Part shown: positions 1-49,330 of the stretch, one piece after another
Position numbering within the stretch: position 1 is the first letter of the stretch
How the letters are laid out: each line of letters opens with the position of its first letter
Origin: Rhodospirillales bacterium
Lineage (GTDB): Bacteria; Pseudomonadota; Alphaproteobacteria; Rhodospirillales; UBA2165
Length of the DNA: 49,330 nt
Reading direction: 5' to 3'
Assembly: GCA_016777585.1 (NCBI GenBank)
Contig: JADHRD010000005.1
Span: 1 to 49,330, forward strand
The notes under the pieces: generated by a model
Database searches by the model: none
What the model was told of the DNA's origin: nothing
The model's input: the letters and a program-made list of their open reading frames with translations, nothing else
Position numbers and translations under genes: made by a program

Positions 1-73
1 TAACAAATTAATCAAATTAAAGTAATTGTGTGGTCTATTTAAGAAATAAAGAACAATCTGAAGGATCAGAGAA

Positions 74-1240
74 TTGCCAATATCGCTAAATCATTTAAAG
101 CCTATTGCATCAAAATTAGCATCGATGGCTTCTATGCTGTTATCACTATCAACCTTTTTAATATGCACGGAATCACAATCCCAAGAGAATAATTTAACAA
201 TTGGAATTGCTGATTTAGTTGTTAACAAAGTCTATGGAAATTCTCTATCTTCAAGAATTAAAAATGGTCAAAAAATACTAGCCAATCAGAGAATAAGAAC
301 GGGAAGAAACAGTGCGACAAGCATAAGTTTAAAAGATGACTCAATAATTAAAATTGGCGAGATAGCAGACGTGTACATGGATAATATTATTTTTGATAGA
401 ACGGGATCTTCGTTAAATGGCTCTATGGAGATGGTGACTGGTCTTTTGAGATTCACTTCAGGTAAAATTCATAGAATGAATTTAAAAATACAGACGGGAA
501 ACTTAACAATTGGAATTCGAGGAACCCAATTTGATTTGCTAGCGAACCGTAGCAAGACAGAAATAAAAGTTACGCAAGGCCAGGTTCAAGTTTCGAAAGG
601 AGGCCTAAAAACATTGGTATCAGAAGGTCAGGTCTATTTAGCCGATGAAAATACCAGTTCAGGATTCAGAAAAAAAATCTCAAAAGAGCTAAAGCAAGCG
701 ATCTTAAAGCTTGAAAGTCTGACAGGTAAAAAATTAACTAGCGAAAATGGCATAAATAGTAGTGAAGAAGAAAAGAAAATTTCATCAAATAATCGAGACC
801 TTCTACAAATTTACACAACAAAAGGCCTAATCACCGTAAGAATGTTACCAAGTGTAGCAGAGAAACATGTTACACGTATTAAGGAACTTGTGACCCAAAA
901 ATTCTACGATAACTTGATTTTCCATAGTGTACGAAAAGGTTTTGCCGTGGAAACAGGCGACCCGACAGGTACTGGAAGCGGTGGGTCCGGCGAAAAGCTG
1001 TTGGCAGAAATCTCTAAAACGCCATTTGAGCGGGGCACAGTTGCAATGAAAAGGAATAGAAACGACCCCAACAGCGGCGATAGCCAGTTCTTCATTACAT
1101 TAAGACGGGCACCCCATTTAGATGGTAAATATACTATTTGGGGAAAAGTTATAGAGGGAATGGGGTTATTAGAGCAGTTTCAGGCGGGCAATCCACCATC
1201 AAATCCCGAAAGAATTATAAATATTAAAATAGCTGACTAA
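74..1240 (+). CDS. Exported FecR-domain / cyclophilin-type PPIase fusion protein
   Basis: This 388-residue protein has a hydrophobic N-terminal signal segment (about residues 12-31), a FecR-like beta domain (about 60-185, with the motif GIRGTQFD), a charged linker and a C-terminal cyclophilin-type peptidyl-prolyl isomerase domain (about 243-388, with GDP, SQFFITL and LDGKYTIWGKV). A periplasmic location is inferred. The TTG start is chosen because AGGA lies 8 bases upstream; an in-frame ATG at 125 lacks a clear ribosome site. Compared with human cyclophilin A, the catalytic Arg55 position is Ser285, Gln63 is Glu293 and His126 is Tyr353, so isomerase activity may be weak or absent. FecR domains are known from sigma-factor signalling and from repeat-rich surface proteins; no sigma factor gene is adjacent. 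The gene converges on cobQ with 9 bases between them. Confidence 0.85.
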   Translation: MPISLNHLKPIASKLASMASMLLSLSTFLICTESQSQENNLTIGIADLVVNKVYGNSLSSRIKNGQKILANQRIRTGRNSATSISLKDDSIIKIGEIADVYMDNIIFDRTGSSLNGSMEMVTGLLRFTSGKIHRMNLKIQTGNLTIGIRGTQFDLLANRSKTEIKVTQGQVQVSKGGLKTLVSEGQVYLADENTSSGFRKKISKELKQAILKLESLTGKKLTSENGINSSEEEKKISSNNRDLLQIYTTKGLITVRMLPSVAEKHVTRIKELVTQKFYDNLIFHSVRKGFAVETGDPTGTGSGGSGEKLLAEISKTPFERGTVAMKRNRNDPNSGDSQFFITLRRAPHLDGKYTIWGKVIEGMGLLEQFQAGNPPSNPERIINIKIAD

Positions 1241-1249
1241 TGTGACCAG

Positions 1250-2707
1250 TTAATCTACAAGAGCCAATAAACCCTCTATATCCAGATTATCCTGCAAAAT
1301 ATTTGCAATTGAGTCTAAAGCTGTCTCTGTTTGTTGATCATAATTAATTCCAGAACTTTTTCGATCTTTAATACTAAATAAAAATTTATTTCTGAATTTA
1401 TCACTCTCAAATAATCCATGTAAATAACAACCCATAACTCTTCTGTTATCAGAAACCGCACCAGAATTACGTTTATCAATTTTACAAAACGGTCTAACAT
1501 CATCTGGTCCAGCAGTAACGCCCAAATGCATCTCATATCCTGTAAATATACCAAAGCCCATGTTTGAATGAGCAATAACATTAGATAGAGACTTATCCCC
1601 TCCTATTTCTGTATCAACATCCAATACACCTAGTCCATTAATTGACATAAGATCGCTCTCAATTTTATTCGGATCGAGTATTTTTCTACCTAGCATTTGA
1701 TACCCTGCGCATAGTCCCAACACATGTCCACCTCTTCTAATATGGGCACTTATATCTATATCCCATCCTTGTTTTTTGAAATCTGCCAGATCTGGTATAG
1801 TTGTTTTGGATCCGGGTAAAATGATTAAATCGGCATCGCCAGGAAGTGGGTTACCCCGGTTTATAAATTGTAAATCAACATCTGGCTCAGCCAACAATGG
1901 GTCAAAATCATCAAAGTTAGAGATATGCGCGAGACGAGGGATAATTATTTTTATGTGCGACGGTCGAAGTGGTAAAATTGTATTATCAAGTGTATGTGCA
2001 TCTTCTTGGGGTAATTTAATGGCTTCCTCCATAAATGGGAGTATACCGTAACAATGTAAACCTGTTTTATCGAAAATTATTTCAATAGCTTTCTTGAATA
2101 AACTTACATCACCGCGAAACTTATTAATTATATAACCAGCAACCAAGTTTCTCTCTTCTTTAGGCAATAGTTCCCAAGTTCCGACAATACTAGCTATTAC
2201 GCCACCTCGATCAATATCTGCTACTAAAATAACTGGTGTTTGAGTTGCGATGGCATAGCCCATATTCGCTATATCATTATCTCTTAAATTTACCTCCGCT
2301 GCGCTGCCAGCGCCCTCAACAATAATTAAATCAGTGCCAACCTCAAGTCGCTTAACAGCATCTAAAACCACTGGTAATAGTTGAATTTTTTTTTCTTGAT
2401 ATAATTTTGCTGGATAATTACCGTCTACTTTTCCCAAAACAATCAATTGTGCGCCGATTTCGGACTGGGGTTTAAGAAGTATAGGGTTCATATCAATACT
2501 TGGAGAAACCTTACACGCCTTAGCCTGCAGAGCCTGAGCTCTTCCTATCTCACCCCCCTCTTTGGTAACCGCCGCATTATTAGACATATTTTGTGGTTTA
2601 AAGGGCTTAACCTTCAGACCTCTTGCAGTCATTAACCTACATATCCCCGCGACCACAAGGGATTTACCAACATCAGAGCCTGTGCCTTGAAACATAATCG
2701 AACGCAT
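1250..2707 (-). CDS. cobQ: Cobyric acid synthase CobQ
   Basis: This enzyme amidates adenosylcobyrinic acid a,c-diamide at four side chains to give adenosylcobyric acid, using glutamine and ATP. The 485-residue length is normal for the family. The N-terminal synthetase domain begins with the P-loop-like FQGTGSDVGKS (residues 6-16). The C-terminal class I glutamine amidotransferase domain has its nucleophile Cys333 in GLCAGYQ and His430 in GCYLHGLFE. It is the last gene of the minus-strand cobalamin operon and starts 3 bases after the cobO stop. Cytoplasmic. The assignment is secure. Confidence 0.96.
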   Translation of the reverse strand: MRSIMFQGTGSDVGKSLVVAGICRLMTARGLKVKPFKPQNMSNNAAVTKEGGEIGRAQALQAKACKVSPSIDMNPILLKPQSEIGAQLIVLGKVDGNYPAKLYQEKKIQLLPVVLDAVKRLEVGTDLIIVEGAGSAAEVNLRDNDIANMGYAIATQTPVILVADIDRGGVIASIVGTWELLPKEERNLVAGYIINKFRGDVSLFKKAIEIIFDKTGLHCYGILPFMEEAIKLPQEDAHTLDNTILPLRPSHIKIIIPRLAHISNFDDFDPLLAEPDVDLQFINRGNPLPGDADLIILPGSKTTIPDLADFKKQGWDIDISAHIRRGGHVLGLCAGYQMLGRKILDPNKIESDLMSINGLGVLDVDTEIGGDKSLSNVIAHSNMGFGIFTGYEMHLGVTAGPDDVRPFCKIDKRNSGAVSDNRRVMGCYLHGLFESDKFRNKFLFSIKDRKSSGINYDQQTETALDSIANILQDNLDIEGLLALVD

Positions 2708-2710
2708 TAG

Positions 2711-3331
2711 TTAAAACTCAATGCCAGATTGGGCTTTATAACCAGCTCTAAAATGATGCTTTATTTCTGTCATCTCAGTAACCAGATCAGCAATATCAAT
2801 TAGTTCACGTTTTGCATTTCGGCCTGTACAAATTATCGTTTTATCCAGTGGTTTCCCTCGCAAATAATTTACCACATCTCCAATATTTAAATAATCATTT
2901 CTCAGTACAATATTAATTTCATCTAGCAATACTGTCGCAATCTTGGGGTCTTCAATCATTTGCTTAGCCATTAACCATGCCTTATTAGCCGCTTCAATAT
3001 CTCGCGCCCTGTCCTGGGTCTCCCAGGTAAATCCATCTCCCATTGCCGTAATTGTTACTAGATCGGGGAAAGCTTCAAGCACCGCTTTTTCTCCCGTTTC
3101 CCATTTACCTTTGACAAACTGAACAATACCTACCTTTTTTTTATGACCGATGCATCGCGCCACCATCCCGATTGCCGCAGTTGTTTTTCCTTTTCCTTTA
3201 CCAGTGTGAACAATCAGTAACCCACCCTCTCTCGTTTTCGTCGCGAGCAATCTATCCTTGGCTGCTTTATGTTTTCGGCGTTTCTCATTTGCTCTCTGAT
3301 TCTTTTCCTCTTCGGACAATTTTTCGTTCAT
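2711..3331 (-). CDS. cobO: Cob(I)yrinic acid a,c-diamide adenosyltransferase CobO
   Basis: This CobO/BtuR/CobA-family enzyme transfers the adenosyl group of ATP to the cobalt(I) corrinoid. The 206-residue protein has a basic N-terminal segment rich in Lys, Arg and Glu, then the unusual P-loop HTGKGKGKTTAA near residue 42 that is diagnostic of the family. It also has LLDEIN (a Walker B-like segment) and the C-terminal IKHHFRAGYKAQSGIEF typical of CobO. The start overlaps the cobN stop by 4 bases, so the two are probably translationally coupled. The adenosylated product is the substrate of CobQ, encoded next. Confidence 0.96.
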   Translation of the reverse strand: MNEKLSEEEKNQRANEKRRKHKAAKDRLLATKTREGGLLIVHTGKGKGKTTAAIGMVARCIGHKKKVGIVQFVKGKWETGEKAVLEAFPDLVTITAMGDGFTWETQDRARDIEAANKAWLMAKQMIEDPKIATVLLDEINIVLRNDYLNIGDVVNYLRGKPLDKTIICTGRNAKRELIDIADLVTEMTEIKHHFRAGYKAQSGIEF

Positions 3332-6300
3332 AAATGACCCTCCTCTGATAACCCTTGCAACTGATTGAGTAAGCTCCTAACACTGTTCGAATGGGGGTGC
3401 CAAACCCCTCTGTCTATCGCCTCGCAAAATCTAGAAGTAATTTCTTGAAGTGCTGGAGCATTATTTTCACTTATAAACTTCCGTACCTTTTCATCTTTGA
3501 TATACGACTGAAATAATTGGTCAAAATGATAGTCTTCAACAACGTTAGCAGTAACAGCGAACGCAAATAGATAATCAACCGTAGCCGCAATCTCAAAAGC
3601 ACCTTTATAACCATGACGCATAATGCCATTAATCCATTTAGGGTTAGAAGCGCGAGCACGAACAACACGACTGATTTCTTCCGAAAGTGTATGAACCCTT
3701 GGTGTGTTTGGACGTGAATGATCATTATGGTAAATTTCTGGTTGGTTATCTGAATATTGCCTAACAGCGGCTGCAATCCCACCCTCAAATTGATAATAGT
3801 CATCACTATCTAATATATCATGCTCACGATTATCTTGGTTATGAACAATTAAATTTATACCTTTTAGTCTTGCTTTAAATAGCTCTTTTTGGCTCTCACC
3901 ATTTGCCCCATCACCATATGCATAGCCACCCCAAGCAACATATGCTGTAGCCAAATCGAGATCAGACTCCCAGCACCCTTCATCAATAAGGGACTGTAAT
4001 CCTGCACCATACGCCATCGGTTTTGATCCAAAAATTCTAAACCCAGCGCAACGCTTTGCCTCATTTATATCAGAACCCAATAAACAAAACTGCTCTATAT
4101 CCTTACTCACTTGAGCTGCCAATGGATTATCATATTCTGATTCGCTCTCACAGCTGACAGCCCTTACAGCTGAGTCTAAAAGATCAATCTGAGCTGGAAA
4201 CGAATCACGAAAAAAACCAGATATTCTAAAGACCACGTCAACACGAGGGCGACCAAGAACCTTTATTGGCAAAACTTCAATTCCTATTACCCTATTAGCC
4301 TGATCCCAAACAGGCTGAACCCCCATAAGGGCCAAGGCCTGGGATATATCATCTCCCCCGGTCCTCATATTAGCTGTTCCCCAAGCACTAATCGCTAGAC
4401 GTTTTGGATATTCGCCATGGTCTTGAAAATACCTCTCTATCAACAAACTTGCGGATTTCCAACCAAGTTTCCAAGCTGTTGGCGTAGGTACGGCTCGAAT
4501 ATCCAGAGAATAAAAGTTCCTTCCAGTGGGCAATACATCTAATCGACCACGAGTTGGGGCTCCACTGCTTCCTGGTAACACAAATAAACCCGATAATCCT
4601 TTCATCAATCCATTGAGTTCGAGTCTACCACAATTCCTTATAATTGGTTGAAGTTCAGTTCGTATATAATTTAACACCTGATTAGAATTGTTCCATTTAG
4701 GAGACGGTTTAATATCTCCCTGAACTAAGCTTTGTGCTAAATACTCTAATCGCTCAACAGTGTCGCCATTCGTACGCCATAAATCATCAAGAACATCTAG
4801 CTCCTTTGGTCTTGGACCTGACCAATTTTCACCCATATTACAATCCAGGGGGTTAAAACCTTTGAAGTCAAAATCTTTTGCTAATGCGCTAATTAGAGAT
4901 GCATCCTTGTCTATACCAGTATTTCGTTCAAGCCTAGTCAGTGCAACCAACAGGTCCACCTCTTGGCGACCGGTTGGAGAGAGCCCCAAAACGTGGAGGC
5001 CATCCCTTATCTGAAGTTCTTTAAGTTCGCAAAGGTAATTATCTATTTGTGTCAAAGCTATGCTTTCATCACTTGAAAAATTAGTGCCAAGATCTTTATC
5101 AAGACTAATGTTCTGACTAAGCTCAATAATTTCTTTTGCTAAAAATTCCAGTCTTCTTGGGTCGACACCAGCAGCTTGGTAATATTCGTCTACAAGTTGC
5201 TCCAAATCGCGCAAAGGTCCATAGTTTTCAGCCCTAGTTAATGGCGGCGTTAGATGATCTATAATTACCGCGGAAGACCGACGTTTAGCTTGGGCACCCT
5301 CTCCGGGGTCATTCACTATGAAAGGATAAATGTTTGGGGTCGGCCCCAAAACTAATTCTGGATAACACAATTCATCTAGCATAACAGATTTACCTGGAAG
5401 CCACTCTAAATTTCCATGTTTGCCAAAATGCACGATTGCGTGAACATTATTAATAAAACGGAGCCAAAAATAGAAAGCGATATAACCATGAGGCGGAACT
5501 AAATCTGGGTCGTGATAAGTAGAAACCGGATCGATATTATAGCCTCTCGCTGGCTGTATACCCAAAATTATATTACCAAACCTATGAATGGGTAAAACAT
5601 AACTATCACCAACGACAAACGGATCTTCTTCAGGATTACCCCATTTTTCCATGATCTGAGTTTTAGAGGTCTCTGGGAGCCTCTTAAATTGCCTTTTATA
5701 ATCAGCTAATAGAAACCTCTCCCCTCCATCTCGATCTCCATTTGCATTAGTTGGACCGGTTAATAAACAATCCATAATTTCTTTGCTACTGGTTGGCGCT
5801 TGATCACCAAGTTGATATCCATCTTCTCGCAATCTCGAGAAGCTCTCGATAATACCAGCCGGCGTATCTAACCCAACACCATTGCATAATCTTCCATCTT
5901 TATTTGGATAGTTTGCAACCACGAAAGCTACTCTGCGTTCCGCAGCCTTTGTTTTGCGCAACTGAATCCATGATAAGGCTAATGAAGAGACAAATCTCAC
6001 ACGCGAGAGGACTGGCGAATGCTTAACGATGGAGATTTCGGTCAGAGGATCAAAGCGTTGAACTTTTTTAAAAGAAATTGCCCGAGTTATTAATCTACCA
6101 TCAACTTCTGGCAAAGCTACATTCATTATTAGATCTTTTGGAGATAAGCCACGTGAGCCAGACTTCCACTCATCAAAACTACCACCAGATAATACTGCTT
6201 GTAATATTGGACAATCCAAATTTTTAAAAGGGTTATTTAGGGCATCATTACCAGGCGAAGATATGGAAAAAGCTGTGCAGTTTATAATGATATCAGGCTT

Positions 6301-7065
6301 ATTGCCTTGAACCAAAGACGTAACCATTTCCGCCGCATATGGATCTTTAAGGCTCGTTAAAAAAATAGGTAATGGATTTATTTTTTTTTCTTGTAATTCT
6401 TTTACTAATAAGTCGATCGGTAAAAGATCGTTAGCCTGTACTAATGATCGATAAAAAATTACAGCTACAACAGGCCGACCCTTTATCCAGTACTTAAATA
6501 CTTCTTCGACATAAACATGTGATAAACTGGGCCAATAAATACCAGCGGATGCTATTGGCTTGGGCTCATGCCAAGACCTTTCTTTACCTATGAGTGTACT
6601 ACAATAATTCAAAAAATCTCGAAGGTTATCTGCACCACTATGCGAAAGATATTGCCATATTCGAAAACAGCTTTCTTTAGGAGCCGTTGAAAGACGAGTC
6701 AACTCGGGGTCGGAAGTATCGTCACCTGACACAATGACAAGCTTGATATTATTTGCTAGACAAGCCTCGCGGATTTGTTCAACGCCGTAGGGCCAATATC
6801 CTACTCCTCCTAATAAACGAATGACTACTAACTTGGATCCTACTACGGTTTTCTCAACATAAAGGTCAACTGACATGTTATGACCTAGCTGCATTAAGTT
6901 AGCTAGCCTCAGAGATAGACCGCAATCTTCATCATATTGCTCAGACACAAGAGATAAATCACTCGACGCAGAAGATAAAAATACAATGTCGCCTGGAGAT
7001 TGACCCAGATCAACAGCATCGCTGCCATCACTAACTTCTCCAGGCTTGGTAACAAGTAAATGCAT
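3328..7065 (-). CDS. cobN: Cobaltochelatase subunit CobN
   Basis: This is the large subunit of the ATP-dependent cobalt chelatase of the aerobic B12 pathway, which inserts cobalt into hydrogenobyrinic acid a,c-diamide. At about 1245 residues it is full length. Family signatures include HFGKHGNLEWLPGK in the middle, NDPGEGAQAKRR, and GGDDISQALALMGVQPVWD followed by VDVVFRISGFFRDSFP in the C-terminal half. I start it at the ATG at 7065 (protein beginning MHLLVTKPG, typical of CobN). A TTG three codons upstream overlaps the cobW stop and is an alternative. The partner chelatase AAA+ subunits (CobS and CobT in Pseudomonas denitrificans naming) are not in this window and must be elsewhere. Confidence 0.95.
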   Translation of the reverse strand: MHLLVTKPGEVSDGSDAVDLGQSPGDIVFLSSASSDLSLVSEQYDEDCGLSLRLANLMQLGHNMSVDLYVEKTVVGSKLVVIRLLGGVGYWPYGVEQIREACLANNIKLVIVSGDDTSDPELTRLSTAPKESCFRIWQYLSHSGADNLRDFLNYCSTLIGKERSWHEPKPIASAGIYWPSLSHVYVEEVFKYWIKGRPVVAVIFYRSLVQANDLLPIDLLVKELQEKKINPLPIFLTSLKDPYAAEMVTSLVQGNKPDIIINCTAFSISSPGNDALNNPFKNLDCPILQAVLSGGSFDEWKSGSRGLSPKDLIMNVALPEVDGRLITRAISFKKVQRFDPLTEISIVKHSPVLSRVRFVSSLALSWIQLRKTKAAERRVAFVVANYPNKDGRLCNGVGLDTPAGIIESFSRLREDGYQLGDQAPTSSKEIMDCLLTGPTNANGDRDGGERFLLADYKRQFKRLPETSKTQIMEKWGNPEEDPFVVGDSYVLPIHRFGNIILGIQPARGYNIDPVSTYHDPDLVPPHGYIAFYFWLRFINNVHAIVHFGKHGNLEWLPGKSVMLDELCYPELVLGPTPNIYPFIVNDPGEGAQAKRRSSAVIIDHLTPPLTRAENYGPLRDLEQLVDEYYQAAGVDPRRLEFLAKEIIELSQNISLDKDLGTNFSSDESIALTQIDNYLCELKELQIRDGLHVLGLSPTGRQEVDLLVALTRLERNTGIDKDASLISALAKDFDFKGFNPLDCNMGENWSGPRPKELDVLDDLWRTNGDTVERLEYLAQSLVQGDIKPSPKWNNSNQVLNYIRTELQPIIRNCGRLELNGLMKGLSGLFVLPGSSGAPTRGRLDVLPTGRNFYSLDIRAVPTPTAWKLGWKSASLLIERYFQDHGEYPKRLAISAWGTANMRTGGDDISQALALMGVQPVWDQANRVIGIEVLPIKVLGRPRVDVVFRISGFFRDSFPAQIDLLDSAVRAVSCESESEYDNPLAAQVSKDIEQFCLLGSDINEAKRCAGFRIFGSKPMAYGAGLQSLIDEGCWESDLDLATAYVAWGGYAYGDGANGESQKELFKARLKGINLIVHNQDNREHDILDSDDYYQFEGGIAAAVRQYSDNQPEIYHNDHSRPNTPRVHTLSEEISRVVRARASNPKWINGIMRHGYKGAFEIAATVDYLFAFAVTANVVEDYHFDQLFQSYIKDEKVRKFISENNAPALQEITSRFCEAIDRGVWHPHSNSVRSLLNQLQGLSEEGHL

Positions 7066-7070
7066 AATGA

Positions 7071-8108
7071 TCAATCAATGTTAAAAATCTGTTTTACTCG
7101 TTTCATGTTGAAATCTTTTAGTCCAATAATGACCAACTGCCCTTTTTGAATTTCATTTTCTGTCCAGCTCCGGTCATAGTAATAATCAACTCGTTCTCCG
7201 ACACCCTGTATACTTAAACGCGATGGTTTTTCTGATATTTTAACAAACCCTTTAATTCGGAGAACCCCTGAAATTTTAAGTGCATCTTTGACCTGCAAAA
7301 TAAATAAATTTAACTCTTTTTGCGGTTCTAATATTAAAGTAAAAGTATCAAAGTCATCATGCTCATGTTCATCTTCATCATCGTGACACGAAGGCCTTAA
7401 GTCGATATCATTTTCGGCCGCCGATCCCATCCCCAAAATTATTTTAGGATCAAGTTGTCCATTGATTGCCGGCAACGCCTCAACGGAAGAACGGGAGCCC
7501 TGTTTAATAATCTCCATCACATCAGATAATTGTGTTTGATCCATCATATCAGACTTACTAACTACGATCATATCGGCGCATGCTAATTGATCACTGAAGA
7601 CTTCTTCCAGAGGGTTTTCGTGGTCCAAAGATGGGTCTGCGGCTCGCTGTTGTTTGATTAGTTCCGGATCATCAGCAAAAAAACCGGAATGAACAGCTGG
7701 CCCATCAACTACTGTGATAACTCCATCAACTGTTGTACGAGATCTAACTTCTGGCCATTGGAAAGCTTTTATCAAAGGTTTTGGTAATGCCAATCCAGAA
7801 GTTTCTATAATAATATGGTCGGGTCGTTCTGTGCGATTTAATAAAGTTTCAATTGTAGGAATAAAATCATCAGCAACCGTGCAACAAATACATCCGTTAG
7901 TTAGCTCAAGAATATCATCAGATGAACATGATTTGTCACCACAATTTTTAAGGATATCTCCATCAATTCCAAGGTCACCAAATTCATTGATGATAAGTGC
8001 TATTTTTTTATCATGAGAGGTTATTAATAAATTTTTGATTAAACTAGTTTTGCCAGCTCCTAGAAATCCAGTGACAACGGTAACGGGAATTTTTGAGTCA
8101 GTAGACAT
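7071..8108 (-). CDS. cobW: CobW-family GTPase (COG0523 metallochaperone)
   Basis: This is a G3E-family P-loop GTPase thought to deliver cobalt to the CobN chelatase. The 345-residue protein has a Walker A motif GFLGAGKTSL near residue 14, the metal-binding CxCC motif in NGCICCTV, and a VSKSD guanine-specificity motif (usual form NKxD or SKxD). A His/Asp/Glu-rich loop (residues about 240-256, CHDDEDEHEHDDFD) precedes the C-terminal CobW_C domain and is a likely extra metal-binding site. AAGGAT lies a few bases upstream of the ATG. Its position directly before cobN in the operon favours a cobalt role over the zinc role of other COG0523 proteins. Confidence 0.94.
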   Translation of the reverse strand: MSTDSKIPVTVVTGFLGAGKTSLIKNLLITSHDKKIALIINEFGDLGIDGDILKNCGDKSCSSDDILELTNGCICCTVADDFIPTIETLLNRTERPDHIIIETSGLALPKPLIKAFQWPEVRSRTTVDGVITVVDGPAVHSGFFADDPELIKQQRAADPSLDHENPLEEVFSDQLACADMIVVSKSDMMDQTQLSDVMEIIKQGSRSSVEALPAINGQLDPKIILGMGSAAENDIDLRPSCHDDEDEHEHDDFDTFTLILEPQKELNLFILQVKDALKISGVLRIKGFVKISEKPSRLSIQGVGERVDYYYDRSWTENEIQKGQLVIIGLKDFNMKRVKQIFNID

Positions 8109-8117
8109 TAAATATCC

Positions 8118-8648
8118 TTATTTTATTTTTTGTGTAAGACCAGCGATAGTGAAAACTACACTATTAGATACGTTTGCAATACTTTGATTCATTTTGCCTG
8201 TATAATCTATAAAATGACGAGCCATTGCATTATTCGGTACCACTGCTAATCCAACCTCGTTTGAGACAAAAATAACTGGAAAGTTTATTTTCTTCGCGAG
8301 ACTGCATAATTGAGAGGTTTCCGCTTTGATATCCTTATTGTTCGCCATCATATTTGAAATCCATAAGGTTAAACAGTCAACCAAGACAGGCTTATTATTA
8401 CTTTGAAGAGATTGTAAAGTTTCGCAGAGTAATAATGGTTCCTCAATGGTTTGCCAGTCTTGGCCCCGACGTTCTCTATGTTTTGTAATTCGGTCTGACA
8501 TTTCAGCGTCTAAAGCTTCCGAGGTTGCAATATAAATCCCCCCCCCAAAGCTCTCAATAACACTCTCTGCAAATTCACTTTTGCCTGAACGTTGTCCACC
8601 AAGAACTAAATTAAAACCAGACGATGTTAAATCTATTGGCATTTTCAT
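8118..8648 (-). CDS. cobU: Adenosylcobinamide kinase / adenosylcobinamide-phosphate guanylyltransferase
   Basis: This bifunctional enzyme phosphorylates adenosylcobinamide and converts it to adenosylcobinamide-GDP for nucleotide loop assembly. Pseudomonas denitrificans calls it CobP. The 176-residue protein is full length, with P-loop LGGQRSGKSEFAE near residue 17, the IATSEA segment, ITKHRERRG, and VSNEVGLAVVP near the C-terminus. Three consecutive Gly codons (FGGGIYIA) form an uninterrupted run of nine G on the coding strand at 8538-8546. That run is prone to slippage and unusual in such AT-rich sequence. It sits between cobC and cobW in the operon. Confidence 0.95.
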   Translation of the reverse strand: MKMPIDLTSSGFNLVLGGQRSGKSEFAESVIESFGGGIYIATSEALDAEMSDRITKHRERRGQDWQTIEEPLLLCETLQSLQSNNKPVLVDCLTLWISNMMANNKDIKAETSQLCSLAKKINFPVIFVSNEVGLAVVPNNAMARHFIDYTGKMNQSIANVSNSVVFTIAGLTQKIK

Positions 8649-8727
8649 ATTATTTCTAACTCTACTTTACCTAGTCTGGCAGGCGATTCGGGAGAATAAA
8701 ATCCCCCGATTAATTTTTGAATGAGTA
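8649..8727 (-). other. Intergenic hairpin between cobC and cobU
   Basis: This 79-base gap in the cobalamin operon contains an imperfect 7-base-pair inverted repeat (CGGGAGA / TCCCCCG on the plus strand, about 8689-8707) with a short A/T loop. On the coding (minus) strand no T-run follows it, so it is not a convincing terminator for the operon. It could be a transcript-processing or stabilising stem. No B12 box or start-proximal promoter was seen. Confidence 0.35.
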
Positions 8728-9309
8728 CTATCTATTAACCCCAATTACATTCCAAATTCGATGAACTCCATCTGGAACAATCTCAATCTCTGTGAGCGAC
8801 AAGTTACTTATTTGGAAAGACGAAGCTGATTGCCCAAATAAATTTAGTGCGTTAGCTAATGCCGCTTTAATTGTTCCAGAGTGCGCTATCGCAACAATAT
8901 TTTTATTTTCATATTCTCTTGATAGTGTATTTATTGTATCAGAAACCCTATCTATCATTTGAATAAAACTTTCACCGCCAGGTGGCTTCTCAGTTATAAA
9001 ATTTAACCAGAACTTCCTAACGCTATCCCCTTTCAAATCAATCCATCTCTTTCCTGTCCAATCACCAAAGTCTTGCTCCATTAACCCCGGTGTTTCTATA
9101 AAATTCTTTGTCCCAATTGCTTCTGCTGTTTGATTAGATCTTTTTATTCCGCTCGTTAACCAAATTGCCTTTTCAGGTAGCCGCTGTTTAAGCGAGGAGA
9201 TAGATTCCAGATCTGAAAGATCAGCGTCAACATCATCTTGGCCATGAATAATTGCTGGGTCCCCCAATGATTTAGCATGCCTTATCCACCACCAGTGAGT
9301 ATTTGTCAC
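8728..9309 (-). CDS. cobC: Histidine phosphatase family protein, probable alpha-ribazole phosphatase
   Basis: This is a phosphoglycerate mutase-like histidine phosphatase of 193 residues. It has the catalytic RHA motif at the N-terminus (WWIRHAKS; RHG is usual), GQDDVDADLSD, and IAIAHSGTIKAA with the second catalytic His. In cobalamin operons such proteins are taken to be CobC, which removes phosphate from alpha-ribazole phosphate or adenosylcobalamin phosphate. Its position directly after cobS supports this, but the substrate cannot be read from sequence alone. The start overlaps the cobS stop by 4 bases, suggesting coupling. Confidence 0.85.
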   Translation of the reverse strand: MTNTHWWWIRHAKSLGDPAIIHGQDDVDADLSDLESISSLKQRLPEKAIWLTSGIKRSNQTAEAIGTKNFIETPGLMEQDFGDWTGKRWIDLKGDSVRKFWLNFITEKPPGGESFIQMIDRVSDTINTLSREYENKNIVAIAHSGTIKAALANALNLFGQSASSFQISNLSLTEIEIVPDGVHRIWNVIGVNR

Positions 9310-10196
9310 GATATTCCAACAATCAAAACTGCAAATAAAATTGTGACCTCGGTTAATTGCTGAGCTGCCCCAAGCACATCACCCGTTTGACCTCCAATAC
9401 GCGTTGCTACAAAATAAACAAAAAAACCAACCACTAATACGGATAGCCCAATTGCAATGACGGTAATTTGAAAACCAAGAAGGAAAAGTAAAATAGCAAC
9501 ACCGATAAGAACAGATGTCACAGCTCTATCAAGGCTAGGCTTACCTGCCCGCGCACTTAAACCATCTTCTCGAGCAACTGGAATAAAATACATTATTGGA
9601 GGTAGTGCCGCTCGGGACGCTGACGCTACGGCTATTACGGCTAGAGCAGTAAAATAGAATCCTAATTCTATTAATTTTGTATATGCGGCCCACCTAAGTC
9701 CAAAACTGAATAATAACGACATAATCCCATAGCTGCCCACAAAACTATCACGCATGATCGATAACTTTTCTTCACGATCAATACCACCCCCGAGGCCATC
9801 AAACGTATCGGCCAGACCATCATCATGAAGTGCCCCCGTAAGCAAAGTCATAGTTAAAAGCAGCAATAATGCAAGAATGGAAGCCGGAAGGCCAAACCAG
9901 GTAAAAAGCCAAAAAACTAGAACAGATAAAAGACCAATAACAGCGCCAGTTATCGGGAAAAATCGAGAGGCTTCTGCAATAGAGAAGTCATTTGAAGTCT
10001 CACCAACATAAATCGGAATTCTAGTTAAAACCACAAAACATATTTTTAAATCAGTAAACCAGCTTTGCTTGTTTACTTTATTTTTTATTCGCTCAATAAA
10101 ATCTTCATCGTCATCATAAATTGTATCTGAATTCTGGTTTTCAACCATATCATTTGAAGTTTTTGAATTAGGGTTCTCAGATTTTTCCGTGTCCAA
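9306..10196 (-). CDS. cobS: Adenosylcobinamide-GDP ribazoletransferase (cobalamin synthase)
   Basis: This membrane enzyme joins adenosylcobinamide-GDP to alpha-ribazole (phosphate), the last step of cobalamin assembly. Pseudomonas denitrificans calls it CobV. The protein has several hydrophobic helices and the family signatures LTRIPI near residue 53, ALHDDGLADTFDGLGGG with clustered Asp residues for Mg2+, and RDSFVGSYG. An N-terminal extension of about 40 residues is acidic and Asn/Ser-rich and is absent from many family members. The TTG start is supported by AGGA upstream (AGGAAAAGAAG); a downstream ATG at 10148 would remove part of the extension. First gene of the minus-strand cobalamin operon. 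Confidence 0.93.
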   Translation of the reverse strand: MDTEKSENPNSKTSNDMVENQNSDTIYDDDEDFIERIKNKVNKQSWFTDLKICFVVLTRIPIYVGETSNDFSIAEASRFFPITGAVIGLLSVLVFWLFTWFGLPASILALLLLLTMTLLTGALHDDGLADTFDGLGGGIDREEKLSIMRDSFVGSYGIMSLLFSFGLRWAAYTKLIELGFYFTALAVIAVASASRAALPPIMYFIPVAREDGLSARAGKPSLDRAVTSVLIGVAILLFLLGFQITVIAIGLSVLVVGFFVYFVATRIGGQTGDVLGAAQQLTEVTILFAVLIVGIS

Positions 10197-10306
10197 CTTC
10201 TTTTCCTAAAATTTCGCTTTTACTTTAACACCTATCATTATAATAAAAGATACAATTCTAAAATATCATATACAATTATATTCTTAGCTTTAATGGAATT
10301 TTTTAA
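10197..10306. promoter_or_regulatory. Divergent promoter region cobS/cobT
   Basis: This 110-base AT-rich gap separates the leftward cobalamin operon from rightward cobT and must hold both promoters. A TATAAT hexamer on the minus strand (10237-10242) is a possible -10 element for the cobS operon, but no good -35 is seen. No conserved B12 box is visible, so neither transcript appears to carry a cobalamin riboswitch here. Confidence 0.4.
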
Positions 10307-11329
10307 ATGTCATCTGAAAATATAGTTAAACTCGACTCCGTTCGAGAATTAATAAAATCTTTCCCAGGGCCTGAGGAAAGCGCGTATAGAGCGGCTAAGT
10401 CGCATGAAACTAATTTAACCAAACCACAGGGTTCTCTCGGTAAATTAGAAAATATCACTGAATGGCTGTCTAGTTGGCAAGGTAGGTATCCGGCTAAAAT
10501 TGATATACCAAGAGTGATTGTTTTTGCGGGCTCTCATGGAGTAACTGCGCAGGGAATATCGGCATTCCCGCCAGAGGTTAATTCACAAATGATAGAAAAT
10601 TTTAAAAATGGTGGCGCTGCGATTAACCAGCTATGCAAGGTGAATGACGCTGAATTAAAAATAATGGAAGTAGCATTAGAAATACCAACCAGAGATTTTT
10701 CATCTGAACCGGCTATGGATGATGCAGACTGCTCTGAAGCAATTGCCTTTGGAATGTCCAGCCCAGACGTGGGCATAGACGTATTATGTTTAGGGGAAAT
10801 GGGAATAGGCAATACCACATCTTCAGCAGCCATATGCCACGCACTTTATGGGGGTTCAGCAAAAGATTGGGTTGGCCCTGGGACTGGAGTGCAGGGCGAA
10901 ACTCTTGAAAAAAAAATTGAAGTTGTTGCTGAGAGCGTAATCTTGCACAAGCCTATGCTGAAAGATGGATTGGAGATTCTACGTTGCTTTGGCGGTAGAG
11001 AAATGGCTGCAATTTGCGGCGCTATAATTGCTGCGAGGCTATCACGAATACCTGTAATATTGGATGGTTTTGTAACTTGTGCGGCAGCTGCTACTCTTCA
11101 CGCACTGGATCCAAACAGCCTCGATCATTGTTTGTTTTCCCATGTATCAGCTGAACCGGGACATAGAACTTTATTAGAGAAAATGAATAAGACAGCTTTG
11201 TTTGATTTTAATATGCGTTTAGGTGAGGGATCTGGCGCAGCACTTGCTATTAATATACTCCGAAGCGCTCTCGCTTGTCACAATGGTATGGCAACTTTCG
11301 AACAAGCTGCGGTTTCAAATAAAATATAA
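10307..11329 (+). CDS. cobT: Nicotinate-nucleotide--dimethylbenzimidazole phosphoribosyltransferase CobT
   Basis: This enzyme makes alpha-ribazole 5'-phosphate from dimethylbenzimidazole and nicotinate mononucleotide, supplying the lower ligand for CobS. The 340-residue protein is full length. It contains KPQGSLGKLE, FAGSHGVTAQGISAFP, GEMGIGNTTSSAA, and the C-terminal RLGEGSGAALA with the catalytic Glu. It is transcribed away from the rest of the cobalamin operon and ends 9 bases from the convergent cbtA stop. This is the CobT of Salmonella naming (CobU in Pseudomonas denitrificans), not the chelatase subunit. Confidence 0.96.
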   Translation: MSSENIVKLDSVRELIKSFPGPEESAYRAAKSHETNLTKPQGSLGKLENITEWLSSWQGRYPAKIDIPRVIVFAGSHGVTAQGISAFPPEVNSQMIENFKNGGAAINQLCKVNDAELKIMEVALEIPTRDFSSEPAMDDADCSEAIAFGMSSPDVGIDVLCLGEMGIGNTTSSAAICHALYGGSAKDWVGPGTGVQGETLEKKIEVVAESVILHKPMLKDGLEILRCFGGREMAAICGAIIAARLSRIPVILDGFVTCAAAATLHALDPNSLDHCLFSHVSAEPGHRTLLEKMNKTALFDFNMRLGEGSGAALAINILRSALACHNGMATFEQAAVSNKI

Positions 11330-11338
11330 AATATTATC

Positions 11339-12082
11339 TTATCTACCTAAAAAACTGAAAAAGCCCCTATACACATTCGTTCTCATGTATATAAAAACTG
11401 ACATAGAACTGATGGCAATCCACATTATCGCCGAAACAAAAAGAGAAAGCATAACAAATTTAGCAGCTAGCTCAGGAGAAGAGGGACCAGACATAGCGCT
11501 GTCAGCCCCTGGCGCTCCATAGATATGGGGAAGTGCAAGAGCTATAACTCCTGAAAATCTCAATAAATTCGCCTTACCAAATGCTATCAGCGAAAAACCA
11601 ACAATGCTTAAAAACGCTGTTGTCAACCACCATAACTGTCGATCCATCAAATCAGCCCGGGTGGCGCCCGGCAATTCTGCGGGCAAGCCAAGACCTGGTA
11701 AAAATGAGAAACTTAAGAAACCCGCACCACCCCACAATAAACCTTTTAATAACGAAACATTACGGCCATAAATTGCAAAACCAGCGATGAGCAATAAGCT
11801 GTATGCAATAGCTGTAATAATATGGGCCATCAGCGTATATAGTGAACGCTCAGTGCCGTCATGTGGTGACCATTCACTTCCATCATGAACATGATGAGTG
11901 TCGGGTTTACTGGAATTTTGTTTATCGTCCTGAGCCACATTTTCAGAAGACTTGCTATTACTCATTTCCTCAAAAATTTCAGCTTGGGTAATAAGAGGCT
12001 GTAACAGGGTTAAATGCAATACAAACACAAGACAGCCGGAAATTAGTCCAGCCAGAAGTCCTGATGACAATAATTTAAACAT
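11339..12082 (-). CDS. cbtA: Cobalt transporter subunit CbtA
   Basis: CbtA is a membrane protein proposed to import cobalt together with CbtB. The start is placed at the ATG at 12082 (MFKLLSSGLLAGLISG). A longer reading frame from 12142 would run through the end of cbtB. The protein has about five to six hydrophobic segments, a soluble His-rich loop with HHVHDGSEWSPHDG (a plausible metal-binding site), and the family-typical PGLGLPAELPGA and PHIYGAPGADS. It lies 13 bases downstream of cbtB in a B12-riboswitch-controlled transcript, matching the genomic context by which this family was defined. Confidence 0.92.
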   Translation of the reverse strand: MFKLLSSGLLAGLISGCLVFVLHLTLLQPLITQAEIFEEMSNSKSSENVAQDDKQNSSKPDTHHVHDGSEWSPHDGTERSLYTLMAHIITAIAYSLLLIAGFAIYGRNVSLLKGLLWGGAGFLSFSFLPGLGLPAELPGATRADLMDRQLWWLTTAFLSIVGFSLIAFGKANLLRFSGVIALALPHIYGAPGADSAMSGPSSPELAAKFVMLSLFVSAIMWIAISSMSVFIYMRTNVYRGFFSFLGR

Positions 12083-12095
12083 CAAAGTTTCTTTT

Positions 12096-12281
12096 CTAGT
12101 GGCAGGGAAACGAATGCGCGTGACGCGCATCATGGGCAGCATTGTGTATCAGATGGGAGTCCGCAAAGCCTACACCAAGCAACAAAAAAGATCCCAAGAA
12201 AATTCCGAATAATGCTGGAATTATTCGTTGTGCTAATTCTTCTCTATTAGCGCCTTTTGCTATATTATTCAAATTACTCAT
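12096..12281 (-). CDS. cbtB: Cobalt transporter subunit CbtB
   Basis: This small 61-residue protein has one membrane helix (about residues 20-40) and ends in HNAAHDARHAHSFPCH. That C-terminal His-rich pattern with a final FPCH is diagnostic of CbtB and is thought to bind cobalt. A strong Shine-Dalgarno sequence (GGAGGG) precedes the ATG by about 10 bases and lies at the 3' side of the cobalamin riboswitch, so translation control is likely. It is co-transcribed with cbtA. Confidence 0.93.
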   Translation of the reverse strand: MSNLNNIAKGANREELAQRIIPALFGIFLGSFLLLGVGFADSHLIHNAAHDARHAHSFPCH

Positions 12282-12284
12282 ATT

Positions 12285-12395
12285 CGATCACCCTCCGTGT
12301 CAGAATTTATCATTGGTATCTGGCTCGCATTATGCTCACAGTTGCGGGGGCAGCTACGGATTTGTAATCTAGTATGAACTCACCGTATTCCCAAA
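12285..12395 (-). promoter_or_regulatory. Cobalamin riboswitch (short form) upstream of cbtB-cbtA
   Basis: On the minus strand, upstream of cbtB, the conserved blocks occur in order: GGGAATACGGTG (about 12392-12381), GCTGCCCCCGCAACTGTGA (about 12354-12336, the B12 box with its invariant CCCCCGCAACTG), then GCGAGCCAGATACC (about 12328-12315). Only about 10 bases separate the CAACTGTGAGC block from the AGCCAGATACC block. The peripheral arm found in long cobalamin riboswitches is therefore missing. The cbtB ribosome site GGAGGG at about 12293-12298 lies at its 3' end. This suggests translational repression of cobalt uptake when B12 is abundant. The box match is direct; the ligand form and mechanism are inferred. 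Confidence 0.93.
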
Positions 12396-12613
12396 TCATT
12401 CTAAACTAAAGTTACTTAGGATAACGGCGAAGTCAACGCAAAATAAAATTTTAATTTATTCGATCCATTCTGGAATAATGCATCCCCATGATATGGTTAT
12501 TTTAATAAGTTTTTATTTTAAATTTTTTTCTTTAAGTTTAATTTGAAAAAAACTGTGTAATGGTTTTTACTAATGAAGCGTCTGAGATTTACTATTTGAA
12601 AAGGAACATTTTT
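12396..12613. other. AT-rich divergent intergenic region, cbtB riboswitch / dioxygenase
   Basis: Together with the riboswitch, this completes a 330-base gap without a gene. It should hold the promoter for the cbtBA transcript on the minus strand and that of the dioxygenase gene on the plus strand. Long A/T runs dominate (for example 12500-12545). An upstream in-frame ATG at 12560 exists, but nothing marks it as a real start. No clear operator was recognised. Confidence 0.4.
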
Positions 12614-13597
12614 ATGAGTGTAAAACATTTTCATCATATGGCGTTAATAGTACCTGATATACCTGTACAAAAAACATTTTATGAAGATTTTGGCCTGATT
12701 GGAGAGGAAAAAAATAATCAGGCTATTATGCGCTGTATCGGGAGAGATCAAGATCAAATTATTTTGACTGAGGGACCTGAACGCAAATTGCACCATATTT
12801 CATACGGCAGTGACTTAAATGGTATAGCGAGCATTGAAAATAATATAGATAGAAGTGAGCTCGCAACACAAATTGATTCGCCTAAGGAAACACCATATGA
12901 CGGTATTTGGTTTAAAGATTTTGAAGGTGATGTTTACAATGTAAATACAAGCGAATCTGCCCCATCAAAAGGTGGACGCCAGCCCACTATAAATCATGAG
13001 GCTTTTCAGGCGAATGGGCCAGGTCATTATGATAGAGTTAATCAGAAAGGTAGTATTGCGTACGATACTCAACCAGAACCGCACCGACTGGGACACATGG
13101 TAGAATTTACAACTGATTTAGAAAAGAAGATTACTTTTTATACAGATGTTATGGGTTTAAAGCTTACTGATACAAGTGAAGGTTTGATCGCATTTCTACG
13201 TCCACCAGGGGGTGGCGATCACCATACTGTAGCAATATTACAAAGTGATAACACGGGTTTCCATCATGCGAGCTTTGAAGTGGATAGTATTGACCATGTT
13301 GGACTTGGTGGTCAAGGAATGCTCGAAAAAGGTTATAGAAATGGCTGGGGACTTGGTCGCCATGCACTTGGCTCAAACTTCTTTTGGTACATTAGGGATC
13401 CACATGATGGATTATGTGAATATTTTGCAGATATAGACTATATTTCAGATGATGAGGCTTGGACACCAAGAGATTGGCCTTTAGATGTTGGTTTTTATTT
13501 ATGGGGGCCAAACCCACCCGAAGAATTTGGTATGAACTATGAGGGAACAAAAAAAACTACGAAACCCAAAGCAACTGGCAAGGGAGCAAGAGTTTAA
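12614..13597 (+). CDS. VOC-fold extradiol ring-cleavage dioxygenase
   Basis: This is a two-domain vicinal-oxygen-chelate protein of the type I extradiol dioxygenase group, about 327 residues. The C-terminal domain has all expected metal ligands: His161 in LGHMVEFT, His218 in FHHASFEV and Glu269 in CEYFAD. It also has His250 in GRHALGSNFFWYIRDP, which matches the conserved second-shell catalytic His. It should cleave a catechol-like ring next to the two hydroxyls, but the substrate is unknown. The start at 12614 is chosen because AAGGA lies about 9 bases upstream and the protein then begins MSVKHFHHMALIVPD, a normal VOC N-terminus. The gene ends directly before the UbiX-like gene, suggesting an aromatic-acid operon. 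Confidence 0.88.
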   Translation: MSVKHFHHMALIVPDIPVQKTFYEDFGLIGEEKNNQAIMRCIGRDQDQIILTEGPERKLHHISYGSDLNGIASIENNIDRSELATQIDSPKETPYDGIWFKDFEGDVYNVNTSESAPSKGGRQPTINHEAFQANGPGHYDRVNQKGSIAYDTQPEPHRLGHMVEFTTDLEKKITFYTDVMGLKLTDTSEGLIAFLRPPGGGDHHTVAILQSDNTGFHHASFEVDSIDHVGLGGQGMLEKGYRNGWGLGRHALGSNFFWYIRDPHDGLCEYFADIDYISDDEAWTPRDWPLDVGFYLWGPNPPEEFGMNYEGTKKTTKPKATGKGARV

Positions 13598-14200
13598 TTG
13601 CCCAATACAATGGAGCCTTCCGTGGAAAAAATTATTGTAGGTATAACAGGTTCAACAGGATCAATACTTGGTATTCGTCTGCTCGAAATTCTTAAAAATA
13701 CTGAAGTAGAGACCCATTTAATCGTAAGCAAGTGGGGACATCAGACAATGGAGCACGAGACTAATTATAGTTATGAACAAGTAACAAACTTAGCAGACGT
13801 TACCTATGGTCCTGGAGATATGGGCGCAGCGGTCTCTTCAGGATCATTCAGGACCCAAGGGATGGTTGTTATTCCATGCTCAATGGCAAGCCTAGCCTCA
13901 ATTTCAAATGGACAAGGCTCTCATTTAATACATAGAGCTGCTGATGTAATTATGAAAGAGCAGCGTAAATTAGTTTTAGTTGCAAGAGAATTACCTTTAA
14001 ATCAAATTCATTTAGAAAATATGCTCAAATTAGCTAGAATGAATGTGAGCATTGTTCCCCCAATGATGGCATTTTACAGTAATCCTAAGACAGTCGAGGA
14101 AATGATAGACCATATAGTCATGAGAGTATTAGACCAGTTTAATATTAAGATAGACGCGGTGCCTCGTTGGGATGGAAAAATGAAAAATAGAAATAAATAA
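13598..14200 (+). CDS. UbiX/Pad1-family flavin prenyltransferase
   Basis: Members make prenylated FMN, the cofactor of UbiD-type decarboxylases, and often accompany aromatic acid decarboxylases. The 200-residue protein has the family order: GITGSTGSILGIRLLE, SGSFRTQGMVVIPCSMASL, HRAADVIMKEQRKLVLV, ARELPLNQIHLENMLKL and PPMMAFY. The TTG start directly after the dioxygenase stop is preferred because AGGGAG lies about 11 bases upstream. An ATG at 13610 is the alternative. No ubiD gene is in the window. It could serve ubiquinone synthesis, but its coupling to a ring-cleavage dioxygenase points to aromatic acid catabolism. Confidence 0.9.
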   Translation: MPNTMEPSVEKIIVGITGSTGSILGIRLLEILKNTEVETHLIVSKWGHQTMEHETNYSYEQVTNLADVTYGPGDMGAAVSSGSFRTQGMVVIPCSMASLASISNGQGSHLIHRAADVIMKEQRKLVLVARELPLNQIHLENMLKLARMNVSIVPPMMAFYSNPKTVEEMIDHIVMRVLDQFNIKIDAVPRWDGKMKNRNK

Positions 14201-14255
14201 TGTTTTAAAGAGAATATTATATTTATTGCTATTTAATGAAATACTAGAAAAAATA

Positions 14256-14276
14256 AACCCCCAAAGTTGGGGGCTT
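14256..14276. terminator. Bidirectional intrinsic terminator
   Basis: A GC-rich hairpin (CCCCCA, loop AAGT, TGGGGG) lies between the convergent UbiX-like and NCS2 permease genes. On the minus strand it is followed by a T-rich tail (TTTATTTTTT), on the plus strand by CTTATTAATTT. It is therefore best as the terminator of the permease transcript and may also stop the dioxygenase operon. Confidence 0.75.
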
Positions 14277-14301
14277 ATTAATTTCAATTACGCAATAAAA
14301 T

Positions 14302-15675
14302 TTATTCCTCTTGAGGCATGAATATATTTAAAATTGCCGCCACAAGGCCAGAAACTACAATTCCAGATACAAATAAAGGAATTGACCAAGATGCGAATAC
14401 TTCTGGCGGAAATGGTCCATATTTTGCTAGGCCAGCCAATTGGTTCACTTGCCAGATACCTAAACCAAGTCCAATAGATATAGCTACAATTAGCATATTC
14501 CTGCCACTGAAACCGGATTGACTCACTAATTTCATTCCAGCAGAGACAATCATTCCAAACATAACCACCGAAGCCCCACCCAATACAGGATAAGGTAAAG
14601 CTGCAACTAAAGCTGCTAATTTTGGTATGAGGCCTAATAATATGAGAAATACCGCACCGATGCTAACAACCTGACGGCTCATAACTTTTGTATATGAAAC
14701 AAGGCCAACATTTTGACTATACGATGTATTAGGCAATCCACCAAATAATGCCACGACCGCTGAGCCAAAGCCATCAGCCATAATGCCACCTTTTAACTCC
14801 TTATCTGTTGGTTCGCGATTAGCACCACCCATTGTAATCCCTGAAATATCACCAACGGTCTCAATTGTTGTGATAAAAGCCATAATAATCATTAAGCCAA
14901 TGAGGCTAATTGCAGCGGGACTAGTAAAATCTAATCCAAAATATTGATCTGGGAGTCCAAACCAACTAGCCTTTCCAATAGCTGCAACTTTACCCGCATT
15001 AACCATGCCAAGAGGTATCGCAACAAGATAACCAATAACAAGACCAAAAAAGATTGAAGCAGCTGACCAGATGCCTTTTCCATATCGACGAATAAGCAGA
15101 GTTACAATAATGACAAACAATGCAAGCCCCCAATTAGAGAGACTACCAAAGCCTGTTTTACACCATGAAGCTGCACTGGGATATGCTCCACATCCCGCAG
15201 AATATTTTATTCCAACAGGCAACAAAGTTAACCCGATTGTCATCACCACAACGCCAGAGACTATCGGCGGAATATACTTGCGAAGTTGAGGCACAAAATA
15301 TCCCAAAATCATTTGAAAAATGCCTCCAATGATTGAGGCACCAAATACAGCTGCCAATGTAGCACCACTTTTTAGAGCCCCAATTAAAATTCCGACATAA
15401 GCAAAACTGGTTCCTTGCACAACGGGCAATCGTGATCCAATAGGACCAATTCCAATTGTCTGAATCAGCGTGGCAACACCGGCTGCTAGTAAAGCTATCT
15501 GAACCAGTGGTGTAATCAGCTGAGGCCCACCAGCCGCCAATGCTATTAAAAGAGGCACGGTAACGTTTCCGGCAAACATGGCTAGTACATGCTGAATACC
15601 GAGGGGTATACCCGTACTAAGAGGAGGTGAATATTCAGGATTTTGAAAATCCTGCTCCAGATCTTGATCGGACAT
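14302..15675 (-). CDS. NCS2-family purine (xanthine/urate-type) permease
   Basis: This is a nucleobase:cation symporter-2 membrane protein of 457 residues with about 12 to 14 hydrophobic helices. Family motifs are VVQGTSFAYVG near the N-terminus, a central TIETVGDISG containing the conserved Glu, and GGLPNTSYSQNVGLV typical of the xanthine/urate branch rather than uracil. AAGGAG lies 8 bases upstream of the ATG. It adjoins the purine degradation cluster on the same strand but is separated from guaD by a hairpin and its own leader, so it is probably a separate unit. Exact substrate (xanthine, urate or both) is not decidable here. Confidence 0.92.
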   Translation of the reverse strand: MSDQDLEQDFQNPEYSPPLSTGIPLGIQHVLAMFAGNVTVPLLIALAAGGPQLITPLVQIALLAAGVATLIQTIGIGPIGSRLPVVQGTSFAYVGILIGALKSGATLAAVFGASIIGGIFQMILGYFVPQLRKYIPPIVSGVVVMTIGLTLLPVGIKYSAGCGAYPSAASWCKTGFGSLSNWGLALFVIIVTLLIRRYGKGIWSAASIFFGLVIGYLVAIPLGMVNAGKVAAIGKASWFGLPDQYFGLDFTSPAAISLIGLMIIMAFITTIETVGDISGITMGGANREPTDKELKGGIMADGFGSAVVALFGGLPNTSYSQNVGLVSYTKVMSRQVVSIGAVFLILLGLIPKLAALVAALPYPVLGGASVVMFGMIVSAGMKLVSQSGFSGRNMLIVAISIGLGLGIWQVNQLAGLAKYGPFPPEVFASWSIPLFVSGIVVSGLVAAILNIFMPQEE

Positions 15676-15708
15676 TTAGGTTCTCCTTTCAACGAAATTG
15701 TTAAAGAC

Positions 15709-15726
15709 AGTATTTATCAAAATACT
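15709..15726. promoter_or_regulatory. Inverted repeat upstream of NCS2 permease
   Basis: AGTATTT-ATCA-AAATACT is a perfect 7-base inverted repeat with a 4-base spacer, centred about 42 bases upstream of the permease start. It is a candidate operator. A near copy (GTATT-ATCA-AAATACT) occurs at 32084-32099, upstream of other genes. In such AT-rich DNA chance is a real alternative. Confidence 0.35.
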
Positions 15727-15830
15727 TCTCTAAAATACGCTAAATGCATATCAAAGTGAAGATTAAAAAAAATTAATATGTTATATTTCAATGAGTTAAA
15801 TTTTATTTAGCTTATAATTTTCTCAAAAAT

Positions 15831-15850
15831 TTCTCTGTTACCTTAGAGAA
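15831..15850 (-). terminator. Probable terminator after guaD
   Basis: The hairpin TTCTCT-8-AGAGAA is followed on the minus strand by ATTTTTG. It sits about 65 bases downstream of the guaD stop and upstream of the permease leader. It would end the long hiuH-to-guaD transcript. The stem is short and AT-rich, so confidence is moderate. Confidence 0.5.
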
Positions 15851-15914
15851 TTTTAATCAAGAGCGACTCACTATTTTGAAAGGCATACTAAAATTTATTT
15901 GAAATTATTAAACG

Positions 15915-17204
15915 TCACTTTTCATATACCAATTTTCCATTAACAAATGTTGACCGAATAGCGCGATCATCAGCTAACATAATTTGAATAAAAAGCATCT
16001 CGGGTAGATTTTTTACTTCTCTCATTCTATTCTTGATTATGTCAGTGGAGGACAAATCAATAATCGTAAGGTCTGCCTCAAAACCAGATTTTATTTGGCC
16101 AATTTTATTATCTAAATGTAAGGCATTCGCTCCACCAAAGGTTACTCTATAAAAATTTTCAAGAGGGCTAAGAGAGTAATTATTAAGTTGAGCAATTTCG
16201 TAAGCAGCTTTCATCGTCGCGAAAGGTGATAAAGACGTTCCACCACCAATATCTGTTCCTAATCCTAACCGAATGCCTGCGTCTCTTAACTTTTCATATT
16301 CAAATAAGCCACTACCTAAAAACAAATTTGATGTTGGACAATGAATAATTGTCGTATCTGTCGCCGACGCAATCTCAATATCTGACTCAGAAAAATAAAT
16401 TCCATGGCCATATAATGCACGTTTACCTAGAAGACTGAAACGATTATAAACGTCGAGATATGATGATGATTCTGGGAACAAATCAGCGACCCAATCCACC
16501 TCATCTAGTTGTTCAGAAACATGAGATTGTAAATAAACATTATTGTTATTAGAAAACAAAGCTCCAGCTACCTCGAGCTGGCCAGGAGTTGACGTCGGCG
16601 CAAATCTAGGCGTTACAGCGTATAGGCCTCGTCCATTATCGTGCCATCTATTAATAAGTTTCTGAGAGTCATCAAACGATTTCTGGGCCGTATCTAATAA
16701 CGTATCAGGAGCGTGGCGATCCATTAAAACTTTACCGGCAATTACACGCATTTTAATTTTCTGAGCCTCATAAAAAAAAGCATCTACAGACTCTGGATGA
16801 ACTGTGCAGAAAGTTGCACTTGTTGTATAACCATTTTTTAGAGTTTCTGACAGAAATAATTTTGCGACAGATTGCGCATAAGCGTAGCTCGAAAATTTGA
16901 CTTCTTCCGGGTAAGTATAATAATTTAGCCAATCAATTAACTTCTTTCCATAAGACCCTATAACACCCATTTGAGGATAGTGCACATGGCCATCTATAAA
17001 GCCCGGTACAATTAAATCTTCCCCATAATCAATTACTTTAGAGTTTTGTGGAGCATCAATATCACTGTGGTTTCCCACCTCAGTGATAATTCCCTTCTCA
17101 ATTAATATTGCACCTTTTTCCCAATATTTATAATCGAGTTTATTATTTATGAAAGTAAGTATTTTTCCTCTAAGAACCAATGGTTCGTCTTGCGAGGTAT
17201 TCAT
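15915..17204 (-). CDS. guaD: Guanine deaminase
   Basis: This amidohydrolase-superfamily enzyme converts guanine to xanthine, the entry point into the XDH step encoded upstream in the same operon. It shows the metal-binding PGFIDGHVHYPQMG (HxH), SHVSEQLDEVDW, a conserved His in LYGHGIYFS, HCPTSNLFLGSG and the catalytic Asp in GLGTDIGGGTS, in the order and spacing typical of bacterial GuaD. I place the start at the ATG at 17204 (MNTSQDEPLVLRGKI), giving about 429 residues. An upstream ATG at 17321 would overlap the binding-protein gene and add 39 residues unlike the family. Last gene of the leftward purine operon. Confidence 0.93.
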   Translation of the reverse strand: MNTSQDEPLVLRGKILTFINNKLDYKYWEKGAILIEKGIITEVGNHSDIDAPQNSKVIDYGEDLIVPGFIDGHVHYPQMGVIGSYGKKLIDWLNYYTYPEEVKFSSYAYAQSVAKLFLSETLKNGYTTSATFCTVHPESVDAFFYEAQKIKMRVIAGKVLMDRHAPDTLLDTAQKSFDDSQKLINRWHDNGRGLYAVTPRFAPTSTPGQLEVAGALFSNNNNVYLQSHVSEQLDEVDWVADLFPESSSYLDVYNRFSLLGKRALYGHGIYFSESDIEIASATDTTIIHCPTSNLFLGSGLFEYEKLRDAGIRLGLGTDIGGGTSLSPFATMKAAYEIAQLNNYSLSPLENFYRVTFGGANALHLDNKIGQIKSGFEADLTIIDLSSTDIIKNRMREVKNLPEMLFIQIMLADDRAIRSTFVNGKLVYEK

Positions 17205-17286
17205 TATCGTGGCACCATTTATTGATTTTTCAACATAAGATTTGAAACTTGGTTTTGACCAAGTTCCAAATCTTATATCTTTAATA

Positions 17287-18369
17287 TTATTTAGGGATTG
17301 TTCCGTCGACCCCTTCAACATAGAAATTCATGCCAAGAAGCATACCATCATCAGCTGTTTTTCCTGCTGGAATTACAATCTTACCAGATTGATCCTTAAT
17401 TGGCCCGGTAAACGGATGGACAGTCCCTGCTATTATTCCATCTTTAGCTTTCTCCGCCATAGCAACCACGTCAGCTGGAATGGCTTTGTTATAGGGAGCC
17501 ATTTTTACCATACCTGATTTAAACCCACCCCAAGTATCTTGAGATTTCCATGTCCCCTCAAGCATCGCTTTAGTACGATTAATATAATATGCATTCCAGT
17601 CATCTATAATAGCTGTTAATTGGGCTTTCGGTCCAAAATTAACCATATCGGAAGCTTGACCCACAGCCCAAACTTTATTTTTCTGAGCTTGTTGAAGAGG
17701 AGCTGGAGAGTCCGTATGCTGCAGAATCACATCTGCGCCCTGAGCAATAAGAGCTTTCGTGGCATCTGCCTCTTTGCCTGGATCAAACCAAGTTGAAACC
17801 CAAACAACCTTTATTTTTATTTTTGGATTGACTGAGCGTGCCGCAATAATTGTTGAATTGATACCTCTAATTACTTCTGGAATAGGATAAGAAGCTACAT
17901 AACCAAGAATATTAGATTTCGTCATTTTACCGGCTATCAAACCTACAACGTGTCTTCCTTCATAAAAACGTCCGGAGTAAGTTGCGAGGTTTTTTGACCG
18001 CTTATAGCCAGTCGCATGCTCAAATTTAACTTTAGGAAAACGCTTAGCAATCTTTAAAGTAGGATTCATATATCCAAAAGAGGTTGTAAAAATAAGATCA
18101 TGCCCAGATCGAGCTAATTTTGTAATTACTCGCGTTGCATCTGCGCCATATGGAACCGACTCTACGTAAGTCGTTTTAACCTTGTCGCTAAAGGTTCTAG
18201 CGATAGCTAATCGACCAACGTTATGCTGATAAGACCAACCATGGTCTCCAATAGGCCCAACATAAACAAAACCAACTTTTGCTTTTTTCTCGGCAGCACT
18301 TCCATCAGCTGCATTAAATAACATTCCGGTTATCAGAAAGACACCAAGAACTATACGTTTCAAAATCAT
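17287..18369 (-). CDS. BMP-family ABC transporter substrate-binding protein
   Basis: This periplasmic binding protein belongs to the Med/BmpA/PnrA family, whose known members bind purine nucleosides. The ATG at 18369 is chosen because AGGAG lies 7 bases upstream and it gives a clean signal peptide (LKRIVLGVFLITGMLFNAADGSAA). The mature part has KVGFVYVGPIGDHGWSYQHNVGR, which is typical of the family, and TSFGYMNP. It is encoded with two permeases and a double ATPase inside the purine operon, so a purine base, nucleoside or breakdown product is the likely ligand. Confidence 0.9.
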   Translation of the reverse strand: MILKRIVLGVFLITGMLFNAADGSAAEKKAKVGFVYVGPIGDHGWSYQHNVGRLAIARTFSDKVKTTYVESVPYGADATRVITKLARSGHDLIFTTSFGYMNPTLKIAKRFPKVKFEHATGYKRSKNLATYSGRFYEGRHVVGLIAGKMTKSNILGYVASYPIPEVIRGINSTIIAARSVNPKIKIKVVWVSTWFDPGKEADATKALIAQGADVILQHTDSPAPLQQAQKNKVWAVGQASDMVNFGPKAQLTAIIDDWNAYYINRTKAMLEGTWKSQDTWGGFKSGMVKMAPYNKAIPADVVAMAEKAKDGIIAGTVHPFTGPIKDQSGKIVIPAGKTADDGMLLGMNFYVEGVDGTIPK

Positions 18370-18404
18370 TAATTTTCTCCTATCCCTTATTAAAGTTAAC
18401 CACA

Positions 18405-19328
18405 TTAATCCGAAGCATGAAAACTTTTACCCAAATCAGCTGGAGCATTTAACATCATCCTAGAACTATTATTTGATATAAGCACAAGAACTACTATTGT
18501 CGCAAGATAAGGCAGCATAGATAAAAATTGCGAAGCTATATCTACACCAAAACCTTGAGCGTGTAATTGAATGATTGTTATGCCTCCAAATAAGTATGCT
18601 CCAAAAAATGCTCTCCACGCCCTCCAAGACGCGAAAACTACTAAAGCCAATGCAATCCAGCCTCGTCCAGCTGTCATACCTTCGACCCAAAGGGGCGTAT
18701 ATGCAAGTGATAAATAGGCTCCACCTAAACCTGCCATAGATCCACCAAATAGAATACAACCCATTCGAACCCAAACGACTGAATAACCTATTGAGTGCGC
18801 TGCATGATGATTCTCACCAACGGCTCTAATAATCAAACCCAACCGCGTTTTATTTAAAACATAAGTGATAAGAAAAACCGCAATAACAGATAAAAATACT
18901 AAAATATCATGAACAAATAACAGAGATCCCAGAACTGGAATTTGCTCAAGTAATGGTATTCCTATTTTTGGAAGTCCAGAAAATGTCTTTCCGACAAATC
19001 CATGACCGATTAACGCCGAAAGACCCAATCCAAAGATTGTTAAAGCCAAACCGGTTGCAACCTGATTGGCTAATAATCGTAAAGTTAAAAAACCAAAAAT
19101 AAAAGCCGTAAGCATTCCCCCAGTAGCCCCCGATAAAATAGCCAAGGTTGCACTCTCAGTTTTGACCCCTACCGCAAATGCTACAACCGCTCCGACAATC
19201 ATCATTCCCTCAACACCAAGGTTTAAAACGCCAGATTTCTCAACAACGACTTCGCCAGCTGCAGCGAAAACCAAAGGCGTAGATGCCGTTATAATGGTAA
19301 GTAATACGGGAACTACCAATTCAGACAT
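18405..19328 (-). CDS. ABC transporter permease (purine/nucleoside type), second permease
   Basis: This is an integral membrane permease of the branched-chain amino acid/ribose-type (BPD_transp_2) superfamily, of the YufQ-like branch that partners BMP binding proteins. It has about eight to ten hydrophobic helices, PLVFAAAGEVVVEKSGVLNLGVEGMM (residues about 16-41, the E-x-SGVLNLG-EG-M signature) and AVGENHHAAHSIG. The ATG at 19328 is preferred over a GTG three codons earlier because of a GAGTGG ribosome site. It starts about 10 bases after the stop of the other permease gene. Confidence 0.9.
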   Translation of the reverse strand: MSELVVPVLLTIITASTPLVFAAAGEVVVEKSGVLNLGVEGMMIVGAVVAFAVGVKTESATLAILSGATGGMLTAFIFGFLTLRLLANQVATGLALTIFGLGLSALIGHGFVGKTFSGLPKIGIPLLEQIPVLGSLLFVHDILVFLSVIAVFLITYVLNKTRLGLIIRAVGENHHAAHSIGYSVVWVRMGCILFGGSMAGLGGAYLSLAYTPLWVEGMTAGRGWIALALVVFASWRAWRAFFGAYLFGGITIIQLHAQGFGVDIASQFLSMLPYLATIVVLVLISNNSSRMMLNAPADLGKSFHASD

Positions 19329-19337
19329 AAATACCAC

Positions 19338-20420
19338 TCATCCAATATTCCTGTGCTTATTTTTAAAACTAACGATACGAATTCGATATCGAACGAGCAC
19401 ATCCGATGCCAATAAAAAAAAGAGTAACATCCCCTGAAATACTCCCGTAACAGCATTCGGCAAATTCAATTCGATTTGAGCATTATCCCCACCGAGATAT
19501 GTCAGGGCCATGAGCAATCCAGACAATAGGCATCCTATTGGATGCAGGCGCCCCAAAAAAGCTACAATAATTGCGGTAAATCCATAACCAGGAGATATCA
19601 CTGGAATTATCTGTCCAATTGGCCCAGCAACTTCAATAGTCCCGGCGAGGCCTGCCAGACCACCACTAATAAGAAAACTTATCCAAATTATATTCTTACC
19701 TCTAAATCCAGCAAAATTTGATGCCATTGGCGCCATACCCATTACTCGAATTTGAAATCCAATCAAATGATAGGTCATGAGCATCCATGCGACGGGCACG
19801 CAGATCAGCGTTATTATCCAACCCAAATGTAGTCGAGTTTCATCAAGAATAATAGGCAGAAGCGCAGCATCTTGAAATAAACGCGACTCTGGAAAATTTT
19901 GTCCCTCAGGGTCTTTCCAAGGCCCATGTATCAAATAACTTAGTATCAAAAGACCAATATAGGTAAGCATTAAACTCGTCAAAATCTCATTAGTTCCAAA
20001 TCTAATTTTTAAAAACGCTGGTATCCCCGCCCACGCCATTCCTCCCAAGATTCCAAAAATAAGCATTCCCGGCATTAAAAATTGTGAGCTTGAATTAAAA
20101 AACAGCAAACACAAACCACCACCCGCTAGAGCTCCAATTGTTAATTGACCCTCTGCACCAATATTCCAGATATTCGCCTTAAAGCAAAAAGACAATCCAA
20201 TAGCTATTAAAACTAAAGGTGTCGCTTTTACACAAAGTTCAGCTATTCCATCAATGGAGCTGATAGGTTCAACGAAGAAAGTTATAATAGCTTGAGTTGG
20301 ATTAACCCCAAGAAAGCTAAATATTAACATGCCTGATAGAAGGGTCATAATAACTGCAAAAAAGGGAGAACAATATACCATGCGTTCAGAAACTTGTCCC
20401 CTAAGTTCTAGCCTAATCAT
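19338..20420 (-). CDS. ABC transporter permease (purine/nucleoside type), first permease
   Basis: This 360-residue membrane permease is of the YufP-like branch. After a short cytoplasmic N-terminus it has about nine hydrophobic helices and the motif ANIWNIGAEGQLTIGALAG (near residue 84), the counterpart of the NLGVEG motif in its partner. The start overlaps the ATPase stop by 4 bases (ATGA), indicating translational coupling. With the neighbouring permease it should form the heterodimeric channel of the importer. Confidence 0.91.
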   Translation of the reverse strand: MIRLELRGQVSERMVYCSPFFAVIMTLLSGMLIFSFLGVNPTQAIITFFVEPISSIDGIAELCVKATPLVLIAIGLSFCFKANIWNIGAEGQLTIGALAGGGLCLLFFNSSSQFLMPGMLIFGILGGMAWAGIPAFLKIRFGTNEILTSLMLTYIGLLILSYLIHGPWKDPEGQNFPESRLFQDAALLPIILDETRLHLGWIITLICVPVAWMLMTYHLIGFQIRVMGMAPMASNFAGFRGKNIIWISFLISGGLAGLAGTIEVAGPIGQIIPVISPGYGFTAIIVAFLGRLHPIGCLLSGLLMALTYLGGDNAQIELNLPNAVTGVFQGMLLFFLLASDVLVRYRIRIVSFKNKHRNIG

Positions 20421-21955
20421 TGATCACCTAAATCGTCATTTTCTAAAGGTTTTATGCCAGCCATTAACAGACCAACATGTTCAACAGATATATTTTCAAT
20501 TATTTTTGGTTTTGTTAAATTACCCTCACATATAACAGAAATTTTATCAGAAATTTCATATAGTTCCTCTAAATCTTGGCTGATTACGATAACTGCGGCA
20601 CCTCTATCAGCAATATTAATTAATGATTGCCTAATATAAGCCGCAGATCCTGCGTCAACACCCCACGTCGGTTGAAAAACAATCAGCACCTTAGGATCCT
20701 GCAAAATTTCCCGTCCAAAAATAAACTTCTGTAAATTCCCTCCAGATAGAGAATTTGCTGTAACATTGACGTTTGGAGTTTTTACCTTAAAGCTAGAAAT
20801 AATTTTCTCAGTATATTCTCTAGATTTTGCAACATTCATAAAACCGTTAAACATTAATTTCATGGATTGATAGCCGGACAGAAAGGCATTCTCCCACAGC
20901 AGCATCTCCGGGACCGCCCCATGACCAAGTCGTTCTTCTGGAACAAATCCCATACCGTTCTCGCGCCTTTTTCTAGGCCCCAAACCTCCAACGCTCACTT
21001 GATCAATACTGACTGAACTAGTATCAGATGCCCTAACCTCACCACTAAGAATTTCCATAAGTTCATTTTGTCCATTACCAGCTATTCCAGCAACACCAAG
21101 TATTTCACCTTTATGCGCTTGAATAGTAATATCTTTAAGGTCAATGCCGTTTTCCATAGTCGATTGATGGTTCAAATTGTTTACACAGAAATATGGTTTC
21201 TCAGATATCATTCTCTCATTCTTTTTGGGTGTCATTAGATTTGCTCCCATCATCATCTCAGCCATACTCCTCGGGCTTTCCTCTGATGGTATACACGTGT
21301 CTACAACTTCACCTGCACGCATAATGGTTGCCACATGGCACAAATCAATAATCTCCTGCAATTTGTGACTGATATAAAGTATCGCCACGCCTTGTGTTGA
21401 CAACCTCCTTAGTGTTTTAAAAAGCTTATCGACTTCTTGAGGCGTCAATACTGAGGTAGGCTCATCCATGATTAATAATTTTGGGTTTTGTATCAAACAC
21501 CGTACAACCTCAATTCTTTGTCGTTCACCGACGGAGAGAGTTTGGACATACCTGCATGGATCAAGCCGAAGACCATACTTTTCTGAAATATCTATAATAT
21601 TCTGATAAAGATTTTCATTTGCCAAATTAGCCGGAATTCCCAGAGCAATATTTTCTTCAACAGTCATCGCATCAAAAAGAGAGAAATGCTGAAAAACCAT
21701 TCCAATACCGAGCTTTCTCGCGATCTGCGGAGTAATTTGTGAGACTTCAGAACCTTCCCATTTTATTTTTCCAGAATCACATCGTTGAACGCCATATATG
21801 ATTTTTACAAGTGTGGATTTTCCAGCTCCATTTTCTCCTAAAAGAGCATGTATTTGTCCAGGTTTAATTTCCAAATTTACTCGATTATTCGCAATAACAC
21901 CTGGATAAGCTTTACTGATTTCAAGAAGTTCTAATATCGGTTTTTTATCTATCAT
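20417..21955 (-). CDS. ABC transporter ATP-binding protein (double ATPase, BMP-type purine importer)
   Basis: This protein of about 512 residues carries two ABC domains in one chain. The first has an intact Walker A (LLGENGAGKST), signature LSVGERQRIEV and Walker B LLIMDEPTS. The second has a degenerate Walker A (GIAGNGQNEL), signature LSGGNLQKFI and a Walker B-like VLIVFQPTWGVD without the usual DEP. This asymmetry is normal for sugar/nucleoside importers of this class. The ATG at 21955 (MIDKKPILELLEISKAYPG) overlaps the end of xdhB by 11 bases. The longer open frame upstream lies inside xdhB and is rejected. Confidence 0.92.
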   Translation of the reverse strand: MIDKKPILELLEISKAYPGVIANNRVNLEIKPGQIHALLGENGAGKSTLVKIIYGVQRCDSGKIKWEGSEVSQITPQIARKLGIGMVFQHFSLFDAMTVEENIALGIPANLANENLYQNIIDISEKYGLRLDPCRYVQTLSVGERQRIEVVRCLIQNPKLLIMDEPTSVLTPQEVDKLFKTLRRLSTQGVAILYISHKLQEIIDLCHVATIMRAGEVVDTCIPSEESPRSMAEMMMGANLMTPKKNERMISEKPYFCVNNLNHQSTMENGIDLKDITIQAHKGEILGVAGIAGNGQNELMEILSGEVRASDTSSVSIDQVSVGGLGPRKRRENGMGFVPEERLGHGAVPEMLLWENAFLSGYQSMKLMFNGFMNVAKSREYTEKIISSFKVKTPNVNVTANSLSGGNLQKFIFGREILQDPKVLIVFQPTWGVDAGSAAYIRQSLINIADRGAAVIVISQDLEELYEISDKISVICEGNLTKPKIIENISVEHVGLLMAGIKPLENDDLGDQ

Positions 21956-24269
21956 TTTTGGCAATCCTCGAATTATTGATTGCCAAAAGAATAGCTTCCG
22001 GGGTTGCAGGAGCGTCCAATTGAGGAGGACTTTTTGATCCTGAACTTCGAGAAATAGCATCTCGGATCGCCAACCATACAGAAATAGCCAACATTAATGG
22101 CGGTTCTCCAACTGCTTTAGATCTAAAAATTGTTTGCGCTTTATTCGGTTCATCCTCAAGAATATGGATATTAAAATCTTGAGGAACATCCCGACTACCC
22201 GGTATTTTGTAAGTAGAAGGGCCATGGGTCAAGAGTTCTCCAGTTTTATTCCATACCAACTCCTCAGAAGTCAACCAACCCATACCTTGCACAAAGGCCC
22301 CTTCAATCTGACCATAATCCACTCGAGGATTAAGAGACTTGCCACAATCTTGAATAATATCAGTCTTTAATATTCTCGACTCGCCGGTTAATAAATCAAT
22401 GACAACCTCCGAAATTGCGAATCCATAGGTAAAGTAATAAAATGGAGTGCCCGAACAGGAAATTGGATCCCAAGTAATATCTGGTGTTTTATAATAACCA
22501 GTAGCGGAGAGCGATATACGAGCTTCCCAAGTCATTTGAGCTAGATCTGCAAATGATATGTTTTTATTTCCACAATAAATTCGATTTTGTCGAAAATTTA
22601 TTTTATTTTCATCTGACCCAAAATATTGAGCCGCAACTGTAATCATCCTATTTTTTATTTTATCAGCCGCATCATAGGCTGCCATTCCATTTAAATCAGA
22701 ACCTGCTGATGCTGCTGTAGCGGAAGTATTGGGAACTTTGTCGGTTCGTGTCGCAGAAATTTTTATATTTTCAATATCAATCTGAAATACAGTCGCAACA
22801 ACTTGAGCAATTTTAACAAATAGCCCTTGACCCATTTCTGTCCCGCCATGATTTAGATAGACTGATCCATCTGTATAAACGTGGATCAAGGCCCCAGCTT
22901 GGTTCAAAGCTGGCATGTTAAAAGAAATACCAAACTTTACAGGCATCGCTGCGATACCTTTTTTTAGTATTTGGTTTTTGAGATTAAAATTTTCAATTTC
23001 TTTTTTTCGAGCCTCATAATCAACTTTACTCATCAACTGATCTGAGAGTTTGCAAATAATATTATCTTTTACTATTTGACCATAGGGTGTCTCATTTCTA
23101 TCGTTAATACCGTAATAATTTATTTGTCGAATTTCATCTATCGACTTATTCAGATAAAAACCAATATGTTCGAGAATACACTCGATAATTATCATGCCTT
23201 GTGGTCCGCCAAATCCGCGGAAAGCTGTATTAGATACAGTATTAGTTTTACATGGATAACCTCGAAATCTAACATTTGGCAAAAAATAACAATTGTCGGC
23301 ATGACACAATGAACGCGCTAATACTCCGGAACTCAAATCCGCAACATTGCCTGACCTCATTGCCATTGAAATATCTATTCCATCAATTTGACCATCTACA
23401 CCAAATCCCACATCATACTCAAAATCGTAGTCATGACGTTTCCCCGTAATGATCATATCGGCATCTCTTCGGAGCCTTAATTTAGCTGGTCGACCAGTTT
23501 TAACAGCGACAAGCGCTGCCAAGGACGCTATGATCGTTGGTTGACTCTCTTTGCCGCCAAAAGCGCCGCCCATACGCCGAACTTCAACAGTTACCGCATT
23601 CATCGGAATTCCCAAAACATTTGCAATTCCGTGTTGGGCTTCGGTTGGATGCTGTGTTGAGCAGTAAACAGTAATATCTTTATCTTCTGGACTTGGGATT
23701 GCTACAGCAATATTAGACTCTAAATAAAAGTGATCTTGCCCGCCACATTTTAAAGTTCCCTGTAAGCGATGATTTGCATTTTGGATAGCTTTGTCTGGAT
23801 CACCTCTGCAAATAACCGGAGGTTTAAAGGTAAAGCTTTTTTTCTTTATAGCATCTTGGATAGTCAAAATTGGTTCTAATTCCGTATACTCCACCTCCAC
23901 CAATTTTGAGGCATTGTATGCCTGGTCATAAGTTTCTGCAGCCAAAATAATAATGGGATGGCCAACGTATTCAACACAATCAATAGCCAAGATTGGCTCC
24001 CCCTCAAAAACCGGGGCCACATCATTTTTACCAATAATATCTGCAGCGGAGAGTGCCGCTAAAACACCTGGTGAAGAGAGAGCCTTAGTCGTATCAATAG
24101 AGTTTATCTTAGCGTGGGCAATTGGTGAAGTAATAAGAATACATTCTAGTGTATTCGGCAATCTTGGCATATCATCAATATAAATTGCCTCACCAGTAAC
24201 GTGTTTTACAGCACTATCATGTTGAACATTATCATGCGCTGCCCCAATAATTTGGTTTGCATCAACCAT
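21945..24269 (-). CDS. xdhB: Xanthine dehydrogenase, molybdopterin-binding subunit XdhB
   Basis: This is the large catalytic subunit of the split xanthine dehydrogenase that oxidises hypoxanthine and xanthine to urate. The 774 residues are normal length. It has DDMPRLPNTLECILITSP near the start, GGAFGGKESQ, the substrate-channel AFRGFGGPQGM with its Arg, GGTEMGQGLFVK, and the catalytic Glu in KAVGEPPL near the C-terminus. The FRGFGGPQ form separates it from the CoxL-like gene near 45 kb. The start overlaps the xdhA stop. The XdhC maturation factor is not found in the window. Confidence 0.96.
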   Translation of the reverse strand: MVDANQIIGAAHDNVQHDSAVKHVTGEAIYIDDMPRLPNTLECILITSPIAHAKINSIDTTKALSSPGVLAALSAADIIGKNDVAPVFEGEPILAIDCVEYVGHPIIILAAETYDQAYNASKLVEVEYTELEPILTIQDAIKKKSFTFKPPVICRGDPDKAIQNANHRLQGTLKCGGQDHFYLESNIAVAIPSPEDKDITVYCSTQHPTEAQHGIANVLGIPMNAVTVEVRRMGGAFGGKESQPTIIASLAALVAVKTGRPAKLRLRRDADMIITGKRHDYDFEYDVGFGVDGQIDGIDISMAMRSGNVADLSSGVLARSLCHADNCYFLPNVRFRGYPCKTNTVSNTAFRGFGGPQGMIIIECILEHIGFYLNKSIDEIRQINYYGINDRNETPYGQIVKDNIICKLSDQLMSKVDYEARKKEIENFNLKNQILKKGIAAMPVKFGISFNMPALNQAGALIHVYTDGSVYLNHGGTEMGQGLFVKIAQVVATVFQIDIENIKISATRTDKVPNTSATAASAGSDLNGMAAYDAADKIKNRMITVAAQYFGSDENKINFRQNRIYCGNKNISFADLAQMTWEARISLSATGYYKTPDITWDPISCSGTPFYYFTYGFAISEVVIDLLTGESRILKTDIIQDCGKSLNPRVDYGQIEGAFVQGMGWLTSEELVWNKTGELLTHGPSTYKIPGSRDVPQDFNIHILEDEPNKAQTIFRSKAVGEPPLMLAISVWLAIRDAISRSSGSKSPPQLDAPATPEAILLAINNSRIAKNDR

Positions 24270-25687
24270 TATAAATCGACCACTTGATTTGGCTTATTTG
24301 AATCTACCAGGTCAAAATAAAATCGTTTAAATAGATTTCCTGCGACCTGACTCCGATAAGTTGAACTAGCACGGAGATCACTAATAGGCTTAAATTCCTC
24401 TGAGATTTTTTCAGATACTTTATTAATATTTTCCTCGGTCCAGGTTTCTCCGGTAAGTTGTTTCTCGGAGTGAAGTGCTCGCCTAGGCGTTGAGTCCATT
24501 CCACCAAAAGCGATAATGGTTTTTGCTACTCTTTCTTGGTTAAACTCAATGAGGAAAGCCCCTATTACAGCAGAAATATCTTGGTCATAGCGTTTCGAGA
24601 CTTTATAAGCTCTGAATTTCTGGGTAGCATTAAGTTTTGGAATACTAACCGATTTTATAAACTCTCCTTTTTTAAGATTTGTCTTACGATAGCTAATAAA
24701 AAAATCTTCAATATCCACTTTACGCTCCCCATTATTGGAACAAATTTTGAGCTGGGAATTTAAAGCTATAAGACATGGTAATGTGTCGCCTATCGGTGAT
24801 GCTGTTGCTATATTGCCGCAAATAGTTCCAACATTTCTAATTTGATCAGAGCCGATTCGAGTTACTAGATTGGCAAAAGAAGGAAAAAGCTTATCTAAGT
24901 AAGGTAAAATTTCGGAATAAGTTACAGCAGATCCAATCGTTAACGCCTTGTTTGTCTCTTCTATTATTCCGAGCTCCTTTACATCTCCAGTGAAAATAAT
25001 TGTTTGTGTGACTTGTCTGTCTTTACTAAATGATAATCCTAAGTCTGTTCCACCCGCAAGCAATGTAGATGAGGGATAGGTAGAATAAATCTTTGATATT
25101 TCCTTTAAAGTCTTAGGTTTAAAAAATCGTTGCCCTTCATGACTATATTCGGCAACGGTGGAAAGATTTTCTGATATAACTTTTTTCTCGGTAAAGACAC
25201 GTTCTTGACGTGCAGCATCAACAATTGATCTGTAACCTGTACATCTACACAAATTTCCTGCTAGAGCGTCATGAATGTTTTTATCTGTTTGGATCTTACT
25301 GCTATTATAAAATGCATATAATGACATAATGATACCTGGTGTGCAAAAACCGCACTGAGTCCCATCACCATCTACCATTGACTTCTGAATAGGCTCGAGT
25401 ATTGCCCTTCTATTCTCAAATTTACAACCTAGCCCTTCGACAGTAAGCAAGTGTTTTCCATCGACTTGTGGTAAAAGGAGCAAGCATGAATTAATAGCAC
25501 GATATTTAGTATCACGTTTCGTCCTCTCAGCTATAATAACCGTACATGCTCCACAATCTCCCTCAGCGCATCCCTCTTTTGTGCCCTTTAAAGAAATGTG
25601 CTCACGCAAGTAATCAAGCAAGGTCACCGTAGGTGAGATCGTTTCGATGAACTGTGATACGCCGTTTATTGTAAATTGAAGTGCCAT
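24269..25687 (-). CDS. xdhA: Xanthine dehydrogenase, FeS/FAD subunit XdhA
   Basis: This is the small subunit carrying two [2Fe-2S] clusters and FAD. The N-terminal ferredoxin-like cluster is CAEGDCGACTV. The second cluster uses CGFCTPG and LCRCTGYRS. The FAD domain has LLAGGTDLGLS and VGTICGNIATASPIGD. Fusion of FeS and FAD domains in one chain is the standard bacterial XdhA arrangement. The ATG at 25687 (MALQFTINGV) begins the protein as in homologues. An upstream in-frame TTG at 25717 is less likely. It forms one enzyme with XdhB. Confidence 0.95.
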   Translation of the reverse strand: MALQFTINGVSQFIETISPTVTLLDYLREHISLKGTKEGCAEGDCGACTVIIAERTKRDTKYRAINSCLLLLPQVDGKHLLTVEGLGCKFENRRAILEPIQKSMVDGDGTQCGFCTPGIIMSLYAFYNSSKIQTDKNIHDALAGNLCRCTGYRSIVDAARQERVFTEKKVISENLSTVAEYSHEGQRFFKPKTLKEISKIYSTYPSSTLLAGGTDLGLSFSKDRQVTQTIIFTGDVKELGIIEETNKALTIGSAVTYSEILPYLDKLFPSFANLVTRIGSDQIRNVGTICGNIATASPIGDTLPCLIALNSQLKICSNNGERKVDIEDFFISYRKTNLKKGEFIKSVSIPKLNATQKFRAYKVSKRYDQDISAVIGAFLIEFNQERVAKTIIAFGGMDSTPRRALHSEKQLTGETWTEENINKVSEKISEEFKPISDLRASSTYRSQVAGNLFKRFYFDLVDSNKPNQVVDL

Positions 25688-25755
25688 AAAGTGGTGGACC
25701 TTTTCAATATAATTCAATCATACTCGTTTTACTCAAAGAGCCTTTTCACCAATTA

Positions 25756-26958
25756 CTATTCATCTACCGGCATCCCGCGCCTTATCCAATCCCCAATACC
25801 CTGACGCTCTTTGTCGGTCATCTGGGTATCATTACCAAGGGGCATGGCGTTAGTAAGGACTGATTGTTTCATTATCTTGGAACCATATTTTTTTATATCA
25901 TTAATTGTCTCTAGTTTTACCCCACCAGGAGCCTTCACAAAATCTTTATTTGATGGTTTCGCCGCATGGCAACTAACACAATGAGTTTGGACTATTGCTA
26001 ACACATCAGTTGAATCCAACTGATTTTCTTCTAAAACCTCAACGACATCTCTATGACTGACAAATAAGATTAATATTATCATAAATATTGATGCTGATGG
26101 CCATTGCCATTTTAACCGATTTCCAGTTTTACCCTGATTTTTTGAATTAAAGTAATCTCGAATTATCCCACCCACGATAATAACTAAACCTACGACAAGC
26201 CATGAGTGTTTCGTGGAAAATATCATAGGAAAATGTGAACTAATCATCATTAAAAGTACGGGCAAAGTTAAATAATTATTATGAGTTGATCGCTGCTTGC
26301 CCTCATCCCCGAGAAATTGGGCTGGTTCTTCGCCATCAACAAGGGCTTTAATAATTATTTTCTGATTTGGAATAATTATGAAAAAAACATTTGCCACCAT
26401 TATGGTGCCAATCATCGCTCCGACATGAACAAAGGCCCCACGTCCACTATACACATGTGTAAAGCCGTAAGATGCCAACAATATCATCAGAAACACAATG
26501 ATTGACAAGAATAAATCATTTTTACCTAATTTTGATTTACATATGCCATTATAAATAAACCAGCTTAAGACAAAAGCCGCCAAACTAATTGCAACTGCTT
26601 GCCATACATTTATGTCCATGACCTCTTTATCAATGAGGAAACTCTCGGCGCCCCAGTAATATATAATTATCATTAATGAAAAGCCGGATATCCAAGTAAA
26701 ATATGCTTCCCATTTAAACCAATGAAGCTCGGTAGGCATTTTCTCAGGTGCAACAGTATATTTCTGCATAAAATAAAAGCCACCACCATGAACATTCCAG
26801 GATGCGCCTTTAACTCCCAATGGTAAACCATCATCTTGCCTAAGACTGTAATCTAGAAACATAAAATAAAATGATGAGCCAATCCAAGCTATTCCCGCAA
26901 TTAAGTGCAACCACCTAAAGCCTAACTCAATCCAGTCTGCGTAAGCTATTTCAATCAT
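25756..26958 (-). CDS. puuD: Urate hydroxylase PuuD (membrane, cytochrome c-fused)
   Basis: This protein oxidises urate to 5-hydroxyisourate. The N-terminal membrane domain (about residues 10-300, at least seven hydrophobic helices, with WNVHGGGFYFMQKY) belongs to the PuuD family. The C-terminal domain is a class I cytochrome c with CVSCH at residues 327-331 and a likely axial Met372 in AMPLGN. The fusion implies electrons go to the respiratory chain, not directly to oxygen with peroxide release as in classical uricase. It lies between hiuH and xdhA, exactly between the steps before and after it. Confidence 0.94.
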   Translation of the reverse strand: MIEIAYADWIELGFRWLHLIAGIAWIGSSFYFMFLDYSLRQDDGLPLGVKGASWNVHGGGFYFMQKYTVAPEKMPTELHWFKWEAYFTWISGFSLMIIIYYWGAESFLIDKEVMDINVWQAVAISLAAFVLSWFIYNGICKSKLGKNDLFLSIIVFLMILLASYGFTHVYSGRGAFVHVGAMIGTIMVANVFFIIIPNQKIIIKALVDGEEPAQFLGDEGKQRSTHNNYLTLPVLLMMISSHFPMIFSTKHSWLVVGLVIIVGGIIRDYFNSKNQGKTGNRLKWQWPSASIFMIILILFVSHRDVVEVLEENQLDSTDVLAIVQTHCVSCHAAKPSNKDFVKAPGGVKLETINDIKKYGSKIMKQSVLTNAMPLGNDTQMTDKERQGIGDWIRRGMPVDE

Positions 26959-26979
26959 TTATGCATACCTTTTAAAAAA

Positions 26980-27333
26980 CTAACTCCCACGATACGTGCT
27001 ATAAGAAAAAGGAGAAACAAGAAGTGGCACATGATAATGTTCCTCTGAAGAACTAATGTTGAACCTCACAGGAACAATACCTAGGAAATTATTTATCCTC
27101 ATATCTGGATCTATTGATTTAAAATATTCTCCTATATAAAAATTCAACTCGTATGTCCCAACAACGAAATTCTCTCCCTCTAATATGGGTTCAGAACACC
27201 TTCCGTCCTCATTTGTAGAAACCTTAATAATATGAATAGTTTTACTCTCCAGAACTTTCTGCAGTTCGATCTGAACATTTGAAGCTGGACGCCCATTTGA
27301 TGTATCCAGTACGTGTGTTGTTAAAAACCCCAT
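26980..27333 (-). CDS. hiuH: 5-Hydroxyisourate hydrolase
   Basis: This transthyretin-like enzyme converts 5-hydroxyisourate to OHCU (2-oxo-4-hydroxy-4-carboxy-5-ureidoimidazoline). The ATG at 27333 gives about 117 residues starting MGFLTTHVLDTSNGRPA, the conserved N-terminal block with its active-site His. It ends HYHVPLLVSPFSYSTYRGS, the family's C-terminal YRGS signature. The longer frame from 27381 adds 16 residues unlike any homologue I know. It is first in the leftward purine operon, opposite puuE. Confidence 0.95.
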   Translation of the reverse strand: MGFLTTHVLDTSNGRPASNVQIELQKVLESKTIHIIKVSTNEDGRCSEPILEGENFVVGTYELNFYIGEYFKSIDPDMRINNFLGIVPVRFNISSSEEHYHVPLLVSPFSYSTYRGS

Positions 27334-27470
27334 AATAATTATTTTATCCCAAATATTGAGCTGATTGTAGTTAATTTTCATCTACGTTATAATATATATG
27401 GTACTTCAGCTTTAATAACCGTTGCAAGTGTCGTTATTATTAGAGAGTCAATAAGATGGAAAATTAATTA
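27334..27470. promoter_or_regulatory. Divergent purine-cluster promoter region with inverted repeat
   Basis: This region separates hiuH (left) and puuE (right). For puuE, TTGTAG (27365-27370) and TATAAT (27388-27393) are spaced 17 bases and look like a sigma-70 promoter. Downstream, TAATAAC (27413-27419) and GTTATTA (27433-27439) form a perfect inverted repeat around a TTGCAA core. It would overlap the early transcribed region of puuE and lies just upstream of any hiuH promoter. This is where a purine-responsive repressor would be expected to act; no regulator gene lies inside the cluster. Confidence 0.5.
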
Positions 27471-28403
27471 ATGTCGCAAAATAATACTTTAATTGCATAC
27501 CCGCGAGATATTAGAGGCTACGAAGAAAAAAATCCCCATGCTAATTGGCCGGGTAATGCCCGCATTGCGTTACAGTTCGTTGTTAATTATGAGGAAGGAG
27601 GAGAAAATTGTGTACTGCATGGAGACAAATCTTCAGAATATTTCTTGTCCGAAATTATCGGAGCTGAAGCACGTGAAGGCGTTCGACATATGTCAATGGA
27701 AAGCCTATACGAATATGGAAGTAGAGTCGGAGTTTGGCGGCTATTTAAACTTTTTAGAGACAATGACATCCCAATTACTATCTTTGCGATAGCTATGGCA
27801 CTCGAGAGAAATCCGCAAGTTGTTGAAGTTGCGCTTAGGAATGAATTCGAAATATGCAGTCATGGCTTAAAATGGATTGATTATCAGTCTGTACCAGAGG
27901 GGGTAGAGAGGGAGCACCTCCATGAGGCTATTAGAATTCATAAAAAAATGACTGGAGAGCGACCATATGGATGGTATACTGGTCGAACTAGTCCAAACAC
28001 TCGGCGCTTGATTGCTGAGGAAGGTGGCTTTTTATATGATGCTGACGATTATTCCGACGAACTCCCTTTTTGGTCAAAAATTGAAAAGACCCCACATTTA
28101 ATTATACCTTATTCACTTGATACAAATGATATGCGTTTTGTTTCTTCTCAAGGCTTCAACTCCGGGGACCAGTTCTTTAACTATCTAAAAGATAGTTTTG
28201 ATGTTCTATATCAAGAGGGGAAAACAATACCAAAAATAATGTCAGTGGGCTTGCACTGCAGGATTGCGGGTCGACCTGGACGCTTCCAGTCTCTAAAGAA
28301 ATTCATTAAATATGTTCGCTCGCACGATAAAGTCTGGTTTTGTAGAAGAGTTGATATTGCTCGGCACTGGCGAGAAACTCACCCGTTTCGGGGCCAAAAT
28401 TGA
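27471..28403 (+). CDS. puuE: Allantoinase PuuE (polysaccharide deacetylase fold)
   Basis: This metal-independent allantoinase of the NodB/polysaccharide deacetylase superfamily hydrolyses allantoin to allantoate. The 310-residue protein has YPRDIRGYEEKNPHANWP at the start, FVVNYEEGGENCVLHGD, GVWRLFKLF, EICSHGLKWIDY and GWYTGRTSPNTRRL, all typical of PuuE. It is not the amidohydrolase AllB. First of the rightward operon. Its stop overlaps the uraD start. Confidence 0.95.
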   Translation: MSQNNTLIAYPRDIRGYEEKNPHANWPGNARIALQFVVNYEEGGENCVLHGDKSSEYFLSEIIGAEAREGVRHMSMESLYEYGSRVGVWRLFKLFRDNDIPITIFAIAMALERNPQVVEVALRNEFEICSHGLKWIDYQSVPEGVEREHLHEAIRIHKKMTGERPYGWYTGRTSPNTRRLIAEEGGFLYDADDYSDELPFWSKIEKTPHLIIPYSLDTNDMRFVSSQGFNSGDQFFNYLKDSFDVLYQEGKTIPKIMSVGLHCRIAGRPGRFQSLKKFIKYVRSHDKVWFCRRVDIARHWRETHPFRGQN

Positions 28404-28915
28404 TTTATAAAGAAAATATTCCCACAAGAATGGACCTAGATAATTTTCTAGAAATCTTTGGCGGAGTTTATGAACACTCAGAATGGGTTGCCCAACACGC
28501 GTATGAGACTGGTTTAGAAAATAAACACAATAGTGTTGAAGGTCTGTCCTTTATAATGAAGAACGTTGTCGACAGTAGTCCTAGAGAACAAAAATTAAAT
28601 TTGCTTCGTGCTCATCCTGATCTTGCAGGAAAACTGTCCATCAATAAAAATTTAACCTTAGAATCCGCGTTGGAACAGGATAGTGCTAATTTAAATAATT
28701 GCAATGAAGAGGAATTTCTAGAATTCAAAAAACTAAATTATGCTTACAAGAAAAAATTTAACTTTCCTTTTATTTTTGCAGTTCGGGGATACAATCGGAC
28801 AGATATTTTAGAAATTTTTAATGAAAGAATAAATAATAGTTTAGAAGCTGAATTTGTTGAAGCGATCCGACAGGTCCACCGAATTGCTCTTCTGCGTCTA
28901 AAAAATATAAAATAG
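28400..28915 (+). CDS. uraD: OHCU decarboxylase
   Basis: This enzyme decarboxylates OHCU to (S)-allantoin, completing the HiuH-UraD pair. The 171-residue protein has FGGVYEHSEWVAQHAYE, the catalytic-His motif LLRAHPDLAGKL and FPFIFAVRGY. The TTG start at 28400 overlaps the puuE stop (TTGA). An ATG at 28430 would give a protein that starts too late relative to family members, which carry residues before the MD--F-EIFGG block. Cytoplasmic. Confidence 0.94.
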   Translation: MIYKENIPTRMDLDNFLEIFGGVYEHSEWVAQHAYETGLENKHNSVEGLSFIMKNVVDSSPREQKLNLLRAHPDLAGKLSINKNLTLESALEQDSANLNNCNEEEFLEFKKLNYAYKKKFNFPFIFAVRGYNRTDILEIFNERINNSLEAEFVEAIRQVHRIALLRLKNIK

Positions 28916-28927
28916 GAAATGGTTTTT

Positions 28928-29944
28928 ATGGAAAAAAATAATACCAAGATTCCAAGTTTTGCGATAAATGGAATTAATTTAGCGTCACCGCGCCTTAAGT
29001 CAGATGTTATTTATGCCACTGATGATTTCTTTGCTGATAAAAATCGACTTATAAAAGTTACTGATCCTATTTTTATTCCTGACAAATATGACAATAATGG
29101 TAAATGGATGGATGGATGGGAGTCAAAACGCCGCAGAACTCCCGGCAACGATTACTGCATAATTCGATTAGGCACTAAAGGCATCATAAAAGGAGTTGAT
29201 ATTGATACGAGTTTTTTTACCGGCAACCATCCTCCTAAAGGTTCGATTGAAGCGGCTTTTTTAGAACATGAACCAGATAAGAATACAACTTGGACAGAGC
29301 TTTTGACTACCATCGATCTTTCAGCAAATAACCATAATTATTTTGAAATATCTAATGATAAACCTTTCAATTATATACGTCTTAATATTTTTCCAGATGG
29401 TGGCGTGGCCAGATTACGTGTTTATGGCATGCCAGTAGGAGTTTGGGAGCCAAACCCAGCAGACGGTCTCCATGAATTATCTGCAATTATAAATGGAGGA
29501 AATATTGTGGGCTTTAATGATGCTCATTACGGTGACCCTTGGGTTATTTTAGCGCCAGGCCGAGGGGAAAATATGGGCGACGGGTGGGAGACACGCCGCC
29601 GCCGTGTACCCGGAAATGATTGGATAGTTATTTCTCTGGGGTCACCAGGAATAGTAAAACGAGTTGAAGTTGATACAGCTCATTTTAAGGGTAACTATCC
29701 AGACAGCTGCTCAGTACAGGGAGCCTTGATAAAAGAAGAAGGTGCGTTAGAAACATTAACCGATAAATGTGACTGGCAAGAATTAATGGGCCAACAAAAA
29801 TTAGAGATGGACAAAATCCATACATTTGGAAGCAGTGTTATAAAAAATATAGGAGCAATTTCTCACGTTAGACTAAATATTTTTCCTGACGGTGGAGTGA
29901 GCCGATTTAGAATTTTTGGAGACCTTTATAATCATGGTTTTTGA
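28928..29944 (+). CDS. alc: Allantoicase
   Basis: This enzyme hydrolyses allantoate to (S)-ureidoglycolate and urea. The protein has two homologous allantoicase repeats. The first has DGWESKRRRTPGND and NIFPDGGVARLRVYG, the second DGWETRRRRVPGND and NIFPDGGVSRFRIFG. The ATG at 28928 is chosen because AGGA lies about 10 bases upstream; the ATG at 28919 is too close to that site. It overlaps the start of allA by 11 bases. Use of allantoicase means that this branch releases urea and not ammonia. Confidence 0.95.
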   Translation: MEKNNTKIPSFAINGINLASPRLKSDVIYATDDFFADKNRLIKVTDPIFIPDKYDNNGKWMDGWESKRRRTPGNDYCIIRLGTKGIIKGVDIDTSFFTGNHPPKGSIEAAFLEHEPDKNTTWTELLTTIDLSANNHNYFEISNDKPFNYIRLNIFPDGGVARLRVYGMPVGVWEPNPADGLHELSAIINGGNIVGFNDAHYGDPWVILAPGRGENMGDGWETRRRRVPGNDWIVISLGSPGIVKRVEVDTAHFKGNYPDSCSVQGALIKEEGALETLTDKCDWQELMGQQKLEMDKIHTFGSSVIKNIGAISHVRLNIFPDGGVSRFRIFGDLYNHGF

Positions 29945-30440
29945 ATTTGTTCCAAAAAAATTGACTAAAGATAGTTTCAAACCTTTTGGCCAAGTCATCG
30001 AAAGGAATGAAGCAGAAAGAATTTTAATAAATGAAGGTACGACTGAGCGTTTCCATGATTTAGCAAATGTTGATGTTAAAAGTAATAACGGTTGCCCAAT
30101 AATAAGTATATTCCGCGGTCAACCTCGACCTCAACCAATTAAGATTAAAATGATGGAACGTCACCCCCTCGGATCTCAGGCTTTTATGCCCTTACAAAAT
30201 CAATCTTATTACGTAGTCGTGGCTGAAGAAGCTGCGGAAGTAAACCCAATGGACCTTCATGTATTTTTAGCCAATGGAAACCAGGGTGTAAATTATAACC
30301 GTAATATTTGGCATCACCCCCTACTTGTCTCTCAAGAAAATAATGAATTTCTTGTCATTGATCGTGGCGGTGTAGAAGACAACTGCGAGGAACATTGGTT
30401 TACGGAGCAACAGGGTTTTGCTGAACTTAATATCAAATAG
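29934..30440 (+). CDS. allA: Ureidoglycolate lyase
   Basis: This cupin-like enzyme splits ureidoglycolate into glyoxylate and urea. The protein of 168 residues has KDSFKPFGQVIE at the N-terminus, the family hallmark MERHPLGSQAFMPL, and NIWHHPLL near the C-terminus. The start is the ATG at 29934 inside the alc end, preceded by GGAG. Together with Alc it finishes the pathway to glyoxylate and two urea. No urease and no glyoxylate carboligase is in the window. Confidence 0.94.
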   Translation: MVFEFVPKKLTKDSFKPFGQVIERNEAERILINEGTTERFHDLANVDVKSNNGCPIISIFRGQPRPQPIKIKMMERHPLGSQAFMPLQNQSYYVVVAEEAAEVNPMDLHVFLANGNQGVNYNRNIWHHPLLVSQENNEFLVIDRGGVEDNCEEHWFTEQQGFAELNIK

Positions 30441-31299
30441 AAGATATTTGGGACTTTTTTTGGCTCTATCAAGCGCTGCTAGTTTTATGATATCTAATAC
30501 TTTTGCAGGTGTATCTTACCAAGACGGCATTAACCCGCTTACAATATCAACTACCAGATTCATACTTCCTGCAATTGCACTAGTTTTCCTTCTAAAATTT
30601 CTTAAAATTAATTTAACATTATCCAAAAGAACTGGTTTAATATGTATATTGCTAGGAGTGATTACTGTTATTTATACAATAGCTCTTTTAAATGCGATTG
30701 AACTTCTTCCTTTCGCAATCGCTATTCTTATTTTCTATCTTTTTCCAGTTCTTACTGGCCTCACACTCTCTATTCTGGGTTTAAAAAAACTTACACTTCG
30801 GATGGGCGTAACTACATTAATTGCCTTTTTGGGTCTAGCACTAGCTCTTGGCGTTGAATTTATTAACTTAAACGGCTTAGGCATGATCTATGCTTTGATT
30901 GCTGCATTAGGCCTTGCCTCTGTCTCAATAATAAGTAGCCAATTAATGAACAAAAAGGATCCAAGAATAATAACCTTGCATATCTGCGTCTATGCAACAT
31001 TAGTGTTATCCTGCATTTGTCTTGCTACTGGTAAATTAGCCCTTCCAGTCACATTACACGGTTGGACTAATGTTATGATTTCTCAAATTTTCTACGCTTA
31101 TGCAATGATCTCATTTTTTATTGCTATCTCCCTAATTGGTGCCGGTGACACAACATTTTACTCAAATTTTGAACCTATTTTAGCAGTAGCCTCAGGTTTT
31201 CTATTTTTAGGTCAAAACCTTGTCATGCTGCAATACGTAGGTATTTTTATAGTTGTGATCGCCTTGTTTCTCTCTGAAAATAAAAGTAAATCCAACTAA
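30418..31299 (+). CDS. DMT/EamA-family transporter
   Basis: This ten-helix membrane protein of the drug/metabolite transporter superfamily has two EamA halves of about five helices each. The TTG start at 30418 overlaps allA by 23 bases. A TTG at 30448 is possible and would also leave the first helix intact. It is the last gene of the rightward purine operon and might export a purine end product, but the family gives no substrate. It converges on and overlaps the SDR gene by 4 bases. Confidence 0.8.
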   Translation: MLNLISNRRYLGLFLALSSAASFMISNTFAGVSYQDGINPLTISTTRFILPAIALVFLLKFLKINLTLSKRTGLICILLGVITVIYTIALLNAIELLPFAIAILIFYLFPVLTGLTLSILGLKKLTLRMGVTTLIAFLGLALALGVEFINLNGLGMIYALIAALGLASVSIISSQLMNKKDPRIITLHICVYATLVLSCICLATGKLALPVTLHGWTNVMISQIFYAYAMISFFIAISLIGAGDTTFYSNFEPILAVASGFLFLGQNLVMLQYVGIFIVVIALFLSENKSKSN

Positions 31300-32030
31300 C
31301 GTCCGCCGGTCACATCAATATTAGTTCCCGTCACATAGGATGCTTCATCAGAGAGCAACCAAATAATTGATTGTGCTACTTCCTCTGGTTGACCTACTCT
31401 CCCCATTGGCAAATTCGGTCCAACGTTAGCGACTCTTCCCTCGGGCTGAATTTCTGTATCTATCACACCAGGACTTACGGCATTTACACGGAGCCCCTCT
31501 CCGGCAACTTCTTGAGCCATGCCCCACATAAAGCTATCTACGGCACCTTTACTCGCTGCATAAGGAACACAAAAATTAGGTGCCCCAATTCTGGATGCAG
31601 CCGATGAGATAAATACGATTGATCCACCCCCTCCACCATGCTTTTTAGACATATGTTTTACAGACTCGCGGGCTACTAACATCATAGCCGTTATATTAAT
31701 ATTTATGAGTCGCTGTATCTCATCGTGCTTGATCTCATCTACTCGACAATAGGGCTCAACAATACCTGCGCTATTTACGACCCCGGAAATCATACCCAAA
31801 TCCGATTCGCATTTCTGGAACAGGTTTATGACATCACTTTCATTACAAATATCCCCTTTTTGTATAATAGCTGATTTACCAATTTTACGAACCGCTTCAG
31901 CAGTCTGTTCTGCGCGCATCTTATTATTGTTATAGTTAATACAGACGTCCCATCCGGCTTTAGCCGCCAGAATTGAGGTTTGGTGACCTATTCCACGGCT
32001 CCCTCCAGTTACAATAAGCACTTTTTTCAT
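31296..32030 (-). CDS. SDR-family NAD(P)-dependent oxidoreductase
   Basis: This is a classical short-chain dehydrogenase of 244 residues. It has the cofactor motif TGGSRGIG (residues 9-16), NSAG, the catalytic Ser in VFISSAASRIG and the YAASK motif with its Tyr and Lys, plus a C-terminal GTNIDVTGGR. All catalytic residues are present, unlike in the SDR at 37233. AGAGG lies 7 bases upstream of the ATG. Substrate unknown. Confidence 0.88.
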   Translation of the reverse strand: MKKVLIVTGGSRGIGHQTSILAAKAGWDVCINYNNNKMRAEQTAEAVRKIGKSAIIQKGDICNESDVINLFQKCESDLGMISGVVNSAGIVEPYCRVDEIKHDEIQRLININITAMMLVARESVKHMSKKHGGGGGSIVFISSAASRIGAPNFCVPYAASKGAVDSFMWGMAQEVAGEGLRVNAVSPGVIDTEIQPEGRVANVGPNLPMGRVGQPEEVAQSIIWLLSDEASYVTGTNIDVTGGR

Positions 32031-32213
32031 TTAAAACCTCTTCAATTACCTGGTTATTATTAATGTTGCGGAACCCAAAACCTGTATTATCAAAATACTA
32101 TAAAGAATTGCATTAAATGCAGTTTACAGTCATGTTATATGATAACTTCTTAATTTAAAATTGTTATATCTATTCAAAGTTCCCCACGTAAATCATTTAG
32201 AAAAAATCTGTCA
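32031..32213. promoter_or_regulatory. Divergent region SDR / DMT transporter with two inverted repeats
   Basis: This gap holds GTATT-ATCA-AAATACT (32084-32099), which resembles the perfect repeat upstream of the NCS2 permease, and TGCATT-A-AATGCA (32109-32121), a perfect 6-base inverted repeat. Both are candidate operator sites for the divergent genes. Evidence is sequence symmetry only. Confidence 0.3.
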
Positions 32214-33137
32214 ATGCACCCTTCAAAGATTATGATTCTCGGTTTTATATATGCTAGTCTTTCTACAATAATTGGCGGGGTTACTGTGGTTTTAACTCGT
32301 TTAATAATTACAGAAACAGATCCATTATCCCTCGCTTTTATTCGGTATGGGATTGGTGGAATTGCCGTCGCAATTATTTTGTATATCGTTTCCACTCCGC
32401 CTAAAATTCAATCAGGTGATAGAATAGCAATTATTCTTCTTGGCATAATAATGTTTGCCGCCTTTCCATACTTAATGGCCAGGTCACTCGAAGATACGAC
32501 AGCCGCACGGGGAGGACTTTTATTTGCAACAATGCCTCTTGTTACAATAATCATTGGAGCAATGTTCAAAGTGGAACAATTAAATCTAACAAAAATATTA
32601 GCAGTTTTATGTGCAATGATTGGAACCGGCATCGCAATCACCGAAAATATTGATTCAACTGCACCGAGAGCCTTAGTTGGCGACTTTTTTATGTTTCTAG
32701 GAATGATAGCTGTTTCAATATTCAACGTTTTCTCTAGACCTTACTTATTGAAATACGGCAACTTAGCTTTAATGACCTATACGTTGTTCGTTGGCGTAAT
32801 AACTTTATTCATTTTAGCAGTAATATTTGGAGCACCTTTTAATGGATCACTATCATTTGATATGAGGGGTTGGTCTATCGTCTTAGTTCTGGCAATTCCG
32901 GGTGGAACCCTGATGTTTTTGTTATGGGGAAGAGCATTGAGTAGCATCTCACCGACACAGGCAGCAATCGCTACGGGTTTAAATCCTGTTACAGCTATTT
33001 TATTAGGGGCATGGATACTATATGAACCTGTTACATTAAGACTATTAGGAGGTTTTCTTCTAATTTTATTAGGTATTATAATTTCATCAAGGTCACAGGT
33101 AACTGCTAGTTCCTCTAAAATTCTGGCGAAAGAATAA
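32214..33137 (+). CDS. DMT/EamA-family transporter
   Basis: This 307-residue membrane protein of the drug/metabolite transporter superfamily has about ten hydrophobic helices in two EamA repeats, with LTRLIITETDPLSLAFIRYG in the first. Its stop overlaps the start of another DMT gene (TAATG), so the two are translated together and might act as a pair or in parallel. No substrate can be assigned. Confidence 0.82.
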   Translation: MHPSKIMILGFIYASLSTIIGGVTVVLTRLIITETDPLSLAFIRYGIGGIAVAIILYIVSTPPKIQSGDRIAIILLGIIMFAAFPYLMARSLEDTTAARGGLLFATMPLVTIIIGAMFKVEQLNLTKILAVLCAMIGTGIAITENIDSTAPRALVGDFFMFLGMIAVSIFNVFSRPYLLKYGNLALMTYTLFVGVITLFILAVIFGAPFNGSLSFDMRGWSIVLVLAIPGGTLMFLLWGRALSSISPTQAAIATGLNPVTAILLGAWILYEPVTLRLLGGFLLILLGIIISSRSQVTASSSKILAKE

Positions 33138-34000
33138 TGCAATTATTCAATCCCCGAGCTGGAATTATCTTTATGGTTTTAGCCATGTTAGTTAATTCGT
33201 CAAAAGATGGAATAGCAAAATTATTAGCAGAGAACTATACCCCTTTATCAATTCTCTTATTTCAGTTTATAGCGACCAGTATTGTTTTAGGGCCAATAGT
33301 GATAAAGAAGTATGGTTTAACATCTATTATTCCTAGAAATCCAATAGCTCAATTGATAAGGGCTTCATTTGTCACAGCGGGCGTTGGGTTATATTACTGG
33401 GCAATAAACTTTATTAATATAGCTGACGCCACAGCCATGATATTTATAGCACCTATAATAGTTACGGCCCTGTCCCCGTGGATTCTCGGTGAGCCTTTGG
33501 GTGTTAGAAGAACGATTGCTGTTATAATAGGTTTCATTGGGGTTCTAATTATTCTTCGACCAACTATGGACGGTGATCGAATAGGATACTTTATTGCACT
33601 GGGATCAGGAATATTCCTCGGGGCTTTCTACATTGCGAACCGTAAATTATCTGATTCAACCCCAGTTCTTTCTTCAGCATTTTACACATCTTTTTTTGGT
33701 CTGATTTATTTGGTCCCATTTTTACCACTCTACTGGGTTAAACCAGATCTTTCTGATGCTACAATATTTTTAGGTTTCACAAGTTTAGCTACCTTGGGTC
33801 AGGTGTTAATGGTCGCGGCTTTCAGTTTTGCACCTGCAAATATTATAGCGCCCTTTCAATATTCACAGATGATTGGAGCTACGCTAATTAGTTATTTTTT
33901 ATTTGGAGCATTACCTGACCAATGGGGCTGGGTAGGCATAAGTGTCGTAGTTGGAGCCGGAATTTATATAGCTTTAAGAGAAGCGAAGATAAATGAATAA
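33137..34000 (+). CDS. DMT/EamA-family transporter
   Basis: This 287-residue, about ten-helix EamA protein has GLYYWAINFINIADATAMIFIAP, a segment common in the RhaT/RarD-like EamA group. It is coupled to the preceding transporter gene by a 1-base overlap. It has little identity to that neighbour by eye, so a recent duplication is unlikely. Substrate unknown. Confidence 0.82.
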   Translation: MQLFNPRAGIIFMVLAMLVNSSKDGIAKLLAENYTPLSILLFQFIATSIVLGPIVIKKYGLTSIIPRNPIAQLIRASFVTAGVGLYYWAINFINIADATAMIFIAPIIVTALSPWILGEPLGVRRTIAVIIGFIGVLIILRPTMDGDRIGYFIALGSGIFLGAFYIANRKLSDSTPVLSSAFYTSFFGLIYLVPFLPLYWVKPDLSDATIFLGFTSLATLGQVLMVAAFSFAPANIIAPFQYSQMIGATLISYFLFGALPDQWGWVGISVVVGAGIYIALREAKINE

Positions 34001-34144
34001 TATACATTGCTCAAAATTAATATAGTCAACACAACAATTATCTTTCCGATAATTATGATTATACCAAAGCTCTGATGCCTAGCCAATCTCAGAAATTCAT
34101 GATACCTCAGAATAGTAATAATATTTTTTAAATTGAGAAATAGA

Positions 34145-35362
34145 ATGACTGAATCTAAAAATAAAATTCTTATTGTGGGCGCTGGACCTGTCGGTCTTAT
34201 TGCGGCCTTAAAACTATCACAATCCGGAGTTCCTGTGACGATACTTGAGAAAGAAAGCACACTTCTCGACGACCCAAGAGCAGCGACAACACACCCTGCA
34301 ACTCTCGAAATGCTAAGTGAATTAGGAATGTTAGAAGAGGCTGAGAAACAAGGTCTCGTGTGTGATGAAATGTATTTTTGGGATCGCCCAAAGGGCAAGA
34401 TTATCGCTAAATTTAATCACCGTATACTAAAAGATCAGACTAAATTTCCTTATGTGGTCCAATGTGAGCAATATAAACTTGCTAAGATTGCCCTAAAAAT
34501 GCTGGATGATTATCCAAATTCAGAGGTCTTGTTTTCCCATGAAGTAACTGCGGTTAACCAGAAGTCAGACCAAGTTGAGTTAGATGTAAATAATACTAAT
34601 GGTAGTAGTAAGTTCGTTGGCTCATTCGTGATTGGGTGCGATGGAGGAAAGAGTGTCATTCGCAAATTCTCGGAGATAGAATTTGACGGTTTTACCTATC
34701 CTGAGCGATTTGTAGTGTATACAACGCCTTTTGATTTCGAGACAGCCAGAGGTTGTTGTTATCGGAATTATTACGCTGACCCAGTAGAATGGAGCAATTT
34801 ATTTAAGGTATCTGGAAATGGGCCGCCGGGCCTCTGGCGTGCGGTTTTCCCGACCGATATGAAGCAATCTGACAAAGAAGTTATGAGAGAAGAATTTGTA
34901 CAACAAAAAATGCAAAAATTCTTTCCAAAATCTGGTGACTACGAAATTATTCATAGAAACGTATATACTATTAATCAACGGGTAGCATCCAAGTTTAGAA
35001 AAGGTCGAATTCTTCTCGCTGGAGACTCAGCCCATTTAAATAATTCAATTGGTGGCATGGGATTGAATGGCGGTATTCATGATGCCTGCAATGCCGCTGA
35101 AAAATTAATCAGCGTCTGGAGAGGTGCGTCCAATATAGATTATTTAGATACTTACGATTTGCAACGCCGCACTATCACGCATGAATTTACACAAGCTCAA
35201 ACAATAGCTAACAAAAAGCGTCTAGAAGCAAAAGACCCCGAAACACGTGAAAAGAATCTAGCCGAGCTTGCTGCAACAGCTGAGGATCCAAAAAGAGCTG
35301 AAAATTTTCTGCTGAATAGTTCAATGTTGTCAGCGGTGCGCCGTGCAGCTACATTAGGTTAA
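34145..35362 (+). CDS. Class A FAD-dependent monooxygenase (aromatic hydroxylase type)
   Basis: This flavoprotein hydroxylase of about 405 residues belongs to the PHBH/UbiH/MhpA superfamily. It has the N-terminal FAD Rossmann motif VGAGPVGLIAALKL, the DG motif in IGCDGGKSVIR, and GRILLAGDSAHLNNSIGGMGLNGGIHDA binding the FAD ribityl chain. The ATG at 34145 (MTESKNK) is the start; a TTG four codons earlier is less likely. It probably hydroxylates an aromatic or N-heteroaromatic acid. It is followed 22 bases later by an isochorismatase-like amidohydrolase. That pairing recalls nicotinate and hydroxypyridine degradation, but the substrate is unproven. Confidence 0.85.
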   Translation: MTESKNKILIVGAGPVGLIAALKLSQSGVPVTILEKESTLLDDPRAATTHPATLEMLSELGMLEEAEKQGLVCDEMYFWDRPKGKIIAKFNHRILKDQTKFPYVVQCEQYKLAKIALKMLDDYPNSEVLFSHEVTAVNQKSDQVELDVNNTNGSSKFVGSFVIGCDGGKSVIRKFSEIEFDGFTYPERFVVYTTPFDFETARGCCYRNYYADPVEWSNLFKVSGNGPPGLWRAVFPTDMKQSDKEVMREEFVQQKMQKFFPKSGDYEIIHRNVYTINQRVASKFRKGRILLAGDSAHLNNSIGGMGLNGGIHDACNAAEKLISVWRGASNIDYLDTYDLQRRTITHEFTQAQTIANKKRLEAKDPETREKNLAELAATAEDPKRAENFLLNSSMLSAVRRAATLG

Positions 35363-35384
35363 TTAACATTAACAGAGAAAATAA

Positions 35385-35996
35385 ATGACTGAACTTGATA
35401 TTTATGAAAAACAGAATTTTGGTAATTTAAGTGGTATTGGCTCTAATCCAGCTCTTCTAATTGTAGATTTTGTGAATGGATTTACTGATCCTAATCAATT
35501 TGGAGGAGGCAACATTAATGATGCCATAAATAAAACATCAGAATTATTAAAGTTTTCAAGATTACAAAAATTTCCTATAGCAATGACTAGAGTAGTTTAT
35601 GCTGACAATGGAAGTGATAACGGTATTTTTTGCATTAAAGCTCCGGCCTTGTCGAATCTAACAGAAAGTAATCCAAGTAGCCAAATAGTTGAGGAATTAT
35701 CTCCTATTGCTGGTGAGTATATTGTAAGAAAGACCCAACCATCAGCATTTTTTGGTACGAATCTTGTTGGATGGTTAACAAGTAAAAGCGTCGATACAGT
35801 GTTAGTTACTGGTTGCACAACCTCTGGATGTGTAAGGGCATCTGTAATTGACTCTATGAGTTATAATTTCAGAACAGTTGTGGTTACAGATGGAGTTGGA
35901 GATAGGGCTATTGGGCCACACGAAGCAAACTTATTTGACATGCAGCAAAAGTATGCAGATCTAATGTCTGTAGACGAAATCATAAAGTATTTTTAG
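35385..35996 (+). CDS. Isochorismatase-family cysteine amidohydrolase
   Basis: This 203-residue protein has the full cysteine hydrolase triad: Asp28 in LLIVDFVNGF, Lys116 in VRKTQPSAFFG and Cys149 in TTSGCVRAS. The block GDRAIGPHEANLFDMQQKYAD is typical of the branch containing N-carbamoylsarcosine amidohydrolase and maleamate amidohydrolase (NicF). Such enzymes release ammonia from an amide or carbamoyl group. Next to a flavin hydroxylase, a ring-fission amide product is a reasonable substrate guess. Cytoplasmic. Confidence 0.87.
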   Translation: MTELDIYEKQNFGNLSGIGSNPALLIVDFVNGFTDPNQFGGGNINDAINKTSELLKFSRLQKFPIAMTRVVYADNGSDNGIFCIKAPALSNLTESNPSSQIVEELSPIAGEYIVRKTQPSAFFGTNLVGWLTSKSVDTVLVTGCTTSGCVRASVIDSMSYNFRTVVVTDGVGDRAIGPHEANLFDMQQKYADLMSVDEIIKYF

Positions 35997-36068
35997 ACTA
36001 ATAAATTAAATTGTAGTTTGATCAACAATTAACATAAAGTTTCAAAGTAATTTTAATTATAACGCAGA

Positions 36069-37202
36069 ATGGATATTTGGGTGAAATTATCATATTTTAT
36101 ACAGCCAGTTCATCCACTAAACCGCAATTATCGCGAGATCCTCAACGAAGATATAGATTCTGTTATATTGGCTGATCGTCTTGGCTATGAAGAAGCTTTT
36201 ATTGGCGAACACTTTACTGACATCGCAGAGCCAATCACGTCTAGTCTTATATTCTTAGCAAGACTTGCTCCAGTTACAAACCAAATCAAATTGGGCAGTG
36301 GAGTAACAAATTTACCAGTTTATCATCCGGCCATGATTGCTGGGCATGTTGCAATGATGGATAATCTCCTAGATGGCCGCTTCATATGGGGAATAGGTCC
36401 GGGAGGGCTTCCATCAGATATTGAAATGTTTGGTAATAGGGAGTTGGACCGTAACAAGAAAATGGTGGAAGTCTTTGATCAAGTTATGAGTTTATGGTGG
36501 GGTGAGCCCCCTTATAATTTAAAAGGTGAATTTTTTGAAGCAACAACTAGAGAGACACTCACGCCAGAGATTGGACAAGGTATTGTTCCTAAACCGTTAA
36601 GTAATCCTCACCCACCTGTTGTGGTAACTGCATTAGCACCACATTCTAAGGGGATAACGTTAGCCACTGAGCGGGGTTGGCATCCAATTTCTTGTCAATA
36701 CGTTCAAGATCATTGGATTGCCACTCATCTCCCAAAATATTTAGAGGGGCTCAAAAACATTGGCAAACCTCAAGATCCGCGGGGATGGCGGGTTGCAAAG
36801 TGTATATTTGTAGCTGAGGATGAAAAGGTAGCTGATAAATATGCTAAAAGTGTTGATGGACCTTACGGATTTTATTTCTCAAATCTAATGAAAAAATTAT
36901 CCGGTGGAGGAAAAATTGGTTTATTTTCAGCATACCCTGATCAAGATGAAAAAGAGATCACTCTTGAACAATCTCTCAAGATGCAAGTTATAGCAGGCAA
37001 TCCGAATAGCGTCGCTGAGCAAATTATAGCCTTGAGAGAAAAAATAGGTGATTTTGGAACTCTAATATATACGGGACTGGATTGGTGTAACAAAGAGCTG
37101 GGAATAAGGTCAATGGAACTTATGGCAGAGAAAGTAATGCCTCAGGTGAACAATTCCTTGAAATCAAGCGATAGAGACCTTAACCTTAAGTTCAACCTAT
37201 AA
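36069..37202 (+). CDS. LLM-class flavin-dependent oxidoreductase
   Basis: This luciferase-like monooxygenase of 377 residues has the TIM-barrel pattern ADRLGYEEAFIGEHF, IKLGSGVTNLPVYHP, GRFIWGIGPGGLPSD and FGTLIYTGLDW. It resembles the limonene monooxygenase-like group that uses reduced FMN from a separate reductase. No flavin reductase gene is beside it. It probably belongs with the two preceding genes, with a 72-base gap that could hold its own promoter. Substrate unknown. Confidence 0.86.
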   Translation: MDIWVKLSYFIQPVHPLNRNYREILNEDIDSVILADRLGYEEAFIGEHFTDIAEPITSSLIFLARLAPVTNQIKLGSGVTNLPVYHPAMIAGHVAMMDNLLDGRFIWGIGPGGLPSDIEMFGNRELDRNKKMVEVFDQVMSLWWGEPPYNLKGEFFEATTRETLTPEIGQGIVPKPLSNPHPPVVVTALAPHSKGITLATERGWHPISCQYVQDHWIATHLPKYLEGLKNIGKPQDPRGWRVAKCIFVAEDEKVADKYAKSVDGPYGFYFSNLMKKLSGGGKIGLFSAYPDQDEKEITLEQSLKMQVIAGNPNSVAEQIIALREKIGDFGTLIYTGLDWCNKELGIRSMELMAEKVMPQVNNSLKSSDRDLNLKFNL

Positions 37203-37232
37203 ATATTATATCAAGTTTAAATTAAAATTTAG

Positions 37233-38021
37233 TCAGGGAGTAGAACGACGACTGCCACCGTCCATATAAATAGAACTACCAAAAACATATGAGCATACTT
37301 CCGACGATAAAAAGCAGGCTACGTTAGCAATCTCATCCGGCTCCGCAATGCGTCCAGCAGGCAAGGATTCACCTAACTGAATTAATAATTCTTCAATATT
37401 AACACCTTCTTTATCAACACGTACCTTTTGAATATCTCTTGCTCGTTCAGTATTCGTAATACCAGGACAAATCACATTTACCAAAATTCCATCTTTGGAT
37501 ACCGCATCGGATAAAGCCCGTGTAGTATTAAGAACCATCGCATTGGCAACAGACGTTGGTATATTAGCGCGGTTTGGACTCACACCCGCTGCACCGGCTA
37601 TATTTACTACCCTTCCCCAATGATTCTTCTTCATATAAGGCACAACTAATTGAGACATACGTAAATAGCCGTAAGACTTAAGAGATAATGCATCAGTTAT
37701 TGATTCAGCTGACAAGTCGAGAATGTCTCCTCCACCTGCCGCACCAGCTACATTAATCAAAATATCAATCCCACCATAGTTATTATTGCAATAATCAACG
37801 ACTTTCTTACACTCTGATATTTCAGTAAGATCAGCCACTACAAATATACATTTTCCCAAACTTGAATTAATATCGTTCTGAATTTCTGCTAATAATTTTT
37901 GGTTACGTGCTGTAATGCAGACCTCAGCGCCCTCAGCGGCAAGAGCAAGTGCACATGCCTTTCCAATACCTCGACTAGCTCCAGTGATGATTGCTCGCTT
38001 ACCTTTTAGACCTAAATTCAT
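37233..38021 (-). CDS. SDR-fold protein with degenerate catalytic tetrad
   Basis: This 262-residue protein clearly has the short-chain dehydrogenase fold: TGASRGIG (residues 14-21) for the dinucleotide, an NVAGAAGG segment, ILVNVICPG and SSIYMDGG. However, the catalytic positions are replaced. VVNIAGAAG carries Ala/Gly where the catalytic Ser belongs, and IPTSVANAM carries Thr156 and Asn160 where Tyr and Lys of YxxxK belong. It may bind NAD(P) and do other chemistry or have a structural role; divergent SDRs of this kind exist. It is divergent from the cupin gene. Confidence 0.83.
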   Translation of the reverse strand: MNLGLKGKRAIITGASRGIGKACALALAAEGAEVCITARNQKLLAEIQNDINSSLGKCIFVVADLTEISECKKVVDYCNNNYGGIDILINVAGAAGGGDILDLSAESITDALSLKSYGYLRMSQLVVPYMKKNHWGRVVNIAGAAGVSPNRANIPTSVANAMVLNTTRALSDAVSKDGILVNVICPGITNTERARDIQKVRVDKEGVNIEELLIQLGESLPAGRIAEPDEIANVACFLSSEVCSYVFGSSIYMDGGSRRSTP

Positions 38022-38183
38022 TTTAAACCCCGCATTATTTTAACATTAGAATTCTTAGTATTATTTAAATTTTTTACCATACTAGAGTTAAATTTTAAAA
38101 TACTTTAGAATTCTAAATTTTTTTGTTACTTATTCAAAAATAAGTTTCAATATTAAGAAATTAAAATTCAGAGGTTATTATTT
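38022..38183. promoter_or_regulatory. Divergent promoter region with paired TTAGAATTCT palindromes
   Basis: Between the degenerate SDR gene and the cupin gene lie two related palindromes: ATTAGAATTCTTA (38045-38057) and the perfect TTTAGAATTCTAAA (38104-38117), with centres 59 bases apart. Paired symmetric sites in a divergent promoter are typical of a repressor or of a regulator that loops DNA. The regulator is unknown. GAGGTTA at about 38170 is the cupin ribosome site. Confidence 0.4.
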
Positions 38184-38672
38184 ATGCCTAAAATAGATTT
38201 GAATAATCACAGTTATACCGTTGGCCGTTATCCAGAAGCCTTAAAAGAGTTTTATGAAGGAATAACTGACTCGTGCAGACAAATAAACGCTGGCGACTTA
38301 GCGGGACTAACCCAATTTGGCGTAAATAAAGTGATTTTACCTCCAAAATCAGGTACCGCAATGCGGCACTGGCATGAGAATGAGGATGAATTCGTAATTA
38401 TAATTTCGGGCTTAGCAACGCTCGTGGATAACGATGGACAGCACGAGCTATCTGCTGGAGATTGCGCTGCATTTAAGGCTGGTGATAAGAATGGTCACGC
38501 TATTTTGAATAATTCGGAAGATGACGTTATTTTATTTGAAATTGGGTCGCGGGCTGAGCGAGAGATTGTACATTATCCAGATAAAGATCTCAAAGTTGAT
38601 AGTGAAAAAATTCAAGGTACAAGAAAAATTACTTTTACCACAAAATCGGGTAAAATAATTTTTTCAACCTAA
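38184..38672 (+). CDS. Small cupin-domain protein
   Basis: This 162-residue single-domain cupin has motif 1 GTAMRHWHENEDEFVIIISG (two His and Glu metal ligands) and motif 2 GDCAAFKAGDKNGHAILN (third His), so it should bind a metal ion. Proteins of this kind include dioxygenases, isomerases and small-molecule binders. No function is assigned. It stands alone on the plus strand, convergent with the CocE-like genes. Confidence 0.8.
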   Translation: MPKIDLNNHSYTVGRYPEALKEFYEGITDSCRQINAGDLAGLTQFGVNKVILPPKSGTAMRHWHENEDEFVIIISGLATLVDNDGQHELSAGDCAAFKAGDKNGHAILNNSEDDVILFEIGSRAEREIVHYPDKDLKVDSEKIQGTRKITFTTKSGKIIFST

Positions 38673-38706
38673 TAAGAATTTATACTTACTCCCCCTGCAT
38701 TCAGGC

Positions 38707-40434
38707 TTATGGAATTACCGGCAAGAGAATAAAAGGTTGTTTGTCCTCGCTAAAATGCAATGTAACCTCATTATCAAAAATCTCGACGGGTCGATCATCT
38801 GGATCATCGTGCAAAAATGGGCCGACGCCTGTAAAAGCATTTTTCATATTTGATAGTCCTGAATCTACGGGCCCTGGGTAGACATAATCTTTCCCTCGAA
38901 CACTTAAAGCTAAACGATATCCTTTAGGCACGACAATACATGTTGGCCAGATCTCGATATCTAGCGGATAAATCTGATCTGGAGTCAATAGTTGTCTCTC
39001 ATCATGGGTATGATACGGCCTCCATTCTTCACTTTTTTTATTATCAACTTTGCGATGTGATGCCCTCAACCAACCTTGACCGATCGGCGTATGCGGGTCA
39101 AGCGCACCCTGAAATGTAATTTCCTTAAGATCAGGGGTAAAAATACGCAAAACAAGAAACAAATCTGCATCCTCTGTATCAGATGATATCCAGAGTTTTG
39201 CTGCCATTGGTCCAGTAATCTCCGTCTCGGAGTCCAAAGGCCGGGACATAAATGTTAAACCATCAGATAGCCCTTTATAAGTTAAACTAGCATTTTCAGT
39301 ACTTTTCTCTCGACTGAGAGTTGCATTGCTGGCATTTAGATAGAACTTCGTCCATTGGGTCGTTTTCAGAGGCCAATTATTTTCAAAACGCTCGACAAAC
39401 TTCTCTCCTGGGTGCCGAACTTGCAACTGTACTTTAGGCCTCTCACCCCAGCCATTTTCCTTGCCCTTCAAAAAATAATCAAAAAAGTCAAGCTGAATTT
39501 GGCGCCCATAATCAGTATAAAACTCAGTCCAGTGCTCGATACCATGAACTTCAAGCCATTTATTTTCTGTACCTGCTAAATAAAAGCCCTCAAAATTTCC
39601 ACGAGGGTGCAGACCATTACCACCCCAATTTGCTGAGGAGAGAAGTGGGATGTTAATTTTAGAGAGATCTGGCGTACGATCTTTCCAATACTTATCGTCT
39701 AAAAAGTGTTCGTGAGCACTCGCACCTAAATCTTCACGATTTGCACCAAGTTGCTCTTCTGTAAGTGTTTCTGGACCAGAGACCCAATCACCAGTCATCC
39801 TGGATCTCTCGCCACGAGATCCTAGACCATACTGCACACTATGGACTTGCTTATCATACCAATTCTTAACAAAAGTGGTTAAAATACCACCGTGATGACT
39901 CATATCACGATAGAAATCTACCGCTCCTTCCCAAACACACATGGCTGCCAGAGACGGCGGTTGCTCAGCTGCTACTTGCCATTGATTGATAGCGTAATAA
40001 CTAATGCCATTTAATCCAACTTTTCCAGATGACCAGGGCTCTCTCGCTGCCCATTCAATACAATCATAAAAATCCTTAGTCTCACGTGGGCTCCAACATT
40101 GCACATAGCCTGGGGAGCGGCCACAACCTCTAGAATCAACGCGAATGCAAACATACCCTTCTGGTACCCATTTCTCGGGATCAACAACTTCCCATTGTTG
40201 ATATTTATTTGTCGAATTTGCCGTTACGTCCGGATGCTCTTCAGCCATTCGTTGCCAACATGTAATGTAACCATCTTCAAAGTGCAGCCACTTTCCGTAT
40301 GGACCATAACTAATTAACACAGGGTAGCGGCCTGTATCTAGAGGACGATAGACATCACAACGCAAAATAATGCCATCATCCATCTCGATTGGAACATCCC
40401 AATCGATTGCCATATTATCACGAAAGTCAGTCAT
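38707..40434 (-). CDS. CocE/NonD-family hydrolase (downstream copy)
   Basis: This 575-residue protein has an alpha/beta-hydrolase domain of the X-Pro dipeptidyl-peptidase S15 group and a C-terminal jelly-roll domain (DADLFLVLRIF and RGKDYVYPG). The nucleophile is Ser145 in NGISYYA, with a likely His301 in HGIEHWTEFY. Where CocE has its catalytic Asp (a W-Y-D type motif) this protein has ANWGGNGLHPRG, so the Asp is missing or moved. It is a tandem paralogue of the gene upstream, which ends 12 bases before it. Such enzymes cleave esters or amides. Substrate unknown; no signal peptide. Confidence 0.86.
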   Translation of the reverse strand: MTDFRDNMAIDWDVPIEMDDGIILRCDVYRPLDTGRYPVLISYGPYGKWLHFEDGYITCWQRMAEEHPDVTANSTNKYQQWEVVDPEKWVPEGYVCIRVDSRGCGRSPGYVQCWSPRETKDFYDCIEWAAREPWSSGKVGLNGISYYAINQWQVAAEQPPSLAAMCVWEGAVDFYRDMSHHGGILTTFVKNWYDKQVHSVQYGLGSRGERSRMTGDWVSGPETLTEEQLGANREDLGASAHEHFLDDKYWKDRTPDLSKINIPLLSSANWGGNGLHPRGNFEGFYLAGTENKWLEVHGIEHWTEFYTDYGRQIQLDFFDYFLKGKENGWGERPKVQLQVRHPGEKFVERFENNWPLKTTQWTKFYLNASNATLSREKSTENASLTYKGLSDGLTFMSRPLDSETEITGPMAAKLWISSDTEDADLFLVLRIFTPDLKEITFQGALDPHTPIGQGWLRASHRKVDNKKSEEWRPYHTHDERQLLTPDQIYPLDIEIWPTCIVVPKGYRLALSVRGKDYVYPGPVDSGLSNMKNAFTGVGPFLHDDPDDRPVEIFDNEVTLHFSEDKQPFILLPVIP

Positions 40435-40446
40435 AAAATAATAATC

Positions 40447-42216
40447 CTAAGGAATGATTGGTAACATTATATACGCCTGCCGATTAGCACCTGTATGCAA
40501 TTTGACCGTGCCACCAAAAATTTCGGCAGGCCTGTCCACAGGATCATCATGCTTAAATAATCCACAGCCTGTCCATCCAGCATATTCACCAAAATCAGTT
40601 CCACTATCACCTGGATAAACATAATCTTTCCCTCGAACAGAGAAACCTAATCTATAACCTTTTGGAACTACAATACATGTTGGCCATACCTCAACGTCCA
40701 CTTCATAAGTCTCATCTTTATTGAGTGGCTGAATTTCATCATGAGTGTGATATGGCCGGTAAGGCAAAGTCAGGTCTTTATCAAGTTTACGATGTGAGCA
40801 ACGCAGCCAACCTTGAGCTAAAGGAGTGTGCGGATCAAGTGCACCTTGAAATGTCACTTCTTTCATATCGGGACTAAAAGCTCTGAGTACCAAAAATAAA
40901 TCTGCGTCATTTGTCTCTGAAGATACCCAAAGTTTTGAAGCTATCGGACCCGTAATCTCAAGGTCAGTCTCCAATGGATCTGATAAAAAAGTCAAGCCGT
41001 CTGAAAGTCCTTCATATTCTGCAGAAGATTCAGTAACCTGTTCTTCCGTTGAAATCGTCATAGTATCAGGGTGAATATAGTATTTTGTCCAATCTGTGCG
41101 GGCTAGAGGCCACTCATTCTCGTGCCGCTCAACGAATACTTCGCCTGGATACCTAATTTGAAGTTGAACTTTGGGTTGACTTTGCAACCAACCTGTATCT
41201 TCGCCCTTTAAAAAGTGACCAAAAAAACGTTTCTGCAAATCTATTCCATAATCCGTGTAAAAATGTGTCCAATGCTCAATCCCATGAACTTCGAGCCATT
41301 TATGATTAGATGCTGAACGCACGAATCCCTCAAAATTTCCTCTTGGATGAAGTCCCTGACCACCCCAATTTGCCGTCGACAACATAGGTGTTTTAATTTT
41401 TGAGTGATCTGGCATGCGCGATTGCCAAAACTCATCTGTATCCAATTTATTGGCCAAGCAGTCAGCATAAAAATTACGGCGGTTTGCGCCAAGCTCCTCC
41501 TCTGTTAATGTTTCGGGACCAGAAACCCAATCTCCCGTCATACGAGATCTGTGACCCCGCGATCCACGTCCATTTTGCAAAGTATAAACTTGGGCAGTTG
41601 ACCAATCTTCAACGAACCCTCTGCAAAAAATTCCACCATGCCACGCCATATCCCGATAAAAATCGAGAGCTCCTTCCCAGGCACACATGGCACTCAAGTG
41701 TTTCGGCTGCAAGGCTGCCGTTTGCCATTGATTCTCTGCGTAATAAGATATTCCGTTTAAACCCACTTTACCGTTTGACCAAGATTGAACACCCGCCCAA
41801 TCAACACAAATGGATTGATCTTTAGCTTCACGGAGAGACCATATGTCGATAACACCTTGTGAGCGTCCCGCGCCCCGCGAGTCGACCCTAATAACAATAT
41901 AGTCATCTGGAACCCATTTTTCGGGATCGACAACTTCCCATTGCTGGTATTTGTTAGTTGAATTAGCTGGAACATCTGGGCGCGATTCGCACATTCTTCT
42001 CCATTGGTCTCCATAACCATCTTCAAAATGTAACCATTTACCATAGGGGCCGTAAGACAAAATTACGGGATATTCGCCCTCTTCAATGGGCCTATAAATA
42101 TCGCACCTTAGAATAACTCCATCATCCATTTCAATTGGCACATCCCAATCAATCGCCATTCCATCGCGTATATCTGTTCTATAACTCTGATTGATTGATT
42201 TATTTACGTCACTCAT
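40447..42216 (-). CDS. CocE/NonD-family hydrolase (upstream copy)
   Basis: This 589-residue paralogue of the downstream gene shares long blocks, such as VPIEMDDG, SYGPYGKWLHFEDGY, STNKYQQWEVVDPEKWVP and SRMTGDWVSGPETLTEE. Ser157 lies in NGISYYA, and ANWGGQGLHPRG again replaces the CocE Asp motif. Likely His314 is in HGIEHWTHFY. It carries 12 extra N-terminal residues. The close but clearly diverged sequences suggest an older tandem duplication with different substrates. First gene of this leftward pair; its promoter lies in the 42217-42618 gap. Confidence 0.86.
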   Translation of the reverse strand: MSDVNKSINQSYRTDIRDGMAIDWDVPIEMDDGVILRCDIYRPIEEGEYPVILSYGPYGKWLHFEDGYGDQWRRMCESRPDVPANSTNKYQQWEVVDPEKWVPDDYIVIRVDSRGAGRSQGVIDIWSLREAKDQSICVDWAGVQSWSNGKVGLNGISYYAENQWQTAALQPKHLSAMCAWEGALDFYRDMAWHGGIFCRGFVEDWSTAQVYTLQNGRGSRGHRSRMTGDWVSGPETLTEEELGANRRNFYADCLANKLDTDEFWQSRMPDHSKIKTPMLSTANWGGQGLHPRGNFEGFVRSASNHKWLEVHGIEHWTHFYTDYGIDLQKRFFGHFLKGEDTGWLQSQPKVQLQIRYPGEVFVERHENEWPLARTDWTKYYIHPDTMTISTEEQVTESSAEYEGLSDGLTFLSDPLETDLEITGPIASKLWVSSETNDADLFLVLRAFSPDMKEVTFQGALDPHTPLAQGWLRCSHRKLDKDLTLPYRPYHTHDEIQPLNKDETYEVDVEVWPTCIVVPKGYRLGFSVRGKDYVYPGDSGTDFGEYAGWTGCGLFKHDDPVDRPAEIFGGTVKLHTGANRQAYIMLPIIP

Positions 42217-42618
42217 TGTAGTCCTCCAGTATGCAATCTAACTTTTTAATAGAGTTTCTCTGTATTTTTGGAAAATAATCAAACAAAAAACTTCTTAAAT
42301 GATATTTTTAGTTTAAGAAAATTTTTATATTATAATAAAAAACTATGAAAATACAATGGTCAAAATGCTTTATAAAAATAAATTTTTAACAATAATCCTA
42401 TTTATTTAAAGATAAAAATCAGTATATTTATTTTGGATTATGGCCTATAGAGAACCCAAATTTAACAAAAAAATATCCGCGGAGAATTTATAAAATTAAT
42501 TACTTGATAATTGGACTTCAAGTTCAAAATGAATATGATAAATCTATTACAGTATTTAATTTAGTTAGGATAATTTATCCAGGATCATATTACCGTATAA
42601 TTGAAAGAAGAAAAATAT
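42217..42618. promoter_or_regulatory. 402-base AT-rich divergent region, CocE pair / XRE-cupin regulator
   Basis: No gene is supported in this gap; open frames of 14 and 17 codons at 42343 and 42439 look random. It holds an inverted repeat TTCTTAAA-12-TTTAAGAA (42292-42319) upstream of the CocE operon, and TTGGACTTCAAGTTCAA (42511-42527, one mismatch to perfect symmetry) about 92 bases before the regulator start. These are candidate operators for the XRE-cupin protein, which would then regulate itself and the CocE pair. This is inference from symmetry and position. Confidence 0.4.
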
Positions 42619-43314
42619 ATGGCCAATAGCATTAAGTTAACAAAAAATGAGCCTGAATTAAAATCTTTTGAGTCTGTTGGTAATAGCCATTCATTTGGTT
42701 TGCACGTAAGAACTCTCAGAAAGAGGGCAACTATGACTTTGTCTCAACTTGCTGATGCCTCTGGAATGTCAATTTCAGCAATTTCAAAGATCGAAAATAA
42801 TCAAATTTCTCCGACTTTTATAAATTTAATCCGACTGGCCGAGGGTCTGAAAATGCACATAGCTGACCTTGTTACAGTAGAGCCATCAAATCATACGCCT
42901 TCGGCACGGCTCGCAGTAACACGAAAATCTGAACAAACCTTCACAGAAGCAGATCATTATGGATTCTCAGCATTATGTAGTAGCTTACAGCAAAAAAAAA
43001 TGAAACCTTTGATTACTCGGGTGAGCCCTGAAACGGCGGAATACCCAGTCGAGAAAGTTGCCCATCACGGTGAAGAATTTATTTATGTTTTAGAGGGAGC
43101 AATTGATATTCGTACCGAATACTATAAGCCGGTTCGATTAGAGAAAGGGGACAGCATGTATTTTGATAGCTCGATGCCTCATTGTTATGTTAGCTCTAAC
43201 AATGAGGAAGCTGAAGCTTTCGTCATGTGGTTACCTGACCCTAATCATAGTGAAGACGAAGTTAATGAAGTTATTGGAAACGTTGCCAAAATAAGGAACC
43301 CTCAAACTAGGTGA
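42619..43314 (+). CDS. XRE-family transcriptional regulator with C-terminal cupin domain
   Basis: This protein of 231 residues has an N-terminal helix-turn-helix (LRKRATMTLSQLADASGMSISAISKIENNQISPT, about residues 29-62) and a C-terminal sensor cupin (HHGEEFIYVLEGAIDI, GDSMYFDSSMPHCY). Such regulators, relatives of PuuR, usually control neighbouring catabolic genes and sense a small molecule through the cupin. The ATG at 42619 follows a purine-rich AGAAG; a TTG at 42601 is the alternative. It is divergent from the CocE pair and convergent with the alpha/beta hydrolase gene. Confidence 0.9.
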   Translation: MANSIKLTKNEPELKSFESVGNSHSFGLHVRTLRKRATMTLSQLADASGMSISAISKIENNQISPTFINLIRLAEGLKMHIADLVTVEPSNHTPSARLAVTRKSEQTFTEADHYGFSALCSSLQQKKMKPLITRVSPETAEYPVEKVAHHGEEFIYVLEGAIDIRTEYYKPVRLEKGDSMYFDSSMPHCYVSSNNEEAEAFVMWLPDPNHSEDEVNEVIGNVAKIRNPQTR

Positions 43315-43339
43315 AAGCGCTTTTAAATAGGCAGAATTA

Positions 43340-44122
43340 TTAAGGACTCAAAAATGGAAGTACTGAGTCCAAAAATTTTGACGGGTCTTGGAGCTGTGGA
43401 CAATGACCAATTCCAGGTAACTCAATCAACTGTGAATTATTAATTCCTTTGTGAAGGTCATATGAGAGTTGCGGGGGAGTAGTAGCATCAGCAAGACCAA
43501 CAATAATTAATGTTGGATTAGTTATCCTATCTAACTTTGGATTATTATCTAATGACGTAAGTCCTAGAGCAGCATTAGCGAAAAGCTCTGGGTCAGCCTT
43601 TGAAAGATATTGTTTCCTAATGTCAACAATACTTTTATTCTTAATTATAAAATCTTCAGGAAACATTCTCTTTATGGCTAGATCAAGAACCGATTCCATT
43701 CCTTCACTTTTGGCTTTATTTGCGAGGATTCTTAGAGGTTCTTTTGCCTGATCTGGAAAAGCAGCGCCCGTATCAACTAAAACAAGTTTATTAATAATTG
43801 TACCGTGATGTATTGCTATTGTACCAGCAACAAACCCGCCAAAACCGTTTCCAATGAGATGCGTATCTGGCGGAAGAGATAATTCTTTAATTGCAGATGA
43901 AATCAGATCTGCATATGCCTCTATGTTTTGTTTTATTGGCCCTGTAGAGGATCCAAAGCCAGGAAAATTCATTCTTGTCACTCTGAAATGCAAACTAAGT
44001 TCATCAATAACGCTATCGTAAACAGACATTTCTGCCAGAAGAGTGGGAAGTAAGATCAAGTTAGGTCCATCACCTACCTGCTCATAGTGGATTCTATTTT
44101 CCCCAACTATAATATCCGCCAT
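43340..44122 (-). CDS. Alpha/beta-hydrolase-fold protein lacking the catalytic Ser
   Basis: This 260-residue protein follows the alpha/beta-hydrolase pattern, with NFPGFGSS, IIVGLADATTPP (Asp212) and PGIGHCPQ (His240). The nucleophile elbow, however, reads LIGNGFGG: Gly93 (codon GGT, plus-strand ACC at 43844-43846) replaces the usual Ser. The oxyanion-hole HG after the first strand is also replaced (LLPTLLAEM). Hydrolysis by the usual mechanism is not expected. Relatives in this fold include N-formylmaleamate deformylase (NicD) and meta-cleavage hydrolases. It lies downstream of the molybdenum hydroxylase genes on the same strand with a 31-base gap to the next gene. Confidence 0.85.
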   Translation of the reverse strand: MADIIVGENRIHYEQVGDGPNLILLPTLLAEMSVYDSVIDELSLHFRVTRMNFPGFGSSTGPIKQNIEAYADLISSAIKELSLPPDTHLIGNGFGGFVAGTIAIHHGTIINKLVLVDTGAAFPDQAKEPLRILANKAKSEGMESVLDLAIKRMFPEDFIIKNKSIVDIRKQYLSKADPELFANAALGLTSLDNNPKLDRITNPTLIIVGLADATTPPQLSYDLHKGINNSQLIELPGIGHCPQLQDPSKFLDSVLPFLSP

Positions 44123-44153
44123 TTGCGACTCCTAAATACTACTATCTCTATCA

Positions 44154-46478
44154 CTATCTATTTCCATCTATTAAGTTACACAAATATTCTGGTGTAACCG
44201 GATATTTATCGATTATCACATCAAATTCTTTCAAAGCATTCTCAATCGCGGATACTATAGCTCCCGCCGCTGGAATAGTCCCACCTTCACCCGCTCCTTT
44301 TAACCCAAGAGGGTTTAAGGGTGATGGTGTTTCCTGATGCACAATATTTATCGGTGGCATTTCGGTTGCCAAGGGAAGAAGATATTCCCCGTAATTCGTA
44401 GTTTGGGGCTGACCACTTTCATCATAAATCATCTCTTCAAATAGTGCATTTCCAATGCCGTGAACAACTCCCCCAACAATTTGTCCTTCAACAATTAATG
44501 GGTTTATTTTTCTTCCACAATCGTGGGCAACACTATAATTTAGAAGCTTTACCTCACCAGTTCCAATATCTACTTCGACTTCGCATACATTACTTCCACT
44601 CGCATGAGGTGGCCCCTTCGAACCATCATACGAAGTAGCCTCTAAACTTGCTGTATAACCTGTTGGAACTGCGCCGCCGCTCATCGGAGCGAATTTTAGT
44701 GCGAGCTCTCCCAAAGTTATAGTAATATTGCTTCTTGCCTTATCTCGAATAATGCCATCTTCGATTTCTAAGTCGTCATACTCAACGTTTAGAATTTCAG
44801 CTGCAAGGCCTAAAGCTTTTTCTCTAACTTCTTTAGCGGCCGAGAAAGCTGCTGTGCCAATATTTACACCCACCCGACTTGCAACCGTCCCCACTCCTTG
44901 GGGAAATTTAGATGTATCACCTATCTCAACATGAATGTCATCAATGCTAATGTCCAATTCATCTGCTACTATCTGGCGAAGTATGGTCTTATGCCCTTGT
45001 CCCTGGCTCGCCGCGCCAGAGCTGATATAAACCTTCCCTAGATGATCAACTCTCACAGTTACACCCTCATAGGGGCCCACACCAGTATCCTCAATACAGG
45101 AAGAAATTCCCATACCCAAGAATCGACCTGCTTTACGAGCTGTCACTTGACGCGAGGTAAAACCATCATAATCAGCCAGTTTGAGAGCTTCTTCAAGTAA
45201 TTTATGATAATCACCACTATCATAAATCATTGGACGACCGTTAAAGTGAATTAAGCCTGTTTCATATGGAAAATCATTTTTGTGTACGAAATTTTTTCTT
45301 CTTACCTCTGCAGGTTCGAGCCCCAATGATCTAGCGACTGTTTCCATTACCCTCTCCATTGCATAAGCTGCATTTGGTCTTCCTGCCCCTCTGACTGGCG
45401 AGTTTGTGACAGTATTTGTAAATACAACATCCTGCGTAACATCGAGTGAGGATATCTTATACGGACCGGGTAAGGGCGTTATAGTAGTAAATGGAAGTAA
45501 AAGGCCATAAGGTATATAAGCTCCATTATCTAAAATAATCCTGCCTTTTACACCTAAAACACGCCCATCATCATTCGCAGCAATTTCTATCTCCCACCAA
45601 GTATCCCTCTGTGTATTTGTTGATAAAAAATGTTCTCTCCTATCTTCAACCCACTTTATTGGGCGCTCTAATTTTCGAGATGCCCATGGAACTATAATTT
45701 CCTCTACATAGAAACCAGCCTTGGGCCCAAAACCCCCTCCAACATCCGGCGCAATTACTCGGATGCGACTTTCAGACATCTCAAATTGGCTCGCAAGTGA
45801 CCTACGAATTAAATATGGACATTGAGTTGCAGACCAGATGGTTAATTCATCCAAAGACGCTGTATAATTTGCGAGAACGGCTCGACCTTCCATTGAATGA
45901 CACCCGCCACGGTGTTGCAAGAACTTAGTCTCCAAAATATGATCTGCTGCTTTAAAATCTTGAATAATATTTCCGTAACTAACATTAAGTTTTGCCACAA
46001 TATTATCTTTTGAATCTTTATGTGCTAAGGGAGCATTTTTTAGTACCGCGTCTTTCACGCGAACAATGGGTTCTAAAACTTCAAATTCAATTTTCACCAG
46101 TGGGATAGCATCCTCAGCAATATGGCGCGTGTCTGCAACTATAAATGCAATTGCTTCTCCAACAAAACATACCTCGTCTCTTGCTAGGGGCAATGGACGC
46201 AAATCTTGTTTAATTAGTGGGCTCGGATAAGTCTGCACTGCTGGACGATTAATCGGCTCCTCTAAATCAGAAAAGGTAAATACCGCATGGACACCCTCTA
46301 AACGCTGTGCATCAGTTGTATCAATAGTTTTAATAAGCGCATGTGCATGCGGACTTCGCACAAACGCCCCGTGAAGCACGCCTGGTAATCGAATATCATC
46401 AACATACTGACCTTTGCCAGTAATTAATGGCTTATCTTCGCCTCTTAATACCTCCGCTCCAAAATATCTCGCACCCAT
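44154..46478 (-). CDS. Molybdenum hydroxylase large subunit (form II CoxL-like)
   Basis: This is a molybdopterin-binding subunit of the xanthine oxidase family, about 774 residues. It has the N-terminal GEDKPLITGKGQYVDDI, GGGFGPKAGFYVEE, the active-site loop SPVRGAGRPNAAYAMER and the catalytic Glu in KGAGEGGTIPAAGA. The GAGR loop marks form II; true CO dehydrogenase has AYRCSFR with the copper-binding Cys. Thus CO is not the likely substrate, and an aromatic or N-heterocyclic hydroxylation is more plausible. The ATG at 46478 has AGAGGG 6 bases upstream; the frame upstream of it lies in the FeS gene and is rejected. Confidence 0.92.
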   Translation of the reverse strand: MGARYFGAEVLRGEDKPLITGKGQYVDDIRLPGVLHGAFVRSPHAHALIKTIDTTDAQRLEGVHAVFTFSDLEEPINRPAVQTYPSPLIKQDLRPLPLARDEVCFVGEAIAFIVADTRHIAEDAIPLVKIEFEVLEPIVRVKDAVLKNAPLAHKDSKDNIVAKLNVSYGNIIQDFKAADHILETKFLQHRGGCHSMEGRAVLANYTASLDELTIWSATQCPYLIRRSLASQFEMSESRIRVIAPDVGGGFGPKAGFYVEEIIVPWASRKLERPIKWVEDRREHFLSTNTQRDTWWEIEIAANDDGRVLGVKGRIILDNGAYIPYGLLLPFTTITPLPGPYKISSLDVTQDVVFTNTVTNSPVRGAGRPNAAYAMERVMETVARSLGLEPAEVRRKNFVHKNDFPYETGLIHFNGRPMIYDSGDYHKLLEEALKLADYDGFTSRQVTARKAGRFLGMGISSCIEDTGVGPYEGVTVRVDHLGKVYISSGAASQGQGHKTILRQIVADELDISIDDIHVEIGDTSKFPQGVGTVASRVGVNIGTAAFSAAKEVREKALGLAAEILNVEYDDLEIEDGIIRDKARSNITITLGELALKFAPMSGGAVPTGYTASLEATSYDGSKGPPHASGSNVCEVEVDIGTGEVKLLNYSVAHDCGRKINPLIVEGQIVGGVVHGIGNALFEEMIYDESGQPQTTNYGEYLLPLATEMPPINIVHQETPSPLNPLGLKGAGEGGTIPAAGAIVSAIENALKEFDVIIDKYPVTPEYLCNLIDGNR

Positions 46479-46486
46479 AATACCCT

Positions 46487-46966
46487 CTACTTTGCTCGCA
46501 ATACTTCCGCTGCTGCTTTTGCCGCCGCTACGATATTCTGATAACCGGTACAACGGCATATATTTCCAGAAATAGCCTCTCTTATTTCTTCTTCATTTGG
46601 ATCAGGGTTCTCCCTGAGAAATGCGACTAATGTTGTCAAAAACCCGGGTGTACAATACCCACATTGTAAACCATGATTCTTCCAGAATGCTTCCTGCACG
46701 GGGTGAAGGTTATTGCCATCTGCTAAACCTTCAATCGTAGTTATGTGTTTCCCATTAGCCTGCACACCAAGCATCAAACATGCTCTAATAGCTTCTCCAT
46801 CTACTAATACCGTACAAGCCCCGCACACGCCATGTTCACAACCAAGGTGGGTGCCTGTTAAGCCCAGATTCTCTCGCAAAAAATCCGCCAGACTAAATCG
46901 CGTTTCAACGGCACCTGAGTAGGACTTGCCATTAACATTTACGTCTATATTCCGTTGATCAACCAT
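46487..46966 (-). CDS. Molybdenum hydroxylase [2Fe-2S] subunit (CoxS-like)
   Basis: This 159-residue small subunit has the plant-type ferredoxin cluster CEHGVCGACTVLVDG and the second cluster motifs CGYCTPGF and ICRCTGYQN. It passes electrons from the molybdenum centre to the FAD subunit. The order FAD-FeS-Mo on the minus strand (M-S-L) is the standard cox gene order. It starts directly after the FAD subunit gene, with AGGA about 10 bases upstream. Confidence 0.95.
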   Translation of the reverse strand: MVDQRNIDVNVNGKSYSGAVETRFSLADFLRENLGLTGTHLGCEHGVCGACTVLVDGEAIRACLMLGVQANGKHITTIEGLADGNNLHPVQEAFWKNHGLQCGYCTPGFLTTLVAFLRENPDPNEEEIREAISGNICRCTGYQNIVAAAKAAAEVLRAK

Positions 46967-46967
46967 T

Positions 46968-47837
46968 TTAAGTCGGTCCTCCTGCGCGTTCTAATGCTTT
47001 TATTAATGCTCGTTCAACCAAAGTTCCCGCTAATCTTTTTCGATATGATGAACTGTAGTAAGCATCTGACATTGTCTCTATTTTTTTTACTTCCTCAACT
47101 GCGGAGCGTATCAAATCCTCATTAACTTTTTGACCAATAATATCTAATTCAAATGCTTTTAACCGGATTGGCTTAACATCTGCACCGGCAATTGTTATAG
47201 CTACCTTTGAGATTTCATCGTTTTTATCAAGTTCAATTAGCACGCCCGCAGCGCATATTGCAAAATCCCCGTGTCGACGAGCAAATTCAACAAAGGAATA
47301 GCCATGATTTAATTTCCACTTGGGAAAAGATAATGAGACCAACACATCTTCAGGTGCGAGGCATGGCATCATATAAGCAAAGGACCATTCATCAAAAGGT
47401 ATCACTCGTTGACCATTTTTATTGTGCACAACCATTTGCGCATCATAAAGACTGGCTAAAGCAGGAAGCTCTGCTGCCGGATCGAGATGACACAAACTTC
47501 CACCTATTGTTCCTCTATTACGAGTTTGAAAATGACCAACATACGCTAACGCCTCATTTAGTATAGGGGCTATAGTCTGAATGCTAGACGAACTTAACAA
47601 CTCTCGCTGGACTGTCATCGCGCCTATATCAATAGCATCATCTGAGAGTTTAATAAAATTCAATTCTTCAATTTTGTTGATATCTATAACATCCTCTGGC
47701 GTCACAAATCGCATATTCATCATTGGCATAAGTGACTGACCGCCAGCTAGGATTTTTGCATCCTCAAGCATAGATGTCAGATCCACTAACTCTGATAAAG
47801 ATTGAGGATCATGATACTTAAAAGGTGCTGGTTTCAT
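46968..47837 (-). CDS. Molybdenum hydroxylase FAD subunit (CoxM-like)
   Basis: This 289-residue FAD-binding subunit has the two flavin-binding motifs AGGQSLMPMMNMR (usual AGGHSLLP form) and TIGGSLCHLDPAAELPA, and a CO_deh_flav_C-type C-terminus. It starts within the end of the CoxG-like gene (20-base overlap), so the four genes are likely one transcript. It hands electrons to an unidentified acceptor, probably quinone. Confidence 0.93.
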   Translation of the reverse strand: MKPAPFKYHDPQSLSELVDLTSMLEDAKILAGGQSLMPMMNMRFVTPEDVIDINKIEELNFIKLSDDAIDIGAMTVQRELLSSSSIQTIAPILNEALAYVGHFQTRNRGTIGGSLCHLDPAAELPALASLYDAQMVVHNKNGQRVIPFDEWSFAYMMPCLAPEDVLVSLSFPKWKLNHGYSFVEFARRHGDFAICAAGVLIELDKNDEISKVAITIAGADVKPIRLKAFELDIIGQKVNEDLIRSAVEEVKKIETMSDAYYSSSYRKRLAGTLVERALIKALERAGGPT

Positions 47838-48405
47838 TTTTAGATTTATTACCTCCCAATCTAAGTTTTTTTACTCCGACCTTCATTAAAAGTTTTAAAC
47901 CAGAGATTTCATTTGCATTTAGAGTATTTCCGTCTTCCATAGTTAAAACTTTTTCTAAGTTTTGGGCAAATTCTTTAGTGAGCTCAATGGCAACACTTTC
48001 GATCAAACCACTTGCGCGACCATATTGAGCTATAGCACCATTTAAATTAAGATTTGTCTTTACACTAACTTGAGTGCTAACCCCATCTAACCCGGCGTCC
48101 TCTACCTCTGACAATTTAAAAAAAACTGTAGCTTCAGCTCCGCCCCTACCCTTCTTATCGGATCCGCCAGCCTTTACGAATACCTCGTTTTTTTCATTGT
48201 TAATCTCAATAATTTCCCCAGTTCCGGAAAAAACTAACTTGACCGGTCCCAATCTGACGGTGGCTTCTCCTTTATACAATTTATTGTTGGATGTTTCAGT
48301 GATTGTCACACCCGGAATACACGGGGCTATTAAAGCAACATCTGTAAGAACCTCCATGGCGATAGACTTTGAAAGTGGAACATAAAAATCATTTTCTAGA
48401 AGCAT
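47818..48405 (-). CDS. CoxG-like SRPBCC-family protein
   Basis: This 195-residue protein has a CoxG/SRPBCC START-like domain, with PCIPGVTITE and LNLNGAIAQYGRASGLIESVA typical of the family. CoxG recruits CO dehydrogenase to the membrane in carboxidotrophs; related proteins accompany many molybdenum hydroxylases. The C-terminus (about residues 150-195) is basic and lacks the long proline-rich tail of some homologues. It is first in this operon and divergent from the binding-protein gene. Confidence 0.88.
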   Translation of the reverse strand: MLLENDFYVPLSKSIAMEVLTDVALIAPCIPGVTITETSNNKLYKGEATVRLGPVKLVFSGTGEIIEINNEKNEVFVKAGGSDKKGRGGAEATVFFKLSEVEDAGLDGVSTQVSVKTNLNLNGAIAQYGRASGLIESVAIELTKEFAQNLEKVLTMEDGNTLNANEISGLKLLMKVGVKKLRLGGNKSKNETSTF

Positions 48406-48528
48406 TCAGGGTCCCTAATATTTTTTTCTTTTAATATATTAATTATCCTATTGGAAAAAAAGTATTTTCACAAAAGAAATATTCGTCTACATTAAATAAA
48501 AAAAATTCAACAAATATGGGAGAATCAA
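48406..48528. promoter_or_regulatory. Divergent region CoxG-like / Tat binding protein
   Basis: This 123-base AT-rich gap must hold promoters for the leftward molybdenum hydroxylase operon and the rightward transporter gene. GGGAG at 48518-48522 is the ribosome site of the binding protein. No clear operator or riboswitch was recognised. Confidence 0.35.
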
Positions 48529-49330
48529 ATGAAGATTAATTTCTTAGATTTTACAAGAAGAGAATTTATGAAGAAGGCAGCTATAGCAGTAGCGGCAGGT
48601 GCAACACCAACCACATTTGTAAACAGCGCTTTTGCTGCCAGCGAAGAAGATAAAATAATAGCTGCAGCAAAAAAATTAAAGCCTGTTGGCTTGCGCGGGA
48701 TGATTTGGTCGCTTTACATGTCTGGCATGAAAAATGCTGAAGCTGAATTTAAAAAGGCGACAGGTATCAGCGTTGAGAGCATTCAAGATATCAGTGTTTT
48801 CGTTATTCCTCAGCGTGCAATGGCTGAAGCAATTTCAAGATCGGATAAATTTGATTTCTTTCATGTCGACTCCAACATGATACCCTCTCTTGCATCAGCA
48901 GGCCTTCTAGAACCCCTCGATGCTTACATGAAACAAGCAGATTTTAAAATAGATGCTGTGGGCGATTTTGCAAATTTTATGAAATATCAGGGAAACACTT
49001 ATGGAATTCCAACTGATGGCAATGTTCACACACAATTTATGCGCTGGGATCTTGTAGACGCTGGAAAGAAAGCATACGAAGATAAATATGGAAAATCCCC
49101 AGAATGGCCAAAAACATGGGAAGAAGATCAGCAAATGATGGAGTTTTTCCAGAATACTGATAATAAAGTCTGGGGTTCAGCTAATCTTAGGAACCGGGCA
49201 AATGGTGTTACATGGTGGTATATGTATTTTTACTCCGCGGGTGGCTTTCCTTTTGACGATGATATGAACCCGACCCTAAATAATAAGGCAGGACAATACG
49301 CTCTCGACACCTACCTTAAAATTAAAAAAG
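48529..49330 (+). CDS. Tat-exported ABC transporter substrate-binding protein (partial, 3' end beyond window)
   Basis: An open frame of 267 codons runs off the window end. It begins MKINFLDFTRREFMKKAAIA, a good twin-arginine signal (TRREFMK, Arg10-Arg11) followed by a hydrophobic stretch and a likely cleavage site at AFAA. The mature part reads as an extracellular solute-binding protein of the family 1 (sugar-type) fold: ISVFVIPQRAMAEAISRSDKFDFFHVDSNM, GLLEPLDAYM, GNTYGIPTDGN and TWEEDQQMMEFF. GGGAG lies 7 bases before the ATG. The Tat route suggests folding or cofactor assembly before export. Ligand unknown; permease genes presumably follow. Confidence 0.85.
   Translation, partial: MKINFLDFTRREFMKKAAIAVAAGATPTTFVNSAFAASEEDKIIAAAKKLKPVGLRGMIWSLYMSGMKNAEAEFKKATGISVESIQDISVFVIPQRAMAEAISRSDKFDFFHVDSNMIPSLASAGLLEPLDAYMKQADFKIDAVGDFANFMKYQGNTYGIPTDGNVHTQFMRWDLVDAGKKAYEDKYGKSPEWPKTWEEDQQMMEFFQNTDNKVWGSANLRNRANGVTWWYMYFYSAGGFPFDDDMNPTLNNKAGQYALDTYLKIKK

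Follow-up and report, generated by a model that had tools for sequence, protein, structure and literature searches.

A 14-kb catabolic gene run of a Rhodospirillales bacterium, better read as adjoining gene sets than as one pathway

Genes of the 14-kb run

The window analysed here is a stretch of 49,330 nucleotides from a contig of a marine Rhodospirillales bacterium (genome G000), and the genes of interest lie between positions 34145 and 48405. They are full-length open frames, most of them with strong Pfam matches, and the families given by a first-pass annotation mostly hold. The first genes encode FMO-A, a class A flavin hydroxylase of the PnpA/HspB type with 405 residues (34145–35362, plus strand; FAD_binding_3, E 1.9e-59), and, after 22 bases, a NicF-like amidohydrolase of the isochorismatase fold with 203 residues and the triad D28-K116-C149 (35385–35996, plus strand; Isochorismatase, 2.5e-33). 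These two genes are the part of unit I found in the window. Unit III comprises a luciferase-like (LLM) flavin oxidoreductase (36069–37202, plus strand; Bac_luciferase, 2.7e-38), an SDR dehydrogenase that the first-pass gene list had omitted (37233–38021, minus strand; family match), and a small cupin (38184–38672, plus strand; Cupin_2, 5.8e-13).

Unit II begins with two CocE/NonD hydrolases, CocE1 and CocE2 (38707–40434 and 40447–42216, both on the minus strand), each with Peptidase_S15 and PepX_C domains and the serine motif GISY. An XRE-cupin regulator (42619–43314, plus strand; HTH_3 and Cupin_2) is encoded divergently from CocE2, and is followed by an alpha/beta-hydrolase-fold protein without a serine nucleophile (43340–44122, minus strand; Abhydrolase_1, 2.4e-21). 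The remaining minus-strand genes encode a molybdenum hydroxylase, with a CoxL-like large subunit (44154–46559; MoCoBD_2, 1.6e-74), a CoxS-like [2Fe-2S] subunit (46487–46966; family match) and a CoxM-like FAD subunit (46968–47837; named by eye and from gene order), as well as a CoxG-like SRPBCC protein (47818–48405; named by eye and from its position). The set had been proposed to end at 48405, but an ABC importer begins at 48529 with the gene for its solute-binding protein (SBP; 48529–49329, plus strand), which is cut by the contig end and continues on contig C141 of the same genome.

Both contig ends share an exact overlap of 69 bases. C141 also carries the rest of unit I: the maleate-isomerase-like gene MI1, an HMG-CoA-lyase-like gene (HMGL), a family III CoA transferase, an NmrA protein, a TRAP transporter, a second relative of maleate isomerase (MI2) and two further hydroxylases (FMO-B and FMO-C). 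We read unit I as a piece of a larger catabolic pathway, which runs on into C141. Purine-degradation genes lie upstream of unit I, and are also found near it in G001, G002 and G005.

Comparisons were made across 24 genomes of the family, the own genome and 23 others, several of which are incomplete. The gene caller chose shadow frames in GC-rich contigs, so for these contigs the loci were counted by tblastn with known proteins. The names ABC, GMC, DMT, ACDH, PEP-mutase-type lyase, polysaccharide deacetylase, FAD subunit and CoxG were assigned by eye or from annotated records.

Unit I and the loci of the NicF-like amidohydrolase

FMO-A exhibits the fold and the FAD motifs of PnpA (p-nitrophenol 4-monooxygenase) and HspB (6-hydroxy-3-succinoylpyridine 3-monooxygenase), which are its best and second-best solved matches both by sequence and by structure, with 28–32% identity over the structural alignment. 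It directly adjoins NicF in five genomes, the own one included (G000, G001, G003, G005 and G007, where the hydroxylase is cut by the contig end). In G002, G004, G006 and G008 it is not beside NicF, and in G012, G016 and G021 relatives of FMO-A (47–55%) adjoin FMO-C. For this conserved pair, the earlier idea that the genes belong to an undescribed pathway of catabolism, with enzymes like those for nicotinate, appears to be borne out.

The closest solved relative of the amidohydrolase is 3ot4/3uao, which we take to be Bordetella NicF (229.7 bits, E 2e-67). The three residues of the triad are invariant in the 15 sequences of one alignment. Of the 23 other genomes of the family, 14 have an ortholog (E<=1e-90), which makes 15 of 24 with the own genome. 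The window NicF falls outside the clade of NicX-linked NicF, as the ten NicX-carrying plasmid sequences compared (10 of 134 plasmid records, taken from the top matches) form one clade with support 100/96.

The wider set consists of the matches listed in a scan with patterns from the window's own family, at least 80 loci, so distant, NicX-linked NicF are under-sampled in it. Counting matches anywhere in each locus (3 to 20 kb), a flavin hydroxylase of the FMO type is present at 48 of the 80 loci listed, MI2 at 38, and either of them at 54. Both flanks reach about 10 kb at 35 loci, 23 of which are linked to FMO and/or MI2. Neither gene is found at 26 loci, of which 14 have a short flank on one or both sides and 12 do not; at one of these 12 (L051, in G002) FMO and MI2 both lie 10–12 kb away. 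HMGL is present at 9 and a PEP-mutase-family lyase at 14 of the 80 loci, never both together, and one or the other accompanies 16 of the 54 linked loci. The parallels drawn earlier with ring fission by NicX and deformylation by NicD fail, as neither gene is in the window or at any of these 80 loci (for NicD at E<=1e-20; looser limits give one match, at 27%).

MI1 directly neighbours NicF in 8 of the 14 relatives that hold NicF. The gap is −6 to 86 bases in G002, G006, G007, G008, G010, G016 and G021, and about 250 bases in G022. In G012 it widens to 1.4 kb. The two genes are on different contigs in G001 and G014, and a match to MI1 was missing from both G003 (57% complete) and G004 (82%). In the sister genome G005 they are separated by 18,224 bases, which correspond to units II and III. 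This distribution suggests an insertion of units II and III between NicF and MI1, rather than a loss that gave the compact order; a search for repeats flanking the block in TMED23 gave nothing beyond an 11-base AT-rich inverted match.

The MI1 protein of C141 keeps both cysteines, and its best solved matches are AMDase, the first being a two-cysteine mutant, and then maleate isomerase. Of 72 places aligned for MI2, 50 show Met and Gly at the two canonical cysteine positions, 20 hold Cys at each of them (the MI1 type) and 2 are unclear. All 48 distinct MI2 proteins instead keep a displaced cysteine, C175. The MI2 model has the maleate isomerase/arylmalonate decarboxylase fold, superimposing on 2xed with Z 32.5 and rmsd 1.8 over 237 residues, and its own superfamily ranks first in a fold search with the model. 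The CoA transferase gene overlaps the HMGL gene, whose product has the motifs GPRDGLQ, HLHNTRN and GGCPFAP. No ring-opening enzyme could be named for unit I.

Candidate routes for unit I

From this gene content, its adjacency and co-conservation, the active-site residues and the grouping of the ten NicX-linked NicF in a clade of their own, the best reading is that unit I would turn an N-heterocycle into a maleamate, possibly an alkylated one, without using NicX or NicD. Flavin hydroxylases of the PnpA/HspB type would oxidise the heterocycle, the ring would be opened, and the NicF-like enzyme would free ammonia from the resulting maleamate-type acid. The two-cysteine isomerase MI1 could then convert the maleate-type acid to a fumarate-type acid, and the CoA transferase and the HMG-CoA-lyase-like enzyme may cleave the malate-type product, a step that in other lineages would fall to the isocitrate-lyase/PEP-mutase-family lyase. 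The putative substrate would be imported by the TAXI-TRAP transporter.

Unit I shares a D-K-C amidohydrolase, a flavin hydroxylase and a maleate-isomerase-type protein with the NicC-NicX-NicD-NicF-NicE system and with Hpo-Nfo-Ami-Iso of P. putida S16, and a fumarate-type end product, as in the aerobic nicotinate pathway, is plausible for it too. In contrast to that pathway, it adds a CoA transferase and a C–C lyase, with NicX and NicD absent from all of the loci listed, and its flavin hydroxylase is just 20% identical to that of the Azospirillum NicX-NicD-NicF cluster. Unit I seems to be a widespread pathway with nicotinate-type chemistry that lacks the usual ring-opening enzyme. Chloroflexus employs a succinyl-CoA:D-citramalate CoA transferase and an R-citramalyl-CoA lyase, a pair that the CoA transferase and HMGL genes resemble by description, as a lead only.

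A more specific version, which we put forward tentatively, is that unit I is an undescribed pathway for alkyl-substituted N-heterocycles, such as methylated pyridines or pyrroles. An alkyl-maleamate would be made by as many as three flavin hydroxylases together with MI2, with neither a NicX-type dioxygenase nor a NicD deformylase, the NicF-like amidase and MI1 would give an alkyl-fumarate or alkyl-malate, and the CoA transferase with the HMG-CoA-lyase-like enzyme, or the PEP-mutase-family lyase, would yield pyruvate and an acyl unit. The cluster was not found in the titles and abstract openings of the open-access literature, which is no proof that it is unpublished. Titles on homarine, 3-hydroxypyridine and citraconate pointed to no matching cluster, and the part consulted of a 2016 survey of AMDases (PMC4996985) makes no mention of gene clusters, isochorismatase or monooxygenase. 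Degradation of riboflavin/lumichrome was rejected because its enzymes differ, as far as the consulted part of PMC12746152 describes them.

It is rather doubtful that unit I acts on no N-heterocycle at all, in which case the NicF-like enzyme would hydrolyse a different amide or carbamoyl compound, and an ordinary phenol or other aromatic would be the substrate of the flavin hydroxylases. Such a role would suit the closeness of FMO-A to PnpA, a nitrophenol hydroxylase, the inclusion of N-carbamoylsarcosine amidohydrolase in the fold family of NicF, and the Rieske-type hydroxylase genes near NicF in G016 and G021. An acyl-CoA ligase gene, located ahead of FMO-A/NicF (G001 and G003) or of NicF (G002, G004, G006 and G008), fits an aromatic or an aliphatic acid equally. 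However, the window NicF scores 230 bits against Bordetella NicF and 149 against N-carbamoylsarcosine amidohydrolase, eight genomes have an isomerase-type gene of the maleate isomerase superfamily next to NicF, and no aromatic ring-cleavage dioxygenase was recognised by eye in the subset of NicF neighbourhoods read.

A nicotinate-type 2,5-dihydroxypyridine pathway whose genes are dispersed in the genome is improbable. It is raised as a possibility by an unlinked pair on contig C118 (3619–5441), in which a NicX-like protein with both iron-ligand motifs lies beside a NicD-like alpha/beta hydrolase with G-H-S-M-G, a flavin reductase being nearby. This pair would carry out ring fission and deformylation, and the window would contribute NicF for the release of ammonia; the nearest solved relative of NicF is the Bordetella enzyme. 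According to the part consulted of PMC6122326, 2,5-dihydroxypyridine is the product of HspB, which ranks second among the solved matches of FMO-A. Nevertheless, the C118 protein is 32–37% identical to five annotated NicX, which share 61–83%, and NicF occurs without a NicX-like match (E<=1e-10) in G004 (82% complete), G006 (94%), G007 (88%) and G008 (68%). In each family genome with both, the two genes are on separate contigs, and this route needs neither the CoA transferase nor HMGL.

Units II and III and the reading of the whole run

Unit II is a separate module, putatively for uptake and oxidation, composed of the CocE pair, the XRE-cupin regulator, the alpha/beta protein, the molybdenum hydroxylase and the ABC importer, and here it lies between NicF and MI1. 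CocE1 lies beside CocE2 in G001, G005, G012, G014 and G021, the regulator keeps its place in TMED23 and G012, and the alpha/beta protein adjoins CoxL also in G012 and G014. This last protein had been labelled NicD-like, an identity that is rejected: it shows G-N-G-F-G where two NicD-type proteins read G-H-S-M-G, with Gly at the serine position. The serine nucleophile is thus missing, in this protein and likewise in its orthologs from three relatives.

CoxL probably starts at about 46478, which is where its homologues in G014 and G021 begin. Its nearest solved structures are quinoline 2-oxidoreductase (464.6 bits) and 6-hydroxypseudooxynicotine dehydrogenase (464.5), with CO dehydrogenases at 439 or less. 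The enzyme has three subunits (the FAD subunit by eye), the motif RGAGR and, in the large subunit, GEGG, the Glu of which is presumably the catalytic residue. These features are common to molybdenum hydroxylases of the form II CO-dehydrogenase-like and quinoline 2-oxidoreductase types, from which the unit II enzyme differs in its conserved association with a CocE pair and an ABC importer. The [2Fe-2S] and FAD subunit genes are co-conserved in G012, G014 and G021; a CoxG-like homologue was found in G014, with none matched in G012 or G021, and an NCBIfam search of the CoxG-like protein gave no match. The order of unit II is kept on G012:C63, and is rearranged and less complete on G021:C84; neither contig carries NicF. 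CoxL tracks CocE2 in 5 of 5 genomes (p 0.0005, relatedness ignored). The intergenic stretches before CocE2, CoxG/SBP and FMO hold no convincing common motif that could serve as a shared operator for the XRE regulator; the one recurrent sequence is ATTATCCTAAC, which stands ahead of CocE2 in the window, G012 and G021 and is absent in TMED23.

Unit III (LLM, SDR and cupin) contains an LLM gene that tracks neither of the other units: in the five relatives of the family that were read, it adjoins neither unit I nor unit II. An LLM relative (41%) lies 5 kb from NicF at L112. In favour of the first-pass annotation, a different molybdenum hydroxylase (34–36% to CoxL) is found near NicF at 2 of the 80 loci listed, L064 and L090, G012 being among them.

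That annotation had proposed the whole 14 kb as one system. A single pathway, in which the molybdenum hydroxylase and then the flavin hydroxylase oxidise an N-heteroaromatic compound, the alpha/beta protein deformylates it and NicF releases ammonia, is very unlikely: the full order is common to the window and the sister TMED23 (84–97% protein identity from FMO-A to SBP), the nearest solved structures of CoxL both act on N-heteroaromatics, another molybdenum hydroxylase accompanies NicF in G012 and at L090, and NicF is present in 5 of 5 family genomes with a CoxL ortholog (hypergeometric p 0.07, relatedness ignored), but the order was found only in these two close relatives among the genomes searched, CoxL follows CocE2 more closely than NicF (relatedness ignored), the alpha/beta protein lacks its nucleophile, the NicF-MI1 pair adjacent in eight relatives is split by the block in the sister genome, and parts lie on different contigs elsewhere, with NicF on G012:C56, G021:C106 and G014:C194, the molybdenum hydroxylase ortholog on G012:C63, G021:C84 and G014:C13, and LLM, apart from both, on G021:C13 and G014:C213. 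Such scattering of the parts in relatives is what the annotation itself had named as speaking against its proposal.

The region is better read as two or three adjoining gene sets than as one pathway, and on balance we consider it probable that the run comprises at least two conserved sets together with other genes, unit I being part of a larger pathway. A dense catabolic gene run in a metagenome contig can be a composite of several units.

Similar to what is proposed for unit I, the pyridine pathway of Arthrobacter nicotinovorans (2,6-dihydroxypyridine hydroxylase; 2,3,6-trihydroxypyridine) proceeds from a flavin hydroxylase to a maleamate stage, with the difference that its hydroxylase (2vou) is not among the best 60 of 94 solved matches for FMO-A. 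The step from 2,3,6-trihydroxypyridine to maleamate in the Arthrobacter nicotine pathway is called unclear in the part consulted of PMC6122326, and the unit I cluster offers named candidate genes for such a step. If unit I works as proposed, it would give nitrogen heterocycles a second path to maleamate, one independent of NicX and NicD. The linked loci are spread over many Alphaproteobacteria and some Chloroflexota, one more being in a betaproteobacterial assembly, and they include cultured Roseomonas-type bacteria, in which the proposed route can be tested.

The one-system proposal and the extent of the locus

The first-pass annotation took 34145-48405 as one possible undescribed catabolic system for an aromatic or N-heteroaromatic compound. 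The genes it named are real and full-length, and they agree with Pfam and NCBIfam matches. The label "NicD-like" had to be dropped, since a Gly replaces the nucleophilic Ser of NicD in the alpha/beta protein of the window and of three orthologs. This protein (43340-44122) shows an alpha/beta-hydrolase fold with the motif G-N-G-F-G and, despite the Ser nucleophile being lost in four genomes, is still retained beside the Mo hydroxylase. Nor does the set end at 48405, as it continues into an ABC importer truncated by the contig end. The window is the entire contig C93 of a genome that is 85% complete. Its end overlaps the end of another contig of this genome (G000:C141) by 69 identical bases, and the gene order across the join matches that of the sister Rhodospirillaceae bacterium TMED23 (G005), so that the locus can be traced past the window. 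By eye, the window also carries cobalamin-synthesis genes (1250-11329), a VOC-fold extradiol-dioxygenase-like gene with a UbiX-like flavoprotein gene immediately after it (12560-14200), and a purine/allantoin degradation cluster with a xanthine dehydrogenase, a transporter and PuuE of its own (14302-30440). Part of the latter cluster is also found near unit I, described below, in G001, G002 and G005.

Neighbourhood comparison of relatives (G001 to G025) contradicts the reading of the 14-kb set as one system, because its parts lie on separate contigs in G001, G012, G014 and G021, where NicF is on contigs other than those of unit II (the CocE pair, XRE-cupin regulator, alpha/beta protein, Mo hydroxylase and ABC importer). 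The window order of unit II is kept in G012 (C63), CoxG being unmatched. In G021 (C84), the CocE pair stands together with the importer and three subunits of the Mo hydroxylase in a changed order; no match was obtained for CoxG, the regulator or the alpha/beta protein. G014 has the CocE pair on one contig and the Mo hydroxylase, CoxG and alpha/beta protein on another; of the CocE pair and the Mo hydroxylase, G001 has the former only. Among 24 family genomes, with thresholds of our choice (>1000 bits for CocE2 and CoxL, >600 bits for the LLM flavin oxidoreductase) and p values that ignore relatedness, CoxL orthologs (5) share 5 genomes with CocE2 (7; p 0.0005), 5 with NicF (15; p 0.07) and 4 with LLM (7; p 0.014). 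The LLM ortholog is placed among other genes in G001, G007, G014, G015 and G021, and in G025, from another family, a CoxL relative (36%) lies about 6 kb from it. At L192 and L193, in two relatives, the genes read by eye in its vicinity encode a 785-residue flavin hydroxylase fusion, an acyl-CoA dehydrogenase and a TfdA-like dioxygenase.

The solved structures nearest to the Mo hydroxylase large subunit are quinoline 2-oxidoreductase and 6-hydroxypseudooxynicotine dehydrogenase, with CO dehydrogenases close behind; this likeness is a weak hint that unit II, too, could have an N-heteroaromatic compound as its substrate.

The conserved neighbourhood of NicF

Unit I is built around the flavin hydroxylase FMO-A and the NicF-like amidohydrolase (34145-35996), whose genes are 22 bases apart. 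This adjacency is kept in G001, G003, G005 and G007; in G002, G004, G006 and G008, FMO-A is not adjacent to NicF, and an acyl-CoA ligase gene lies upstream of NicF instead. NicF retains its triad. Of the 24 family genomes searched, 15 have an ortholog of it (E<=1e-90), the own genome being one of them. The neighbouring gene of NicF in 8 of 14 relatives encodes MI1, a 250-residue member of the maleate-isomerase/AMDase superfamily that has the two canonical cysteines in the copies listed. The gap between NicF and MI1 ranges from -6 to 86 bases in seven relatives and is about 250 bases in G022. The distance rises to 1.4 kb in G012 and 18.2 kb in G005, both genes are on different contigs in G001 and G014, and searches of G003 and G004 gave no MI1 match. 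Around MI1, in varying order and completeness, are found a family III CoA transferase, an HMG-CoA-lyase-like protein (motifs present), NmrA, a TAXI-TRAP transporter, the flavin hydroxylases FMO-B and FMO-C, and MI2; C141 carries these same genes. In TMED23, the 18.2 kb separating NicF from MI1 contain LLM, SDR, cupin, both CocE genes, the regulator, the Mo hydroxylase and the ABC importer. This block is most simply read as an insertion, and no trace of a mobile element was found at it. At L043 (G012:C56, 9330-13613), a Mo hydroxylase large subunit lies ~1.4 kb from NicF; it is 34% identical to the window CoxL and unlike the unit II enzyme of G012.

MI2 has the maleate-isomerase fold without the known catalytic pair, as its canonical positions and its predicted fold show. 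MI2-type sequences hold Met and Gly at these positions in 50 of 72 aligned places, some loci being present under two names; 20 have Cys at each position (MI1 type), and two, from a single locus fetched twice, are unclear. C175 is invariant in all 48 distinct MI2 sequences. The MI2 model (pLDDT 91.6) matches Nocardia maleate isomerase over 237 residues (Z 32.5, rmsd 1.8).

NicF-like loci beyond the family and the place of NicX

The NicF alignment was scanned against one genome per species. Among the best 80 loci of the matches listed (61-93% identity), a flavin hydroxylase of the FMO-A family occurs at 48, MI2 at 38 and either at 54, and neither NicX nor NicD was found at any (E<=1e-20). Of the 35 loci flanked by about 10 kb in either direction, 23 are linked to FMO or MI2 and 12 are not, so that the link is common, not universal. 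Those 12 include L051 (G002), where both partners are 10-12 kb from NicF. Among all 80, the gammaproteobacterial and myxobacterial loci belong to those that show neither partner. Cultured environmental hosts in which FMO stands beside NicF include Falsiroseomonas stagni DSM 19981 (L084) and Neoroseomonas marina JC162 (L120), the latter having MI2 as well. Under laxer limits a single NicD-type match (27%) appeared; L064 and L090 then showed a different Mo hydroxylase in the vicinity of NicF, and L112 an LLM relative.

In the tree, by contrast, 10 plasmid NicF proteins (53-58% identity; drawn non-randomly from top matches out of 134 records) have NicX at all 10 loci and NicD at 8, and form one clade (100/96) with the window protein outside. 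Two other plasmid clusters, from Thioclava and Novosphingobium capsulatum, lack NicX and carry FMO, an MI2-like protein and an isochorismatase of lower similarity (41-42%). Relatives of FMO-A also occur on plasmids of Mariluticola (L131, 10171-16150; 57%) and Agrobacterium vitis (L132, 9402-13209; 52%), in each case the accompanying genes encode an amidohydrolase, a DUF4286 protein and a member of the "amino acid synthesis" family, and the annotation of the stretches displayed includes no NicF.

The main caveat to the unit I reading comes from the own genome, where contig C118 encodes a NicX-like protein with the iron-ligand motifs kept (32-37% to five annotated NicX, which share 61-83% among themselves), adjoining an alpha/beta hydrolase whose G-H-S-M-G is intact. 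It is possible that in this species the pathway is split, this pair working with the window NicF. Against a fixed NicX-NicF link, G004, G006, G007 and G008 have NicF without a NicX-like match (E<=1e-10). At L143 (2394-5441), genes for a flavin reductase, a MarR-type regulator and TRAP-type proteins lie near the pair, and the whole could possibly represent another N-heterocycle cluster. In G001 (L145, C218, 3013-9610), two tandem NicX-like genes precede a Mo hydroxylase in which a single 480-residue protein combines the CoxG-like part with the FAD part.

Proposed chemistry of unit I

Both lyase families found near NicF, HMG-CoA-lyase-like and PEP-mutase/isocitrate-lyase-family, can act on alkylated malates or CoA esters thereof, which raises the suspicion of an alkylated ring. 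Their genes occur at 9 and 14 of the best 80 loci, respectively, and never together; as, of the 54 linked loci, only 16 show either one, the alkylated substrate is a hint only. A polysaccharide-deacetylase-family or metallo-beta-lactamase-fold protein (12 and 8 of these 80 loci) would be a candidate opener of a cyclic amide; beside unit I in the window and at L144, none was seen apart from the PuuE-type gene that belongs to the purine cluster. By family profile, FMO-A is nearest to PnpA (343 bits) and then HspB (272 bits), which are also nearest to its predicted fold (pLDDT 81.5), and its identity to the hydroxylase encoded with NicX-NicD-NicF in Azospirillum is only 20%. HspB is reported to convert 6-hydroxy-3-succinoylpyridine into 2,5-dihydroxypyridine (PMC6122326).

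From these sequence relationships we infer the substrate class and reactions of unit I. The claim of an undescribed catabolic pathway fails for the whole set and stands for part of it: that part belongs to a real, conserved pathway, which is undescribed as far as our literature searches reached.
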